Origin: Chitinispirillaceae bacterium
GTDB taxonomy: Bacteria > Fibrobacterota > Chitinivibrionia > Chitinivibrionales > Chitinispirillaceae
Assembly (NCBI GenBank): GCA_016929415.1
Contig: JAFGIW010000136.1
Span: 1 to 47,721, forward strand
DNA: 47,721 bases
Direction of reading: 5' to 3'
Shown here: in pieces, positions 1-47,721 of the stretch
Layout of the letters: each line of letters opens with the position of its first letter
Numbering within the stretch: the stretch's first letter is position 1
Program-made: the position numbers and the translations under genes
The notes under the pieces: generated by a model
Database searches by the model: none
What the model was told of the DNA's origin: nothing
The model's input: the letters and a program-made list of their open reading frames with translations, nothing else

Positions 1-129
1 AGTACGATTCTTCGCAATTTCACGCGTCTTAATTCAGGCAAGGTAATGAACTTCACGGTGCTTGATACCGCATTCAAGAAGATAAGCTTAAGGAAGTGCC
101 ACCCGGAGAAAATGTGCAATGAAGAATAG
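1..129 (+). CDS. possible C-terminal tail of an unidentified CDS cut by the window edge
   Basis: Frame 1 is open from the first base to a TAG at 127-129, giving 42 residues beginning STILRNFTRLNSG and ending KMCNEE. There is no start codon in the window, so this could be the end of a gene that begins upstream. I recognise no domain. An open stretch of this length is also expected by chance, so the call is weak. The 96 bases that follow up to the next gene are AT-rich and hold nothing I can name beyond the leader of that gene. Confidence 0.2.
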   Translation, partial: STILRNFTRLNSGKVMNFTVLDTAFKKISLRKCHPEKMCNEE

Positions 130-225
130 TAATGGTAGTATTTGGTAGGAGCATCCGCGCGTTTTAAAGACAGATACACTTCTTATGCCTTGCAAATCTA
201 TACCCAAGGTATTATATTGTAAGGT

Positions 226-1467
226 ATGAAACGGTATTATAAAGATCTTCTATTTCGATATCTCCGCACATTTCCCTGCATATGCATTATCGGTTCGCGA
301 CAATGCGGCAAAACCACATTTTTAAAGGAATTACCAGAAACATGGAAAGTTTACGACTTGGAAAAAGATGCTGATTTCCGGCTCATTGCCGATGATCCGG
401 ACCTGTTTTTCAGACTCAATCCTGCCCAGATTGCTATCGATGAAGCCCAGATTTTTCCGGCGCTGTTCAAGTCATTGCGTGTTGCCATCGATGCCGATCG
501 CGGCATGAAAGGTCGTTTCGTCATTACCGGTTCAAGCTCTCCTAACTTGGTAAGGGGGATATCCGAAAGCCTCGCCGGGAGAGTCGGTATCATCGAGTTG
601 GCACCATTTTCAATGGGTGAAGCATTCGCCTGCACCGCATCACCTCTTTTCGACTGGTTGGCGGTACCATCACCGTCGCTTAATGACCTTTGCAACACAC
701 TGACTCCTTCATTGACCATCGCCGATGCTCATGCCTACTGGCTCAACGGCGGTTATCCGGAACCATGGCTTTCCCGATCGGAAATGTTTCGGCGCGACTG
801 GTACAACGCATTCGTTCAAACGTATCTCTACCGGGATATCAGCAATCTGTTTCCCCGGATCAACAAAGACCGTTTCCGTTTCTTCATCAACCTGCTCATG
901 GCGTCATCAGGTTCGATCATCAACTATTCCGATTTGTCCCGGTCACTGGGTATCACCGCTCCGGTTGTCAAGGATTACTTCTCCATCGCCCACGACACCT
1001 TCATCTGGCGGACCATACCGCCATTTACCCGAAAAACCCTACATCGACTCGTCAAACACCCCAAAGGGTATGTGCGCGACAGCGGGATACTTCACTGCCT
1101 TCAGCATATCACCACACTCGACATGCTCCTGGCACATCCTAAAATGGGTGTGTCGTGGGAAGGAATGGTCATGGAAGAACTGCTCCGTGGTCTTAACTGT
1201 AAAGGTATCGCCTGCGACTATTTTTTCTATCGCAGCAGTGGCGGTGCCGAAGTCGACCTTGTGCTGGAGGGCGATTTCGGCATTGTTCCGATCGAAATAA
1301 AACATGGAACACAATTCGGAATCAGACAACTCACCGGCATCATTTCATTTATCGAAGAATTCAATTGCGCATGCGGACTCGTCATCACCGCCAATGACAA
1401 ACCGCAACGGTTCACTGAAAAACTCCTGGGGATTCCGGTACACTGGATATATGGGGGTAAGGGATAA
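226..1467 (+). CDS. ATP-binding protein, AAA_14 / DUF4143 family
   Basis: This 413-residue protein belongs to the common family of AAA ATPases with a C-terminal DUF4143 region. The P-loop GSRQCGKT is at residues 23-30 and the Walker B stretch IAIDEAQ at 69-75. A GSSS sensor-like segment follows near residue 100. The C-terminal third carries the G-x-EVDLVLEGD...PIEIK pattern typical of the PD-(D/E)XK-like part of DUF4143. The length fits the family (about 380-430). The cellular role of the family is not settled; members are often found in accessory or mobile regions. The start ATG follows an AAGG-like site. The neighbours downstream are gene relics, consistent with a turnover-prone locus. The family assignment is secure, the function is not. 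Confidence 0.85.
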   Translation: MKRYYKDLLFRYLRTFPCICIIGSRQCGKTTFLKELPETWKVYDLEKDADFRLIADDPDLFFRLNPAQIAIDEAQIFPALFKSLRVAIDADRGMKGRFVITGSSSPNLVRGISESLAGRVGIIELAPFSMGEAFACTASPLFDWLAVPSPSLNDLCNTLTPSLTIADAHAYWLNGGYPEPWLSRSEMFRRDWYNAFVQTYLYRDISNLFPRINKDRFRFFINLLMASSGSIINYSDLSRSLGITAPVVKDYFSIAHDTFIWRTIPPFTRKTLHRLVKHPKGYVRDSGILHCLQHITTLDMLLAHPKMGVSWEGMVMEELLRGLNCKGIACDYFFYRSSGGAEVDLVLEGDFGIVPIEIKHGTQFGIRQLTGIISFIEEFNCACGLVITANDKPQRFTEKLLGIPVHWIYGGKG

Positions 1468-1567
1468 GTTCGCACGGGTAACCGACCACCTCGGCAGCCC
1501 CCGGATCGTAATCTACGTGGAGACCGGACAGATTGTTCAGCGAATGGATTTTGACGACGCCTTTTAA
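1451..1567 (+). pseudogene. relic of an RHS/YD-repeat core domain
   Basis: In frame 2, overlapping the last codons of the ATPase gene, an open stretch reads RVTDHLGSPRIVI, then TGQIVQRMDFD, and stops at 1565-1567. This is the signature of the RHS-repeat-associated core (typically VTDHLGSVR-L-V ... TGEVVQR-x-DYD-x-x-G). Only about 30 residues survive: the upstream YD repeats are absent and the reading frame stops just where the family normally continues with a glycine. The frame has no credible start of its own beyond the ATG at 1451. I read it as debris of an RHS toxin or insecticidal-type gene, not a working gene. Confidence 0.6.
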
Positions 1568-2346
1568 AAAAAGCCGTTTCGAAACATGATCGTATTTTGA
1601 AGACAAGAGAAATGGAGTGACGGTTGTAAATACGGCGACCGGGTAATTCCGCGGTCACGGACAGCCATCCTCGTTGTTGAATCGGTTGATCCCGATCCCA
1701 GGCTTTTTAATTTACAGCCCGGTTTCGGCACCGCCTTGATACCAAGAGGAGCGCCCTTGAAAAAAGTCATTCCCGACAGCCCTTCGCACATCCTCACGCC
1801 CTCGATATAAATATCTCCCGCGACGGTATTGGTTACATTCACGGTCAACTTGGCGGTGCCGCCGGTGATGTCCTTGGCAAGATTTTTCATTTCAATGGCG
1901 CCCCGCTCGTTACAGAATTTCTTCATACTGCTTATTTCCGATTGCCACGCCGATACGCTTTTAATTCCGCCCTGGCTTCCCCATTTGCTGGCTTGGCTCG
2001 CCATTTCCGGCGAAATCATGGCGGCCCGGCCACGCTGTCGACGATCTTCGTCGGCCCAGAACAGAAGATATACTTTCGCGGGGATGGACGTTCCCGACGG
2101 TATCTGTGCTTTTTTCGGGTTTTTCAGAGACCCGGTCAGATAATAACCGCCGATGTTTGCGGCCGAACTTCCCTTGTTATGCAGCTCTATCCAGTCCGAA
2201 AAATCGTTATAATCAACAATCTCCGCCTTGTTCCAGACGTTGTTCGCAAGGAATTCATTGATTTTTACCTGGGCGCTTGTGCTTGTAACAAAGGGTTCCA
2301 AAAACAGGGCTGTGGTGAATGTTGCCGCCAGTAAGGTCGTCTTCAT
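1564..2346 (-). pseudogene. lamin-tail / CotH-type secreted protein with the central kinase-like domain missing
   Basis: This 260-codon frame has a signal peptide (residues 1 to about 25, ending STSAQ). A lamin-tail domain follows (VKINEFLANN ... FSDWIELHNKG ... YLTGSL ... YLLFWADED). Full-length relatives then carry about 350 residues of CotH kinase-like domain. Here the lamin-tail runs straight into what looks like the very end of CotH (ISPEMASQASKWG ... VSAWQSEISSMKKFCNERGA) and the usual beta tail (TAKLTVNV ... FFKGAPLGIKAVPKPG). The frame then drifts into unrelated residues to its stop. The start has an AAGGA site 8-9 bp upstream. It is best read as an in-frame internal deletion with a ragged 3' end. 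It might still yield a secreted lamin-tail protein. Confidence 0.6.
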
Positions 2347-2755
2347 GGTACATATCCTTTCTTATTCAGTGTTTATTCTTTATTCTGAACTCCGGTGATT
2401 AGTACCTGTTGACCGGTCACCGCCGGCCATGTGGAAGTCTGCCAGCCCGTCTGATACTTGAATTCAACGAACTGCGATGGGGGAATTTGTCAGTATTAGT
2501 TGTACACCAGGGTATATTGTTCATCACCCTTCGATATTAAACACAGAATAAATGTATTTTTCGTACCTATTTTGAGTACGCGATATATCGTAACACATTG
2601 ATTAATAAATTAATATGGTAGGAGTATCGGTCTTCTTGCCGATCCGTTGAGGTACGAGCCGTTTCATTCCGGATTCAGAAGGGGGGGGTGTGGGAATTCA
2701 TGATATTGGCACTACCGTTACTGAATCGCAGCGTATTCAATGCCGCGACGCTATT
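2347..2755. other. 409-bp intergenic stretch without a recognisable gene
   Basis: This lies between the start of the lamin-tail relic and the end of the glycoside hydrolase gene, both on the minus strand. It is AT-rich around 2540-2620 and contains ATTAATAAATTAAT (about 2600-2613), a self-complementary AT segment that could be a promoter-region feature. A poly-G run lies near 2680. I see no terminator with a U tract for either strand and no conserved open frame. Confidence 0.4.
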
Positions 2756-5344
2756 TCACTGCTTGATTTTTCCGCTTTCCCGGTCGACCTTCACGATCCG
2801 CACCCCTCCTGCGAATCCGCGGGCCGCGAGGTCGAGCGACCGCGTTTTCAGGGGGGCGGCATACAGCAGCCTGCCCGACAGGTCGTAGATCCTGACCATG
2901 GTTCCCGCTGCTGCCCATTGAGGCAGCAGGATGCGGCGGTCGACCACGGCGCAGTGAAGCGGCTTGACTGAATTGAGCCGGGCGGGCCGCGCATGCGGGG
3001 GTTGTACTATATTGACCGGGGATTCGTTGACAACCGTTATCGTCGCACTCCCGGTAAGTCCCGCCGCGGACGCCTGACAGGTTATGGTTCCCGTCGCGCT
3101 CGACCGCGTCTTCACGTAAAAGGCCGTCTGTCCCCCTTCGAGGGCGGTTTTCGCCTCGCCGATGAAATCGCCGGCGCCTGTTGCCGACAAGGAAACCGAG
3201 TCGTCGCGAAGGTGCAGCACCTGGCTGGTGGTGTCGCTGAGCGACACGACCACGCGGGTCATGTCGCCGCCCGTGTAAAGCACGTTCGTGTCGGGGACGA
3301 CCGTGACGGCAGAGGGGCTCCCCGGGGTCCGTATGCGGTGGACGGCGGCCTGGGCGCCGCCGATGTATCCCACGGCCCTGAGTTCTCCTGGCGTAAAGGT
3401 CGCGTTCCACGAAAACACCGGATGGGGGAGGCTCGTGTAGAGGTTGCCGGATGTTTTCTTCCCGAGCGATTTGTTGTCCTGATAAAGCTCGACCTGCTCG
3501 CAGTTGCTCACCACCATGACGCTGGAGGGCGATTTCGACGTCCAGTAGTTGCAGATACGGACCATGGGGCCGAAGAGCGCCGGATCGCGCTGCGATTGAT
3601 AGAACCAGGCGGCGAGCTTCGGCAGGCGGAAGATGCTCGAAACGCCATGGTGGGAAACGTAGCCGTTTTTCCCCCTTCCCGTTTCGTTGGCGGTGGCATT
3701 GCCGTGGCTTGAGGCGTAATCGAAGGCGCACCATCCGAGCAGACCTCCCCAGATGCCTGATCGGTAACTGTCGTTGTGGCCTTTGGCGTGCCCCTGGCTT
3801 CCATCGGTGATCTGGCCGAGAAGCACATTGTCGTTATCCCACGAATGCGCCTGCGGATTGAGGTTGTGGCCGCAGTATTCGGTGGTGATGACGGGCATGT
3901 TGGGCGCATTCGACGAGGGGGTGACGAAATTCTGCGTCCAGATGTCTTCAAGGAAACTGGTGGCGGGATCGCTGTTGCCGCGCCGCACGCCGCAGGTGAG
4001 CCTTGTCGGATCGTAATGGCGCGCGGTATCGTTCATCGTCTTGTAAAATGCGTTATCGTCCTCGGATTCATTGACCCGTACTCCAAAGGTCAGGATGCAG
4101 GGATGGTTGCGGTCGCGGACGATCATGTCTTTGAGCACCTGCATCTGGAGCTTTTTCCATGCGTCGTTGCCGACATACATCCACCCCGGGACCTCTTCAA
4201 GAACGAGGAGGCCGATTTCATCGCACCGGTCAAAGAAATCGGGCGCCTGGGGATAGTGCGAGGTGCGGACGATGTTGCAGCCCAGATCGTATTTGAGGAT
4301 GTCGGCGTCCTTGCGCTGCAGCCTTTTCGCCGCCGCCCGGCCGATGTACGGATAGGTTTCGTGCCGGTTGAGCCCGCGCAACTTGAGCGGCTTCCCGTTG
4401 AGGTAGCATTTGCCGTCCGTTTTGTTCATGGTCAACGACCGGATGCCGGTTCTTGTTACATATTCGTCAACAAGCGTTTCCCCGTCGAAGAGCTGAGTGA
4501 CCACACGGTACAGGATCGGATGGTCGACATCCCACAACCCGGGGGCGGCGACGGCGCCCGTCGTCTGGGTGAGTTCGCCGCTTCCGCCGGCCGGCAGGTC
4601 GAGCGACCCGGTTGCGGTTGCCGCGACCGTGTTGTCCGCATCGATGACGCTCGTGACCGCCCTGCAGGTTTTCGCCGCGGCGCCGTTGTTGACTATCCTG
4701 ATCTTCGCGGTGATTGCCGGGGATGCGGGCGCCGACTGGCTGGGGTTCTGCGTTGAAACGAAGACCCACTCGGCATGGAGCGGATCGGTCACGATCAGAT
4801 TGACATGACGGACAATGCCCCCGTAAATCATGAAATCGAGGCTTCCGCCCTCGGGCGGCACGCCGGTTTGCCGCCGGGAGTCCGCCTGCACGGCGATGAC
4901 GTTGTCCCGCCCGGCGGTGACCCGGTCGGTGATGTCGATGGTAAAGGGCGTGTAGCCGCCGCGGTGCTCGCCCGCCTTCGTTTCGTTGACGTATACCACG
5001 GCGTTGATCGACACCGCCTGGAATTCGAGCAGGAACCGTTTCCCGTCGTACGACGCCGGGGGCGTGAAGTGCCTGCGGTACCAGGAGACGAATCTGAACG
5101 CCGACTCGGATTGGTACATGTGCTTGGTGATGATGTTCGCATGGGGGACGCAGACCTTCTCGAGCGACGACTCGTCGGCGGTTGCGGACGAGTAGCCGGC
5201 GTTGTCTTTGGCGCTGTAGAGCCAGCCGGTGTCGAGGTTGAGGGTGACGCGGGGCGACGCGGGCGCGGCGGCGGGGCCGGAAGCAGGCGAGAGCGTCGCA
5301 ATGATGAGCAGCAGTCCCGTTGTCGTTGATAAATGACGTGTCAA
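2756..5344 (-). CDS. secreted glycoside hydrolase family 2 (beta-galactosidase-like) with C-terminal sorting-type tail
   Basis: This 862-residue protein is built like family 2 beta-glycosidases. It has a signal peptide (about 1-27), then a sugar-binding jelly-roll (about 30-190), an Ig-like domain (to about 300) and a TIM barrel. An Ig/Big-like segment follows, ending near TITVVNES (about 780). The barrel shows NIVRTSHYP and, around residue 426, the acid/base context VNESE. The nucleophile context PVITTEYCGHN is at residue 489. Both catalytic glutamates are present, so it should be active; the exact sugar cannot be read from sequence. The C-terminus (MVRIYDLSGRLLYAAPL ... FAGGVRIVKV) matches a T9SS/Fibrobacter-type sorting domain. 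It starts at TTG overlapping the TGA of the upstream beta-helix gene (TTGA), implying translational coupling. Confidence 0.9.
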   Translation of the reverse strand: MTRHLSTTTGLLLIIATLSPASGPAAAPASPRVTLNLDTGWLYSAKDNAGYSSATADESSLEKVCVPHANIITKHMYQSESAFRFVSWYRRHFTPPASYDGKRFLLEFQAVSINAVVYVNETKAGEHRGGYTPFTIDITDRVTAGRDNVIAVQADSRRQTGVPPEGGSLDFMIYGGIVRHVNLIVTDPLHAEWVFVSTQNPSQSAPASPAITAKIRIVNNGAAAKTCRAVTSVIDADNTVAATATGSLDLPAGGSGELTQTTGAVAAPGLWDVDHPILYRVVTQLFDGETLVDEYVTRTGIRSLTMNKTDGKCYLNGKPLKLRGLNRHETYPYIGRAAAKRLQRKDADILKYDLGCNIVRTSHYPQAPDFFDRCDEIGLLVLEEVPGWMYVGNDAWKKLQMQVLKDMIVRDRNHPCILTFGVRVNESEDDNAFYKTMNDTARHYDPTRLTCGVRRGNSDPATSFLEDIWTQNFVTPSSNAPNMPVITTEYCGHNLNPQAHSWDNDNVLLGQITDGSQGHAKGHNDSYRSGIWGGLLGWCAFDYASSHGNATANETGRGKNGYVSHHGVSSIFRLPKLAAWFYQSQRDPALFGPMVRICNYWTSKSPSSVMVVSNCEQVELYQDNKSLGKKTSGNLYTSLPHPVFSWNATFTPGELRAVGYIGGAQAAVHRIRTPGSPSAVTVVPDTNVLYTGGDMTRVVVSLSDTTSQVLHLRDDSVSLSATGAGDFIGEAKTALEGGQTAFYVKTRSSATGTITCQASAAGLTGSATITVVNESPVNIVQPPHARPARLNSVKPLHCAVVDRRILLPQWAAAGTMVRIYDLSGRLLYAAPLKTRSLDLAARGFAGGVRIVKVDRESGKIKQ

Positions 5345-6876
5345 AACTGCGCTCCGGGTTCTGAAGGGTGCCGGGACGGCGTGTAAAGAAGCAGCCGGGC
5401 GGCGCCTGAACCGGATCTGCAGATGAAAAGACGTACTCCCGCGGCAGCCGCGGCGCTTATAGAGACGCCCCGTCCCGCGAGGTCGAACAGCTGCGGTGTC
5501 GGGATGCGGAGCCCTTGCTGCAACGTTGCGCCGGCAACCGGTCGCGGCGAAAAAGGCTGCTGGAGCGCCGCCGTCGTCATCCCGAATTCATACGCGCCCA
5601 GGTCGGGAGCCTCGCCGGTAAAGGGGAGACCGACGTCCGTTCCCTTGTCGATGAGCTTGCTGCCGGAACGCAACTTCATAAACGGTATATCGGGAAGGCT
5701 TCCGTCGGGTTTGCGCGGGCCGGTCCAGCCCGAGTCGGAAACGCCCGCGAAGTCGTCGGCGGCGGGGGTGATGTTCAGGTTCCAGGTGTTGAATTTCATG
5801 TCGGATGCGCCGGGATTTTTGATGACTTTCGGGAAGGCAACGTTGTTTCTTAGAACGTGGACGTTGCTTCCCGAAAGTACGCTGTCCGAGTACATGTCGA
5901 ACTGGGCGCCGTTGTTGTACGATGTATTGTTGTACCAGTTGGTGCCGGCGGGGGAGTGGTTGGCGTAAAATCCCTGATTCCTGTTTTTCCAGGCAACGCA
6001 ATTCCTGATGGTGTGCCGCACACCTTTTGCAAAGCTGTTGCCCATCTTGAAGCCGGCTCCGTTGCCGCGGGTCGCCTTCCCGTTGCTGAAATAGCCGTTG
6101 CCGTATGCCCAGCAGTTTTCGATGATCACCGGATACTTCTGATTGAAAAGGTCGTATCCGTCGTCGGCATTGTACCAGGCGCGGCACCCGCGTATCACGA
6201 TCGTGTCACCTTTGGTCTGCTGATAATGAATGCCGATCCCGTCGCCGTCTTCTCCGTCTTTAGCGACATCGTAATTGTCGTGAGAGTCGCAATTGAGGAT
6301 CAGGAGACCGCCGTTGCCGTAGGCAATGGAGAGCCCCGGGCCCTGATTATGATGAAAATGCATCCGTTCGAAGATGTTGTTCGTACAGGGATTGCACCAG
6401 ATGCCGTTGTTCGCTCCGGTGGGGGCGGGAACATTGCAGATTTCGATGCCTTTGAAATGAAGCCATTGCCCCTGAACACGGATTCCCGCGCCGATCCCCG
6501 ATCCAAGCTTCAATCCGGAAAAATCCAGAATCGGCACTTCATCTTCATACGCCCAGAAGTTGATTCGTTCAGTAGCGGACTTGCCGCTTTTTTTGATTGA
6601 AACACCGATAAGCGATGTAGCGCCGCTGCCGTTGAAGGTGTAGGTGCCGCCGCGGAGATAGACCGTATCGCCGGCTGATGCCTTGTCGTGACCTTTCTGC
6701 AGGGTGGCAAATGGCGCCTCGATGGTGCCTGGATTGGCGTCATCGCCCTTGGGGGCAACGTACCAGATTGCAGCGGGATAGGCGGTGGCGGCAAACAGGC
6801 AGAAAAATGCTGTAAAAAGGGAATTCCGCAATGAAGTATAGATGGAAACCGGTAATGCATTAGGCAGGCTTTTCAT
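5341..6876 (-). CDS. secreted right-handed beta-helix protein, pectate lyase family 9-like
   Basis: This 511-residue protein has a signal peptide (about 1-35, hydrophobic FTAFFCLFAATAYPA). The classic N-cap of these proteins follows: WYVAPKGDDANPGT...PFATLQKG...GDTVYLRGGTY. Successive beta-helix coils come next, including GCRAWYNADDGYDLF and IENCWAYGNG. The N-x-DDGYDLF...IENCWA-x-GNG signature is characteristic of PL9 (PelL-like) enzymes, which cleave polygalacturonate in a calcium-dependent way. The C-terminal 60 residues (LFDLAGRG ... AAGVRLFICRSG) are a degenerate sorting-type domain. It is the first gene of an operon with the family 2 hydrolase, consistent with plant-polysaccharide breakdown outside the cell. 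A G-rich ribosome site precedes the ATG. PL9 is likely, but a non-lytic DUF1565-type helix protein is an alternative. Confidence 0.8.
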   Translation of the reverse strand: MKSLPNALPVSIYTSLRNSLFTAFFCLFAATAYPAAIWYVAPKGDDANPGTIEAPFATLQKGHDKASAGDTVYLRGGTYTFNGSGATSLIGVSIKKSGKSATERINFWAYEDEVPILDFSGLKLGSGIGAGIRVQGQWLHFKGIEICNVPAPTGANNGIWCNPCTNNIFERMHFHHNQGPGLSIAYGNGGLLILNCDSHDNYDVAKDGEDGDGIGIHYQQTKGDTIVIRGCRAWYNADDGYDLFNQKYPVIIENCWAYGNGYFSNGKATRGNGAGFKMGNSFAKGVRHTIRNCVAWKNRNQGFYANHSPAGTNWYNNTSYNNGAQFDMYSDSVLSGSNVHVLRNNVAFPKVIKNPGASDMKFNTWNLNITPAADDFAGVSDSGWTGPRKPDGSLPDIPFMKLRSGSKLIDKGTDVGLPFTGEAPDLGAYEFGMTTAALQQPFSPRPVAGATLQQGLRIPTPQLFDLAGRGVSISAAAAAGVRLFICRSGSGAARLLLYTPSRHPSEPGAQF

Positions 6877-7256
6877 CTCACCCCCCCTTGATAGGAACAG
6901 ATCCGCCTTTCAATGACGACCGGACTGCCGGCGGCATGTATCGAGGCTTATTAATAGAATATATAAGATACCCGAGGGGGTTGCTGAAGATAGTGGCAAT
7001 TTGCGCGGCAAATCCGTTGACTCCGGGATCAACGGGGAGGGCTATTTTAATTTTTTCCCCCTGCTCCGGTCCCCTATGGCGGGGGACTTGAGAAGAGCGG
7101 GAAAGTGGAGGGGGAGTTGAGGAAGAGGCGTAAAGGCTCTTCCATTTCCCCATTTCCACTTCTCCTGAATCGGGAAGATGGAGTTCGCAGGATATAATTT
7201 TAAATCCGTATCGATGGTTTCCTTTTTATCGGCAGGTAGTTGTGGAGCCGGCAACA
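6877..7256. other. 380-bp divergent intergenic region
   Basis: This separates the minus-strand beta-helix gene from plus-strand oppA, so promoters for both should lie here. An AT-rich patch (about 6945-6975, ATTAATAGAATATATAAGATA) is a reasonable promoter area. The segment 7057-7128 looks like a member of the C/G-rich intergenic repeat family also present at 21493-21574 and 21678-21765. No further gene is visible. Confidence 0.4.
7057..7128. repeat. probable third, diverged copy of the C/G-rich intergenic repeat
   Basis: A block beginning CCCCCTGCTCCGG passes through TCCCC-TATGGC-GGGGGACTT and GGAGGGGGAGTTGAGGAAGAGG. It follows the same order of blocks as the two copies near 21.5 kb: C-run, short spacer, C-run/G-run hairpin, A/G-rich spacer, G-run, GAGG ending. 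Similarity is lower than between those two copies. Confidence 0.35.
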
Positions 7257-8894
7257 ATGCAACGACGACACGTAATGAATCAGATCAATGTCATTCAATT
7301 ACCCCTGTTTTCGCTTCTGTCGTTTCTCCTCTCCTGCTCGCAAAAAACCACCCCGGTCGAGCGGGGCATTTCCTCCCAGACCCTCCTCATCGCCAACCAG
7401 ACCGAGCCGCAGGACCTTGATCCCCATATCGTCACCGGCGTGCCGGAGTTCCATATCATGGAGGCGCTGTTCGAGGGGCTGGTCATTGCCGAGCCGAAGG
7501 AGCTGCAGCCTGTCCCGGGGGTTGCCCGCTCGTGGGACCTCGCCGCAGACGGCCTCACCTGGACGTTTCATTTGAGAAACGATGCCGTGTGGTCGAACGG
7601 CGACCGGGTGACTGCGGGGGATTTCCGGTTTTCCTATCAGCGGATTCTCTCTCCGAACCTCGGCAGTGAATACGCCTACATGCACTTCTGCATCGAAGGG
7701 GCGGAGGCGTATAACAAGGGGACCATTACCGATTTTTCAAAGGTGGGGGTGGATGCTCTTGACGACACGACGCTCGTGATGCGGCTCTGCAGGCCGACAC
7801 CGTACTTTCTCTCCCTGCTTGCGCACCACTCCTTTTTTCCGGTGCACCCGGCAACCATCCTGAAATTCGGGAAGATCGATACCCGCGGCACCGTCTGGAC
7901 GCGGCCGGAGAATTTCACGGGCAACGGCCCATTTAGGCTTGCAGCATGGGAGATCAACAGGATCATTGCCGTCAAAAAGAGCGAAACGTATTGGGACCGC
8001 TCTTCGGTGCGGCTGCGGGAGATCGATTTTTTCCCCATCGACAACCAGCAGACCGAGGAGCGTTCGTTTCGTACCGGCGGGGTTCACGTGACCGCCAATC
8101 TCGCGCCCGGAAAGATCGAATGGTATCGCGCGAACCGTCCGGAGGCCCTGCGGACCGATCCCTACCTCGGAACCTATTTCTATGTAGTCAATGTGACGAA
8201 GCCGCCGCTGGATGATCCGGCGGTGCGGCGGGCGCTCTCGCTGGCCGTTGACCGCGCGGCGATCGTCAGGCATATCCTCAAGGGCGGCCAGCCGCCCGCT
8301 ACCTGCTACACGCCGCCGGGCACCGGAGGGTACCACGCCGACAGCGCGGTACGGTTCGATACGACCGAAGCGAAGCGGCTGCTGGCGAAGGCCGGCTACG
8401 GGCCAGGGGGCAGGTCGTTTCCTGCGGTCGAGCTGCTGTACAACACATCGGAAACCCACCACACCGTGGCGCAGGCGGTCCAGCAGATGTGGAAGCGGCA
8501 TCTCGGCATCGAGGTGACGCTGGTCAATCAGGAGTGGAAGGTTTATCTCGCGTCAAAGCAGCGGGGGCGGTTCGGCATCGCCCGCATGGGGTGGATCGGC
8601 GACTACAACGACCCGATGACGTTTCTCGATATGTGGGTGAAAGACGGCGGAAACAACAACTCCGGCTGGTCGCATACACGCTACGACAGCCTGATCGCCG
8701 TCGCGGCGGCGACCTCCGACCGGGAGGCGCGGTTTGCCGCATTCAGGGAGGCGGAGGCGTTGCTGCTTGACGAAATGCCGATCGTGCCGGTTTATTTTTA
8801 TACCAACGTCTACCTGCTCCACCCGGCGGTGAAGGGGTGGGATCCGAATCTGTTGAATATCCATAATTACAAATACGTCTATTTGGAGAAGTAG
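7257..8894 (+). CDS. oppA: oligopeptide ABC transporter substrate-binding lipoprotein
   Basis: This 545-residue family 5 extracellular solute-binding protein captures peptides outside the inner membrane and delivers them to the OppBC channel. The signal peptide carries a lipobox (SFLLSC), so it is probably lipid-anchored. The fold is recognisable from EPQDLDPHIVTGVPEFHIMEALFEG, then GLTWTFHLRNDAVWSNGDRVTAGDF, then DDPAVRRALSLAVDRAAIV. I chose ATG 7257, which has GGAG nine bases upstream and gives a basic n-region MQRRHV; a GTG at 7242 in frame lacks this. It heads the opp locus. A 184-bp gap with an inverted repeat separates it from oppB. Confidence 0.92.
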   Translation: MQRRHVMNQINVIQLPLFSLLSFLLSCSQKTTPVERGISSQTLLIANQTEPQDLDPHIVTGVPEFHIMEALFEGLVIAEPKELQPVPGVARSWDLAADGLTWTFHLRNDAVWSNGDRVTAGDFRFSYQRILSPNLGSEYAYMHFCIEGAEAYNKGTITDFSKVGVDALDDTTLVMRLCRPTPYFLSLLAHHSFFPVHPATILKFGKIDTRGTVWTRPENFTGNGPFRLAAWEINRIIAVKKSETYWDRSSVRLREIDFFPIDNQQTEERSFRTGGVHVTANLAPGKIEWYRANRPEALRTDPYLGTYFYVVNVTKPPLDDPAVRRALSLAVDRAAIVRHILKGGQPPATCYTPPGTGGYHADSAVRFDTTEAKRLLAKAGYGPGGRSFPAVELLYNTSETHHTVAQAVQQMWKRHLGIEVTLVNQEWKVYLASKQRGRFGIARMGWIGDYNDPMTFLDMWVKDGGNNNSGWSHTRYDSLIAVAAATSDREARFAAFREAEALLLDEMPIVPVYFYTNVYLLHPAVKGWDPNLLNIHNYKYVYLEK

Positions 8895-9040
8895 TCAGAA
8901 GTCAGAAGTCAGTAGGAAGAATGCCTTGAGAAATGGAATGGGTGGAAATGGATAATTCATTTTTTCTTTTCGTGGTAACCTCATCCCCCCACTCCCTTTG
9001 GCCGGATCGTGATCCGGCCGTCCTCATTCTGACTTCTGAC
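8895..9040. repeat. inverted-repeat element between oppA and oppB
   Basis: The left arm TCAGAAGTCAGAA (starting at 8895, directly after the oppA stop) is matched by the right arm TTCTGACTTCTGA (9028-9040). Between them lies a second, perfect palindrome GCCGGATC-GT-GATCCGGC at 9001-9018. Neither hairpin has a U tract, so it is not a standard terminator. It resembles the small dispersed intergenic palindromes common in such genomes. In an operon this could lower downstream expression or protect the upstream mRNA. Confidence 0.6.
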
Positions 9041-9078
9041 TCCTGTCTTCCAACTGCCAACGAAGAACCTCCCTCCCC

Positions 9079-9999
9079 ATGATCCCCTTCCTCCTCCGCC
9101 GCGTCTGCATCGAGATGCCCCTTTCCCTGCTGGTCATCTTTACGGTGACCTTCTTTCTCATCCGTCTGGCGCCGGGCGGGCCGTTCAGTTCCGAGAAGAG
9201 CGTATCTGCGCAGGTGAGGGCGGAGCTTGAGCGGCATTACGGTCTCGACAAACCGCTGCAGGTGCAATACGTCAACTATCTCGCGTCGGTGGTGCGCGGC
9301 GACCTCGGGCCGTCGTTCAAATATCCCGGGAGCACGGTGGCGGACCTTATTGCCGGCGCATTTCCGGTATCGCTTGAACTGGGATGCTATGCCCTGCTTT
9401 TTGCGCTGCTGTTCGGCATTACCGCGGGAATGCTGGCGGCATCGAAAAACGGAACCTGGTGTGATTACCTCATTATGTCGATCGGCATGGGCGGCATCTG
9501 CATCCCTTCCTTCGTACTCGGCCCGCTGCTGGTGCTGGTCTTCGGACTCATCCTGGGGTGGTTGCCGGTGGCGGGGTGGTCGGGACCGCTCGACCGTGTG
9601 CTTCCGTCATTGACATTAGGAATGGTCTACGTGGCCTATATCGCGCGTCTCATGCGGGGCGGCATGCTTGAGATTCTGGTGCAGGATTTCATCAAAACGG
9701 CCCGCGCCAAGGGATTGAGTGAACGGATGGTGCTCGTACGTCATGCCATGCGCGGTTCGCTGCTGCCGGTGGTGTCGTTTCTGGGTCCTGCCGCCGCGGG
9801 ACTTGTTACCGGGTCGTTTGTGGTTGAGACGATCTTCTCGATTCCGGGACTGGGAAGGTTTTTCGTTACGGCGGCATTCAACCGTGATTACACCATGATC
9901 ATGGGAACCGTGATTTTTTACGCGGTGATCATCATCACCTTCAACATGGTTGTCGACGTACTGCTGGCGTACCTTGACCCGCGACTGAGGAACGGGTGA
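9079..9999 (+). CDS. oppB: oligopeptide ABC transporter permease, OppB type
   Basis: This 306-residue inner-membrane permease has about six transmembrane segments. It opens with the typical amphipathic first helix (FLLRRVCIEMPLSLLVIFTVTFFLIRLAPGG). The central BPD_transp_1 domain contains the EAA-type loop for coupling to the ATPases (FIKTARAKGLSERMVLVRHAMRGSLLPVV). The C-terminal helix ends LAYLDPRLRNG, standard for OppB. It ends exactly where oppC begins (TGA then ATG), so the two are co-translated. No strong ribosome site precedes the ATG. Confidence 0.95.
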   Translation: MIPFLLRRVCIEMPLSLLVIFTVTFFLIRLAPGGPFSSEKSVSAQVRAELERHYGLDKPLQVQYVNYLASVVRGDLGPSFKYPGSTVADLIAGAFPVSLELGCYALLFALLFGITAGMLAASKNGTWCDYLIMSIGMGGICIPSFVLGPLLVLVFGLILGWLPVAGWSGPLDRVLPSLTLGMVYVAYIARLMRGGMLEILVQDFIKTARAKGLSERMVLVRHAMRGSLLPVVSFLGPAAAGLVTGSFVVETIFSIPGLGRFFVTAAFNRDYTMIMGTVIFYAVIIITFNMVVDVLLAYLDPRLRNG

Positions 10000-10884
10000 A
10001 TGACAACAAGAAGAACTGAGCGGACGGGAGGCGCGACGGGCGGATCGCTCCGGCGCGACGGCATGCGGCGGTTCGCGCGCAACCGTATTGCCGTCGGCGG
10101 ATGCCTGTTCCTGGCGGTCATGGCGGCGCTGTCGCTGTGCGCGCCCGTAGTCGCCCCCTACGCGTACGATGCGCAGGATCTTTCACTGGGTGCGACATTC
10201 GCAAGCGGTAAACACTGGCTGGGGACCGACATTCTCGGCCGCGATCTCTTCACCCGGATTCTTTACGGAGGAAGAGTTACGTTCGCCGTGGGGGTATGCG
10301 CGACCCTCGTATCGGTGCTGATCGGCGTGGCCTGGGGGTCAATCGCCGGATGGGCGGGCGGGAAAACCGATACGGTGATGATGCGTTTCGTGGATATCGC
10401 CTATGCCTTTCCGTTTACCATTTTCGTGATCATCCTGATGGTGTTTTTCGAACGCAGCCTGCTGCTGCTCTTCATGGCGATCGGCGCGGTGGAGTGGCTC
10501 ACCATGGCCCGTATCGTACGCGGCCAGGTGATGGCATTGCGTCAACGGGAATTCGTCGAGGTCGCGATCGGTCTCGGGTTGTCGCGCACACGTATCGTGC
10601 TCCGTCATATTCTTCCCAATATCGCGGGACCGGTCATCGTGTATGCAACGCTCACCATACCTGCGGTCATGCTGCTCGAGGCTTTCTTGAGTTTTCTGGG
10701 GCTCGGGGTCCAGCCGCCCGCCAGTTCGTGGGGCATACTCATCAGAGAAGGGGCGGAGTCGATGGAAGAGTACCCCTGGCTGCTCGTTTTTCCGGGAATA
10801 CTGCTCTCCGCGACGCTGTTCTCCCTCAATTTTATCGGTGACGGACTCAGGGACGCGTTTGATCCGCGCACGACACGGGAGTGA
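10000..10884 (+). CDS. oppC: oligopeptide ABC transporter permease, OppC type
   Basis: This 294-residue permease has the OppC N-terminal domain (RRFARNRIAVGGCLFLAVMAALSLCAPVVAPYAYD), then HWLGTDILGRDLFTRILYGGR, and the BPD_transp_1 core with its EAA loop (FVEVAIGLGLSRTRIVLRHILPNI). It ends LRDAFDPRT, as is usual. It pairs with OppB as the channel. The reading frame abuts oppB. Normally oppD would follow at once; here the next gene is a convergent sensor kinase and oppD lies 4 kb downstream. Confidence 0.95.
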   Translation: MTTRRTERTGGATGGSLRRDGMRRFARNRIAVGGCLFLAVMAALSLCAPVVAPYAYDAQDLSLGATFASGKHWLGTDILGRDLFTRILYGGRVTFAVGVCATLVSVLIGVAWGSIAGWAGGKTDTVMMRFVDIAYAFPFTIFVIILMVFFERSLLLLFMAIGAVEWLTMARIVRGQVMALRQREFVEVAIGLGLSRTRIVLRHILPNIAGPVIVYATLTIPAVMLLEAFLSFLGLGVQPPASSWGILIREGAESMEEYPWLLVFPGILLSATLFSLNFIGDGLRDAFDPRTTRE

Positions 10885-10925
10885 AACGGTACTCCCAATT
10901 GGAAAGCTGACAGGATTTTTAAGAT

Positions 10926-10949
10926 CGTGTAAAGTGTGATTGTTACACG
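10926..10949. other. hairpin between convergent oppC and the sensor kinase
   Basis: A perfect 7-bp inverted repeat CGTGTAA / TTACACG surrounds a 10-bp loop in the 91-bp gap between two converging genes. There is no run of T on either side, so a factor-independent terminator is not well supported. It may instead be a 3' mRNA-stabilising stem. Confidence 0.3.
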
Positions 10950-10975
10950 GATGGAAAATCGCCTCATGCCTGCAT

Positions 10976-13900
10976 TCAGCCGCCCCGCTTCATGTGTGGA
11001 GAGGGGTCAAGGGGTTCACTCATCACCTTAGTCACCGCCTCCTCCATTTCCGCTTTGTGGTACGGTTTTCTTATCGACGAGTCGAAACCGTGTTCGCGCG
11101 GGTGCGCCATGACGGGGTCGTTGGAATACCCGCTCGATGCGATGATTTTAACGCCGGGCGAACATTTTCTCAATTTTTTGTTCGTCTCTTTGCCGCCCAT
11201 GCCTCCCGGGATAGTGAGATCAAGGATGGCCAGGAGGTATGGTCTGCCTTCATTCTTTGCCTTTGCAAACATTTCGATCGCCTCCTCGCCGCATGCCACC
11301 TTGTCGACTTCATATCCCATGCGGGTGAGTATCAGCGAAGCGACCTCGCGGATATACTTCTCGTCATCCATGATGAGAATCCTTCCATGGCCCCGGTGTT
11401 CGACGGCGGCGGTGTGCTCCCCGGTGACGGCATTATTGGCGGATGCGGGAAGATAAATATGGATAACCGTCCCTTTCCCGAGCCGCGACTCAGCTTCGAT
11501 CAGGCCGTCGTGTCGCTTTATGATGGAGTACGAAACGGCAAGCCCCAGGCCGCTGCCCTTCTGCTTGGTGGTGAAAAACGGATCGAAGATATGGTGAAGA
11601 ATATCGGGCGGGATTCCCGTGCCCTGGTCGCGGATGCTGATGCGAACGTACCTGCCCGGCGCGAGCGTGACGGGAAGCACTGCGTCGGGGGCCGTATTCA
11701 CCGCGGTAACGCTTATGACCCCTCCCCGCGGCATCGCATCGCGGGCGTTGATCACGACGTTGTCGATGACCTGCCCCATCTGGTTTTCATCAATGTCGCA
11801 CGTGAAGAGGTCGGCCGCGATTTCAAAGACCGGTTTGATCGCGGAACCGCTCAGCGCGAACTGGACGGTATCGCGGATAAGGGGGGAAAGCGCGCGCGTC
11901 GTTCTCGCCGGCGCCCCGCCCTTTGCAAAGGTGAGCAGCTGGCCGGTCAGGTTTTTCGCCCTGCCGAACACCGACAACGCCTTGTCGATGAATTCCGCCG
12001 CCGCATCGTTCGCCGCCAGCGTACAGCGGGCAAGGTCGAGATAGCCGAACAGCCCGCCCAGCAGGTTGTTGAAATCGTGGGCGATGCCGCCCGCGAGCAC
12101 GCCGAGCGAATCGAGATGCTCCGCCTTCTGGATCGCTTTTTCCGCCCGCCGTTTTTCGGTCGTGTCCCTGAAAACGAGGACCACGCCGATGATGACGTTC
12201 TCCCGGTCGTGTATCGGCGCCCCGCTGTCGGCGATCACGATTTCGACGCCGTCGCGATTGACAAGAAGCGTATCGTTGGCGAGGTTCACGATCGAGCCGG
12301 TTTTAAGCACCTTGTCAACTGGATTTTCACACGGCCGGCGCGTGCGTTCGTTGATGATGACGAACACGTCGGCAAGCGGCCGCCCTTTCGCTGCGGTGAA
12401 TTCCCACCCCGTGAGCGATTCCGCCACCTTGTTCATGAGCACGATCATGCCCCGCGTGTCGGTGGCGATGACCGCGTCGCCGATGCTGCGGATGGTGACG
12501 AGGAGCCGCTCTTTTTCGTCGACGAGGTCCGCTTCGGCTTTCCTGCGCTCGGTAATGTCCTCGCCGGCGCTCAAGACGCCGGTGATGTTTCCGGCATCAT
12601 CGCGAAGGAGGCTGTTGTGCCAGGCGATATGGCGGATCGTCCCTTGTCTGGTGATAACCGGATTTTCGAAATATTCAAGAGATGCCATCTCTCCGCTGAT
12701 CAATTTTTGAAAGACCGGGTAGACCGTTTCCATCCCCAGCGGAGCGGGAAGGCATGTTTCGAACCACAATTCACCGATCAGTTCCGCTTCTTCGTAGCCG
12801 AGAAGCCGGCACCCTTTGCGGTTGATGAGCGTAATCTGTCCCTGGGCGTCAAGCACGACGATGATCGCCTCGACCGTGTCGAGATAGCGCTGGGAACGAT
12901 GACGCGCCCAGATCAGTTCTTCCATGGCTTTTTTGCGTTCGGTGATGTCGGTTGACAGTATCAGGACCCGGTGCACTTTATCATCCTGCAGTATGGGAAC
13001 GACACGCGCCTTCACCCACTTCCCGTCGCCGATGCCGTGCTCGAATTCCTGGATTGTCCGTGTTTCAACGCAGCGTTCGATATGCTCTTTTGCCGTTGCC
13101 CGGTATTCGGGAGGCAGTACGGCCACGGCGTCCATGCCCCTGATATCTTCCACGGTGAAATTCCCCGCAACGATCCGGTTGATGGTGATGATCCGGAAAT
13201 CGGTATCGATCATGAGAATGATATCCGGTGAATTGACGAACTGCGTTCTGAGAAGCTTCTCGCTCTCCGAAAGCGATGCATACAGTTCGTGTTTTTCCCG
13301 TTCGAAAGCATACAGGCGCCTGAAAAACGACGACGCGCGGTGGCGCTGGAAAAGGGCAAGCAGTACACCCGAAAGAATAATGGACAATATAATGAAAGTA
13401 ATAATGATTAAAAAAAACAGCCGCGCGGCGGCGAACGCCTCCATGGTATCCATTTTAGCGACCATATACCAGCTTGTGCCTGGAATCGGTCTCGTTGCGG
13501 CGAGTACCGGCACGGCCCGGTAATCCATTCCTTCCATCACTCCCGTAAATCCCGACAGCGCCCTGGCTGCGGGCAGGTCGGATTGCGCGAGCGGGAGGCG
13601 AAAACGGAGCGCCGTAGTTTTACGGTGGCGCAGTTCGTTGAGAAAGAGAATCTCGTCGCTTTCTTTCCTGATAAGATATATTTCGGCGCTGCGGCTGGGC
13701 ATGGGCCATGACTGTATGAGCGGGTAGAGGAACCGTTCGGGATCCAAGTCGAGCACGATGGCGCCCGCCGCGGTGGAATCGGCGTCGGAAACGATGGGAA
13801 CGAACAGGGAAAGGTGGATGACGGCGCTGTCCTTGGTCATGTGCAGATCGGACATCGCTACCTCTCCGGATGCAATGGCGCTGTCGAACAGCGCCCGGAG

Positions 13901-14341
13901 ATCGGGCAAACCGCAAATCCCTAGTCCGCCTGGTGTTATGAGGAGCTGTTTCCCATGAACGTCAAGCAGCGCAGCCGAACGGTAGGATTTGAGGCTGGTG
14001 AGCTTCGACAGCATTTCGGCAAGATGTTGCGGCGCTTCACGGTCCTGCGGAAACCGCGAATGTCTCCCGATCATGGGCGCCAGAAGGGGATCGGCCTGCA
14101 GCACCGCGGCATCGGTATACCGCTCTTCGCGCCAATGGATGATCTGCTGCGCTTTCAGGTCGGCGATGGCGGATAACTCGGCCTGGACGTTCTTTGTAAT
14201 GGCATGTTTACGAATGGTGTAGGCATGCCATCCCACCGCCGCGATCAGGATCGACAGGAGGACGAATACGGCGAACAAAGCCGGCTGCGAAACGCCGTCT
14301 CCCGTCTTGATTGACAAAGGGTCGACAGATGTATCGTTCAT
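10976..14341 (-). CDS. hybrid sensor histidine kinase with three PAS domains and a receiver domain
   Basis: This 1121-residue membrane sensor has TM1 at about 21-41, a roughly 265-residue outside sensing domain, and TM2 at about 307-329. Three PAS domains follow (FVNSPDIILMIDTDFRI, TVEAIIVVLDAQGQI, TIRSIGDAVIATDTRGM). The dimerisation/phosphoacceptor helix has His755 (GGIAHDFNNLLGG). The ATPase domain shows NVVINARDAMP, DQGTGIP, FFTTKQKGSGLGL. A C-terminal receiver carries Asp1041 (ILDLTIPGG) and a switch lysine (IRKPY). All key residues are intact. The HDFNN form is typical of large soluble-relay hybrids. No output regulator lies beside it. It has a good AAGGAG site 7 bp before its ATG and sits inside the opp locus on the opposite strand. 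A functional link with peptide uptake is possible but unproven. Confidence 0.93.
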   Translation of the reverse strand: MNDTSVDPLSIKTGDGVSQPALFAVFVLLSILIAAVGWHAYTIRKHAITKNVQAELSAIADLKAQQIIHWREERYTDAAVLQADPLLAPMIGRHSRFPQDREAPQHLAEMLSKLTSLKSYRSAALLDVHGKQLLITPGGLGICGLPDLRALFDSAIASGEVAMSDLHMTKDSAVIHLSLFVPIVSDADSTAAGAIVLDLDPERFLYPLIQSWPMPSRSAEIYLIRKESDEILFLNELRHRKTTALRFRLPLAQSDLPAARALSGFTGVMEGMDYRAVPVLAATRPIPGTSWYMVAKMDTMEAFAAARLFFLIIITFIILSIILSGVLLALFQRHRASSFFRRLYAFEREKHELYASLSESEKLLRTQFVNSPDIILMIDTDFRIITINRIVAGNFTVEDIRGMDAVAVLPPEYRATAKEHIERCVETRTIQEFEHGIGDGKWVKARVVPILQDDKVHRVLILSTDITERKKAMEELIWARHRSQRYLDTVEAIIVVLDAQGQITLINRKGCRLLGYEEAELIGELWFETCLPAPLGMETVYPVFQKLISGEMASLEYFENPVITRQGTIRHIAWHNSLLRDDAGNITGVLSAGEDITERRKAEADLVDEKERLLVTIRSIGDAVIATDTRGMIVLMNKVAESLTGWEFTAAKGRPLADVFVIINERTRRPCENPVDKVLKTGSIVNLANDTLLVNRDGVEIVIADSGAPIHDRENVIIGVVLVFRDTTEKRRAEKAIQKAEHLDSLGVLAGGIAHDFNNLLGGLFGYLDLARCTLAANDAAAEFIDKALSVFGRAKNLTGQLLTFAKGGAPARTTRALSPLIRDTVQFALSGSAIKPVFEIAADLFTCDIDENQMGQVIDNVVINARDAMPRGGVISVTAVNTAPDAVLPVTLAPGRYVRISIRDQGTGIPPDILHHIFDPFFTTKQKGSGLGLAVSYSIIKRHDGLIEAESRLGKGTVIHIYLPASANNAVTGEHTAAVEHRGHGRILIMDDEKYIREVASLILTRMGYEVDKVACGEEAIEMFAKAKNEGRPYLLAILDLTIPGGMGGKETNKKLRKCSPGVKIIASSGYSNDPVMAHPREHGFDSSIRKPYHKAEMEEAVTKVMSEPLDPSPHMKRGG

Positions 14342-14851
14342 CGGCTGCTCCTTTTTCCGAGGAGAAGACGTTGGAAGAGGTACTGGTCACGAACTACGCA
14401 GAAATTGTTGACCTCGATTGCACTCGACGGTCGTTTCGATTGGAGGGAACTCTTGATGTCATTCTTCGAAATAACCGGTTGTATAGTACATTGCAGGCAT
14501 AGTGTGCTGCGCAGTCTCACCGGATCAATGATTCGTTCTCAAGAAAAATAGATGCTTCCATATGATGTGCGCCTGTTTTTTTTTAATTAATCGGTATGAC
14601 GGCGTGCGGGGATGAGCCTTCGTTACAGCCGGGAACATCCTTACGGTTAATGAATGTGTGCTTCTGATGCGGGATTTCCGTGTGATTGAAGTTCCCGTTT
14701 CATAGGAAACTGCAGCTTTTATGCCATACCGCACTGACTTCATCTCGCTTGTTTCTCCGCGGAACGGCTGCAGCATGGTTTATTTTAACAGCCATGAGAA
14801 CGATGCGTTCACTTCCGGCGGCAACGGGCCGGGCATCGCACGGGAACGGGC
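14342..14851. other. 510-bp divergent gap between the sensor kinase and oppD
   Basis: Promoters for the kinase (minus) and for oppDF (plus) are expected here. I see no additional gene: the frames present are antisense or short and lack family features. I looked for leftover oppC or oppD sequence that would show how the opp locus was split and found none. An AT-rich block near 14575-14600 (poly-T, then TTAATTAATCGG) is the most promoter-like segment. Confidence 0.4.
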
Positions 14852-15826
14852 ATGCTGCTTGCGGTTGAAAACCTGGAGGTCGCTTTCCATCTGCGCAATA
14901 CCGCGGTGCGGGCGGTCCGCTCCGTGTCGTTTGAACTCGAAAAGGGTGAGACGATCGGTATTGTCGGCGAATCCGGTTCGGGAAAGACGGTGCTCGCCCA
15001 TTCGATCCTGCGTCTTGTCCCGCACCCTCCGGCCCGGACAGGGGGGCGCATACTCTTCGACGGAGACGATCTGCTCTCCTGCAGCGCCGCAGCACTGCGC
15101 GGCATACGGGGCAACCGCATCTGCATGATTTTTCAGGACCCCTCCGCATCGTTCAACCCGTACCTGCGCCTTGCCGACCAGTTGATGGAACCGCTGCTGC
15201 TGCATCGGTCAATTACCCGTGCGGAGGCGCTCGATGAGGCGGTCGCGGCGCTCGGCGAAACAGGCATTGCGCACCCCGCGGAGCGGATACGCTCCTTTCC
15301 CCACGAGTTTTCCGGCGGCATGCTGCAGCGTGCCATGATCGCCATGGCGCTTATGATGCGGCCGCAGATCGTGCTTGCCGACGAACCCACCACCGCGCTT
15401 GACGTTACGGTGCAGGCACAGCTGCTGCGCCTGATGAGAACGCTGCGCGAACAGTATGCAATGACCGTTGTATTCATCACCCACAATCTCGGCATTGTCG
15501 CGGGATTCTGCGACCGGGTGCTCGTTATGTACGCCGGCGTCATACTCGAATCGGCGCCCACGGGAAAACTCTTCTCCGCCACGGCTCACCCCTACACCCG
15601 GGCGCTCATCCGCAGCGTTCCGCGACTGCAGGGAACAAAGGAGACGCTCTCGACCATCCCGGGCGCGCCTCCCGATCCATCCGTGGAGCACACGGGATGT
15701 CCCTTTTATCCGCGCTGCGATTGCAGGATCCCGGAATGCGGCGAAGCGCCGGTGCGGCTTGTCGAAATCGATGAAGGCCACGCAACGAGCTGCATCCGTT
15801 TTATCAGGGGCGACATGGCATGGTAG
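14852..15826 (+). CDS. oppD: oligopeptide ABC transporter ATP-binding protein, OppD type
   Basis: This 324-residue ATPase has Walker A GESGSGKT, the ABC signature FSGGMLQRAMIA, Walker B IVLADEPTTALD and a switch His (FITHNLGIV). The C-terminal oligopeptide/dipeptide domain ends with a cysteine cluster (CPFYPRCDCRIPEC) found in OppD/DppD. It powers import together with OppF. The start has no clear ribosome site. The 7-bp overlap with oppF indicates translational coupling. It is separated from oppABC by the antisense kinase, so it probably uses its own promoter. Confidence 0.94.
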   Translation: MLLAVENLEVAFHLRNTAVRAVRSVSFELEKGETIGIVGESGSGKTVLAHSILRLVPHPPARTGGRILFDGDDLLSCSAAALRGIRGNRICMIFQDPSASFNPYLRLADQLMEPLLLHRSITRAEALDEAVAALGETGIAHPAERIRSFPHEFSGGMLQRAMIAMALMMRPQIVLADEPTTALDVTVQAQLLRLMRTLREQYAMTVVFITHNLGIVAGFCDRVLVMYAGVILESAPTGKLFSATAHPYTRALIRSVPRLQGTKETLSTIPGAPPDPSVEHTGCPFYPRCDCRIPECGEAPVRLVEIDEGHATSCIRFIRGDMAW

Positions 15827-16830
15827 ACCTGAACATGCCGCTTCTTGATGTCAGAAACGTCACCGTATCGTTCCGGATACCACGCCGACGTCGCTCGCCG
15901 GGAGAGGCGGGAGTGCGGTTCACGGCTGTCGATGATGTCTCGTTCGCTCTTCCGAAAGGGACGACCGTCGGGCTTGTCGGTGAGTCGGGATGCGGTAAAA
16001 CCACGCTCTGCAGGGCGATCGCGCGGTTCAGAAAGGTCGATTCAGGCACTATACTGCTTGAGGGAAAAGACCTTTCCCTTCTTTCCGGCAACGCGCTCCG
16101 TCGTCAGCGGCGGCGCATGCAGATGATCTTTCAGAATCCCTTCGCGTCGCTCGACCCGCGGATGACCGTCGGCGACGCCCTCGATGAGGCTCTTGCGGCA
16201 GTTCGTCTCCGGCCGAAAAGGGAGCGTACCGCACGGGCGGCGTCGCTCCTCGAGCAGGTCGGGCTCGATCCGGGAATGATGTGTAAATTCCCCCATGAAT
16301 TTTCGGGCGGGCAGCGCCAGCGTATCGCCATAGCGCGGGCGCTTGCCGCTGAGCCGGCGCTGATCATCGCCGACGAGCCGGTATCGTCGCTTGACGTATC
16401 GATCGCGGCGCAGGTCCTCAACCTGCTTCACGATCTGCGCGACCGCCTCGGATTGACCATGCTCTTTATCTCACACGACCTCTCGGTGGTGCGGTTCATT
16501 GCACACCGGATCATCGTCATGTATCGCGGCAGGATCGTCGAATCCGGTCCGGCGGAAGAACTTTTTTCAGCTCCCCGCCACCCCTACACCGTAACGCTGC
16601 TCAAGGCGGTTCCGGTCATTGGCGATCCGGTCAGTGCAGTGCCCTTTTATGAAGCCGTCCCCCCGCATGAGAAAGACGAACCGCAACCAGGGGGGTGCGG
16701 TTTTGTTCCACGGTGCGAACACGTTCAGGAGCACTGTAGAGAGCATGTTCCGAAATTACAGCCCATTAATGCAAAAAATGGACATTTTTGTGCGTGTTTC
16801 AGAGCCGGTCAGCTTGATGCAATGCGATAA
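15820..16830 (+). CDS. oppF: oligopeptide ABC transporter ATP-binding protein, OppF type
   Basis: This 336-residue second ATPase has Walker A GESGCGKTT, signature FSGGQRQRIAIARAL, Walker B LIIADEPVSSLD and switch FISHDLSVV. The C-terminal domain carries CGFVPRCEHVQEHC. The ATG overlaps the last codons of oppD by 7 bp; an ATG at 15835 (MPLLDVRNV) is an alternative that would align better with family N-termini. The loop between the first strands has an arginine/proline-rich insertion (RIPRRRRSPGEAG). Last gene of the split opp locus. Confidence 0.94.
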   Translation: MVDLNMPLLDVRNVTVSFRIPRRRRSPGEAGVRFTAVDDVSFALPKGTTVGLVGESGCGKTTLCRAIARFRKVDSGTILLEGKDLSLLSGNALRRQRRRMQMIFQNPFASLDPRMTVGDALDEALAAVRLRPKRERTARAASLLEQVGLDPGMMCKFPHEFSGGQRQRIAIARALAAEPALIIADEPVSSLDVSIAAQVLNLLHDLRDRLGLTMLFISHDLSVVRFIAHRIIVMYRGRIVESGPAEELFSAPRHPYTVTLLKAVPVIGDPVSAVPFYEAVPPHEKDEPQPGGCGFVPRCEHVQEHCREHVPKLQPINAKNGHFCACFRAGQLDAMR

Positions 16831-17096
16831 ACAACGTCGGGTTTTCCTGAAAAGTTCCACATCATACCACGATATTTCAAGCACATGCAACCATCAGCCA
16901 TTCTTAAACTTACTGATAGACGGCAAGATAATAATGGATATCTTCAAACTTTATGGTGTGCAAATAATTATATTAGCTGTTTTTTCAGGGGGATGCCCAG
17001 GTGCGTGGCTCTCCATGTCACCTTCAGGTTGCAGTGGTACGGCATTTTACGTTTCCTGGGCGGCAGTTTAAACCGAAGTTACTTAACGAGCCACTC

Positions 17097-17112
17097 GTTC
17101 TCATAAGAGAAC
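17097..17112. promoter_or_regulatory. palindrome GTTCTC-ATAA-GAGAAC, candidate operator
   Basis: Perfect 6-bp arms with a 4-bp centre in an AT-rich gap. It shares its half-sites with the palindrome at 17193-17209. No T-run follows, so it is not a terminator. The regulator is unknown. Confidence 0.4.
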
Positions 17113-17192
17113 AGAATCTTTAGAAAAATGGTTGATTTTGATTCAATACTCCTGCATTCAATTATATTAGAAAACAGTTAGCATTGACCAGA

Positions 17193-17209
17193 CTGTTCTC
17201 AGAGAACAG
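17193..17209. promoter_or_regulatory. perfect 17-bp palindrome CTGTTCTC-A-GAGAACAG, candidate operator
   Basis: Perfect 8-bp arms around a single A. The inner GTTCTC/GAGAAC half-sites repeat those at 17097-17112, with centres about 96 bp apart (near nine helical turns). This suits a dimeric regulator that could bind both sites. It is about 380 bp before the first arylsulfotransferase-like gene, so the target promoter is uncertain. Confidence 0.45.
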
Positions 17210-17585
17210 GTGGCGTGCACTTAAAAAACATGGTTGTTTTTTAAAGCCTGGATTCTGCAGTTGATCGTACGTATGGATAGAAGGCATTATCACTCAGGCA
17301 ATTGCCAAACCGTACTGCTCCCGAAGAGCAGGAAGGGGTGAATTCGGCAACAAATGGTGGTATAATCTATTTTGTGCTGCGAGACAACTGCGGAATCCAG
17401 GCGTTTTTATCGAAACAACGCAATTTTGAGTAATATATTAGATATTTTTTGCAAGGGGGCGTCGTTTTAGTCCATTTCTTTTCCCGGGTTATATGTTGCA
17501 TACTCAAGGGAGGTTGGAAGAGATAACCGGAAGATGTCAAATGCCTCATTAGCGACATGAATTTTCATAGAAAGAGACGGCAGCA

Positions 17586-19379
17586 ATGAGTGGGAGACGA
17601 ATAACGGCTAGTCTGGCGGTAACACTGTTCATGCTTACCGGTATCTTCAATACGGTTTTCGCACTTTCAGAAGGGTATGTGTTAGGTTCCGCATTCAGCG
17701 CGAAGACGACGGAACTTTTCGACAAGGACGGCAACATTATTTTTACCTGGAGCCATACGGTGTCAAGCGGCTATTCATGCTATCTGCTGGAAAACGGAAA
17801 TCTGCTGAGAACCTGCAACCCGTCGGGACTTAAAATCGGACAAGGCGCCGCGCCGGTAAACGGAGTCATCCAGGAGGTTGATCTGGATGGAACTGTTCTC
17901 TGGGCCGATACGATTGCGGATGTGAACCAGTCGCTGCATCACGATTTCAAGCCGATCAAGAAGCCGGACGGAAGTATAAACATACTCGCCGTATCATTTG
18001 TGACAACAACCAAAGAAGAGGCCGTTGCCGCGGGAGTCGATTCGACCCTGTTCGCGTCTTCGGGGCACATGGGAGCGCTTAAATCTTTTCAGGCCGAAAA
18101 GATCATTGAAATCAAACCCGACCGTACAGGTGCGGGAAATTCCCAGATCGTCTGGCAGTGGACCATGCTTGACCATGTGACGCCGACCGACCAGGCATCG
18201 GCGCGCCCCGAACGGTATGCCGGTTTCATCGCGTCTCTCTATTTCACCTCACAGTGGGTCCACCTCAATGGAATCGACTATAATGCGAAAAAAGACCTCA
18301 TTGTCTTCTCTTCGCGTGTGTTCAGCGAAGTGTATGTAATCGACCATAGTACAACCACCGAGCTGGCCAGGGGGAGTACCGGCGGAACCTACGGCAAAGG
18401 GGGGGACATCCTTTACCGCTGGGGCCATCCGTCGAATTATATCGTCCAGTTCAAGTATGATACAACCATCAGAGAAGCGGACACTACCTATAGGAAGGCG
18501 GATACTACCTATATCAAGGCGGATACCACCGTAAATTGGAAAGGTGATACCGTCATAACCAAAGCGGATACCGTTTATACTCCAGCAAAAACCATCATCA
18601 CTCCCGCCGATACTACTATTGTCAAGACAAAAGTTGGTCAGCCGGGCGATCTTGTCAACTGCCTCCACTGCCCCACCTGGATTCCCGAAGGGTACCGCAA
18701 CGCCGGCAACATCATGTTTTTTCACAATAACGACGACGCGAACATGAAGCAGCTCGGTTTTTCGCAGGCCATGGAAATAAATCCGTGGGACGCCGGTGGC
18801 AACCTTCATCCCCTGACCGCCGGTTCGCCGACGGCCCCGCTGCAGCCGACATGGGTATACAATTCCGTCGACAGCATGTACTCGGCGTCGATGAGCAGCG
18901 CGCTCAGGATGAAAAACGGCAATACCCTGGTCCATGAAACCTATCCGGGTGGAAACGGAACCGGAAAAAGCAGCACCATACGTGAGGTTAACCCCGCGGG
19001 TCAAGTAGTTGACAGCGTGCTGACGTTGAAAAAGCCCACCGGGTACAACGCGCCGAAAATAATGTACTATCCCGAGGATTATCCGGGGATTGCGGCGGTG
19101 CTGGCTAAAAAGACACAGCAGGTCGGTCAACGCGAATCCAGTTTCTCATCCATGGCACAGCCCGGCATCCGTTTTATCGCCGGCCGCATCGCATTCTCCC
19201 ATGTCGCAGGAGCGGTGATTTCCGTCTATTCGCTGCAGGGCAGACGCATGGCCATGTTACGGCCTTCAACCGATGCCGCCGACATTCCGACCGCATCGCT
19301 GCCGACGGGAACGTTCCTTGTCAAGATACTCCTGCCCGGCCGTGAATCGATTGACCGCGTGTTTACGGCGATACATTGA
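17586..19379 (+). CDS. secreted arylsulfotransferase-like protein with 7-residue repeats and sorting-type tail (copy 1)
   Basis: This 597-residue protein has a signal peptide (about 1-27) and a six-bladed propeller of the arylsulfotransferase type: KTTELFDKDGNIIFTWSH, SGYSCYLLENGNLL, QSLHHDFKP, LYRWGHPSNY, NAGNIMFFHNN. Conserved histidines of the family (HHDFKP and the HLNGIDYN segment) are present. Characterised relatives move sulfate between phenols, but many distant members are of unknown activity. After the GHPSNY blade there is an unusual insertion of about 56 residues made of DTT-x-x-KA units (18458-18626). The C-terminus (ISVYSLQGRRMAML ... LPTGTFLVKILLPG) is a sorting-type domain. It is followed by a near-identical-order paralogue in tandem. 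Copy 2 has a short unrelated loop where the repeat sits. Confidence 0.85.
   Translation: MSGRRITASLAVTLFMLTGIFNTVFALSEGYVLGSAFSAKTTELFDKDGNIIFTWSHTVSSGYSCYLLENGNLLRTCNPSGLKIGQGAAPVNGVIQEVDLDGTVLWADTIADVNQSLHHDFKPIKKPDGSINILAVSFVTTTKEEAVAAGVDSTLFASSGHMGALKSFQAEKIIEIKPDRTGAGNSQIVWQWTMLDHVTPTDQASARPERYAGFIASLYFTSQWVHLNGIDYNAKKDLIVFSSRVFSEVYVIDHSTTTELARGSTGGTYGKGGDILYRWGHPSNYIVQFKYDTTIREADTTYRKADTTYIKADTTVNWKGDTVITKADTVYTPAKTIITPADTTIVKTKVGQPGDLVNCLHCPTWIPEGYRNAGNIMFFHNNDDANMKQLGFSQAMEINPWDAGGNLHPLTAGSPTAPLQPTWVYNSVDSMYSASMSSALRMKNGNTLVHETYPGGNGTGKSSTIREVNPAGQVVDSVLTLKKPTGYNAPKIMYYPEDYPGIAAVLAKKTQQVGQRESSFSSMAQPGIRFIAGRIAFSHVAGAVISVYSLQGRRMAMLRPSTDAADIPTASLPTGTFLVKILLPGRESIDRVFTAIH
18458..18626 (+). 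repeat. 21-bp (7-residue) degenerate tandem repeat inside the arylsulfotransferase-like gene
   Basis: Units read DTTIREA, DTTYRKA, DTTYIKA, DTTVNWKG, DTVITKA, DTVYTPA..., DTTIVK. At DNA level the core is GATACTACC-TAT-x-x-x-AAGGCG with period 21, interrupted by one 24-bp and one longer unit. The repeat keeps the frame. It sits in a loop between propeller blades and is absent from the paralogue at the same place. Confidence 0.8.
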
Positions 19380-19389
19380 TGCATCTGGT

Positions 19390-19416
19390 CCCGGCCGGGA
19401 CGCGTCCGGCCGTTTT
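19390..19416 (+). terminator. probable factor-independent terminator after copy 1
   Basis: A strong GC stem formed by CGGCCGGGAC and GTCCGGCCG (one bulged G, two-base loop) is followed by TTTTGATGATTTTTC. It starts about 10 bp after the stop codon. This suggests the two arylsulfotransferase-like genes can be transcribed separately. Confidence 0.65.
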
Positions 19417-19608
19417 GATGATTTTTCTTGCGTCGCGACCGGTATATAATGCATATTGTCAGCTTATTATTACCCTTTCGACAAGAGGGGGTACCATACT
19501 GAAGAGGACGTCTGCGGGCAGGGGAATAGTTGATGGCGCTGCATAAGCCGGGGAGAGGGCCGGTCAGCGTACCTGCATCATCAATAATCACCGAGGAGGC
19601 GATATCCT

Positions 19609-21288
19609 ATGTTACGTAAATGTACGTTCATGTGCTTATTCATGGCGGTTCTTTTTTATTCGGGCGCCCTTATGGATGCGGCGGCGATTTCGGAAGGGTA
19701 CATTTTAGCGTCCAATTACAGTGCGAGAACGACGGAACTTTTCGATAGGGACGGGAACATCGTTCACACCTGGAACCATACCGTATCGAGCGGTTATTCA
19801 TGTTATCTGCTCGAAAACGGCAATCTCCTGAGGGGCTGCACGCCAATAAACATTATGAGTTTAGCTCATGTGGATGCCCAGCCGAGTCAGGGTATGATCG
19901 AGGAAGTCGATTCGGCGGGAAATCAGATCTGGTCGGATACACTGGCCGATAAAACTTACATGATGCACCACGATTTTAAACCGATGCCCGACGGGAATAT
20001 TATCGGCGTGCAATTTGTAACCGTAACCAAGGCCGCCGCAGTCAACGCGGGGGTCGATACGTCGGTGTTCTTCAGAATACCCGTTGCGAACAAAAACGAT
20101 AATTTCCAGTCGGAAATGATATTCGTGCTCAAACCCGACAGGAGCGGCGGAAAGAAGCATCAAATAATATGGAAATGGTTTGTTATGGACCATGTCGCAT
20201 CCAAAGACAGTGTCGCGGCACACCCCGAATTATTCGACGGCACTCATCCGACATGGGCGCGATTTCCCAAGCAGTGGTTCCACATCAACGGGATCGATTA
20301 CAATCCGGCTAAAAAACTCATTCTCTTTTCTTCGCGGGTATTCAGTGAAACGTACGTCATAGAGTATAGTGATAGTAGCGAGATTGCCAAAGCGCATGCC
20401 GGGGGAGTATACGGTAAAGGGGGAGATATCCTCTATCGATGGGGCCATCCTTCCAATTATGTCGTTGAGTTTACCGGCCTAAATGATACGCTTATGCAGG
20501 TAAACAAAAAGGATACGCTGATACTCGTCCTGCCGCAGCGAAAAGGGCACGCCGGCGATCTCGTCGACTGCATGCACTGCCCCACCTGGATTCCCGAAGG
20601 ATATCGTAATGCGGGGAATATCATGTTTTATCACAATAATGTCGATCCGAGTATGAGGCAGCTTGGACTTTCACAGGTCATTGAAATAAATCCATGGGAT
20701 GCGGGCGGTACCCTGCTTCCAATGACCTCCGGTTCGCCGACGGCGCCGCTGCCGCCGACGTGGGTGTATAATCCCGTTGACAGCATGTATTCCGCGTCAA
20801 TGAGCACCGCGATACGGATGAGAAACGGCAATACCCTTGTTCACGAAGCTTATCCGGGCGGAAACAAATCGGGAAAGAGCGGCTCTGTCCGCGAAATCGA
20901 TCCCTCGGGACAATTGATCGACACCGTCATCACGCTCAAACAGGCAAGCGGGTACAATCCCCCGAAAGTCATGTATTATCCCCCCGATCATCCCGGCATT
21001 GTGAAACTGCTCGGCCCCGTGCCCGCTGAAGGAAAGGGCGCTTCCATGAGGGGAGCGGCGGCTCGCCGGCCGGCGATTTACTTTCATGCCGGCCGGATCA
21101 ATGTTACAAACATCGCCAATGCCGACGTCGCCCTCTACTCGCTTCAGGGGAAGCGGGTAGCGTTACTGCATGCGCAAAGTGGTAAAGCGAGCATCCCTGC
21201 AGCGCAGATCACTCCCGGGAGCTATCTGGTAAGAGTGAAGATGGCCGGTGGAGGGATGATCAACCGGCTTATCAACATAGAGCGGTAG
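19609..21288 (+). CDS. secreted arylsulfotransferase-like protein with sorting-type tail (copy 2)
   Basis: This 559-residue paralogue of the preceding protein runs parallel along the whole length: YILASNYSARTTELFDRDGNIVHTWNH, SGYSCYLLENGNLLRGC, MMHHDFKPMPDG, ILYRWGHPSNYVVEF, CPTWIPEGYRNAGNIMFYHNN. It has a signal peptide (about 1-27) and the C-terminal domain DVALYSLQGKRVALL ... PGSYLVRVKMAGG. A GAGGAGG ribosome site precedes the ATG. The loop that holds the DTT repeat in copy 1 is here a short segment (NDTLMQVNKKDTLILVLPQ) that still carries two DTL motifs, perhaps the ancestral seed of the repeat. Likely exported to the periphery; the substrate is unknown. Confidence 0.85.
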   Translation: MLRKCTFMCLFMAVLFYSGALMDAAAISEGYILASNYSARTTELFDRDGNIVHTWNHTVSSGYSCYLLENGNLLRGCTPINIMSLAHVDAQPSQGMIEEVDSAGNQIWSDTLADKTYMMHHDFKPMPDGNIIGVQFVTVTKAAAVNAGVDTSVFFRIPVANKNDNFQSEMIFVLKPDRSGGKKHQIIWKWFVMDHVASKDSVAAHPELFDGTHPTWARFPKQWFHINGIDYNPAKKLILFSSRVFSETYVIEYSDSSEIAKAHAGGVYGKGGDILYRWGHPSNYVVEFTGLNDTLMQVNKKDTLILVLPQRKGHAGDLVDCMHCPTWIPEGYRNAGNIMFYHNNVDPSMRQLGLSQVIEINPWDAGGTLLPMTSGSPTAPLPPTWVYNPVDSMYSASMSTAIRMRNGNTLVHEAYPGGNKSGKSGSVREIDPSGQLIDTVITLKQASGYNPPKVMYYPPDHPGIVKLLGPVPAEGKGASMRGAAARRPAIYFHAGRINVTNIANADVALYSLQGKRVALLHAQSGKASIPAAQITPGSYLVRVKMAGGGMINRLINIER

Positions 21289-21362
21289 GGAAGAAGAGCG
21301 GAGGGACGGGGGGCTCCACCCGCTTCTGCGGGCAATACAGTTTAAAAAACGAAGCGTAATTG

Positions 21363-21406
21363 AACGGCTGCCGCAGCGGGAGCCGGCGCGGCCGTTTTTT
21401 ATTGGT
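21363..21406 (+). terminator. probable terminator after arylsulfotransferase-like copy 2
   Basis: AACGGC ... GCCGTT outer stem with a GC-rich interior, followed at once by TTTTTTATT. It lies about 75 bp after the stop codon. Confidence 0.6.
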
Positions 21407-21492
21407 AAATTACCGACGGTGCGACACCCCGGCCCCGTATAAAAGCACAATCAACAATGTTATTTGAAAAACGCTGTTCTTCTTTACGTCAA

Positions 21493-21574
21493 CGACCCCC
21501 GGTGATTGCCGCACCTTTACGTCCCCCACGGGGGACGGTCGAAAGACGAATAGGGGGGTATTGGAGGCAAGAGG
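21493..21574. repeat. C/G-rich dispersed intergenic repeat, copy A
   Basis: CGACCCCCGG, then CCTTTACG, then TCCCCCACGGGGGACGGTCG, then AAAGACGAATAGGGGGG, ending in CAAGAGG. It aligns block by block with copy B at 21678-21765. A C-run/G-run hairpin sits in the middle. Confidence 0.65.
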
Positions 21575-21677
21575 GGCAAGCTATCAGGTATGACATCATG
21601 CCCCGTTATTGCAGCAACGCACGGTCTCGTGCGTCGCTGCTTGTTTGAAAAAAAAATACCGTAACTCTTCACCTTAT

Positions 21678-21765
21678 CGCCCCCCGGCCATGCCTGCCCT
21701 TTTTCATCCCCCACGGGGGGATGGTCGAAAAGAGAAATGAAAAGGGGGGCGTTGTAATCAAGAGG
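21678..21765. repeat. C/G-rich dispersed intergenic repeat, copy B
   Basis: CGCCCCCCGG, then CCCTTTTTCA, then TCCCCCACGGGGGGATGGTC, then AAAAGAGAAATGAAAAGGGG, ending in TCAAGAGG. Same orientation as copy A, 185 bp away. Differences are small substitutions and one or two-base indels. Confidence 0.65.
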
Positions 21766-21860
21766 TAAAGCCGGTTTACGGTACGCTTCATCATTGTCGT
21801 CCATGCCCGAGCCGTCTGAATACCCAAATTACCGAACGGACGGATGGCCCCGGAACATAC

Positions 21861-21944
21861 CAGAAATACCGAACGACTTGCCCGAAACATCGAACAGCTT
21901 GCCCGAAACATCGAACAGCTTGCCAGAAATATCGAAAAGCTTGC
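21861..21944. repeat. four-unit 21-bp tandem repeat (minisatellite)
   Basis: Units 21861-21881, 21882-21902, 21903-21923 and 21924-21944. Units 2 and 3 are identical (CCGAAACATCGAACAGCTTG followed by C); units 1 and 4 differ by a few bases. A partial unit precedes and follows. Translated on the plus strand it gives a leucine-spaced heptad LARNIEQ, and on the minus strand MFRASCS, but neither frame has a convincing start or domain. There are no spacers, so it is not a CRISPR. Confidence 0.85.
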
Positions 21945-21985
21945 CAGAGTCGGCGCCGCTTCATTGCACAGTACTGCCGGGAACG

Positions 21986-22018
21986 ATAAAAAAAGGCGGG
22001 ACCCCCCGGCCCCGCCCC
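21986..22018 (-). terminator. factor-independent terminator of the DUF362 gene
   Basis: On the minus strand GGCGGG, a 10-base GC-rich loop, CCCGCC, then TTTTTTT. It begins about 26 bp after the stop codon of the DUF362 gene. Confidence 0.8.
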
Positions 22019-22043
22019 CATGGTTCATATTTCTCACCGACGT

Positions 22044-23495
22044 TTACCGCAGCACAAACGTCGCCGAAGCCCCCGCCTTCCCGGCCTTGAGCGTGCCGAT
22101 ATATTTCCCGGCGCCGGCTTTCATCCCGCTTTTTGTCCGCTGGTTCCACGAGAAGTGATTGCGCACGCCTCTGACCGGCATCTCTTTTGAAAAGACCAGC
22201 CGCCCCTTCAGGTCGTGAATGGAAATTACCGCCGATACGCCCTGCAGAGAGGAAGGAACCTTGAATTCGAAGTGGGTGATCCCCTGCCCGGCCAACGGCG
22301 TCGCCTCAAGAGAGGTCGTGTGCGACCTCCCGCCGACGGAAGGAGTTACGGTGCCGACCGGTTTGACGACAACGCCATTTATCATCTTTCCGACATCCAT
22401 TTTTTCTCCGTCGATCTCACCGATGTCGTAGGTTTTATCGGAGAGCGCACCCGTTATTCCGGCGGAGGCGCGGAGGTATTTGGGCATGTCGCTGACGCCG
22501 AAATTGGTTTTCTCTTTGTTGAGACGGAGAAGTTTAATCACCTGCATCTCGCAACTGATGGTGTCGGTGCTCATGATGATGGTGCTGGGGGAATCGCAGG
22601 TTGCGGTGGAGTCCATAGATTGTGCGTAGGTTTTGAATGATGATCGAGCGGGGTTACCGCTACCCATCGGCGTTCCCTCATCATTGCAGAAAAAGGCACA
22701 ACTGACGCTTAAAACCTGTTTCTTACTGATAACGCCGGTACATTGAAGATTGCGGACTCGTTGCGAATATGCATTGTTGGAATGTATTGACAAAGAAGAT
22801 CCTGAAGTTGCATAAGTTCCATAATGGCTCTTGAAACCGAGAGAAAAACCCTCGGTATATGAAGTTTCATGTCCGCGTGCGCTGAAGACGTTGAAAAGAA
22901 AATCGCATTGATCAAGTATCGGTGTATATTTGGTTTCGCCGGTCGCCGGATCACTGCCATTGGTAAAACTCGCTTTTGTCAGTGTCACATCTTGTGCGGT
23001 AAAGGAAGCGGTATCGTAACCTCCTTTGACAAAATCGTTTCCCGTATTTCCCTCGAAGATGGTGATTGTTCCCGTGAATTTGCTGCCATTGAAATCCATT
23101 TTTCGTAATCCTTCGACCATTGCAAGTAGACACTCCGAAGGAGGAGCGATATTCGGGGCATAAAAATTTGTTTTTATGGCGATTTTTGATGTCGCGGTCA
23201 GCGTCGAAGGGAAAATTTCTTTCCAGGCTTCGCCGACGGTCGCCTTACCGGTCAATAGCATGATCGTGTCATCGACCATTTTTTTAATTACATCGACATT
23301 TACTTTTTTTGTTCCGTAATCGGTAACGGCTTCCTTATTGAAATTGATCGCCACCCGTCCCCGGAATTTATTCGGACTGGAACTTGACGCCACTTTTGCC
23401 GGTTCCGCCAGAACAGCATGTACCGCACTACCTGTCGCGGAAATCGCGGTCGCCGCCGCCGTAGTCTTTAAGAATGACCGTCGTGATACTGCCAT
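22044..23495 (-). CDS. Tat-exported DUF362 family protein with sorting-type tail
   Basis: This 483-residue protein begins with a twin-arginine signal (SRRSFLKTTAAATAIS), implying export in folded form, often with a bound cofactor. The body shows the DUF362 pattern: KIAIKTNFYAPNIAPPSE, GTITIFEGNTGND, and a later ISKKQVLSVSCAFFCND segment. DUF362 members are frequently linked to Fe-S proteins, but I see no CxxCxxC cluster here and the function is unknown. The C-terminus (ISIHDLKGRLVFSKEMP ... AGKYIGTLKAG) is a FlgD/sorting-type domain. A GGAGGG ribosome site lies 6-7 bp before the ATG. The gene stands alone, with a good terminator. Confidence 0.82.
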   Translation of the reverse strand: MAVSRRSFLKTTAAATAISATGSAVHAVLAEPAKVASSSSPNKFRGRVAINFNKEAVTDYGTKKVNVDVIKKMVDDTIMLLTGKATVGEAWKEIFPSTLTATSKIAIKTNFYAPNIAPPSECLLAMVEGLRKMDFNGSKFTGTITIFEGNTGNDFVKGGYDTASFTAQDVTLTKASFTNGSDPATGETKYTPILDQCDFLFNVFSARGHETSYTEGFSLGFKSHYGTYATSGSSLSIHSNNAYSQRVRNLQCTGVISKKQVLSVSCAFFCNDEGTPMGSGNPARSSFKTYAQSMDSTATCDSPSTIIMSTDTISCEMQVIKLLRLNKEKTNFGVSDMPKYLRASAGITGALSDKTYDIGEIDGEKMDVGKMINGVVVKPVGTVTPSVGGRSHTTSLEATPLAGQGITHFEFKVPSSLQGVSAVISIHDLKGRLVFSKEMPVRGVRNHFSWNQRTKSGMKAGAGKYIGTLKAGKAGASATFVLR

Positions 23496-23964
23496 GGTTG
23501 TCCCTCCATCAAAAAATGTAACTGCAATATAAAGTAATGATTAGCTACAGAATAAATCATCCCCCCAGTCAATATATATGTTTTTCCATCACGGGAGATT
23601 GTTCATAATCTAAATAAGAAAATGGTGTGTCGTTGAAACAACGATCGGGTTGTTTAACCGCTTCAGTTGGAAACACGCCGACATTACCGGATTTTTTCAT
23701 ATTATTAAGATTCAAATATTTAATATAGTATGTAATCAGAGTTATTACCAGAAATGATGCCCAGATGTTTTGAATTGTTCCACAGAACAGTGGCTTTCTG
23801 GATGGGCGGCTTTGCTGATCCATAGTTGCATAAAACAGAAATCATCCTGAAAAGCTCCTAACTCTCCCGGAATCAATTGCCCTATCGCACCGATTAATGC
23901 ATAATTAATTTCTGTCCGGAAATTATAACACGTTGTACCCACTTCTTCGAACGCGGCAGGTTTG
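23496..23964. other. 469-bp divergent intergenic region
   Basis: An AT-rich gap between the divergent DUF362 and methyltransferase genes; both promoters must lie here. The minus-strand frames present (for example 23569-23823) have no family features. AT-rich stretches near 23695-23740 are promoter-like. I see no repeat or RNA gene. Confidence 0.4.
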
Positions 23965-25875
23965 ATGGCTGATAAAACATTGTTGCCCCGCCTGGTCACC
24001 TATCCCTCCACCATTGATTACGCCGACGGCTCGGAAAAGGCGCTTCTTCAGATCGTTTCCGATCCTTCGTTCGATGAGGCGACCGCCTGGCGCCGCGCGG
24101 CCGGATGGGCGCAGTATTACCATTTGTCACCGCTGCGGAGAAACCTGGTAAGCTGGATCGGTTTCGGCGGCAGGCCTTTACGGATCCTGGAACTCGGCGC
24201 GGGCTGCGGCGCGATCACCTCGGGGCTTGTCGCCATCCCGTCGGCAACGGTGACTGCCGTCGAGGGTTCGCTCGACCGGGCGAAGGTGATCCGGGCGCGC
24301 TGCGCCGGCGCCGCAAATCTGGAAATACACGCCTGCCCCATTGACAAATTCGTTTCCGGCGAACCTTTTGATATCATAACGCTGATCGGGGTTCTGGAGT
24401 ACGCGGGCCGCTACGAGACCGGCGATGACCCGTTCGCATCAATGCTGTCGCGGGCGGCGGGCTGGCTCGGGAACGACGGATTCCTTCTCGTGGCGATCGA
24501 GAACCAGCTCGGCGCCAAATACCTGTCGGGCGCGCCGGAGGACCATTACGGCATTCCCTACGAGGGCGTCAACGGATATCCCCGCTTCAACGGTGTGCGA
24601 ACGTTTACCCGCGCGGCGCTTGCGGAAAAACTGGAACGGGCGGGTTTTTCTGCGCAGTGGTGGTATTTCCCCTTTCCCGATTACAAGCTGCCGAGCGTCC
24701 TGTTCTCCGAAAGCGCATTCGACAACAGCGCGTTCGACTGGTCGGGCCTCGTCGATATTCCTCCCGAGCCGAACGAAAACGCCAAACCGACATTCAGCGA
24801 CCGGGCGTTCTGGAACCTGGCGCATGAAAACGGCATCGTCAAACAGTTCATGAACTCGTTTCTGGTAATCGCCGGAAAGCGGCGGGAATGTCTTTTCGCA
24901 CAAAACGGCAACCTTGACCTGCTCGCCGTAAAGACCAACGTCAAAACCCGTGCCCTGCCGTTCCAGACCGCGACGCTGTTCACCGGTGCCGCGGATCAGG
25001 TGAAGGTGACGAAACGCAGGCTGCACGACCGTCCTTACGGCGGGATGGAATCACTCCGGCATGCACTTCCGCCGGAGCCCGAAACGTACCATCCTCACAC
25101 GAAGAACCTTTTCGACGCCATCACCGATGCGGTGACCTCCTGCGATGCCGGTACGGCGGCACGGTACTGCAGGCTCTGGGAAGAGCTCCTTCTGAAGCAT
25201 GTGTCGGCCGCCGCGCCTGCCTCCAATGAGGCGTTCGGCGGCTTTACACGGAAATATTTCGACCGGCCGCTTTACGAAGAGGCATTCGGGGGAAACTGGC
25301 TCCCCGGCTGCTTTCTCGATCTGATACCGCTTAATATACTGATCGATCCGTCGCGGCCGGTGTCGCCGGAAACCGCGGCGATCATCGATCTGGAATGGCA
25401 GTGCGCGTTCGACGTCCCTCTGCAGCTCGTCTTCGACCGGGGTTACAATCTGATGATCGGCAAGCTGCAGCGTTATTTTCTGCCGCATAGAATGAAGCTC
25501 CATCCCGATTCCGGCCTGCCTGTTGACGTGCACGACGGACTCAATGCTCTTGCCTCCTTTCAACACTGCAATCTGCTGCACTGCCGTATTTTCGAAACAT
25601 GGTTTCAGCGCGGCGTTGCGTGCGGTTCGTTCGATGAGAAGATCGACTGGGGCGCCGTGGTGCCGCAGATTGAAAACCGACTGGCGCGGAAAACCATGTC
25701 ATTGTCCATGGAACAGTTCGTCGAAACGGTGGTACAACTGGTCGAAAAGGGGAACAACCGGGAAGCCGTCGCCTTTTTCGACAGGTATCGCCGCCTCTTT
25801 ACGGCGGAGCCGCAGTTGAAGGAATTCGAAAAGGTGGTTGAGAACCTCAGACTCCGGCTGAAGAACGAGCGGTAA
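23965..25875 (+). CDS. two-domain protein: class I SAM-dependent methyltransferase plus C-terminal domain of unknown role
   Basis: This 636-residue protein has a Rossmann methyltransferase domain near residues 60-190, with motif I ILELGAGCGAITSGL, an acidic motif II (VTAVEGSLDRAKVI) and the post-motif segment FDIITLIGVLEYAG. The second half (about 370-580) is a separate region with WLPGCFLDLIPLNILID and AAIIDLEWQCAFDVPLQLVFDRGYN. A similar pairing occurs in cell-surface polysaccharide methyltransferases, so modification of a glycan or lipid-linked sugar is plausible but not shown. The track start is TTG; I chose the adjacent ATG at 23965, preceded by a weak AGG site. It converges on the MFS gene with a 49-bp gap. 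Confidence 0.75.
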   Translation: MADKTLLPRLVTYPSTIDYADGSEKALLQIVSDPSFDEATAWRRAAGWAQYYHLSPLRRNLVSWIGFGGRPLRILELGAGCGAITSGLVAIPSATVTAVEGSLDRAKVIRARCAGAANLEIHACPIDKFVSGEPFDIITLIGVLEYAGRYETGDDPFASMLSRAAGWLGNDGFLLVAIENQLGAKYLSGAPEDHYGIPYEGVNGYPRFNGVRTFTRAALAEKLERAGFSAQWWYFPFPDYKLPSVLFSESAFDNSAFDWSGLVDIPPEPNENAKPTFSDRAFWNLAHENGIVKQFMNSFLVIAGKRRECLFAQNGNLDLLAVKTNVKTRALPFQTATLFTGAADQVKVTKRRLHDRPYGGMESLRHALPPEPETYHPHTKNLFDAITDAVTSCDAGTAARYCRLWEELLLKHVSAAAPASNEAFGGFTRKYFDRPLYEEAFGGNWLPGCFLDLIPLNILIDPSRPVSPETAAIIDLEWQCAFDVPLQLVFDRGYNLMIGKLQRYFLPHRMKLHPDSGLPVDVHDGLNALASFQHCNLLHCRIFETWFQRGVACGSFDEKIDWGAVVPQIENRLARKTMSLSMEQFVETVVQLVEKGNNREAVAFFDRYRRLFTAEPQLKEFEKVVENLRLRLKNER

Positions 25876-25924
25876 GGTTTCACCGGCCGGCGTTTACAAT
25901 CCGACCTATCAGCGACCGGATCAA

Positions 25925-27328
25925 TCACTTCGCCCGGAACGCCCTGAAAGAATTCCGCAGAAGTCCGAGCCCCCCGCGGTAGCCGGGGATCTGGAAGAAG
26001 AGGTCGAGTGCGTGTCGTTTCGGCGTCTCATAACGGGGATAACGGATGATGAGAAGGCCGAAAACGAGGAATCGCATCATTGACGAGAGCAGAAAGAGCG
26101 AATGGAGCTGGTAGTGAAAAAAATGCGGGAGCCGGGTGGCGAGGTAGCCTCCGGCGATACTGAATACGAAGTTGAATATACCGGTGACGGCAACGGCAAA
26201 CGAGATGTTTTGTTCAGGATTCTCTTTCCCGGCGGCAAGAAGAAGGTAGTTTAAATTGCTCAGATTGTATCCGCTCCAGCAGCAGCCGGTATAAAAATTG
26301 AGCACCCATATCTGCCAGGGCTTGTTTGAGGCGATATAGGGGAGGGGAACGGTGGCGATCAGGAGCACCGTGATGATGATGACCGTCCGGTTTCCGAATG
26401 AATCGGCGATTCCGCCCCAGAACGGGAGTGCGGCGATGCTGCCGAGGATGGTGGCCGCAGCTACCGCAGAAAGCATGAAATAATTGAAGTGAAGGTCCCT
26501 GATAAACCAGACGTTGAAAAACGGGCCGGCGATCGAGGTCGATCCCTGGACCAGTGCCGCCGCGATGCAGTAGAAAAGAAAAGGGCGCGGTTGCTTGAAG
26601 ATGGATTTGAAACAGCGGCCGTTCGGTGATGCGGTGACGGGCGGTTCATACTGCTTGTGCAGCATCACGGCCGACAGCATCCGGAAAACCCCGGCGCCGA
26701 AGAAGACGATCGCAAAGAGTAACCACTGGGCCGTAGTGGTGGTGTAGCGCCGTGAAATGAGTCCGGCCGTAAGCGCACAGAGCAGTTGCGTGATCGAGAA
26801 GATCCTGTTTCGCCAGGCAAAGTGACGTCCTCTGACCGTATGCGGGACAAGATCGCCCATCCATGCGATCCAGAAACCCGATACTACATTGCCCGCGAAC
26901 CCGTAGAGCGCAAAGAGCAGCACATACGCCCATGCCCTCACCTCTTCGGGAAGATAGCCGCTGCAGGCAACGAGCAGAAGAAAGATCGATTGCCAGGTCG
27001 TGCCGCGCAGCACATACTTCTTGCGTCCCGACGCGGGATTGATGAACAGCGGGATCAGCAGCTGACCGAAGGAGCTGATAAACAGCGGAAGGCTGCCCAG
27101 AAGCGCTATGGCGATTGCCGGTGCATCCAGAAACACCGCAGCGGCAATGCCGAACGTCTCGACGAGCGCGACCATCGCATTCGCGAAAATGCCGTCCCAC
27201 AGACTGAAGAGCAGCGCATGCCGGTACCGGGGCGATTCTATTGAAACGCCTCCGAGCAGCAGTTTCGCGGTATCGGTTGTGTTACTCATGGTTAAGTGCG
27301 ATGCGGGTACCACGGAAGTGCGGAACAT
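25925..27328 (-). CDS. major facilitator superfamily transporter
   Basis: This 467-residue protein has about twelve hydrophobic segments and typical MFS loops (GSLPLFISSFGQLLIPLFI, WIAWMGDLVPHTVRGRHFAWRNRIF). Segments after the central loop include AALPFWGGIADSFGNRTVIII. The G-D-x-x-P-x-x-x-RG-x-x-F-x-x-RN loop is a form seen in uncharacterised MFS members of uncultured bacteria. The substrate cannot be told. Two starts are possible: ATG 27328 and ATG 27289 (MSNTTDTAKLLLGG). Neither has a good ribosome site; the shorter one fits the usual N-terminal length better. Confidence 0.85.
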   Translation of the reverse strand: MFRTSVVPASHLTMSNTTDTAKLLLGGVSIESPRYRHALLFSLWDGIFANAMVALVETFGIAAAVFLDAPAIAIALLGSLPLFISSFGQLLIPLFINPASGRKKYVLRGTTWQSIFLLLVACSGYLPEEVRAWAYVLLFALYGFAGNVVSGFWIAWMGDLVPHTVRGRHFAWRNRIFSITQLLCALTAGLISRRYTTTTAQWLLFAIVFFGAGVFRMLSAVMLHKQYEPPVTASPNGRCFKSIFKQPRPFLFYCIAAALVQGSTSIAGPFFNVWFIRDLHFNYFMLSAVAAATILGSIAALPFWGGIADSFGNRTVIIITVLLIATVPLPYIASNKPWQIWVLNFYTGCCWSGYNLSNLNYLLLAAGKENPEQNISFAVAVTGIFNFVFSIAGGYLATRLPHFFHYQLHSLFLLSSMMRFLVFGLLIIRYPRYETPKRHALDLFFQIPGYRGGLGLLRNSFRAFRAK

Positions 27329-27411
27329 AGCATAGTATCAAGCCGGCCACAGCCCTGTATCTCCTTCAGGCAATAACTATACCTTCTCCCCGGAGAAAAA
27401 CCAACGGGTCG

Positions 27412-28122
27412 TTATATGAGCGCCGCCATGTCGCGTACGGCGGCCTCCATGCCGGCGAGCGAGGCTCTGGCCACGATCGCATGGCCGATGTTCAACTCCT
27501 GCATACCGTCGATTCGGGCGACGGGCGTGACGTTGTGGTAATTGAGCCCATGGCCCGCATTGAGATTAAGGCCCAGCTTCGTTGCAACGAGCGCGGCGTC
27601 CTTGAGTTTTCCGAGTTCCTCCGCGATCGAGGTCGCGCCGTTTGCGTTTGCGTAGTACCCGGTGTGCAGTTCGACGTGCGTCGCGCCCACCCGTTTCGAC
27701 GCTTTGACATCGTTGATGTCGGGATTGACGAAGAGGCTGACGAGGATCTTGTGGTCGCGGAAGGTCTCGATGGCCTTGGCAAGGTCCCGTTCCCTTTCGC
27801 GCACCGCGATACCACCTTCGGTGGTCATTTCCTGCCGCTGCTCCGGCACCAGGGTCACCATAAAGGGGAGCACGTCGACGGCGATGTTGATCATATCGGG
27901 GGTCGGCGCCATTTCCATGTTCAAACGGGTGGTGACGATCTGTTTGAGCAGGTAGATGTCGCGGTCCTGGATGTGGCGGCGGTCTTCACGCAGATGTGCG
28001 GTGATTCCCATTGCGCCGGCGAGTTCCGCCAGAACTGCTGCCTGTAAAGGGTCAGGGTCGTGGCCGCCGCGCGCCTGGCGCAGTGTGGCGATGTGGTCGA
28101 TATTGACTCCAAGGGTGGTCAT
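27412..28122 (-). CDS. pdxJ: pyridoxine 5'-phosphate synthase
   Basis: PdxJ condenses 1-deoxy-D-xylulose 5-phosphate with 3-amino-2-oxopropyl phosphate, the last ring-forming step of DXP-dependent vitamin B6 synthesis. At 236 residues it has the full family length. Hallmarks visible: LGVNIDHIATLRQARGG at the N-terminus, ITAHLREDRRHIQDRDI, TRLNMEMAPT, TLVPEQRQEMTTEGG, VELHTGYYA, LNAGHGLNYHNV and ELNIGHAIVARA at the end. It is transcribed away from the neighbouring deacetylase gene's 3' end. No other B6 genes are near. The start ATG is preceded by a GAGGAGAACC stretch on its strand. Confidence 0.97.
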   Translation of the reverse strand: MTTLGVNIDHIATLRQARGGHDPDPLQAAVLAELAGAMGITAHLREDRRHIQDRDIYLLKQIVTTRLNMEMAPTPDMINIAVDVLPFMVTLVPEQRQEMTTEGGIAVRERERDLAKAIETFRDHKILVSLFVNPDINDVKASKRVGATHVELHTGYYANANGATSIAEELGKLKDAALVATKLGLNLNAGHGLNYHNVTPVARIDGMQELNIGHAIVARASLAGMEAAVRDMAALI

Positions 28123-28321
28123 TGGTTCTCCTCGAATGCAAGCTTGATGACTATCAATGTATGAAATACAAAAATAACATTTGCCGTGAATCGGCGGACC
28201 GCGATCAGCATCGGCAACCCGTTTGTTTCTTTTTCAGCCAATGGCGGGTTGCAACCGCCTCCCGCATTCCTGCAGACGCACCGCCGTGCGTCTCTACTGC
28301 CTGTTGCCTGCTCACTATTGC
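28123..28321. repeat. intergenic segment with a small palindromic repeat
   Basis: AGACGCAC-CGCC-GTGCGTCT (28274-28293) is a perfect 8-bp hairpin, followed by short CTGCCTGTTGCCTG-type near-repeats. It resembles the GTAGAGACGCAC... class of dispersed intergenic palindromes. Not a terminator: no U tract. Confidence 0.5.
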
Positions 28322-29488
28322 CTACTTCCGCCCCTTCTCCTCCGGATGGTGAACGATTTCCGACAGGTAAACGAGTCGTATGCCGTTGCGCTGCAGGAAG
28401 GGGAGCTGCGACCGGAGAGCGCCGATGAACTGTGTCGTTGCCCTTCCCTGCACCACTACCGAGCCGGTTTTATGGGCGATCATGGCCGCATGGTGCAGGG
28501 TATCCGTCACTACCGTATCGCATGATGCCGTACTGTCGAGTGAAATCTCGATGGTGCGGTAAGGAACGCCTAACGTTCGGGCCACTGATGCAGCCACCGA
28601 TTTCGGTGATACCGGATCGATCAGGAAATAGCCGTGCTTTTTTTTTAGTTCCATCAGAATGATTTTCATTACATTGGAATCGTCGAGTACCAGGGTTCCG
28701 CATAAATTTGAAAGACCGGCGAAATAGGGGATCGACTCAGTGGCGCTCGTGAGCATCATCCGGATTTTATCGGGAGGATAGTGAATCAGGAGCGCTTCGG
28801 ACGAGTACTGTCTGTAAGGAGCGGTGAGCGGTTCCATCGGAAGAAGGATGACGATCTCCTTGCGGTATTCATTGGCGATCTGGGCGGTCCAGGTCGACAT
28901 TTTTTTCGTGCTTACCACGGAGACGGTGAGCGGTTCGGGAAATGAGAGGAAATCGACGGTGGTTGCATTTGCCGCAAATCCGAAATCCGAAACGACGATC
29001 GCCATTTTAGCCGCGGTTGAAAAGAAACGCTGCGACTGCCGAAGCTTTATTTTCACGGCAGGTTGACCCGGCCTGACACTCTCCAGCCGGATGGTGCATC
29101 GGGATGGATCTTTCTCACAGAAACAGTCGGCGACTCGATATCCGGCCCGACCAACCGGTGAACAGAGAAACCAGATGATCCATTCAATCGGTTTTCCCCG
29201 GGGGATGGCTGCCTCAAACTTTATCGTCGAGTCTTCAAGCGAATGGCGGATGGTTACCTGCGCGCGTGGGGTCTCCAGTTTTTCGAACCGGTCGAGGAGG
29301 AGATTTTCAATTTTCAGGGTTGTTTTCCGGGTGACCTGACCCTGTTGTGAGTTATTTTGCAGGAGCGATGCAAGAAGCGACCTGATTTCATTGACGGCGC
29401 TGCGGTGATATCCGGCACGAAACACGAGCAGAATCGCCAGAACGACCAGAGCAGTGACGAAAATGATACTGACGGTCTTCAGGCGCAT
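28322..29488 (-). CDS. divergent polysaccharide deacetylase (YibQ-like) family protein
   Basis: This 388-residue protein has an N-terminal membrane anchor (about 5-25, VSIIFVTALVVLAILLVF), a poorly conserved middle, and a C-terminal NodB-fold domain of the 'divergent polysaccharide deacetylase' type. Motifs: MAIVVSDFGFAAN, LPMEPLTAPY, LIHYPPDKIRMML, YFAGLSNLCGTLVLDD, FLIDPVSPKSVA and QGRATTQFIGAL. In the better-studied relatives the first motif is IDD-x-G; here it is VSDFG, and GLSNLCG replaces the usual GVNNHMGS, so metal-binding and catalytic residues look altered. Probably periplasmic and linked to envelope biology. Its start codon lies 5 bp from that of the divergent miaA frame. Confidence 0.75.
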   Translation of the reverse strand: MRLKTVSIIFVTALVVLAILLVFRAGYHRSAVNEIRSLLASLLQNNSQQGQVTRKTTLKIENLLLDRFEKLETPRAQVTIRHSLEDSTIKFEAAIPRGKPIEWIIWFLCSPVGRAGYRVADCFCEKDPSRCTIRLESVRPGQPAVKIKLRQSQRFFSTAAKMAIVVSDFGFAANATTVDFLSFPEPLTVSVVSTKKMSTWTAQIANEYRKEIVILLPMEPLTAPYRQYSSEALLIHYPPDKIRMMLTSATESIPYFAGLSNLCGTLVLDDSNVMKIILMELKKKHGYFLIDPVSPKSVAASVARTLGVPYRTIEISLDSTASCDTVVTDTLHHAAMIAHKTGSVVVQGRATTQFIGALRSQLPFLQRNGIRLVYLSEIVHHPEEKGRK

Positions 29489-29493
29489 GGCGG

Positions 29494-30492
29494 ATGTTTG
29501 TTTCCTTACGTAGAACTATGATGCAAGAAAATACCCATTGCAGCCGGTCTGCTGCAAGCGCGGGCGCCAAACCGATTCCGGTGGCGGTGCTTCTCGGCCC
29601 TACGGCGGTGGGTAAAAGCGCCCTTGCGCTGCAGATAGCCGGGGAGATGGGGTGGGACATCGTCTCGTGCGATTCCCGCCAGATCTATTGCGGCATGGAC
29701 ATCGGAACGGCAAAGCCGCTGCACAAAGAGCGGCAGCGTGTCCGTCACTGGCTGATCGATAGTCTCGATCCGTCGGAAGAGTATTCGGCCCATAGCTTCG
29801 CCCGTGACGCCGCCGCGATCATCCGGCGGCAGGCCGCCCTTCACCGAAGAGTACTCGTGTGCGGCGGAACGGGCCTTTACTTCAGGGCATTATGCGAAGG
29901 GTTGACGGAAATGGAGGCGTCGGACCAACAGGTGCGGCAGGCGCTGATGACCCGGGCCGCGGAGGAGGGAACAGGGGCGCTGCACCGGGAGCTGGCGGCG
30001 GTTGATCCTCAGTCGGCACGGCGCATCCATCCCAATGATCTGCAGCGCATCGTCCGCAGCCTCGCCGTATTCCGTCAAACCGGCAGGCCGATGTCGTCGA
30101 TGAGCTTTGAATCTCATCCCCCGGATGATCTGCGGTTCATCATTGCAACGCTGACTATGCCGCGGGTGCAGCTCTACCGCAGGATCGACCTCCGTGTTGA
30201 CGAAATGGTCGCAAACGGGCTGTGGGAGGAGTTTCAACGGCTTCGGGAGGCGTCATACGACCGGCAGTGTCCCGGCATGCAGAGCGTGGGGTATCGGGAA
30301 TTGTTCGATGTCGAGGAGGAAAGAGTCCCTTTTGAAACCGCAGTCGATCTGATCAAGCGCAACAGCCGCCGCTATGCGAAGCGGCAGGTGACGTGGTTTA
30401 CCCGTCAGACCGGCGGAACGTCGTTCGATGCGCCGGTGGATTGGACGGTGGTGCGGGATTATTATCTGCGGGAGGGGATGGGGGAGGGGTGA
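29494..30492 (+). CDS. miaA: tRNA dimethylallyltransferase
   Basis: MiaA transfers a dimethylallyl group to N6 of A37 in tRNAs reading UNN codons. The P-loop GPTAVGKSALA, DIVSCDSRQIYCGMDIGTAKP, RHWLIDSLDPSEEYSAHSFA, GGTGLYFRALCEG, IHPNDLQRIVRSLAVF and the terminal NSRRYAKRQVTWFTRQ are all present. The extra N-terminal residues of the ATG 29494 start (MFVSLRRTM...) are not conserved; ATG 29518 or 29521 is as likely and leaves more room for a divergent promoter. It is followed, after 186 bp, by the pyr genes. Confidence 0.95.
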   Translation: MFVSLRRTMMQENTHCSRSAASAGAKPIPVAVLLGPTAVGKSALALQIAGEMGWDIVSCDSRQIYCGMDIGTAKPLHKERQRVRHWLIDSLDPSEEYSAHSFARDAAAIIRRQAALHRRVLVCGGTGLYFRALCEGLTEMEASDQQVRQALMTRAAEEGTGALHRELAAVDPQSARRIHPNDLQRIVRSLAVFRQTGRPMSSMSFESHPPDDLRFIIATLTMPRVQLYRRIDLRVDEMVANGLWEEFQRLREASYDRQCPGMQSVGYRELFDVEEERVPFETAVDLIKRNSRRYAKRQVTWFTRQTGGTSFDAPVDWTVVRDYYLREGMGEG

Positions 30493-30678
30493 AGAAGTTT
30501 TTCACAAGGAGACGCGGAGAACGCGGAGGGGAAGATGTTGGAGGAGAGCATTGATAAGGGTGGACATTGCGGATTTTATCCCGCTTCTTAAAGCCCTTCC
30601 CCCCCCGGTTCCACTGAACTTTCTTTTCCTCTTCCCCCTCCTTGCCTGAACCCCCCTGTTCAAACTATATTGCCTGTA
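30493..30678. other. 186-bp spacer upstream of pyrR
   Basis: It contains the GGAGACGCGGAGAACGCGGAGG motif (about 30508-30530), a near-direct repeat common as dispersed intergenic sequence, then C-rich and T-rich blocks. I looked for a PyrR-binding attenuator (anti-antiterminator stem with a terminator) and did not find a convincing one. Confidence 0.35.
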
Positions 30679-31227
30679 ATGAAAAAGATCGAACTCCTCA
30701 TGGATAAACACGGGTTGGACCTGGCGCTCACGCGCATCACGCATCAGGTTCTCGAACGGAACAGGGATTTTTCCACTTTCGGGGTGGTCGGCATGCAGAC
30801 GCGGGGAGTTTTTCTCGCGCAGCGGATCACAAAAAGAATCAATGAGATTGAAAATTGTACCCTTGAATCGGGGATTCTCGATACGACGCTCTATCGCGAC
30901 GATTATAAAATGGCATTCCGGCAGCCTCATGTGAAAGTGACCTCCATCCCTTTTGATATCAATGGAATGAATATTCTTCTTGTGGATGATGTTCTTTATA
31001 CCGGCCGCACGGTACGAGCTGCGCTTGATGCGCTTATGGATTTCGGCAGGCCGAAGACGATACAGCTTGCGGTGCTTATCGATCGGGGCAATCATGAACT
31101 GCCGATCCGGGCCGACTATGTCGGAAAGAAAATCACGACGCTTTCCAACCAGGTGGTATCGTTGAAAGTTACCGAGAAGGATGATGAAGATTCGTTGTGG
31201 CTCATGGAACTGGAAAAAGGTGAGTAA
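30679..31227 (+). CDS. pyrR: PyrR: pyrimidine operon regulator / uracil phosphoribosyltransferase-type protein
   Basis: This 182-residue type I phosphoribosyltransferase fold has the PRPP loop ILLVDDVLYTGRTVRAALDAL. PyrR hallmarks are also present: VGMQTRGVFLAQRI, TLYRDDY, GRPKTIQLAVLIDRGNHELPIRADYVGKK. In Gram-positives PyrR binds pyr mRNA and causes attenuation when UMP is high; some members also have uracil phosphoribosyltransferase activity. The position directly before pyrB (3 bp) supports a regulatory role. I chose ATG 30679 because it gives MKKIELL, the usual start; a TTG nine bases earlier is in frame. Confidence 0.93.
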   Translation: MKKIELLMDKHGLDLALTRITHQVLERNRDFSTFGVVGMQTRGVFLAQRITKRINEIENCTLESGILDTTLYRDDYKMAFRQPHVKVTSIPFDINGMNILLVDDVLYTGRTVRAALDALMDFGRPKTIQLAVLIDRGNHELPIRADYVGKKITTLSNQVVSLKVTEKDDEDSLWLMELEKGE

Positions 31228-31230
31228 GTA

Positions 31231-32157
31231 ATGGGAATTTCCATCCAGCATTTGCTCGGTCTCGACGGGATTTCACGTGAAGACATCACACTCATGCTCG
31301 ACACTGCCGATTCTTTTTATGAAGTGCTGCAGCGGGAGATAAAGGTCGTTCCCACGCTGCGGGGAAAAACCGTCGTCAACCTTTTCTACGAGGACAGCAC
31401 CCGCACGCGCATCTCATTCGAGCTTGCGGAGAAGAGGCTCTCGGCAAGCCCCCTCAATTTTTCCGTTTCCAACAGTTCAGTTAACAAAGGCGAAACCCTG
31501 CGCGACACGATCAAGAACATCGAGGCGATGAAGATCGACATGGTCGTGGTGCGGCACAGCTGCGCGGGAGTGCCCTATTTTCTGACCCAGTGTACCGATG
31601 CGGTCATCGTCAACGCCGGCGACGGTCTGCACGAGCATCCCACGCAGGCGCTCCTCGACATGATGACGATCCGGCAGAAACTCGGACGGCTCGAAGGGCT
31701 CAAAGTCGCGATTATCGGCGATATTTTCCACAGCCGGGTGGCCCGGTCGAATGCCTGGGGCATGAGCACCATGGGGATGAAGGTCGTTCTGTGCGGACCG
31801 CCCACGCTGCTGCCGCAGCACTACGAGAGTCTGGGGGTGCCCATGACCGACGATCTCAATGAGGCGATCGACGGGGCCGATGTCGTTATGATGCTGCGGT
31901 TGCAGCGCGAGCGTCAGGCGAGCGGCGCCTTTCCCACCATCCGGGAATACCGCAACCGCTACTGCTTCGATCTGGAGAAACTTTTTTCTTTGCCGGAGAA
32001 TGTGCTTGTCATGCACCCCGGACCGATCAACCGGGGTATAGAACTCGCGTCGGACGTCGCCGACGGAAACAACAGCGTCATCCTTCAACAGGTAACCAAC
32101 GGTGTCGCGGTACGGATGGCGGTGCTGTACCTCCTGGGAGGCGGTGAAAATGGTTAA
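31231..32157 (+). CDS. pyrB: aspartate carbamoyltransferase, catalytic chain
   Basis: PyrB forms N-carbamoyl-aspartate from carbamoyl phosphate and aspartate. At 308 residues it has the standard length. The carbamoyl phosphate loop YEDSTRTRISFELAEKRL, the HPTQALLDMMTI motif, IIGDIFHSRVARSNAWG and VMHPGPINRGIEL are all intact. No pyrI regulatory chain is seen; it is probably of the unregulated class that associates with dihydroorotase. It overlaps pyrC by 8 bp. An AAGGTGAG site within the pyrR end serves as ribosome site. Confidence 0.97.
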   Translation: MGISIQHLLGLDGISREDITLMLDTADSFYEVLQREIKVVPTLRGKTVVNLFYEDSTRTRISFELAEKRLSASPLNFSVSNSSVNKGETLRDTIKNIEAMKIDMVVVRHSCAGVPYFLTQCTDAVIVNAGDGLHEHPTQALLDMMTIRQKLGRLEGLKVAIIGDIFHSRVARSNAWGMSTMGMKVVLCGPPTLLPQHYESLGVPMTDDLNEAIDGADVVMMLRLQRERQASGAFPTIREYRNRYCFDLEKLFSLPENVLVMHPGPINRGIELASDVADGNNSVILQQVTNGVAVRMAVLYLLGGGENG

Positions 32158-33490
32158 GAAAAGGGAGAACGATGCTTTTATCAGGTGCGACAATTCCCGC
32201 CCCGCCCCGCCGCTGGTCATCAGACAGGGCAGGGTGATCGATCCGGTCAACAGCATTGACCGGGTGGCGCAGGTCATCTGTACGGAGGGGAAGATCTTCG
32301 GTGTTGTCGACGAAGTTCCCGCAGAGTTTGCGGATGCACCGGCAATCGACGCCGCGGGAAAATGGGTGGTTCCCGGACTGGTGGATATGCACGTCCATTT
32401 GAGGGAGCCGGGCAGGGAGGACAAGGAGACGATCGCCACCGGTACCCGGGCCGCCGCCGCCGGCGGATTCACCGCGGTCGCCTGCATGCCCAATACCCAG
32501 CCTGCGCTCGACGAGGAGTCGAAAATACGGTATGTGATCCAGCGCGGGGAGAATTGTCCGAGCCGTATCTATCCTGTCGGGGCGATCACCAAGGGGCTCG
32601 AGGGAGAAGAGCTTGCGCCGATCGGCGAGATGGTGCATGCCGGCGCCCGAGCGGTTTCCGACGACGGGAAGTCGGTGGCCCGCACCAACATCATGCGCAA
32701 TGCGCTCAATTATTCGAAGTCGTTCAATATCCCGGTCATTTGCCATTGTGAAGATACGGCGATCAGTCAGAAGGGCCATATAAATGAGGGGGTCTTTTCG
32801 ACCCATATCGGCATCAGGGGGATCCCGACCATCGCCGAGGAGATCGTCGTGGCGCGCGACCTGCTGCTCGCCGAATACACCGGCGCGCGCATCCATATTG
32901 CCCATGTGTCAACAGCCGGATCGGTGCGCCTCGTGCGCGAAGCCAAAGCGCGCGGCGTCAACGTGACCGCCGAAACGTGCCCGCACTACGTCGCGTTGAT
33001 CGATGAGGACATCGGGAGGTATGATACCAACAAGAAAATGAACCCGCCGCTGCGGACCGACCGCGATAGAACCGCGGTTATTGCGGGGGTGACCGACAAT
33101 ACGATCGATGTCGTTGCGAGCGACCATGCGCCCCATGTTCCTGAAGAGAAAGACGTCGAGTTCGAAGCTGCGGCATTCGGGGTTATCGGTCTCGAGACCT
33201 CGCTGGGGGTCATCCTTACCTTCATGGTACATAAAGGATTGCTCTCTCCGCTGCAGATGGTGGAGCGGATGAGCGTCGCGCCGAACCGTATTCTCGGGCT
33301 GGGCGGGGGCTTCCTTTCCCGCGGAGCCTGTGCGGACATCACGATCATCGATCCGCAGGCCCCCTGGAGTGTCGATGCACGGAATTTTTATTCAAAATCA
33401 CGCAACACCGCCTTCGAAGGAATGAAATTACAGGGATATGCCAGTGGAACGATCGTCGGCGGACGCGCTGTTTTTAACAGAAAAGTTTGA
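32150..33490 (+). CDS. pyrC: dihydroorotase, multifunctional-type (class I)
   Basis: PyrC cyclises carbamoyl-aspartate to dihydroorotate. At 446 residues it matches class I. Metal ligands and motifs are intact: GLVDMHVHLREPG, CMPNTQP, ICHCED, IHIAHVSTAGSVRLV, AETCPHY, KMNPPLRT and the catalytic VASDHAPH. I chose ATG 32150, which has GGGAGG upstream and overlaps the pyrB stop; the longer frame from 32102 would start inside pyrB. Class I enzymes often form a complex with PyrB, consistent with the overlap. Confidence 0.96.
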   Translation: MVKKRENDAFIRCDNSRPAPPLVIRQGRVIDPVNSIDRVAQVICTEGKIFGVVDEVPAEFADAPAIDAAGKWVVPGLVDMHVHLREPGREDKETIATGTRAAAAGGFTAVACMPNTQPALDEESKIRYVIQRGENCPSRIYPVGAITKGLEGEELAPIGEMVHAGARAVSDDGKSVARTNIMRNALNYSKSFNIPVICHCEDTAISQKGHINEGVFSTHIGIRGIPTIAEEIVVARDLLLAEYTGARIHIAHVSTAGSVRLVREAKARGVNVTAETCPHYVALIDEDIGRYDTNKKMNPPLRTDRDRTAVIAGVTDNTIDVVASDHAPHVPEEKDVEFEAAAFGVIGLETSLGVILTFMVHKGLLSPLQMVERMSVAPNRILGLGGGFLSRGACADITIIDPQAPWSVDARNFYSKSRNTAFEGMKLQGYASGTIVGGRAVFNRKV

Positions 33491-33550
33491 CAGGTGCAAC
33501 AAAAAAAAGATCTTGAGGGGTGACTATTTATTGATATAAAGGAGGATGCT

Positions 33551-34459
33551 GTGGAAACACGCGGGGGAAAAATACTTGAGTTTTTGAAAGAGAACAGTCA
33601 ACTCGATCTTGAAGTGCCCGATATAGCCTTCAATGTCAAGAAGAGCGAAAAAACGGTGGAGGCGGCGCTCCAGAAATATCAGCAGAAAGGACTGGTCACC
33701 GCCCGTCAGAACGAATACGGCAGGGTGTACTGGTACGCATTGCCCTCAGCTCCGATTACTAAATCATTGAAGATCGGAGAGGATTCATTACCCAAGGAGA
33801 ATCCCGTGAACCAGGCGGACGCCAGGGATGACGCGGTGGATCTGAACGAGTTGAAAAGCGCGAGTGCGCCACCCGCCAAGAAAGGTAAAAGAAGCGTTGC
33901 GGCGCCTCCGATTCAACTGAAAGAAGAGACGGCACCGCAGGGTGCACCGGTCCAGCCTGCCTCTTCGCTGAGGCCGGCCACGACGATCAAAACGGTCGCT
34001 GCGGTCAAAGAGGAGATTCAGGCCGTACCGCAGGGAGTTCAGGAATCCGTTCAGCCCGAAGCAGTCGATTTTGAAACAGCGGAACCGTTGCGAAAGGTCG
34101 CTGCCGCAACGCCGGATAGGAGCGAGGAGTCCGCTGCATTCCCGGCACCGCGCGGAAAATCCCTGTCCCCCGTCATTATCGCCCTCGTCATTATAGGCTT
34201 TATAAGTTTGATTGCACTGATACGCAGCGGTGGTCCATCCAAAAAAATAAAAAAGCTTGAGACCGCGTCAAAGGAATTTGTAACGAGCGGCGATTTCAAA
34301 GTGGTTAAGGAACAGGCGATAACAATCAATGAACTGGAGACCAAAGTCACCGCACAGGCGGCACAAATCGACAGCCTTAAAAAGGTCGTTGAGCTGCTGG
34401 CTGCACCACCGGAAAAACCGCCCGTAAAGCGAATCTATAAAAAACGGAAAGGCAAATAA
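33551..34459 (+). CDS. winged-helix-like protein with a single membrane segment, function unknown
   Basis: This 302-residue protein is built in three parts. An N-terminal winged-helix-like region (1 to about 70, ILEFLKENSQLDLEVPDIAFNVKKSEKTVEAALQ, then a YGRVYWY wing) comes first. A Pro/Ala/Lys-rich linker of about 120 residues follows. One transmembrane helix (about 205-225, SPVIIALVIIGFISLIALI) is followed by a predicted coiled coil (INELETKVTAQAAQIDSLKKVVELL) and a very basic end (KRIYKKRKGK). A DNA-binding domain tethered to the membrane is one reading. It starts at GTG after AAAGGAGG. It is transcribed with or shortly after pyrC and ends at a strong terminator. I do not recognise a family. 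Confidence 0.75.
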   Translation: METRGGKILEFLKENSQLDLEVPDIAFNVKKSEKTVEAALQKYQQKGLVTARQNEYGRVYWYALPSAPITKSLKIGEDSLPKENPVNQADARDDAVDLNELKSASAPPAKKGKRSVAAPPIQLKEETAPQGAPVQPASSLRPATTIKTVAAVKEEIQAVPQGVQESVQPEAVDFETAEPLRKVAAATPDRSEESAAFPAPRGKSLSPVIIALVIIGFISLIALIRSGGPSKKIKKLETASKEFVTSGDFKVVKEQAITINELETKVTAQAAQIDSLKKVVELLAAPPEKPPVKRIYKKRKGK

Positions 34460-34488
34460 GAAAGCCCCCCCCGCGGGGGGGGCTTTTC
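34460..34488. terminator. strong bidirectional terminator
   Basis: AAAGCCCCCCCC-GC..GGGGGGGGCTTTT: an uninterrupted GC stem with T-rich flanks on both strands, between two converging genes. It serves the membrane winged-helix gene on the plus strand and the lipoprotein gene on the minus strand. Confidence 0.92.
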
Positions 34489-34509
34489 GTTAAAGCGTCG
34501 CTTCAAAGG

Positions 34510-34896
34510 TCATTCGGCTTTTTTTACTTTTGAGCCGAGATACTCTTTTTTAAAGGTAAACGAATACGATTCATACCCCATTTTATTCTTTACAGGTTCG
34601 GGCACGAAAAAGGCCTCAACCATTTGAGGATCTTTCTCTCCGTTGACTTCAACAGGGCGACATGAGAACACTAGCGCTGTGGGCACAGGAGTAGAAAGAA
34701 CTTCCAGCCGTGTTCCCTTTGGTATCTCGGTGGTAAAACCGTCGGTGGAGTTATCCTCCCACTGGGTCTCGGCCGTTTCCCGAAGGACTTCCTGAGTAAC
34801 CACAATATCACCTTGCTTTAATTCTTTGCTCGGACCGCATCCGGCGATTACACATGCCATCAGGAAAAAAGGGACTACCAATTTGAAATTTGTCAT
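34510..34896 (-). CDS. small lipoprotein, function unknown
   Basis: 128 residues. A hydrophobic signal ending in the lipobox VIAGC (Cys about residue 20) indicates a lipid-anchored, envelope-located protein. The mature part of about 108 residues is hydrophilic and beta-rich (GTRLEVLSTPVPTALVFSC, YESYSFTFKKEYL). An AAGGAGG site precedes the ATG. It is a single-gene unit ending at the shared terminator. I recognise no family. Confidence 0.8.
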   Translation of the reverse strand: MTNFKLVVPFFLMACVIAGCGPSKELKQGDIVVTQEVLRETAETQWEDNSTDGFTTEIPKGTRLEVLSTPVPTALVFSCRPVEVNGEKDPQMVEAFFVPEPVKNKMGYESYSFTFKKEYLGSKVKKAE

Positions 34897-35112
34897 GAGG
34901 CCTCCTTCATATGATGGTATTGAGAAAGGTTAATTATTGATAACTGTCAGTCTTTTCGTTATTAATTTACCACATCGGACCGGTAAATGCCAGAAGTAGG
35001 TGATTTTTTTTAAGATGGGGGGGAGGAAGGCTGGTGGAAGTATGGACTATAGACTCCTGTTTATGGTCTATAGTCTATATAGCCTCTCCTCTTCTCTCCT
35101 CCCCATTCCCTC
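34897..35112. repeat. spacer with a 9-bp inverted repeat
   Basis: ACTATAGAC (35046-35054) and GTCTATAGT (35066-35074) form a perfect inverted repeat, each half preceded by TATGG, so the segment is also a near-direct repeat. Similar ACTATAGAC/GTCTATAGT elements are frequent dispersed intergenic sequences in such genomes. The rest of the gap is G- then C/T-rich with no gene. Confidence 0.5.
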
Positions 35113-36504
35113 TCACACCCCCAGAAACTCCAGCAGCAGTCTCACCCCGAAGCCCGTGGCGAATTGCGGGACCACGCCGCGTGCAGTGCCTTCGTTGTAA
35201 GCCGTTCCCGCGATGTCGAGATGGGCCCAGGGTGTTTCACCGGCGAATTCCTTGATGAAGGCGGCGCCGGTGATGGAACTCGCGACCCCTTTTTTGAATT
35301 TCGACAGGTTGCGCAGGTCGCCGAGGTCTCCCTTGAGCGATTCGCTGTATTCTTTGTAAAGAGGCAACCGCCAGAGCCGTTCCCCGGTTTTTTCCCCGGC
35401 GGCGAAAAGTTGCAGCGCCAGTTCGTCGTTATTTGAAAAGAGCCCGGCAACCAGGTCTCCCAGGGCGGTGACGATGCCGCCGGTGAGCGTCGCCAGATCG
35501 ACGATGCGGTCGGGGTGGTAGTTCTCCCGGCAATACGCAATGGCATCGGCGAGAATAAGCCTGCCCTCGGCATCGGTGCTCCATATTTCGACCGTTGTAC
35601 CGGAATAGGAGGTGTAAATGTCTCCCGGAAAGAAGGCCCTGCTGCCGATCGCATTATGGACTGCGGGGATCACCCCCACCAGGTTGACGGCGGGTTTGAT
35701 GCGCCTGCAGGCGGCAAAGAGGCCGAGTACGGCGGCGGCGCCCGCCATATCATGGCGCATGGTTTCGATGCTGCCGGTCGGTTTGAGGTTCTGCCCCCCG
35801 CTGTCGAACGTCACCCCTTTACCCACGATTGCCGTTGTACTGTTTCTCCGCCGCCCGCCCCGGTATTCCAGAATGATGAGCGCCGGAGAAGATGCAGAAC
35901 CTCCTCCTACCGCGGTGATAAGATCAAGCTTGTTTCGCCGTAATGCCTGATGGTCAAGTATCGTCACCGAAAGGGTGTTGCCCTGTGTCAGTTTTGTCGC
36001 TTCCCTGGCAAGCTGCGCAGGGGTGACGACCGAGGCGTTCTCATTGACGAGATCGCGGGCGTAGTTGACCGCTTCGCCGATTTGCCGGTATTTGCGCAGT
36101 ATCGCTGGAGAACTGATTCCCCCGATGAGTTCGAGGCTGGAGAGTTGAACCGGCCGCCCGGTTTTATACTTTGAAAAACAGTATGAACCGAGCAGCATTC
36201 CCTCGATGATCGCCTTCTCGATTTCCGGTGCATTGAGCGGCAGGTCGGGAACAACGCAGGCTGCAATGGTCCGCTTAAGTTTCTGAATTGCCTGCGCCGC
36301 CTTTGCGACTGCACTGCGCAAAATGGCGGGGGTGCACTGTTCGGCGGTACCGATGCCGCAGTAAATGAGCGACTTTTTTTCTTCGTAGCGAACGGAGATC
36401 TGGTCAATTCCCCCGGTGAAATCGGGGATTTCAGGAGCGTGGTTTTCAGCGATGAACCGGATGATCGTTGATGCATTCGTATGTCGGGAACATTTTATCC
36501 GCAT
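35113..36504 (-). CDS. leucyl aminopeptidase family protein (peptidase M17)
   Basis: This 463-residue cytosolic metallo-aminopeptidase removes N-terminal residues from peptides. The C-terminal catalytic domain holds the two-zinc centre and active site. Motifs are GKGVTFDSGGQNLKP (Lys, Asp, Lys ligands), MRHDMAGAAAV (Asp) and STDAEGRLILADA (Asp, Glu, catalytic Arg). The last normally reads NTDAEGR, so Asn to Ser is a small departure. The N-terminal macro-like domain is shorter than in E. coli PepA (463 versus 503). With the opp peptide importer in the same window it fits a peptide-scavenging lifestyle. A GAGGAAG site precedes the ATG. Confidence 0.93.
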   Translation of the reverse strand: MRIKCSRHTNASTIIRFIAENHAPEIPDFTGGIDQISVRYEEKKSLIYCGIGTAEQCTPAILRSAVAKAAQAIQKLKRTIAACVVPDLPLNAPEIEKAIIEGMLLGSYCFSKYKTGRPVQLSSLELIGGISSPAILRKYRQIGEAVNYARDLVNENASVVTPAQLAREATKLTQGNTLSVTILDHQALRRNKLDLITAVGGGSASSPALIILEYRGGRRRNSTTAIVGKGVTFDSGGQNLKPTGSIETMRHDMAGAAAVLGLFAACRRIKPAVNLVGVIPAVHNAIGSRAFFPGDIYTSYSGTTVEIWSTDAEGRLILADAIAYCRENYHPDRIVDLATLTGGIVTALGDLVAGLFSNNDELALQLFAAGEKTGERLWRLPLYKEYSESLKGDLGDLRNLSKFKKGVASSITGAAFIKEFAGETPWAHLDIAGTAYNEGTARGVVPQFATGFGVRLLLEFLGV

Positions 36505-36717
36505 GATTCTTCCTCACTCGGTCACTATCAACAGTATAGGGTAGCAATAATAGTGTGAAAATAGCGATATATCTTTTTTGATGCTTTTATCACAACCGCT
36601 CTTTTGCAACAAAATATATTTTTTGCAGGGGAGGGCCAGGGCAACGGGTGTGTATACCGTATCTACTTTCGGCATCGGTCTCCACTAGGTATCACCAGAT
36701 CACGATGGCAGTATAGT

Positions 36718-39700
36718 GTGAAAATTGTTTTCGTTTACCCCCGTTTTGAGAAATTCATGAAAAACAACCCCGATCTCGATGAGGGACTGGTTGAGTATTT
36801 TCTGGGTGATTTCACTACGCCCCCGTCATTGGGCATTCCGATTCTTGCATCGCTTACCCCGCCCGAACACGACATAGTGCTCGTCGACGACAATAACGGC
36901 GATCCGGTGGATTACGACATGGATGCAGACTTGATTGCAATCAACAGCTTCACCCCCCAGGCCACCCGTGCGTTTGCGCTCGCCGACACCTTCCGCGCTC
37001 ATGGGAAAAAGGTGATCATGGGCGGATTTTTTCCCTCCTTTATGCCTGATGAGTGCCTTAAACATGCCGACTCGGTAAATATCGGGGAGGGGGAGCCGAC
37101 TTGGGAAACAATCCTCGCCGATACCGCGACAGGTGTTTTGAAACCGATTTATAAGGGCGGGTGCAGGTTCGATCTTTCGAAAATGAAGATCCCGCGCCGT
37201 GACATTTTCTACAGCAAGAAGAGTTATGACTGGGATGAAGACCTGGTCCAGGTGACGCGCGGCTGCATTTATAACTGTGCCATGTGCGCCATTCCGGCCC
37301 ATATGGGTTCACGCATGCGGTTCCGTCCGGTTGAAGCGGTGGCGCAGGAAGTGGCGCAGCTCAAATATGAGAATGTCTATCTGGCCGACGATACGCTCTT
37401 TTTTCCGCAGCGGAAGATGATCGAGTACGCCAGGGCGCTTTTCGAGGCGCTTGCGCCGCTCGGCAAGAAGTATTTCGTTTCGTCGACCATGGCGCTCAAT
37501 ATCGACGAGTCGTTTCTGGATTGCGCCGCACGCGCGGGGGTCAAGAATTTTTACTGCACGATGAATGTCGATCCGCTCTCGATCAAGGCGCTTGCCGGCG
37601 GGCAGGCCGAACAGCGGCTTCTTTGCGACCTCGTAAAAATGTGCGTGGATCGCGACATCAGGTTCTTCGGTTCGTGCGCGCTCGGCCGCGACTGGGACGA
37701 TACCTCGATCGCCGACCGGATCCTGACGCTCTTTGATAAAGCGGGAATCCATACCTCGGAGTTTTTTCTTTTTACGCCGTATCCCGGTTCCCCCCAGTGG
37801 GACCGGTTCAGGCGGCAGAACCGCATCATCGATTACGACTGGGCGCATTACAACGGCGCGCATGTCATTGCAAAACCCTACGCGATGTCCGTTGAAGATC
37901 TTTACAAACAGTACATCAAGGTGTGGAACGAGTTCTTCCGCAGACAGAAACGGGCCCATGCGGCAAGTCTCGAACCGGCAACCTGGAAAAACGGAAAACG
38001 GTCGGTGGGAAAGCCGCTCGAACGGCGGGGGGTGAGGGGCCAGGCGGTCATCACCGGGATCGGGGTATTGAGCCCGATCGGCAATGATCCTGATGCCGTT
38101 GCCGCATCTCTTGAAAGCGGCACGCACGGTCTCCATCCGATCACCCGGTTCGATGCCTCCCATTTCCGGACCGATCTCGGCGGCGAGATCAGGGGCTTTA
38201 ACCCGCGCGACTCACTGAGTGATGAAGAAATCGCCCGCTATGACGACCGCTATCTGCAGTACGCCATCACTGCGGTCCGCAGGGCGATCGCCGACGCCGG
38301 CCTGCACTTTAACGGAAGTGAAGAACATAGTGACATCGCCCTCGTGCTCGGCACCTGCAACGGGGGGCTGCTCTCCGCGGAAGAGGAGTACAGATGGCTC
38401 CATGGCAAAGGTGAAAAACAGTTTGATGAGAAGATGAATCTTACCGCGCAGTATTATGGCTTCGGCAAGGCAATGGCCCACGTCCTGGGGATTACCGGGG
38501 AGGTCTGGATCGTGACGACCGCATGCTCGTCGACCACCGGCGCAATCGGGCTGGCGCAGCTGCTGATCAACCGGGGCTACTATTCCACCGTGATCGTCGG
38601 GGGATCGGACAGCCTGTGTGTCGCCAATATGTCGGGGTTCAACGGCCTCAAGGCGGTGGCCGAAGAACGCACGGCACCCTTCTCCCTTCCGGTCGGCCTC
38701 AATATCGGCGAGGCGGCCTGTTTCTGGGTGGTGGAGGAGATGGAACAGGCGCTGCTGCGTCACGCGCACTGCAAAGGCGAACTGGCCGGACACGCCACTA
38801 CATGCGACGCCTATCATCCGACATCGCCCGATCCGCGGGGCGACGGTGTTTGCCGGACGCTTGCAGCGGCGCTTGCCGACTGCGGTCTGCCGCTCGATAT
38901 GCTGGGATGCATCAACGCCCACGGGACCGGTACGGAGGCCAACGACCGCGCGGAATCGCGGGGAATCGTCAGGTTCATCGGGGAGACGGCGATACCGGTG
39001 ACCTCCACGAAATCGTTTTTCGGGCACTGCATGGGGTCGGGGGGGATTCTCGAAGCGACCTGCAACCTGCTGGCAATGAACGGCGGATTCATTCCGCCGA
39101 CCCTCAATTTTTCCATACCCCGTCCCGGCTGTACGCTCGATTACGTGCCCAACACTGCACGCAGACGGGATTACAAGGCGTTCGTCTCGGCAAACTATGC
39201 GTTTGGAGGGAATAACGCCGCCGCGGTGATCACCCGGTGGGACACGCCTTTACCTTCGCGAAAAGCCGCCGACGAACGGGTGATGGTCACCGGCGCGGGC
39301 GCGGTCAGTTCACTCGGCGTCACCGTAAACGACCATCGGGAAGCGTTGCAGCGTTGTCACGTCGGGATAGGACCGGTTGCCCGGCTTCAATTGACGAATT
39401 TGACATCACGGCGGGCGGGGCTCGTTCCCCGGTTCCGGCCGGCGGATATCGACCGGCGGCTCGATTGCGGCGGAATGAACACCATCAGCCGTTATGCGAC
39501 GGTAGCGGTGCACGGCGCCCTGGGCAGCGGGAATTTGCGGATACGGCAGAGCACTACCGACAGAATCGGCATCGTGATGGGGGTCTGCAACGGCCCGCCC
39601 GAATCCGACCATATGAACCGTGTATTTTCTTCCGATGATTTCTCGGCGGATATCGCCAATTTTTCAACCATTACCGCCAACTCCACCGCCGGATGGGTCG

Positions 39701-40479
39701 CGGCCTCCCTCGCGCTCAAGGGCATCAACATGACGCTTGCACCCGGACATCATGCCGGTCTGCAATGCTGCGCATATGCGTTCGAAATGCTCCGCGAACG
39801 GCGCGCCGATGCGGTGGTCGCCGCCGCAGCCGACGAACTGTATCCGCAGACCTACCGGAATTATGATTTGATAGGGTTCCTTTACCAGGGCGAAAATGAG
39901 GAACGCTACCTTCTGCATCCTGAAGAACTGAAGAGAAAAGTGATCGGCGAGGGCGCGGGCGCGCTTCTCCTCGAAACGCTCGCTTCGGTGCGCGAGCGCA
40001 AGGCAACCGTGCTGGCGGAACTGCTCGGCTACGGCATGAGCATGGACCTTGAACGGTTCGACGCGCAATGTCTAGGAAGCGACGGGGTGGCGAGGGCGGC
40101 AACCACCGCGCTGGAGCGCAGCGGTCGGGCCCCGGCCGACATTGATCTTGTCGTGTGGGCTCCTCAGGGCAATGTACAGGACCTCAAGGTGCCGGCCGGC
40201 CTGACGCTTATTGACAAAGACCATTTTTCATCGCTCCCGTTCGTCGCAACGACCTTCAATACGGGGTATATCGAATCGGCGTCGGCGCTTCTTACCCTCG
40301 GTGTTTTTCTCACGGGCGCTGCGGCGGGAAGCGGCCTCTGGCCGCAAATGACCGGCCTGCCCGATTTCGACCGGAGGATGCCTGCCGGGACAATAAAAAA
40401 CATACTCGTCGTCGGAAGCAGCGACCTGGGATATTCGTTCGCTCTCGTGCTCGACCGGCAACCGGAGCTTCCCGGGTGA
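36718..40479 (+). CDS. trifunctional fusion: B12-binding radical SAM enzyme - ketosynthase - inactive ketosynthase (CLF-like)
   Basis: This 1253-residue protein from GTG 36718 (MKIVFVYPRF, the usual opening of B12-binding radical SAM proteins; a TTG at 36604 adds 38 unconserved residues). Residues 1 to about 135 are a cobalamin-binding fold (IVLVDDNNGDP, KKVIMGGFFPSFMPDE, VNIGEGEPTWE). About 175-400 is the radical SAM core with Cys183, Cys187 and Cys190 (GCIYNCAMC). A basic linker (about 405-440) leads to a ketosynthase at 442-850. Its triad is complete: Cys603 (TTACSSTTG), His735 (NAHGTGTEAND), Lys765 and His770 (STKSFFGH). A second KS fold at 855-1253 has no catalytic residues; the Cys position (about 1011) reads PGHH. 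This is KS plus chain-length-factor logic. It is first in a six-gene set and its TGA overlaps the GTG of the next gene. I know no described protein of this order. Confidence 0.9.
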   Translation: MKIVFVYPRFEKFMKNNPDLDEGLVEYFLGDFTTPPSLGIPILASLTPPEHDIVLVDDNNGDPVDYDMDADLIAINSFTPQATRAFALADTFRAHGKKVIMGGFFPSFMPDECLKHADSVNIGEGEPTWETILADTATGVLKPIYKGGCRFDLSKMKIPRRDIFYSKKSYDWDEDLVQVTRGCIYNCAMCAIPAHMGSRMRFRPVEAVAQEVAQLKYENVYLADDTLFFPQRKMIEYARALFEALAPLGKKYFVSSTMALNIDESFLDCAARAGVKNFYCTMNVDPLSIKALAGGQAEQRLLCDLVKMCVDRDIRFFGSCALGRDWDDTSIADRILTLFDKAGIHTSEFFLFTPYPGSPQWDRFRRQNRIIDYDWAHYNGAHVIAKPYAMSVEDLYKQYIKVWNEFFRRQKRAHAASLEPATWKNGKRSVGKPLERRGVRGQAVITGIGVLSPIGNDPDAVAASLESGTHGLHPITRFDASHFRTDLGGEIRGFNPRDSLSDEEIARYDDRYLQYAITAVRRAIADAGLHFNGSEEHSDIALVLGTCNGGLLSAEEEYRWLHGKGEKQFDEKMNLTAQYYGFGKAMAHVLGITGEVWIVTTACSSTTGAIGLAQLLINRGYYSTVIVGGSDSLCVANMSGFNGLKAVAEERTAPFSLPVGLNIGEAACFWVVEEMEQALLRHAHCKGELAGHATTCDAYHPTSPDPRGDGVCRTLAAALADCGLPLDMLGCINAHGTGTEANDRAESRGIVRFIGETAIPVTSTKSFFGHCMGSGGILEATCNLLAMNGGFIPPTLNFSIPRPGCTLDYVPNTARRRDYKAFVSANYAFGGNNAAAVITRWDTPLPSRKAADERVMVTGAGAVSSLGVTVNDHREALQRCHVGIGPVARLQLTNLTSRRAGLVPRFRPADIDRRLDCGGMNTISRYATVAVHGALGSGNLRIRQSTTDRIGIVMGVCNGPPESDHMNRVFSSDDFSADIANFSTITANSTAGWVAASLALKGINMTLAPGHHAGLQCCAYAFEMLRERRADAVVAAAADELYPQTYRNYDLIGFLYQGENEERYLLHPEELKRKVIGEGAGALLLETLASVRERKATVLAELLGYGMSMDLERFDAQCLGSDGVARAATTALERSGRAPADIDLVVWAPQGNVQDLKVPAGLTLIDKDHFSSLPFVATTFNTGYIESASALLTLGVFLTGAAAGSGLWPQMTGLPDFDRRMPAGTIKNILVVGSSDLGYSFALVLDRQPELPG

Positions 40480-42800
40480 AACGTCGCGGCGTCGTCATAA
40501 CCGGCATGGGGGTCGTTTGCAGTGGAGGAAAAAGCTGCAGCGAATTTTCCCGTACACTCATACAGGGAACGTCGGCGCTTTCACTGCTGAACGATCCGCG
40601 GGTGGCACATTACGGCACGATCCATGCCGGCCTGGTCATCGATGATTCCGGTGCGGATACGCCCTTTACCGATGAAGATCGTTACGTCCGGTTCGCGGAC
40701 CGGGCCGTGGGGGAGGCAATCGCTCAGGCGGGAATCGATTTTGATGGCTGCGGCCCCCGTTCGGGGTTCTTTCTGGGGACCTGCTCGGGACCGATGCTGA
40801 CTATAGAAAAAACCTACGGGATCGACGGCGAACGCCGACCCCTCGATCGCATGCAATTGCGGAAAAAACAGTACTATCGTGCAGCGCGACTGCTTGCGGG
40901 TAATTATCACGTGGGAGGCCCGGTCTACACCGTCACGACGGCATGTTCCGCCTTTTGCGCCGCACTTGCCACCGCGGCCGACCTGATCCGTGCAGGGCTG
41001 CTCGAAGCGGCATTGGTGGCCGGGGCCGATTCATTTAGCCTGACGACACTTGCCGGATTTATCGGTCTTAAAGCCGTCAGCAATTCCCCGTGCGCCCCGT
41101 TTTCCCGGCCGATCGGTCTCAATCTCGGCGAAGGCGCTGCCGCTGTGGTGCTGGAAGCGTTCGACCGGGCACTGGTACGCGCCGCGCCGGTGATCGCCAC
41201 GATTGAAGGGTATGGTCTGTCAAACGATGCGTTTCACAGCAGCACACCCGATCCTACGGGAAAGGGGGCTGCCGCAGCGATGGCCGGTGCGCTTGGTGAT
41301 GCGCAGGTTTCCACGAGTGATGTCTCTTACATCAATGCCCATGGCACCGGTACCGAGGCGAACGATAAAGCCGAAACGAAAGCGATCAAGCGTCTCTTTG
41401 GTGACGGGGAGGGTATAACACCGCCGGTCAGCTCGACCAAGGGGGTAACCGGCCACTGCCTGGGGGCTGCGGGAGCAATAGAAACAATCGCAGCCCTGCT
41501 CTGTGCGCAGCGGGGAATCCATCCCCCCACGGTGAATTTTTCAGGCAGGCGTGATGGATGCACGCTTGATTATATCGGTGAGAAGAACCGACCATGGCAG
41601 ACCGGAGCGCGTTGGCTTAAAAACAATTTCGCTTTTGGCGGCAATAACGCAAGTGTCGTCATTAAAAACGGCCGTCCGGTTGCTCATGAGGCCGGAAAGA
41701 ACAGATGTATCGACGAGCCGGTGGTCCTCTCAGCGGCAGGTTTAATCTCTGCGGCGGGGATTGCTCCATGCGACCTCACCGAAGCGTATTTCAATACCGT
41801 ATCAGCGCTTCGGGAACGCGAGGTTCCGTTCCATGGAACGTGGCAGGTCCGCGAAGTTTCTTCGTTTGGCGGTACCGATATCGACCGTCGATTGTCGCTG
41901 CGCGGCATGGATCGTGCGGGAATGCTCGCCACTGCGGCGGCGGCGCTTGCTCTTAAAAGCGGCCGGATTTCCGAACGGACGGGATCCCGCCCTGCAATCG
42001 GTTTTATCATGAACATAGCGCAGGGCTCCTCGTGGGCTGAACGCGAGCATATCGGACGGTTGCAGAAAAACCGCTATCATATCGATCAGATCACTACCTT
42101 TCCCTATATCGTTCCCAATGCAGTTACCGGTACGGTGGCGCGCACGTTGTCGTTGACCGGGTACAACAGCACCTTTTGCAACGGTCCCGGCGCCGGTCTG
42201 TTGGGTCTTGTAGCCTCATGGGCCGCAGTGAAAAACGGCCATGTCGCGGCGCTTCTGTGCGGTGCGGTGGACGACCTGACCGAAGAGGGGCTTTACGATT
42301 GCGTTGTGTCGGAACTTAAGGGAGACCGTCGCCCGGCGCTGGGTGAAGGGGCGGTGACGCTGCTCCTCGAACCACGTTCCCATGCAGTGCGGAGGTGTGC
42401 CGACCATCTCGGCACGATCGTCGACTGTGCGTTTGTCGATGACCATGCGGGAGAGGGGGGCGGAAAGGTGCAGTCAGCCGTGGCATCGCTTCTGGAGGCC
42501 AACAGTATCGACGATACTGAGCCGATTGCGATCAGCGTGTCCGGTTGTCAGCATGAGCCGTTCTCTGCGATAAAAAGTCGCTTCACCGGCATTGAGCGGG
42601 TTGACCAGACCCCGATGACCGGTTGGATGCCCGCGAGTCAGCCCCTTTTTGATATGGTTGCGGCATTGGTGCAAAGGGGGGTTGGCGGAAAAAAGTGCGT
42701 AAAGTATATTTTAATAATTTTATGCTCACCACCGGGAAAGACGATCATTGTTTTACTGGAAAAGAACGTTACACGAAAGAGCGTAGTATCGTATGACTGA
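40476..42800 (+). CDS. ketosynthase - inactive ketosynthase (KS-CLF) fusion protein
   Basis: This 774-residue protein has a FabF-type ketosynthase at 1 to about 405, with Cys157 (TTACSAFCAAL), His289 (NAHGTGTEAND), Lys322 and His327 (STKGVTGH). A second KS fold covers about 416-765 with the catalytic Cys replaced (FCNGPGAG, Pro571 at the Cys position) and both His lost (SGCQHEPF, VDQTPMTGW). A covalent KS-CLF pair is known from PfaC of PUFA synthases, but there it is followed by dehydratase domains, which are missing. In ordinary type II systems the two subunits are separate. It starts at GTG in a GTGA overlap with the preceding gene and overlaps the acyl carrier protein gene by 8 bp, so all three should be made in fixed proportion. 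Confidence 0.9.
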   Translation: MKRRGVVITGMGVVCSGGKSCSEFSRTLIQGTSALSLLNDPRVAHYGTIHAGLVIDDSGADTPFTDEDRYVRFADRAVGEAIAQAGIDFDGCGPRSGFFLGTCSGPMLTIEKTYGIDGERRPLDRMQLRKKQYYRAARLLAGNYHVGGPVYTVTTACSAFCAALATAADLIRAGLLEAALVAGADSFSLTTLAGFIGLKAVSNSPCAPFSRPIGLNLGEGAAAVVLEAFDRALVRAAPVIATIEGYGLSNDAFHSSTPDPTGKGAAAAMAGALGDAQVSTSDVSYINAHGTGTEANDKAETKAIKRLFGDGEGITPPVSSTKGVTGHCLGAAGAIETIAALLCAQRGIHPPTVNFSGRRDGCTLDYIGEKNRPWQTGARWLKNNFAFGGNNASVVIKNGRPVAHEAGKNRCIDEPVVLSAAGLISAAGIAPCDLTEAYFNTVSALREREVPFHGTWQVREVSSFGGTDIDRRLSLRGMDRAGMLATAAAALALKSGRISERTGSRPAIGFIMNIAQGSSWAEREHIGRLQKNRYHIDQITTFPYIVPNAVTGTVARTLSLTGYNSTFCNGPGAGLLGLVASWAAVKNGHVAALLCGAVDDLTEEGLYDCVVSELKGDRRPALGEGAVTLLLEPRSHAVRRCADHLGTIVDCAFVDDHAGEGGGKVQSAVASLLEANSIDDTEPIAISVSGCQHEPFSAIKSRFTGIERVDQTPMTGWMPASQPLFDMVAALVQRGVGGKKCVKYILIILCSPPGKTIIVLLEKNVTRKSVVSYD

Positions 42801-43080
42801 AGCAATACGGGTACTGATAGAGCAGCGCGCTGCGATAATCAACAGGTTTAAGGAGGAGCTTATCCACCGGCTCAATCTTCCTTACGAACCGCAGGATCTG
42901 CACGAGGACGTGTCGCTGCTCGGAGCGGGTTTAGGTCTCGATTCTCTTGATGCGCTGGAAATCGTTCTTTGCATCGAGAACTGTTTCGGGATTAAAATTC
43001 CCGATCAGAACACGTCCATCCTTCGTTCGATCAACACTATTGTCGATTATGTCCTCACCGAGCAAGAGAAGAGAGGATAA
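42793..43080 (+). CDS. acyl carrier protein
   Basis: At 95 residues it has the usual length. The phosphopantetheine attachment serine is Ser51 in GLGLDSLDALEIV, followed by the helix III region FGIKIPDQNTSILRSINTIVDYV. It is probably the dedicated carrier for the two KS-CLF proteins, because it lies inside the same overlapping set (8 bp into the preceding gene, 4 bp before the next). The core GLGLDSLDAL differs from the DSL-DTVE form of the housekeeping fatty acid AcpP, supporting a specialised role. Confidence 0.93.
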   Translation: MTEAIRVLIEQRAAIINRFKEELIHRLNLPYEPQDLHEDVSLLGAGLGLDSLDALEIVLCIENCFGIKIPDQNTSILRSINTIVDYVLTEQEKRG

Positions 43081-43084
43081 ACGG

Positions 43085-44185
43085 ATGAGAGTATCTCCGC
43101 TGAAGAACCGTTTTTTGCAGAATGACGCCTCATTTTCCGAACGGTACGGCACTGAGATCGTTACCCGGGTACGCGACGTGCGCACAGAGTATGATGCCAT
43201 ACGTCAAACGGTCGGAGTTACCGATTTTTCATTCATGCAGAAATTCCGTTTCCCCGAGGAGTCGGGACTTGATCATCTCGACGACATGATGGCGGGGAAT
43301 GTCGCCAAGGTCCGTTTCGGCCGGGTATTGCATACGTTTCTCCCCGACGACAAGGGCATGCTCCTTGCCGATTGTTATATCGCCAACAACGACGACGAGT
43401 TTATCGTGCTCTGTGAAAGCATTGCGGACGATGCGGCCATACGACAGCGTTTTCTTGAAAAGGACGGACACGGCGGTGAAGATTTTACCGAGTCGCACAT
43501 CGTGATCGGCATCGACGGCTACAAGGCGTGGGAGGTCGCGCGGCAGCTCTTCGGTGCCGATATTCTCGGATTACCCTATCTTTCGATCGAACGGTATCTT
43601 TTCAACGACATCCCGGTTCGTCTGTTGCGCTGCGGCAAGACTTCGGAATTCGGGTATCTTATCATGGCGCCGCTGGAGGTTGCCGATGCGTTGTTCGACA
43701 AGGTGTTGACACTTGCACAAAGTTTCGGGGGCTTTCTCTGCGGAACCGACATCCACAACGATCTGCGGCTGGAGGGAAGGTTTTTCAATATTTTCGCCGA
43801 GGGCAGGCAGGTAGGCGACCCGCTCGTGCTGGGGCTGCAATGGATGATCGATTTTGAAAAAGAGCGGTTTCCCGGCAGAGACGAACTGGCAGGGCGCCGT
43901 GCGGCCGGATTGCGGAAGAAAATTATCGGCATTCAGGCGCCGGATTCCGTTATGTTCGAAACGGAAAAAACGCTTTTTGACGGCGATACAGCGGTGGGAA
44001 CCGTTAAAGCCACCTGCTTTTCATACCTGCTCAATGCCTCCCTCGGGTTGGCGCTATTCGAGAACGAAGTCGCATACGCCGGGTTGCCCTTTCATTACGG
44101 ATCGCCGTCCGGCCCGGCAATACGGACTATTTCGATGCCGCCGATCATGCCGAAAAGCCTGACGGTAAAACTGGATGAGTTGTAG
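43085..44185 (+). CDS. GcvT/YgfZ-fold folate-binding (aminomethyltransferase-like) protein
   Basis: This 366-residue protein opens like glycine-cleavage T-proteins (YDAIRQTVGVTDFSFMQKFRF ... HLDDMMAGNVAKVRFGRVLHTFLPDDKGMLLADCYIANNDDEFIVL). Further family segments follow: GYKAWEVARQLFG, LRCGKTSEFGYLIMAP, GTDIHNDLRLEGRF, and the C-terminal barrel with GTVKATCFSYLLNASLGLALF. T-proteins move a one-carbon unit to tetrahydrofolate; relatives act in demethylation, methyl transfer or Fe-S assembly. It is not near gcvH or gcvP but sits inside an acyl-assembly operon. I suggest, as inference, a one-carbon reaction on the ACP-bound product or in partnership with the B12 radical SAM domain. It starts at ATG 43085 after AGAGGA; the longer frame from 42947 lies within the carrier protein gene. 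Confidence 0.82.
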   Translation: MRVSPLKNRFLQNDASFSERYGTEIVTRVRDVRTEYDAIRQTVGVTDFSFMQKFRFPEESGLDHLDDMMAGNVAKVRFGRVLHTFLPDDKGMLLADCYIANNDDEFIVLCESIADDAAIRQRFLEKDGHGGEDFTESHIVIGIDGYKAWEVARQLFGADILGLPYLSIERYLFNDIPVRLLRCGKTSEFGYLIMAPLEVADALFDKVLTLAQSFGGFLCGTDIHNDLRLEGRFFNIFAEGRQVGDPLVLGLQWMIDFEKERFPGRDELAGRRAAGLRKKIIGIQAPDSVMFETEKTLFDGDTAVGTVKATCFSYLLNASLGLALFENEVAYAGLPFHYGSPSGPAIRTISMPPIMPKSLTVKLDEL

Positions 44186-44285
44186 GAGCGTACTCGCTGT
44201 CGGCGCCCCGGAGGCGGCCAAGGCGACATGATTTGTTTCAACCCGATCAATGGTGAGAGGGCGGTATTTTCACCGACGGTTAACA

Positions 44286-45026
44286 ATGGAACAATTTACC
44301 CGGAAAACGGTCATTGTTACGGGGGGCTCCCGTGGTATCGGCAAGGCAATTGTCACGGCGTTCGCCGCGGAGGGCGCTTCCGTCTATTTTACCTACCATC
44401 ATCACAACGAGGCCGCCGACATCGTGGCAAAGGAAACGGGCGCGCACCCGATTCGTTGTGAACAATCCGATGAGCGGGCAATTGCCGCCGCGGTCGATGA
44501 AGTCGCCGCAACAAGCGGATCAATTGACATTCTGGTCAACAATGCCGGGGCCGTCGCCGATCAGTTTCTGATGATGATGCCCCGTGAGGCCTGGACTAAA
44601 GTGATCGACACCAATATCGGCGGCGCCTTCCTGTGGACCAAGGCCGTGTCGCGCTGCATGTTGAATGCGAAACAGGGCGCGATTGTCAATATCGCTTCCG
44701 TTTCTGGGCTGGTGGGAATCGCCGGGCAGGCGAACTACGCCGCTTCAAAGGGCGCAATCATCTCTTTTTCGCGTTCCTGTGCGGCGGAACTCGGTCCGAA
44801 GGGAATCCGGGTAAATACCGTCGTACCCGGCTTTATCGATACCGATATGACCGCAAAAATGCCCCGATTCATCAAGCGACAGAATCTCGAACGGATTTTA
44901 CTTCACCGCTTCGGTACAGCCGCCGAGGTAGCCGGTGTCGTAACATTCCTTGCTTCAAGTAAAGCTTCCTATATAATAGGGCAGACCATTGTCGTCGATG
45001 GAGGTTTGATGGGAACGGTCGTTTGA
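44286..45026 (+). CDS. 3-oxoacyl-ACP reductase (FabG-type short-chain dehydrogenase)
   Basis: This 246-residue SDR has the NADPH loop TGGSRGIGKAI, NNAG motif (ILVNNAGAVAD), catalytic Ser in NIASVSGLVG, Tyr151 and Lys155 (YAASKGA), and the FabG-like PGFIDTDMT and IVVDGG ends. It should reduce the 3-keto group made by the ketosynthases. It is the only reductive step visible, so the product chain may stay hydroxylated unless other enzymes act from elsewhere. ATG 44286 gives the usual N-terminus; ATG 44250 is in frame but adds a basic extension. It overlaps fabD through TGATG. Confidence 0.93.
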   Translation: MEQFTRKTVIVTGGSRGIGKAIVTAFAAEGASVYFTYHHHNEAADIVAKETGAHPIRCEQSDERAIAAAVDEVAATSGSIDILVNNAGAVADQFLMMMPREAWTKVIDTNIGGAFLWTKAVSRCMLNAKQGAIVNIASVSGLVGIAGQANYAASKGAIISFSRSCAAELGPKGIRVNTVVPGFIDTDMTAKMPRFIKRQNLERILLHRFGTAAEVAGVVTFLASSKASYIIGQTIVVDGGLMGTVV

Positions 45027-45970
45027 TGGGGAAAAGAGCATTTCTCTTTCCGGGTCAGGGATCTCAGGAAATCGGCATGGGGAGCGACCTGATCAATGAC
45101 GACTCCTTCACCCGGGCGCTTTTCACCGCCGCATCCGACCTCGTGCATGAAGATCTCGAAAAACTCTGTCTGCACGGGCCGGCTCGACGATTGATGAATG
45201 CCCGTTTTTTACAACCGGCGCTGGTGGCGGTTTGCCTGGGGTATTGGCATCGTCTGGTTGAAAACGGCATTCAGCCGGATGTCGTTCTGGGTCATTCGCT
45301 GGGGGAGATCACCTCGCTGGCTGCGGCAGGAATCGTTACACCGGAAGTATGCCTGCAGATTGCAGCCAAACGCGGTGAATTGATGGATATTGTCGCTCAA
45401 AATTGCCGGGGCGGGATGCTGGCAATTCTGTTTGTACCGCCTGCAACGGTTGAACGATTAATCGCCGAAATCGGGGAGGAAAAGCGCCTTGTCCTTGCGA
45501 ATGATAATGCTACAGAACAGGTGGTAATCTCCGGCGAGTCCCTGTTGCTCGATCGAATCGCGTCACGCATCACCCGTGAAAAACTTGGAAAATGCCGCAG
45601 AGTAGAGGTCGTCGGACCATGGCATAGCCCATTCATGGATGAATCACGTGATATTTTTGAAGAATGGGTTGCTTCAATCCCGTTTTTACCGCCGAAACTG
45701 CCGGTTATTTTTAATGCCACGGCAGCTCCGGAATACGATACGTCGAAAATCAAGCAACTGGTATCCTGGCAATTGACCTGCCCGGTATTCTGGCGCAGCT
45801 GTATGGAGACCCTCAAGACAATGGGTGTGGACATACTCTATGAAATCGGACCCCAACGTATTTTGTCAGGGCTTGCACGGATAAACGGTTTTAAAAAGGG
45901 GACGATCATTCACAATATAAACAGTCTTCGCGGTATCGATCGGGTTGCGGCATATACATCTGCCGACTGA
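45026..45970 (+). CDS. malonyl-CoA:ACP transacylase (FabD-type)
   Basis: This 314-residue acyltransferase loads malonyl units onto the carrier protein. The oxyanion loop is LFPGQGSQ, the nucleophile Ser91 is in GHSLGE, and the catalytic His lies in the region PWHSPFM (a GPWHSPFM form of the usual GAFHSPLM). The start ATG overlaps the ketoreductase stop (TGATG). Its presence means the operon carries its own extender-unit supply. It is the last gene of the set; 348 bp of non-coding sequence follow. Confidence 0.94.
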   Translation: MGKRAFLFPGQGSQEIGMGSDLINDDSFTRALFTAASDLVHEDLEKLCLHGPARRLMNARFLQPALVAVCLGYWHRLVENGIQPDVVLGHSLGEITSLAAAGIVTPEVCLQIAAKRGELMDIVAQNCRGGMLAILFVPPATVERLIAEIGEEKRLVLANDNATEQVVISGESLLLDRIASRITREKLGKCRRVEVVGPWHSPFMDESRDIFEEWVASIPFLPPKLPVIFNATAAPEYDTSKIKQLVSWQLTCPVFWRSCMETLKTMGVDILYEIGPQRILSGLARINGFKKGTIIHNINSLRGIDRVAAYTSAD

Positions 45971-46318
45971 TCAAGGCCGCTCAGGCGGAATGGCCAACCA
46001 ACCTCCATGGAGTGAGTGTCCCTTGAACAGGCATTCTGTGGTTATGCTATAAACATTACGGCACCGGTTGTTGTGTAATGCTGAAGGAACAGCAGGTCAA
46101 GATGGCCGGGTTATTTATCCATACCAATACGGTTGCATTTCATCTGATATCATGATACGTTTGCATTATATTAGAGAGGTGGTGTGGAACGGCCATACCA
46201 TTTTTTTTTCGGTTAGAATGTTGAAATAAATGACCTGCGGCTATTATTTTGCTTCATCACATGTTGTGTGAAGTGGGGGGGCTCTCATTTAAGCCAATAC
46301 ACAAGGAGGCTTTGTGTT
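45971..46318. other. 348-bp intergenic region
   Basis: An AT-rich gap after the acyl-assembly operon. No clear terminator: a poly-T tract at about 46200 lacks a stem. The segment ATACGTTTGCATTATATTAG (about 46155-46174) is the most promoter-like part for the following secreted protein. No RNA gene or repeat seen. Confidence 0.4.
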
Positions 46319-47521
46319 ATGAAAAAGGTGCATGTAGTGTGTTTAGCATTGTTGCTTGGTTCAGTTTTTGCATCATCCGAAAATAATTGGCTCAACGGCA
46401 AAGTTACCGATCAGGACGGGGACGCGATTACCGGCGCCTTGGTGTGGTTTTCTACCCATGAAGCCACGGCCGTGACGGATTCCCTTGGGCAATACCAGTT
46501 TGGTGATGAGTTACCCGTTTGTTTTACCCGGCAGAGATCGGTGGAGACCGGGCCCGTTCTTTCACGGAATTCACTCTCTTTCAATGTTTCCGGACAACCT
46601 GCCTCGGTTCGATTGGAAGTCGTCGATCTGGCGGGCAAATGCGTTAAACGGGTCGTGAATGAGCAGTTGTCCCCCCGGAATTACCTGTTCGCACTGCCTG
46701 CCGGCAAGCTTCCCGTCTCCATGTGCATTATATCTTTGAAAATAAATGACAAACGCTTCACCTGGCGGGCGCTCGTGGGTGAGAACGGCATCCTGCATAC
46801 AGGCACACCATCGGCGGCGTTGTCATCGAACAACAGCCGTTCGGCGAAGCTGGCGGCTTCACTCAACGATACGCTCCATTGTACGAGGGAAAAGTATTTC
46901 AAGGTGGACACGGTGATCGTCTCCTACGAAGGGACGATTGACATTACGATGGAGTCCATTGATGCCAAAGGGCCATACGTCAAGATATTGGGCGGCGATA
47001 CCGTCCAATACGCATTCCAGGACTCGATAACATGGCTAAAGTACTGGAATACCGACAGCTTTTCCGTACAGATTGAATATAATTACGATTCATCATTTTT
47101 GTCGCCGCCGACAAATACCACAATCGATATGGAACGTTCGAGCTTCGTCCGTATACCGTATCAGATTTACACTAATGAATTTGATAACGATACAACCGCG
47201 TCTCGTCTGCTGGTTCTCTACGATTCGTCAAAGACGGATACCGAGAAACCGGTTATCACTCTTGATCATGATACGGTTGAGCTGACCAAAGGCGAGCTTT
47301 TCGATCTGAGAGATGGGTTGACGATCACCGATGTGGTTGATTCCCACATTGTATTTATGGATTTGGTCAACATTACCGATGATATCAGAACTACAGCGGA
47401 AAGAATCGATGTCTACCAGATCAACTTCGATGTCCCGGGTACCTACACCGTGACCTACAGAGTTATGGACACCCATATGAATATGGCGGAAGCGAAACGA
47501 ACGATCATCGTTACCAAATAA
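46319..47521 (+). CDS. secreted multi-domain protein: carboxypeptidase-regulatory-like, internal sorting-type domain, DUF5011-like Ig domain
   Basis: This 400-residue protein has a signal peptide (about 1-19, MKKVHVVCLALLLGSVFAS). A carboxypeptidase-regulatory-like beta domain follows (about 22-65, GKVTDQDGDAITGALVWF ... TDSLGQYQF). A sorting-domain-like stretch (about 78-155, SVRLEVVDLAGKCVKRVV ... LPAGKLPVSMCIISLK) lies in the interior, not at the end. Then comes a linker beta region and a C-terminal DUF5011/Cry22-type Ig domain (about 310-400, KPVITLDHDTVELTKGE ... VPGTYTVTYRVMDTHMNMAEAKRTIIV). It is likely a surface or extracellular adhesive protein; no catalytic motif. I chose ATG 46319 because AAGGAGG lies 8-9 bp upstream and a signal peptide starts there. 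Confidence 0.82.
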   Translation: MKKVHVVCLALLLGSVFASSENNWLNGKVTDQDGDAITGALVWFSTHEATAVTDSLGQYQFGDELPVCFTRQRSVETGPVLSRNSLSFNVSGQPASVRLEVVDLAGKCVKRVVNEQLSPRNYLFALPAGKLPVSMCIISLKINDKRFTWRALVGENGILHTGTPSAALSSNNSRSAKLAASLNDTLHCTREKYFKVDTVIVSYEGTIDITMESIDAKGPYVKILGGDTVQYAFQDSITWLKYWNTDSFSVQIEYNYDSSFLSPPTNTTIDMERSSFVRIPYQIYTNEFDNDTTASRLLVLYDSSKTDTEKPVITLDHDTVELTKGELFDLRDGLTITDVVDSHIVFMDLVNITDDIRTTAERIDVYQINFDVPGTYTVTYRVMDTHMNMAEAKRTIIVTK

Positions 47522-47570
47522 GCGGCAGTTCCGCCAGCTTCCGTCCGGTAATCCTCTACGAACGGGAAAA

Positions 47571-47601
47571 AACGGCGTCAGGTCATCCGGGCGCCGTTTT
47601 T
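47571..47601 (+). terminator. factor-independent terminator after the DUF5011-type gene
   Basis: AACGGCG, a 14-base loop, CGCCGTT, then TTTC. About 50 bp after the stop codon. Confidence 0.85.
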
Positions 47602-47618
47602 CTTGCATCTGTTGTCTT

Positions 47619-47721
47619 TTAACCCGGACTATTCATCTTTTCGTAGCGAGGCGCTGCAATGCCTGTCGGATCGGGCCTCCCGCAGCGAAGCGCACCGCAG
47701 GAATACTTGTAGTATTTTGAG
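47619..47721. repeat. probable arm of a small palindromic intergenic element, cut by the window end
   Basis: From AACCCGGACTATTCATC onward the sequence is GC-rich and non-coding. It contains a perfect inner palindrome AATACT-TGT-AGTATT (47702-47716). The layout (a CGGATCGGGCC block, then the palindrome at the very end) suggests that the complementary arm lies beyond the window. Type and size cannot be decided from what is visible. Confidence 0.4.

Follow-up and report, generated by a model that had tools for sequence, protein, structure and literature searches.

The window, the whole 47,721-nt stretch analysed here, comes from a Chitinispirillaceae bacterium. It holds a tight operon, in which a fusion gene comes first and is followed by genes for a second ketosynthase-chain-length factor (KS-CLF), an acyl carrier protein (ACP), a folate-type GcvT protein, FabG and FabD. 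The features are as follows:

36718..40479, + strand: fusion gene, B12-type radical SAM + KS + CLF, 1253 aa (frame, Pfam, relatives, alignment)
36718..37167, + strand: N-terminal Rossmann domain (B12-binding-like), residues 1-150 (PF02310 below cut-off, AlphaFold2, loop entropy)
37168..37956, + strand: radical SAM core, residues 151-413 (CxxxCxxC at residues 183/187/190)
38032..39252, + strand: ketosynthase domain, FabF-like, residues 439-845 (Cys603, His735, Lys765, His770)
39265..40479, + strand: chain-length-factor-like KS fold, residues 850-1253, without KS catalytic residues
40476..42800, + strand: second KS-CLF fusion, 774 aa (TTACS at 154, NAHGTG at 287, STKG at 320, TGHCLG at 325)
42793..43080, + strand: acyl carrier protein, 95 aa (Ser51 in LDSLD)
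43085..44185, + strand: GcvT-like protein, 366 aa (Asp96, Glu188, Arg228 aligned to T-protein residues)
44250..45026, + strand: FabG-type ketoreductase (SDR)
45023..45970, + strand: FabD-type malonyl transferase (GHSLG)

The fusion gene is a single open frame that runs from a GTG start to the stop codon 40477-40479. An upstream TTG at 36604 stays in frame with it, without an intervening stop. Compared with that longer start, the usual size among the listed relatives is 1253 aa or near. From the N-terminus, the protein is built of a Rossmann "B12-type" domain, the radical SAM core, the KS and a second KS fold. PF00109 (2.4e-38) and PF02801 (1e-28) matched above the Pfam cut-offs, PF04055 narrowly under it (29.3 bits, cut-off 29.5) and B12-binding PF02310 at 28.5 bits, under its cut-off of 32.1. 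In the AlphaFold2 model, the three modules were packed confidently (pTM 0.89, residues 1-1200).

A public database search scored 363 relatives at E ≤ 1e-3. The best 120, the window's own protein included, span 92-100% of the protein at 60% identity or more; all 120 carry PF04055, PF00109 and PF02801, and 103 carry PF02310. The layout is common to at least three phyla, the named hosts of the MAG loci being Fibrobacterota, Omnitrophota and Verrucomicrobiota. A chimeric join is ruled out because the layout repeats in independent genomes, at 54-81% identity. That the fusion is an assembly join or frameshift artefact is practically inconceivable: the window's assembly is fragmented (227 contigs) and nothing else speaks for it, whereas all 120 listed relatives and 17 genomes of the phylum have the layout, and the 135 aligned fused sequences are all intact. 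We therefore rejected it. The original prediction of a one-frame protein joining B12-type, radical SAM, KS and dead KS domains, for which it had proposed an architecture search and a whole-chain structure prediction, was borne out by both, as well as by the frame, the relatives and the invariant residues.

The KS residues Cys603, His735, Lys765 and His770 were kept in 135/135 distinct fused sequences. The set joins the closest relatives to 17 loci, 137 rows in all less two duplicates, and the invariance applies to this set. For the second KS fold, HMMER alignment to FabF placed His1011 at the catalytic Cys position, and alignment of the KS against the CLF placed Pro1009 there. In the latter alignment, Pro1149 lies opposite His735, and Lys765 and His770 have no partner. 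Column 1011 holds Pro in 88 rows, His in 42, Leu in 3, Gln in 1 and Val in 1, the alignment being ambiguous by two residues. By this column, over the 135 rows, the CLF is without the catalytic Cys, as in type II KS-CLF pairs. In the actinorhodin CLF, Gln replaces the catalytic Cys; the single Gln row is the only such case here, at a position of uncertain alignment. Both the complete Cys-His-His-Lys set and the catalytic loss in the second fold, as proposed earlier, were thus recovered.

The CxxxCxxC motif (Cys183/187/190) of the radical SAM core is likewise present in 135/135 distinct fused sequences. The strand-end loops of the Rossmann domain rank among the best-conserved parts of the protein (entropy 0.21-0.62, against a domain mean of 0.85). 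Its AlphaFold2 model has a B12-binding-type fold, and VIA-align, applied to chains ranked by Foldseek, aligned it to MgmA, CysS, OxsB and TsrM. Cluster motif and Rossmann fold are those of class B enzymes, and the protein may bind and use cobalamin. The cobalamin radical-SAM methylases CysS and TokK have the same Rossmann and radical-SAM architecture and, according to their PDB titles, were crystallised with pantetheinylated substrates.

The solved structure nearest in fold to the radical-SAM module is AprD4 (6fd2), at 17% identity. AprD4, a stand-alone 1,2-diol dehydratase with the sugar paromamine as substrate, is not known to use cobalamin. Like AprD4, the module could, without cobalamin, dehydrate or deoxygenate a hydroxylated chain on the ACP by radical chemistry, replacing or supplementing an ordinary dehydratase. 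We regard this as unlikely, since a common fold does not show a common function, the loops at the would-be cobalamin site are almost invariant, which is unexpected for a vestigial domain, and a FabA-like dehydratase already adjoins the operon in several genomes and lies on contig C89 in the window's genome. The AprD4-type family NF033070 (cut-off 500 bits) was absent among the best 25 of the 35 families for the fusion protein.

Within the operon, the fusion gene and the second KS-CLF gene share 4 nt, the last of the former and the first of the latter. The GcvT residues Asp96, Glu188 and Arg228, aligned to 1woo/1yx2, were kept in 35/35 loci; we take the corresponding T-protein residues to be the folate site. 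Close GcvT relatives were found in 15/17 fusion genomes and in 0/150 other genomes of the phylum; the Fisher value (1.6e-19) takes the genomes as unrelated, and we do not read it as a probability. Two Verrucomicrobiota genomes (G1003, G1025) keep KS-CLF, ACP and GcvT without this radical-SAM, which weakens the idea of GcvT as its obligate partner. GcvT-fold proteins of the IBA57/YgfZ kind serve radical-SAM enzymes, and this, together with the tight pairing within the phylum, would fit a maturation factor for the iron-sulfur cluster of the fusion rather than a one-carbon enzyme of the pathway. We consider such a role very doubtful: the protein scores with the GcvT and dimethylglycine dehydrogenase families, its three T-protein positions are intact, and it is retained in the two genomes just mentioned. 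Neighbours were counted by tblastn, because longest-ORF picking gave antisense frames over some operon genes (L016, L021, L027, L043).

The operon genes that were scanned include no separate enoyl reductase, and the chain would accordingly keep its double bonds. An alpha-oxoamine synthase near the operon was also considered. Beside L028 and L055, the class I/II PLP genes best match alanine/tyrosine aminotransferases; the neighbour of L016, a GNAT-PLP fusion, best matches CobD/HisC. A sphingolipid-type release was therefore dropped.

Unfused sisters exist for both halves of the fusion. The radical-SAM tree was built from 161 of 171 candidates, with 10 dropped for too small coverage. One clade (0.927) comprises 43 fusions together with 11 database proteins of lesser length. 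Five of the 11 continue into the KS; the six that stop before it may be fragments or stand-alone proteins. The adjoining group holds 47 proteins, mostly ~440 aa, and P0193, with a node of 0.999 joining all. P0193 branches between the fusion clade and the 47 proteins (0.813), and P0134 (605 aa), one of the 47, also continues into a KS. In view of both, there may have been a second fusion or a later loss, and we dropped the reading of a single fusion. In the KS-CLF tree, rooted on the second KS-CLFs, 37/37 fusions group together (0.939), with the two unfused KS-CLFs as their sister (0.90). A few stand-alone sisters carry names, e.g. Deltaproteobacteria, Myxococcota and Polyangia. Stand-alone sisters had no match in viral_contigs and, on plasmids, only relatives of 30-33% identity (three plasmids). 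Among 391 relatives, none outside the fusions exceeded 48% identity. Given the unfused sisters and the two genomes with KS-CLF, ACP and GcvT alone, the radical-SAM domain seems to have been added to a KS-CLF/ACP/GcvT/FabG core that existed before it.

The expected presence of radical SAM genes near FabF genes in ladderane-type loci agrees with published cluster descriptions. The FASII clusters of Kuenenia stuttgartiensis (kuste3603-3608) and Desulfotalea combine, like the window, a radical SAM enzyme, FabF, a non-canonical FabF without catalytic residues and ACP (PMC2649909, PMC4790861). As described there, these are separate genes, in contrast to the fusion, and include a phytoene-desaturase-like gene, which Pfam did not find in the window's operon; conversely, the descriptions name no GcvT. 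Phytoene-desaturase-like genes adjoin other radical-SAM paralogues (L029 and L055). The module might close carbon-carbon bonds on a polyene chain to form rings, as proposed for anammox ladderane lipids. This seems rather improbable for the window, whose fusion reaches 45.9 bits against the curated cut-off of 360 of TIGR04072 (ladderane-type B12/radical SAM) and whose operon has no desaturase-like gene; moreover, according to the account of Desulfotalea, such clusters occur there, yet ladderanes were not found (PMC2649909).

In three Fibrobacterota loci (L018-L020), the fusion lies directly behind an aryl polyene (APE/flexirubin)-type set with aromatic ammonia-lyase, GT2-acyltransferase and MMPL; an AMP ligase is present in L018 and L019, and the L020 contig starts later. 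In L097 (Verrucomicrobiota), GT2, MMPL, LolA and acyltransferase lie near an unfused KS-CLF. We know of no radical SAM or GcvT in APE clusters. In the window's genome, which is 90.8% complete, the aromatic ammonia-lyase family PF00221 was not detected, with 5/14 control genomes positive, and an aryl starter is unsupported for the window's pathway. PUFA synthases (PfaC type) share a single-chain KS-CLF with the fusion, which differs in its N-terminal radical SAM and in having no dehydratase domain (Pfam). Type II FAS/PKS systems with radical SAM are known already. Paper searches returned no description of a radical-SAM and KS-CLF fusion, in line with the earlier claim that none was known.

We propose, at somewhat better than even odds (roughly 0.55), that the fusion lengthens an ACP-held acyl chain and that its radical-SAM module modifies the same chain, most likely by radical C-methylation, adding carbon. 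Of the on-the-spot chain modification suggested originally, the domains and the KS-CLF/ACP operon were observed, and the chemistry on the chain is what we infer from them. FabD would load malonyl onto the ACP, KS with its CLF partner would condense, and FabG and the FabA-like dehydratase would reduce and dehydrate. The tethered chain would be tailored by the radical-SAM domain, GcvT would transfer a one-carbon unit, in one direction or the other, between folate and the ACP-bound chain or its starter, and a PlsC-type acyltransferase would hand the product to a lipid acceptor. More speculatively, and as a tentative extension, the protein could be a radical elongase: a single-chain synthase whose KS-CLF condensations are each optionally followed, with the chain still ACP-bound, by radical C-C bond formation, while the GcvT-type folate enzyme exchanges one-carbon units with the same ACP. 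The product would be a membrane lipid with branches or rings, of a type so far unseen, made in Fibrobacterota, Omnitrophota and Verrucomicrobiota.

The close GcvT-type pairing suggests that a pathway resembling fatty-acid synthesis includes a folate step, of which we know no description. Since 2009, radical-SAM genes near FabF genes in ladderane-type loci have been suspected of acting on ACP-bound chains, in clusters that are hard to test. Because the fusion joins radical enzyme and elongating KS-CLF in a single chain and has a small, recurring set of partners, one protein and one ACP are enough to ask whether the radical enzyme acts on the growing acyl-ACP.

The fusion lies in a single frame, open across 1253 codons:

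36718-40479 (+), B12-type radical SAM enzyme, ketosynthase (KS) and second KS fold (CLF) in one protein

From the N terminus on, Pfam and NCBIfam models matched a B12-binding-type domain, then a radical-SAM core, then a FabF-like KS (PRK07314, 395.8 bits; cut-off 387) and lastly another KS stretch. A database search, with scoring confined to the 7989 candidates sharing most words, gave 363 relatives at E<=1e-3. The best 120 of these, the window's own protein included, were 1168-1317 aa long and 60-100% identical over 92-100% of the fusion, and all 120 carried PF04055, PF00109 and PF02801. The single-frame radical SAM/KS/CLF fusion of the original prediction was thus borne out, and these parts are not always separate genes in its relatives. 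The predicted cobalamin-binding domain was supported by PF02310 in 103 of the same best 120; the window protein's own B12 and radical-SAM matches were slightly below the Pfam cut-offs.

Across an alignment of 135 distinct fused sequences, Cys183/187/190 of the radical-SAM cluster and Cys603/His735/Lys765/His770 of the KS were invariant, the latter confirming the complete catalytic set proposed earlier. The second KS fold has lost the KS catalytic residues, also as proposed, and was the least constrained part (entropy 1.52). The Rossmann loops expected to face cobalamin ranked among the best-conserved regions, with a mean entropy of 0.21-0.62 vs. a domain mean of 0.85. The initial observation is right, and stronger than sequence alone could reveal.

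Named records were available for 19 fusion loci, of which L009 and L026 are truncated at a contig end. These loci came from Fibrobacterota (Chitinispirillaceae, Chitinivibrionales, Fibrobacter sp. and Chitinispirillum), Omnitrophota, Verrucomicrobiota (Victivallales included) and, in one case, an unplaced bacterium. In the window's phylum, matches at E<=1e-100 occurred in 19 of 167 genomes: 17 had the fusion, at 54-100% identity (one copy, in G022, cut by the contig end), G029 had radical SAM and KS as adjoining separate genes, and G038 had radical SAM alone. The fusion was present in 2/285 Omnitrophota genomes (G392 and G400, both among the named-record loci) and 2/387 Verrucomicrobiota genomes (the centre, G395, and G989, its start cut). 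Being rare outside Fibrobacterota yet ~61% identical across phyla, the fusion sequences suggest lateral transfer between phyla.

In the window, genes for a separate 774-aa KS-CLF protein (KS-CLF2), ACP, a GcvT-like protein, FabG and FabD lie in that order downstream of the fusion, neighbours overlapping or standing no more than 64 nt apart. The recurring order was fusion-(KS-CLF2)-ACP-GcvT-(4HBT thioesterase)-FabG-(FabD). By tblastn, same-strand ACP and GcvT followed the fusion in the window and 11 other Fibrobacterota genomes (L039-L043, L047, L048, L050-L053), and outside this phylum in L013, L015, L016, L021 and L027; in L025 they were on the opposite strand. GcvT was on another contig in L017 and L045, and the pair was not found in the available stretches of L009, L010, L012, L014, L026, L044 and L049, in most of them owing to the contig end.

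A close GcvT (E<=1e-100) was encoded in 15/17 fusion genomes vs. 0/150 other genomes of the phylum, and in 8/10 fusion genomes searched outside it. The two fusion genomes of the phylum without it are G022, where the contig stops inside the fusion, and G039, where it stops in the gene after the fusion. One fusion-free genome, G156, had a single weak GcvT match (30%). Aligned to 1woo and 1yx2, the GcvT Asp, Glu and Arg at the positions lining the T-protein folate site were kept in 35/35 loci, duplicate records among them.

The radical-SAM piece, used as query, retrieved fragments of fusions and stand-alone proteins of ~440 aa (52-64% identity), a few of them with names (Deltaproteobacteria, Myxococcota, Polyangia). 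In the tree, the fusions formed a clade (0.927) adjoining the stand-alone proteins, with a value of 0.999 at the node that unites them; P0134, which also extends into a KS, and P0193 were awkward members. Among the best 120 matches to the KS, in a search covering lengths of up to 712 aa and so no longer KS-CLF proteins, none was a stand-alone KS of full length exceeding 42% identity; the closer rows, where checked, were pieces matching the fusion. Scanning Verrucomicrobiota revealed two unfused KS-CLF proteins, one in G1003 (813 aa; KS 58%, CLF 42% identity), followed by ACP, GcvT and FabG, and one in G1025 (798 aa; KS 46%, CLF 39%), with ACP-GcvT on the opposite strand at a distance of ~7.6 kb. 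No close radical SAM of the fusion kind was found in either assembly: the best match in G1003 reached 26%, and G1025 gave no match. The two KS-CLF proteins were sister to all 37 fusions in the KS-CLF tree. The KS-CLF/ACP/GcvT core therefore exists without radical SAM, which we read as a tailoring unit joined to it by fusion.

In three Fibrobacterota loci (L018-L020, apparently the same records as L051, L050 and L052, respectively), Pfam on one representative per gene placed the fusion directly downstream of a gene set of aryl-polyene type that encodes GT2-acyltransferase, aromatic ammonia-lyase, MMPL, KS and KR; L018 and L019 also had an AMP ligase. GT2, MMPL, LolA and acyltransferase genes were also close to the unfused KS-CLF of L097. 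An aryl starter for the window's pathway is unlikely, since no aromatic ammonia-lyase was found in the window's genome. Genes for FMN-reductase/SCP2, a FabA-like dehydratase and a PlsC-type acyltransferase lay 3' of the operon in L018-L020, and contig C89 of the window's genome carries an acyltransferase/FabA-like/FMN-reductase-SCP2 trio, in our reading a dehydratase and acyl transfer step common to the pathway.

Other genes observed at these loci
Window 35113-36504, M17 leucyl aminopeptidase gene, upstream of the fusion and divergent from it, a position it also has in L009, L010, L011, L022 and L023
Window 17586-21288, two adjoining arylsulfotransferase-like (ASST) genes
L018:16866-17960, FMN-reductase domain fused to SCP2 lipid-transfer domain, adjoining the FabA-like dehydratase and acyltransferase
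L049:6841-9300 (G021), MetH-like protein (819 aa; homocysteine S-methyltransferase, pterin-binding and B12 domains) ~270 nt upstream of the fusion gene
L016:17641-19401 (by Pfam and NCBIfam) and L025:4348-6114 (assigned from 73% identity), Verrucomicrobiota, GNAT domain fused to CobD/HisC-like PLP enzyme, close to the fusion operon
L096:4175-5476 and 11589-12173, group II intron reverse transcriptase and DruA-like defence gene near an unfused KS-CLF operon

In gene content the fusion resembles ladderane-type clusters and unfused paralogues, yet its protein falls short of the curated model for the ladderane radical-SAM family. Expression of kuste3603-3608 in E. coli reportedly gave no ladderanes. 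These genes are listed in part of PMC4790861 as ACP, FabZ, FabF, non-canonical FabF, phytoene desaturase and SAM radical enzyme. Sections of Rattray et al. (2009, PMC2649909) describe Kuenenia FASII clusters with radical-SAM genes and FabF paralogues without active-site residues, and synteny with Desulfotalea; sections of the Cariaco study (PMC9902471) place 'ladderane' clusters, function unknown, in the same phyla as the fusion. This wider kind also includes unfused radical-SAM paralogues, which occurred beside KS or amine-oxidase genes in the window's genome and relatives (L028, L029, L055). The L028 operon (G000:C178:1-7560, window's genome) encodes radical SAM, FabG, FabA-like, KS, a weaker second KS match and ACP; an aminotransferase lies opposite. 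Another type of fusion within the radical-SAM subfamily of the window's protein lies at L055:7483-10281 (G037:C21), where a 932-aa protein joins a CrtI-like amine oxidase to radical SAM and is clustered with genes for FabG, a FabA-like protein and two KS. Open frames of 926-968 aa at the corresponding positions of G034, G036 and G021 point to a like fusion there.

In agreement with the original prediction, no account of a radical SAM-KS-CLF fusion was found in the literature searched, mostly outside subscription journals, nor in the examined parts of PMC2649909, PMC13142503, PMC9902471, PMC9821293, PMC7472256 and PMC9714029. Within the same scope, no work was found joining radical SAM with KS/CLF/aminomethyltransferase, aryl polyene, B12-binding/fusion or GcvT, or with ladderane/ketoacyl/cobalamin together.

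We infer, with a probability of about 0.55, that the radical-SAM module would tailor the chain in place while it is held on the ACP. C-methylation, as a first guess at the mechanism, is more tentative. The FabA-like dehydratase and acyltransferase would supply the dehydration and acyl transfer steps.
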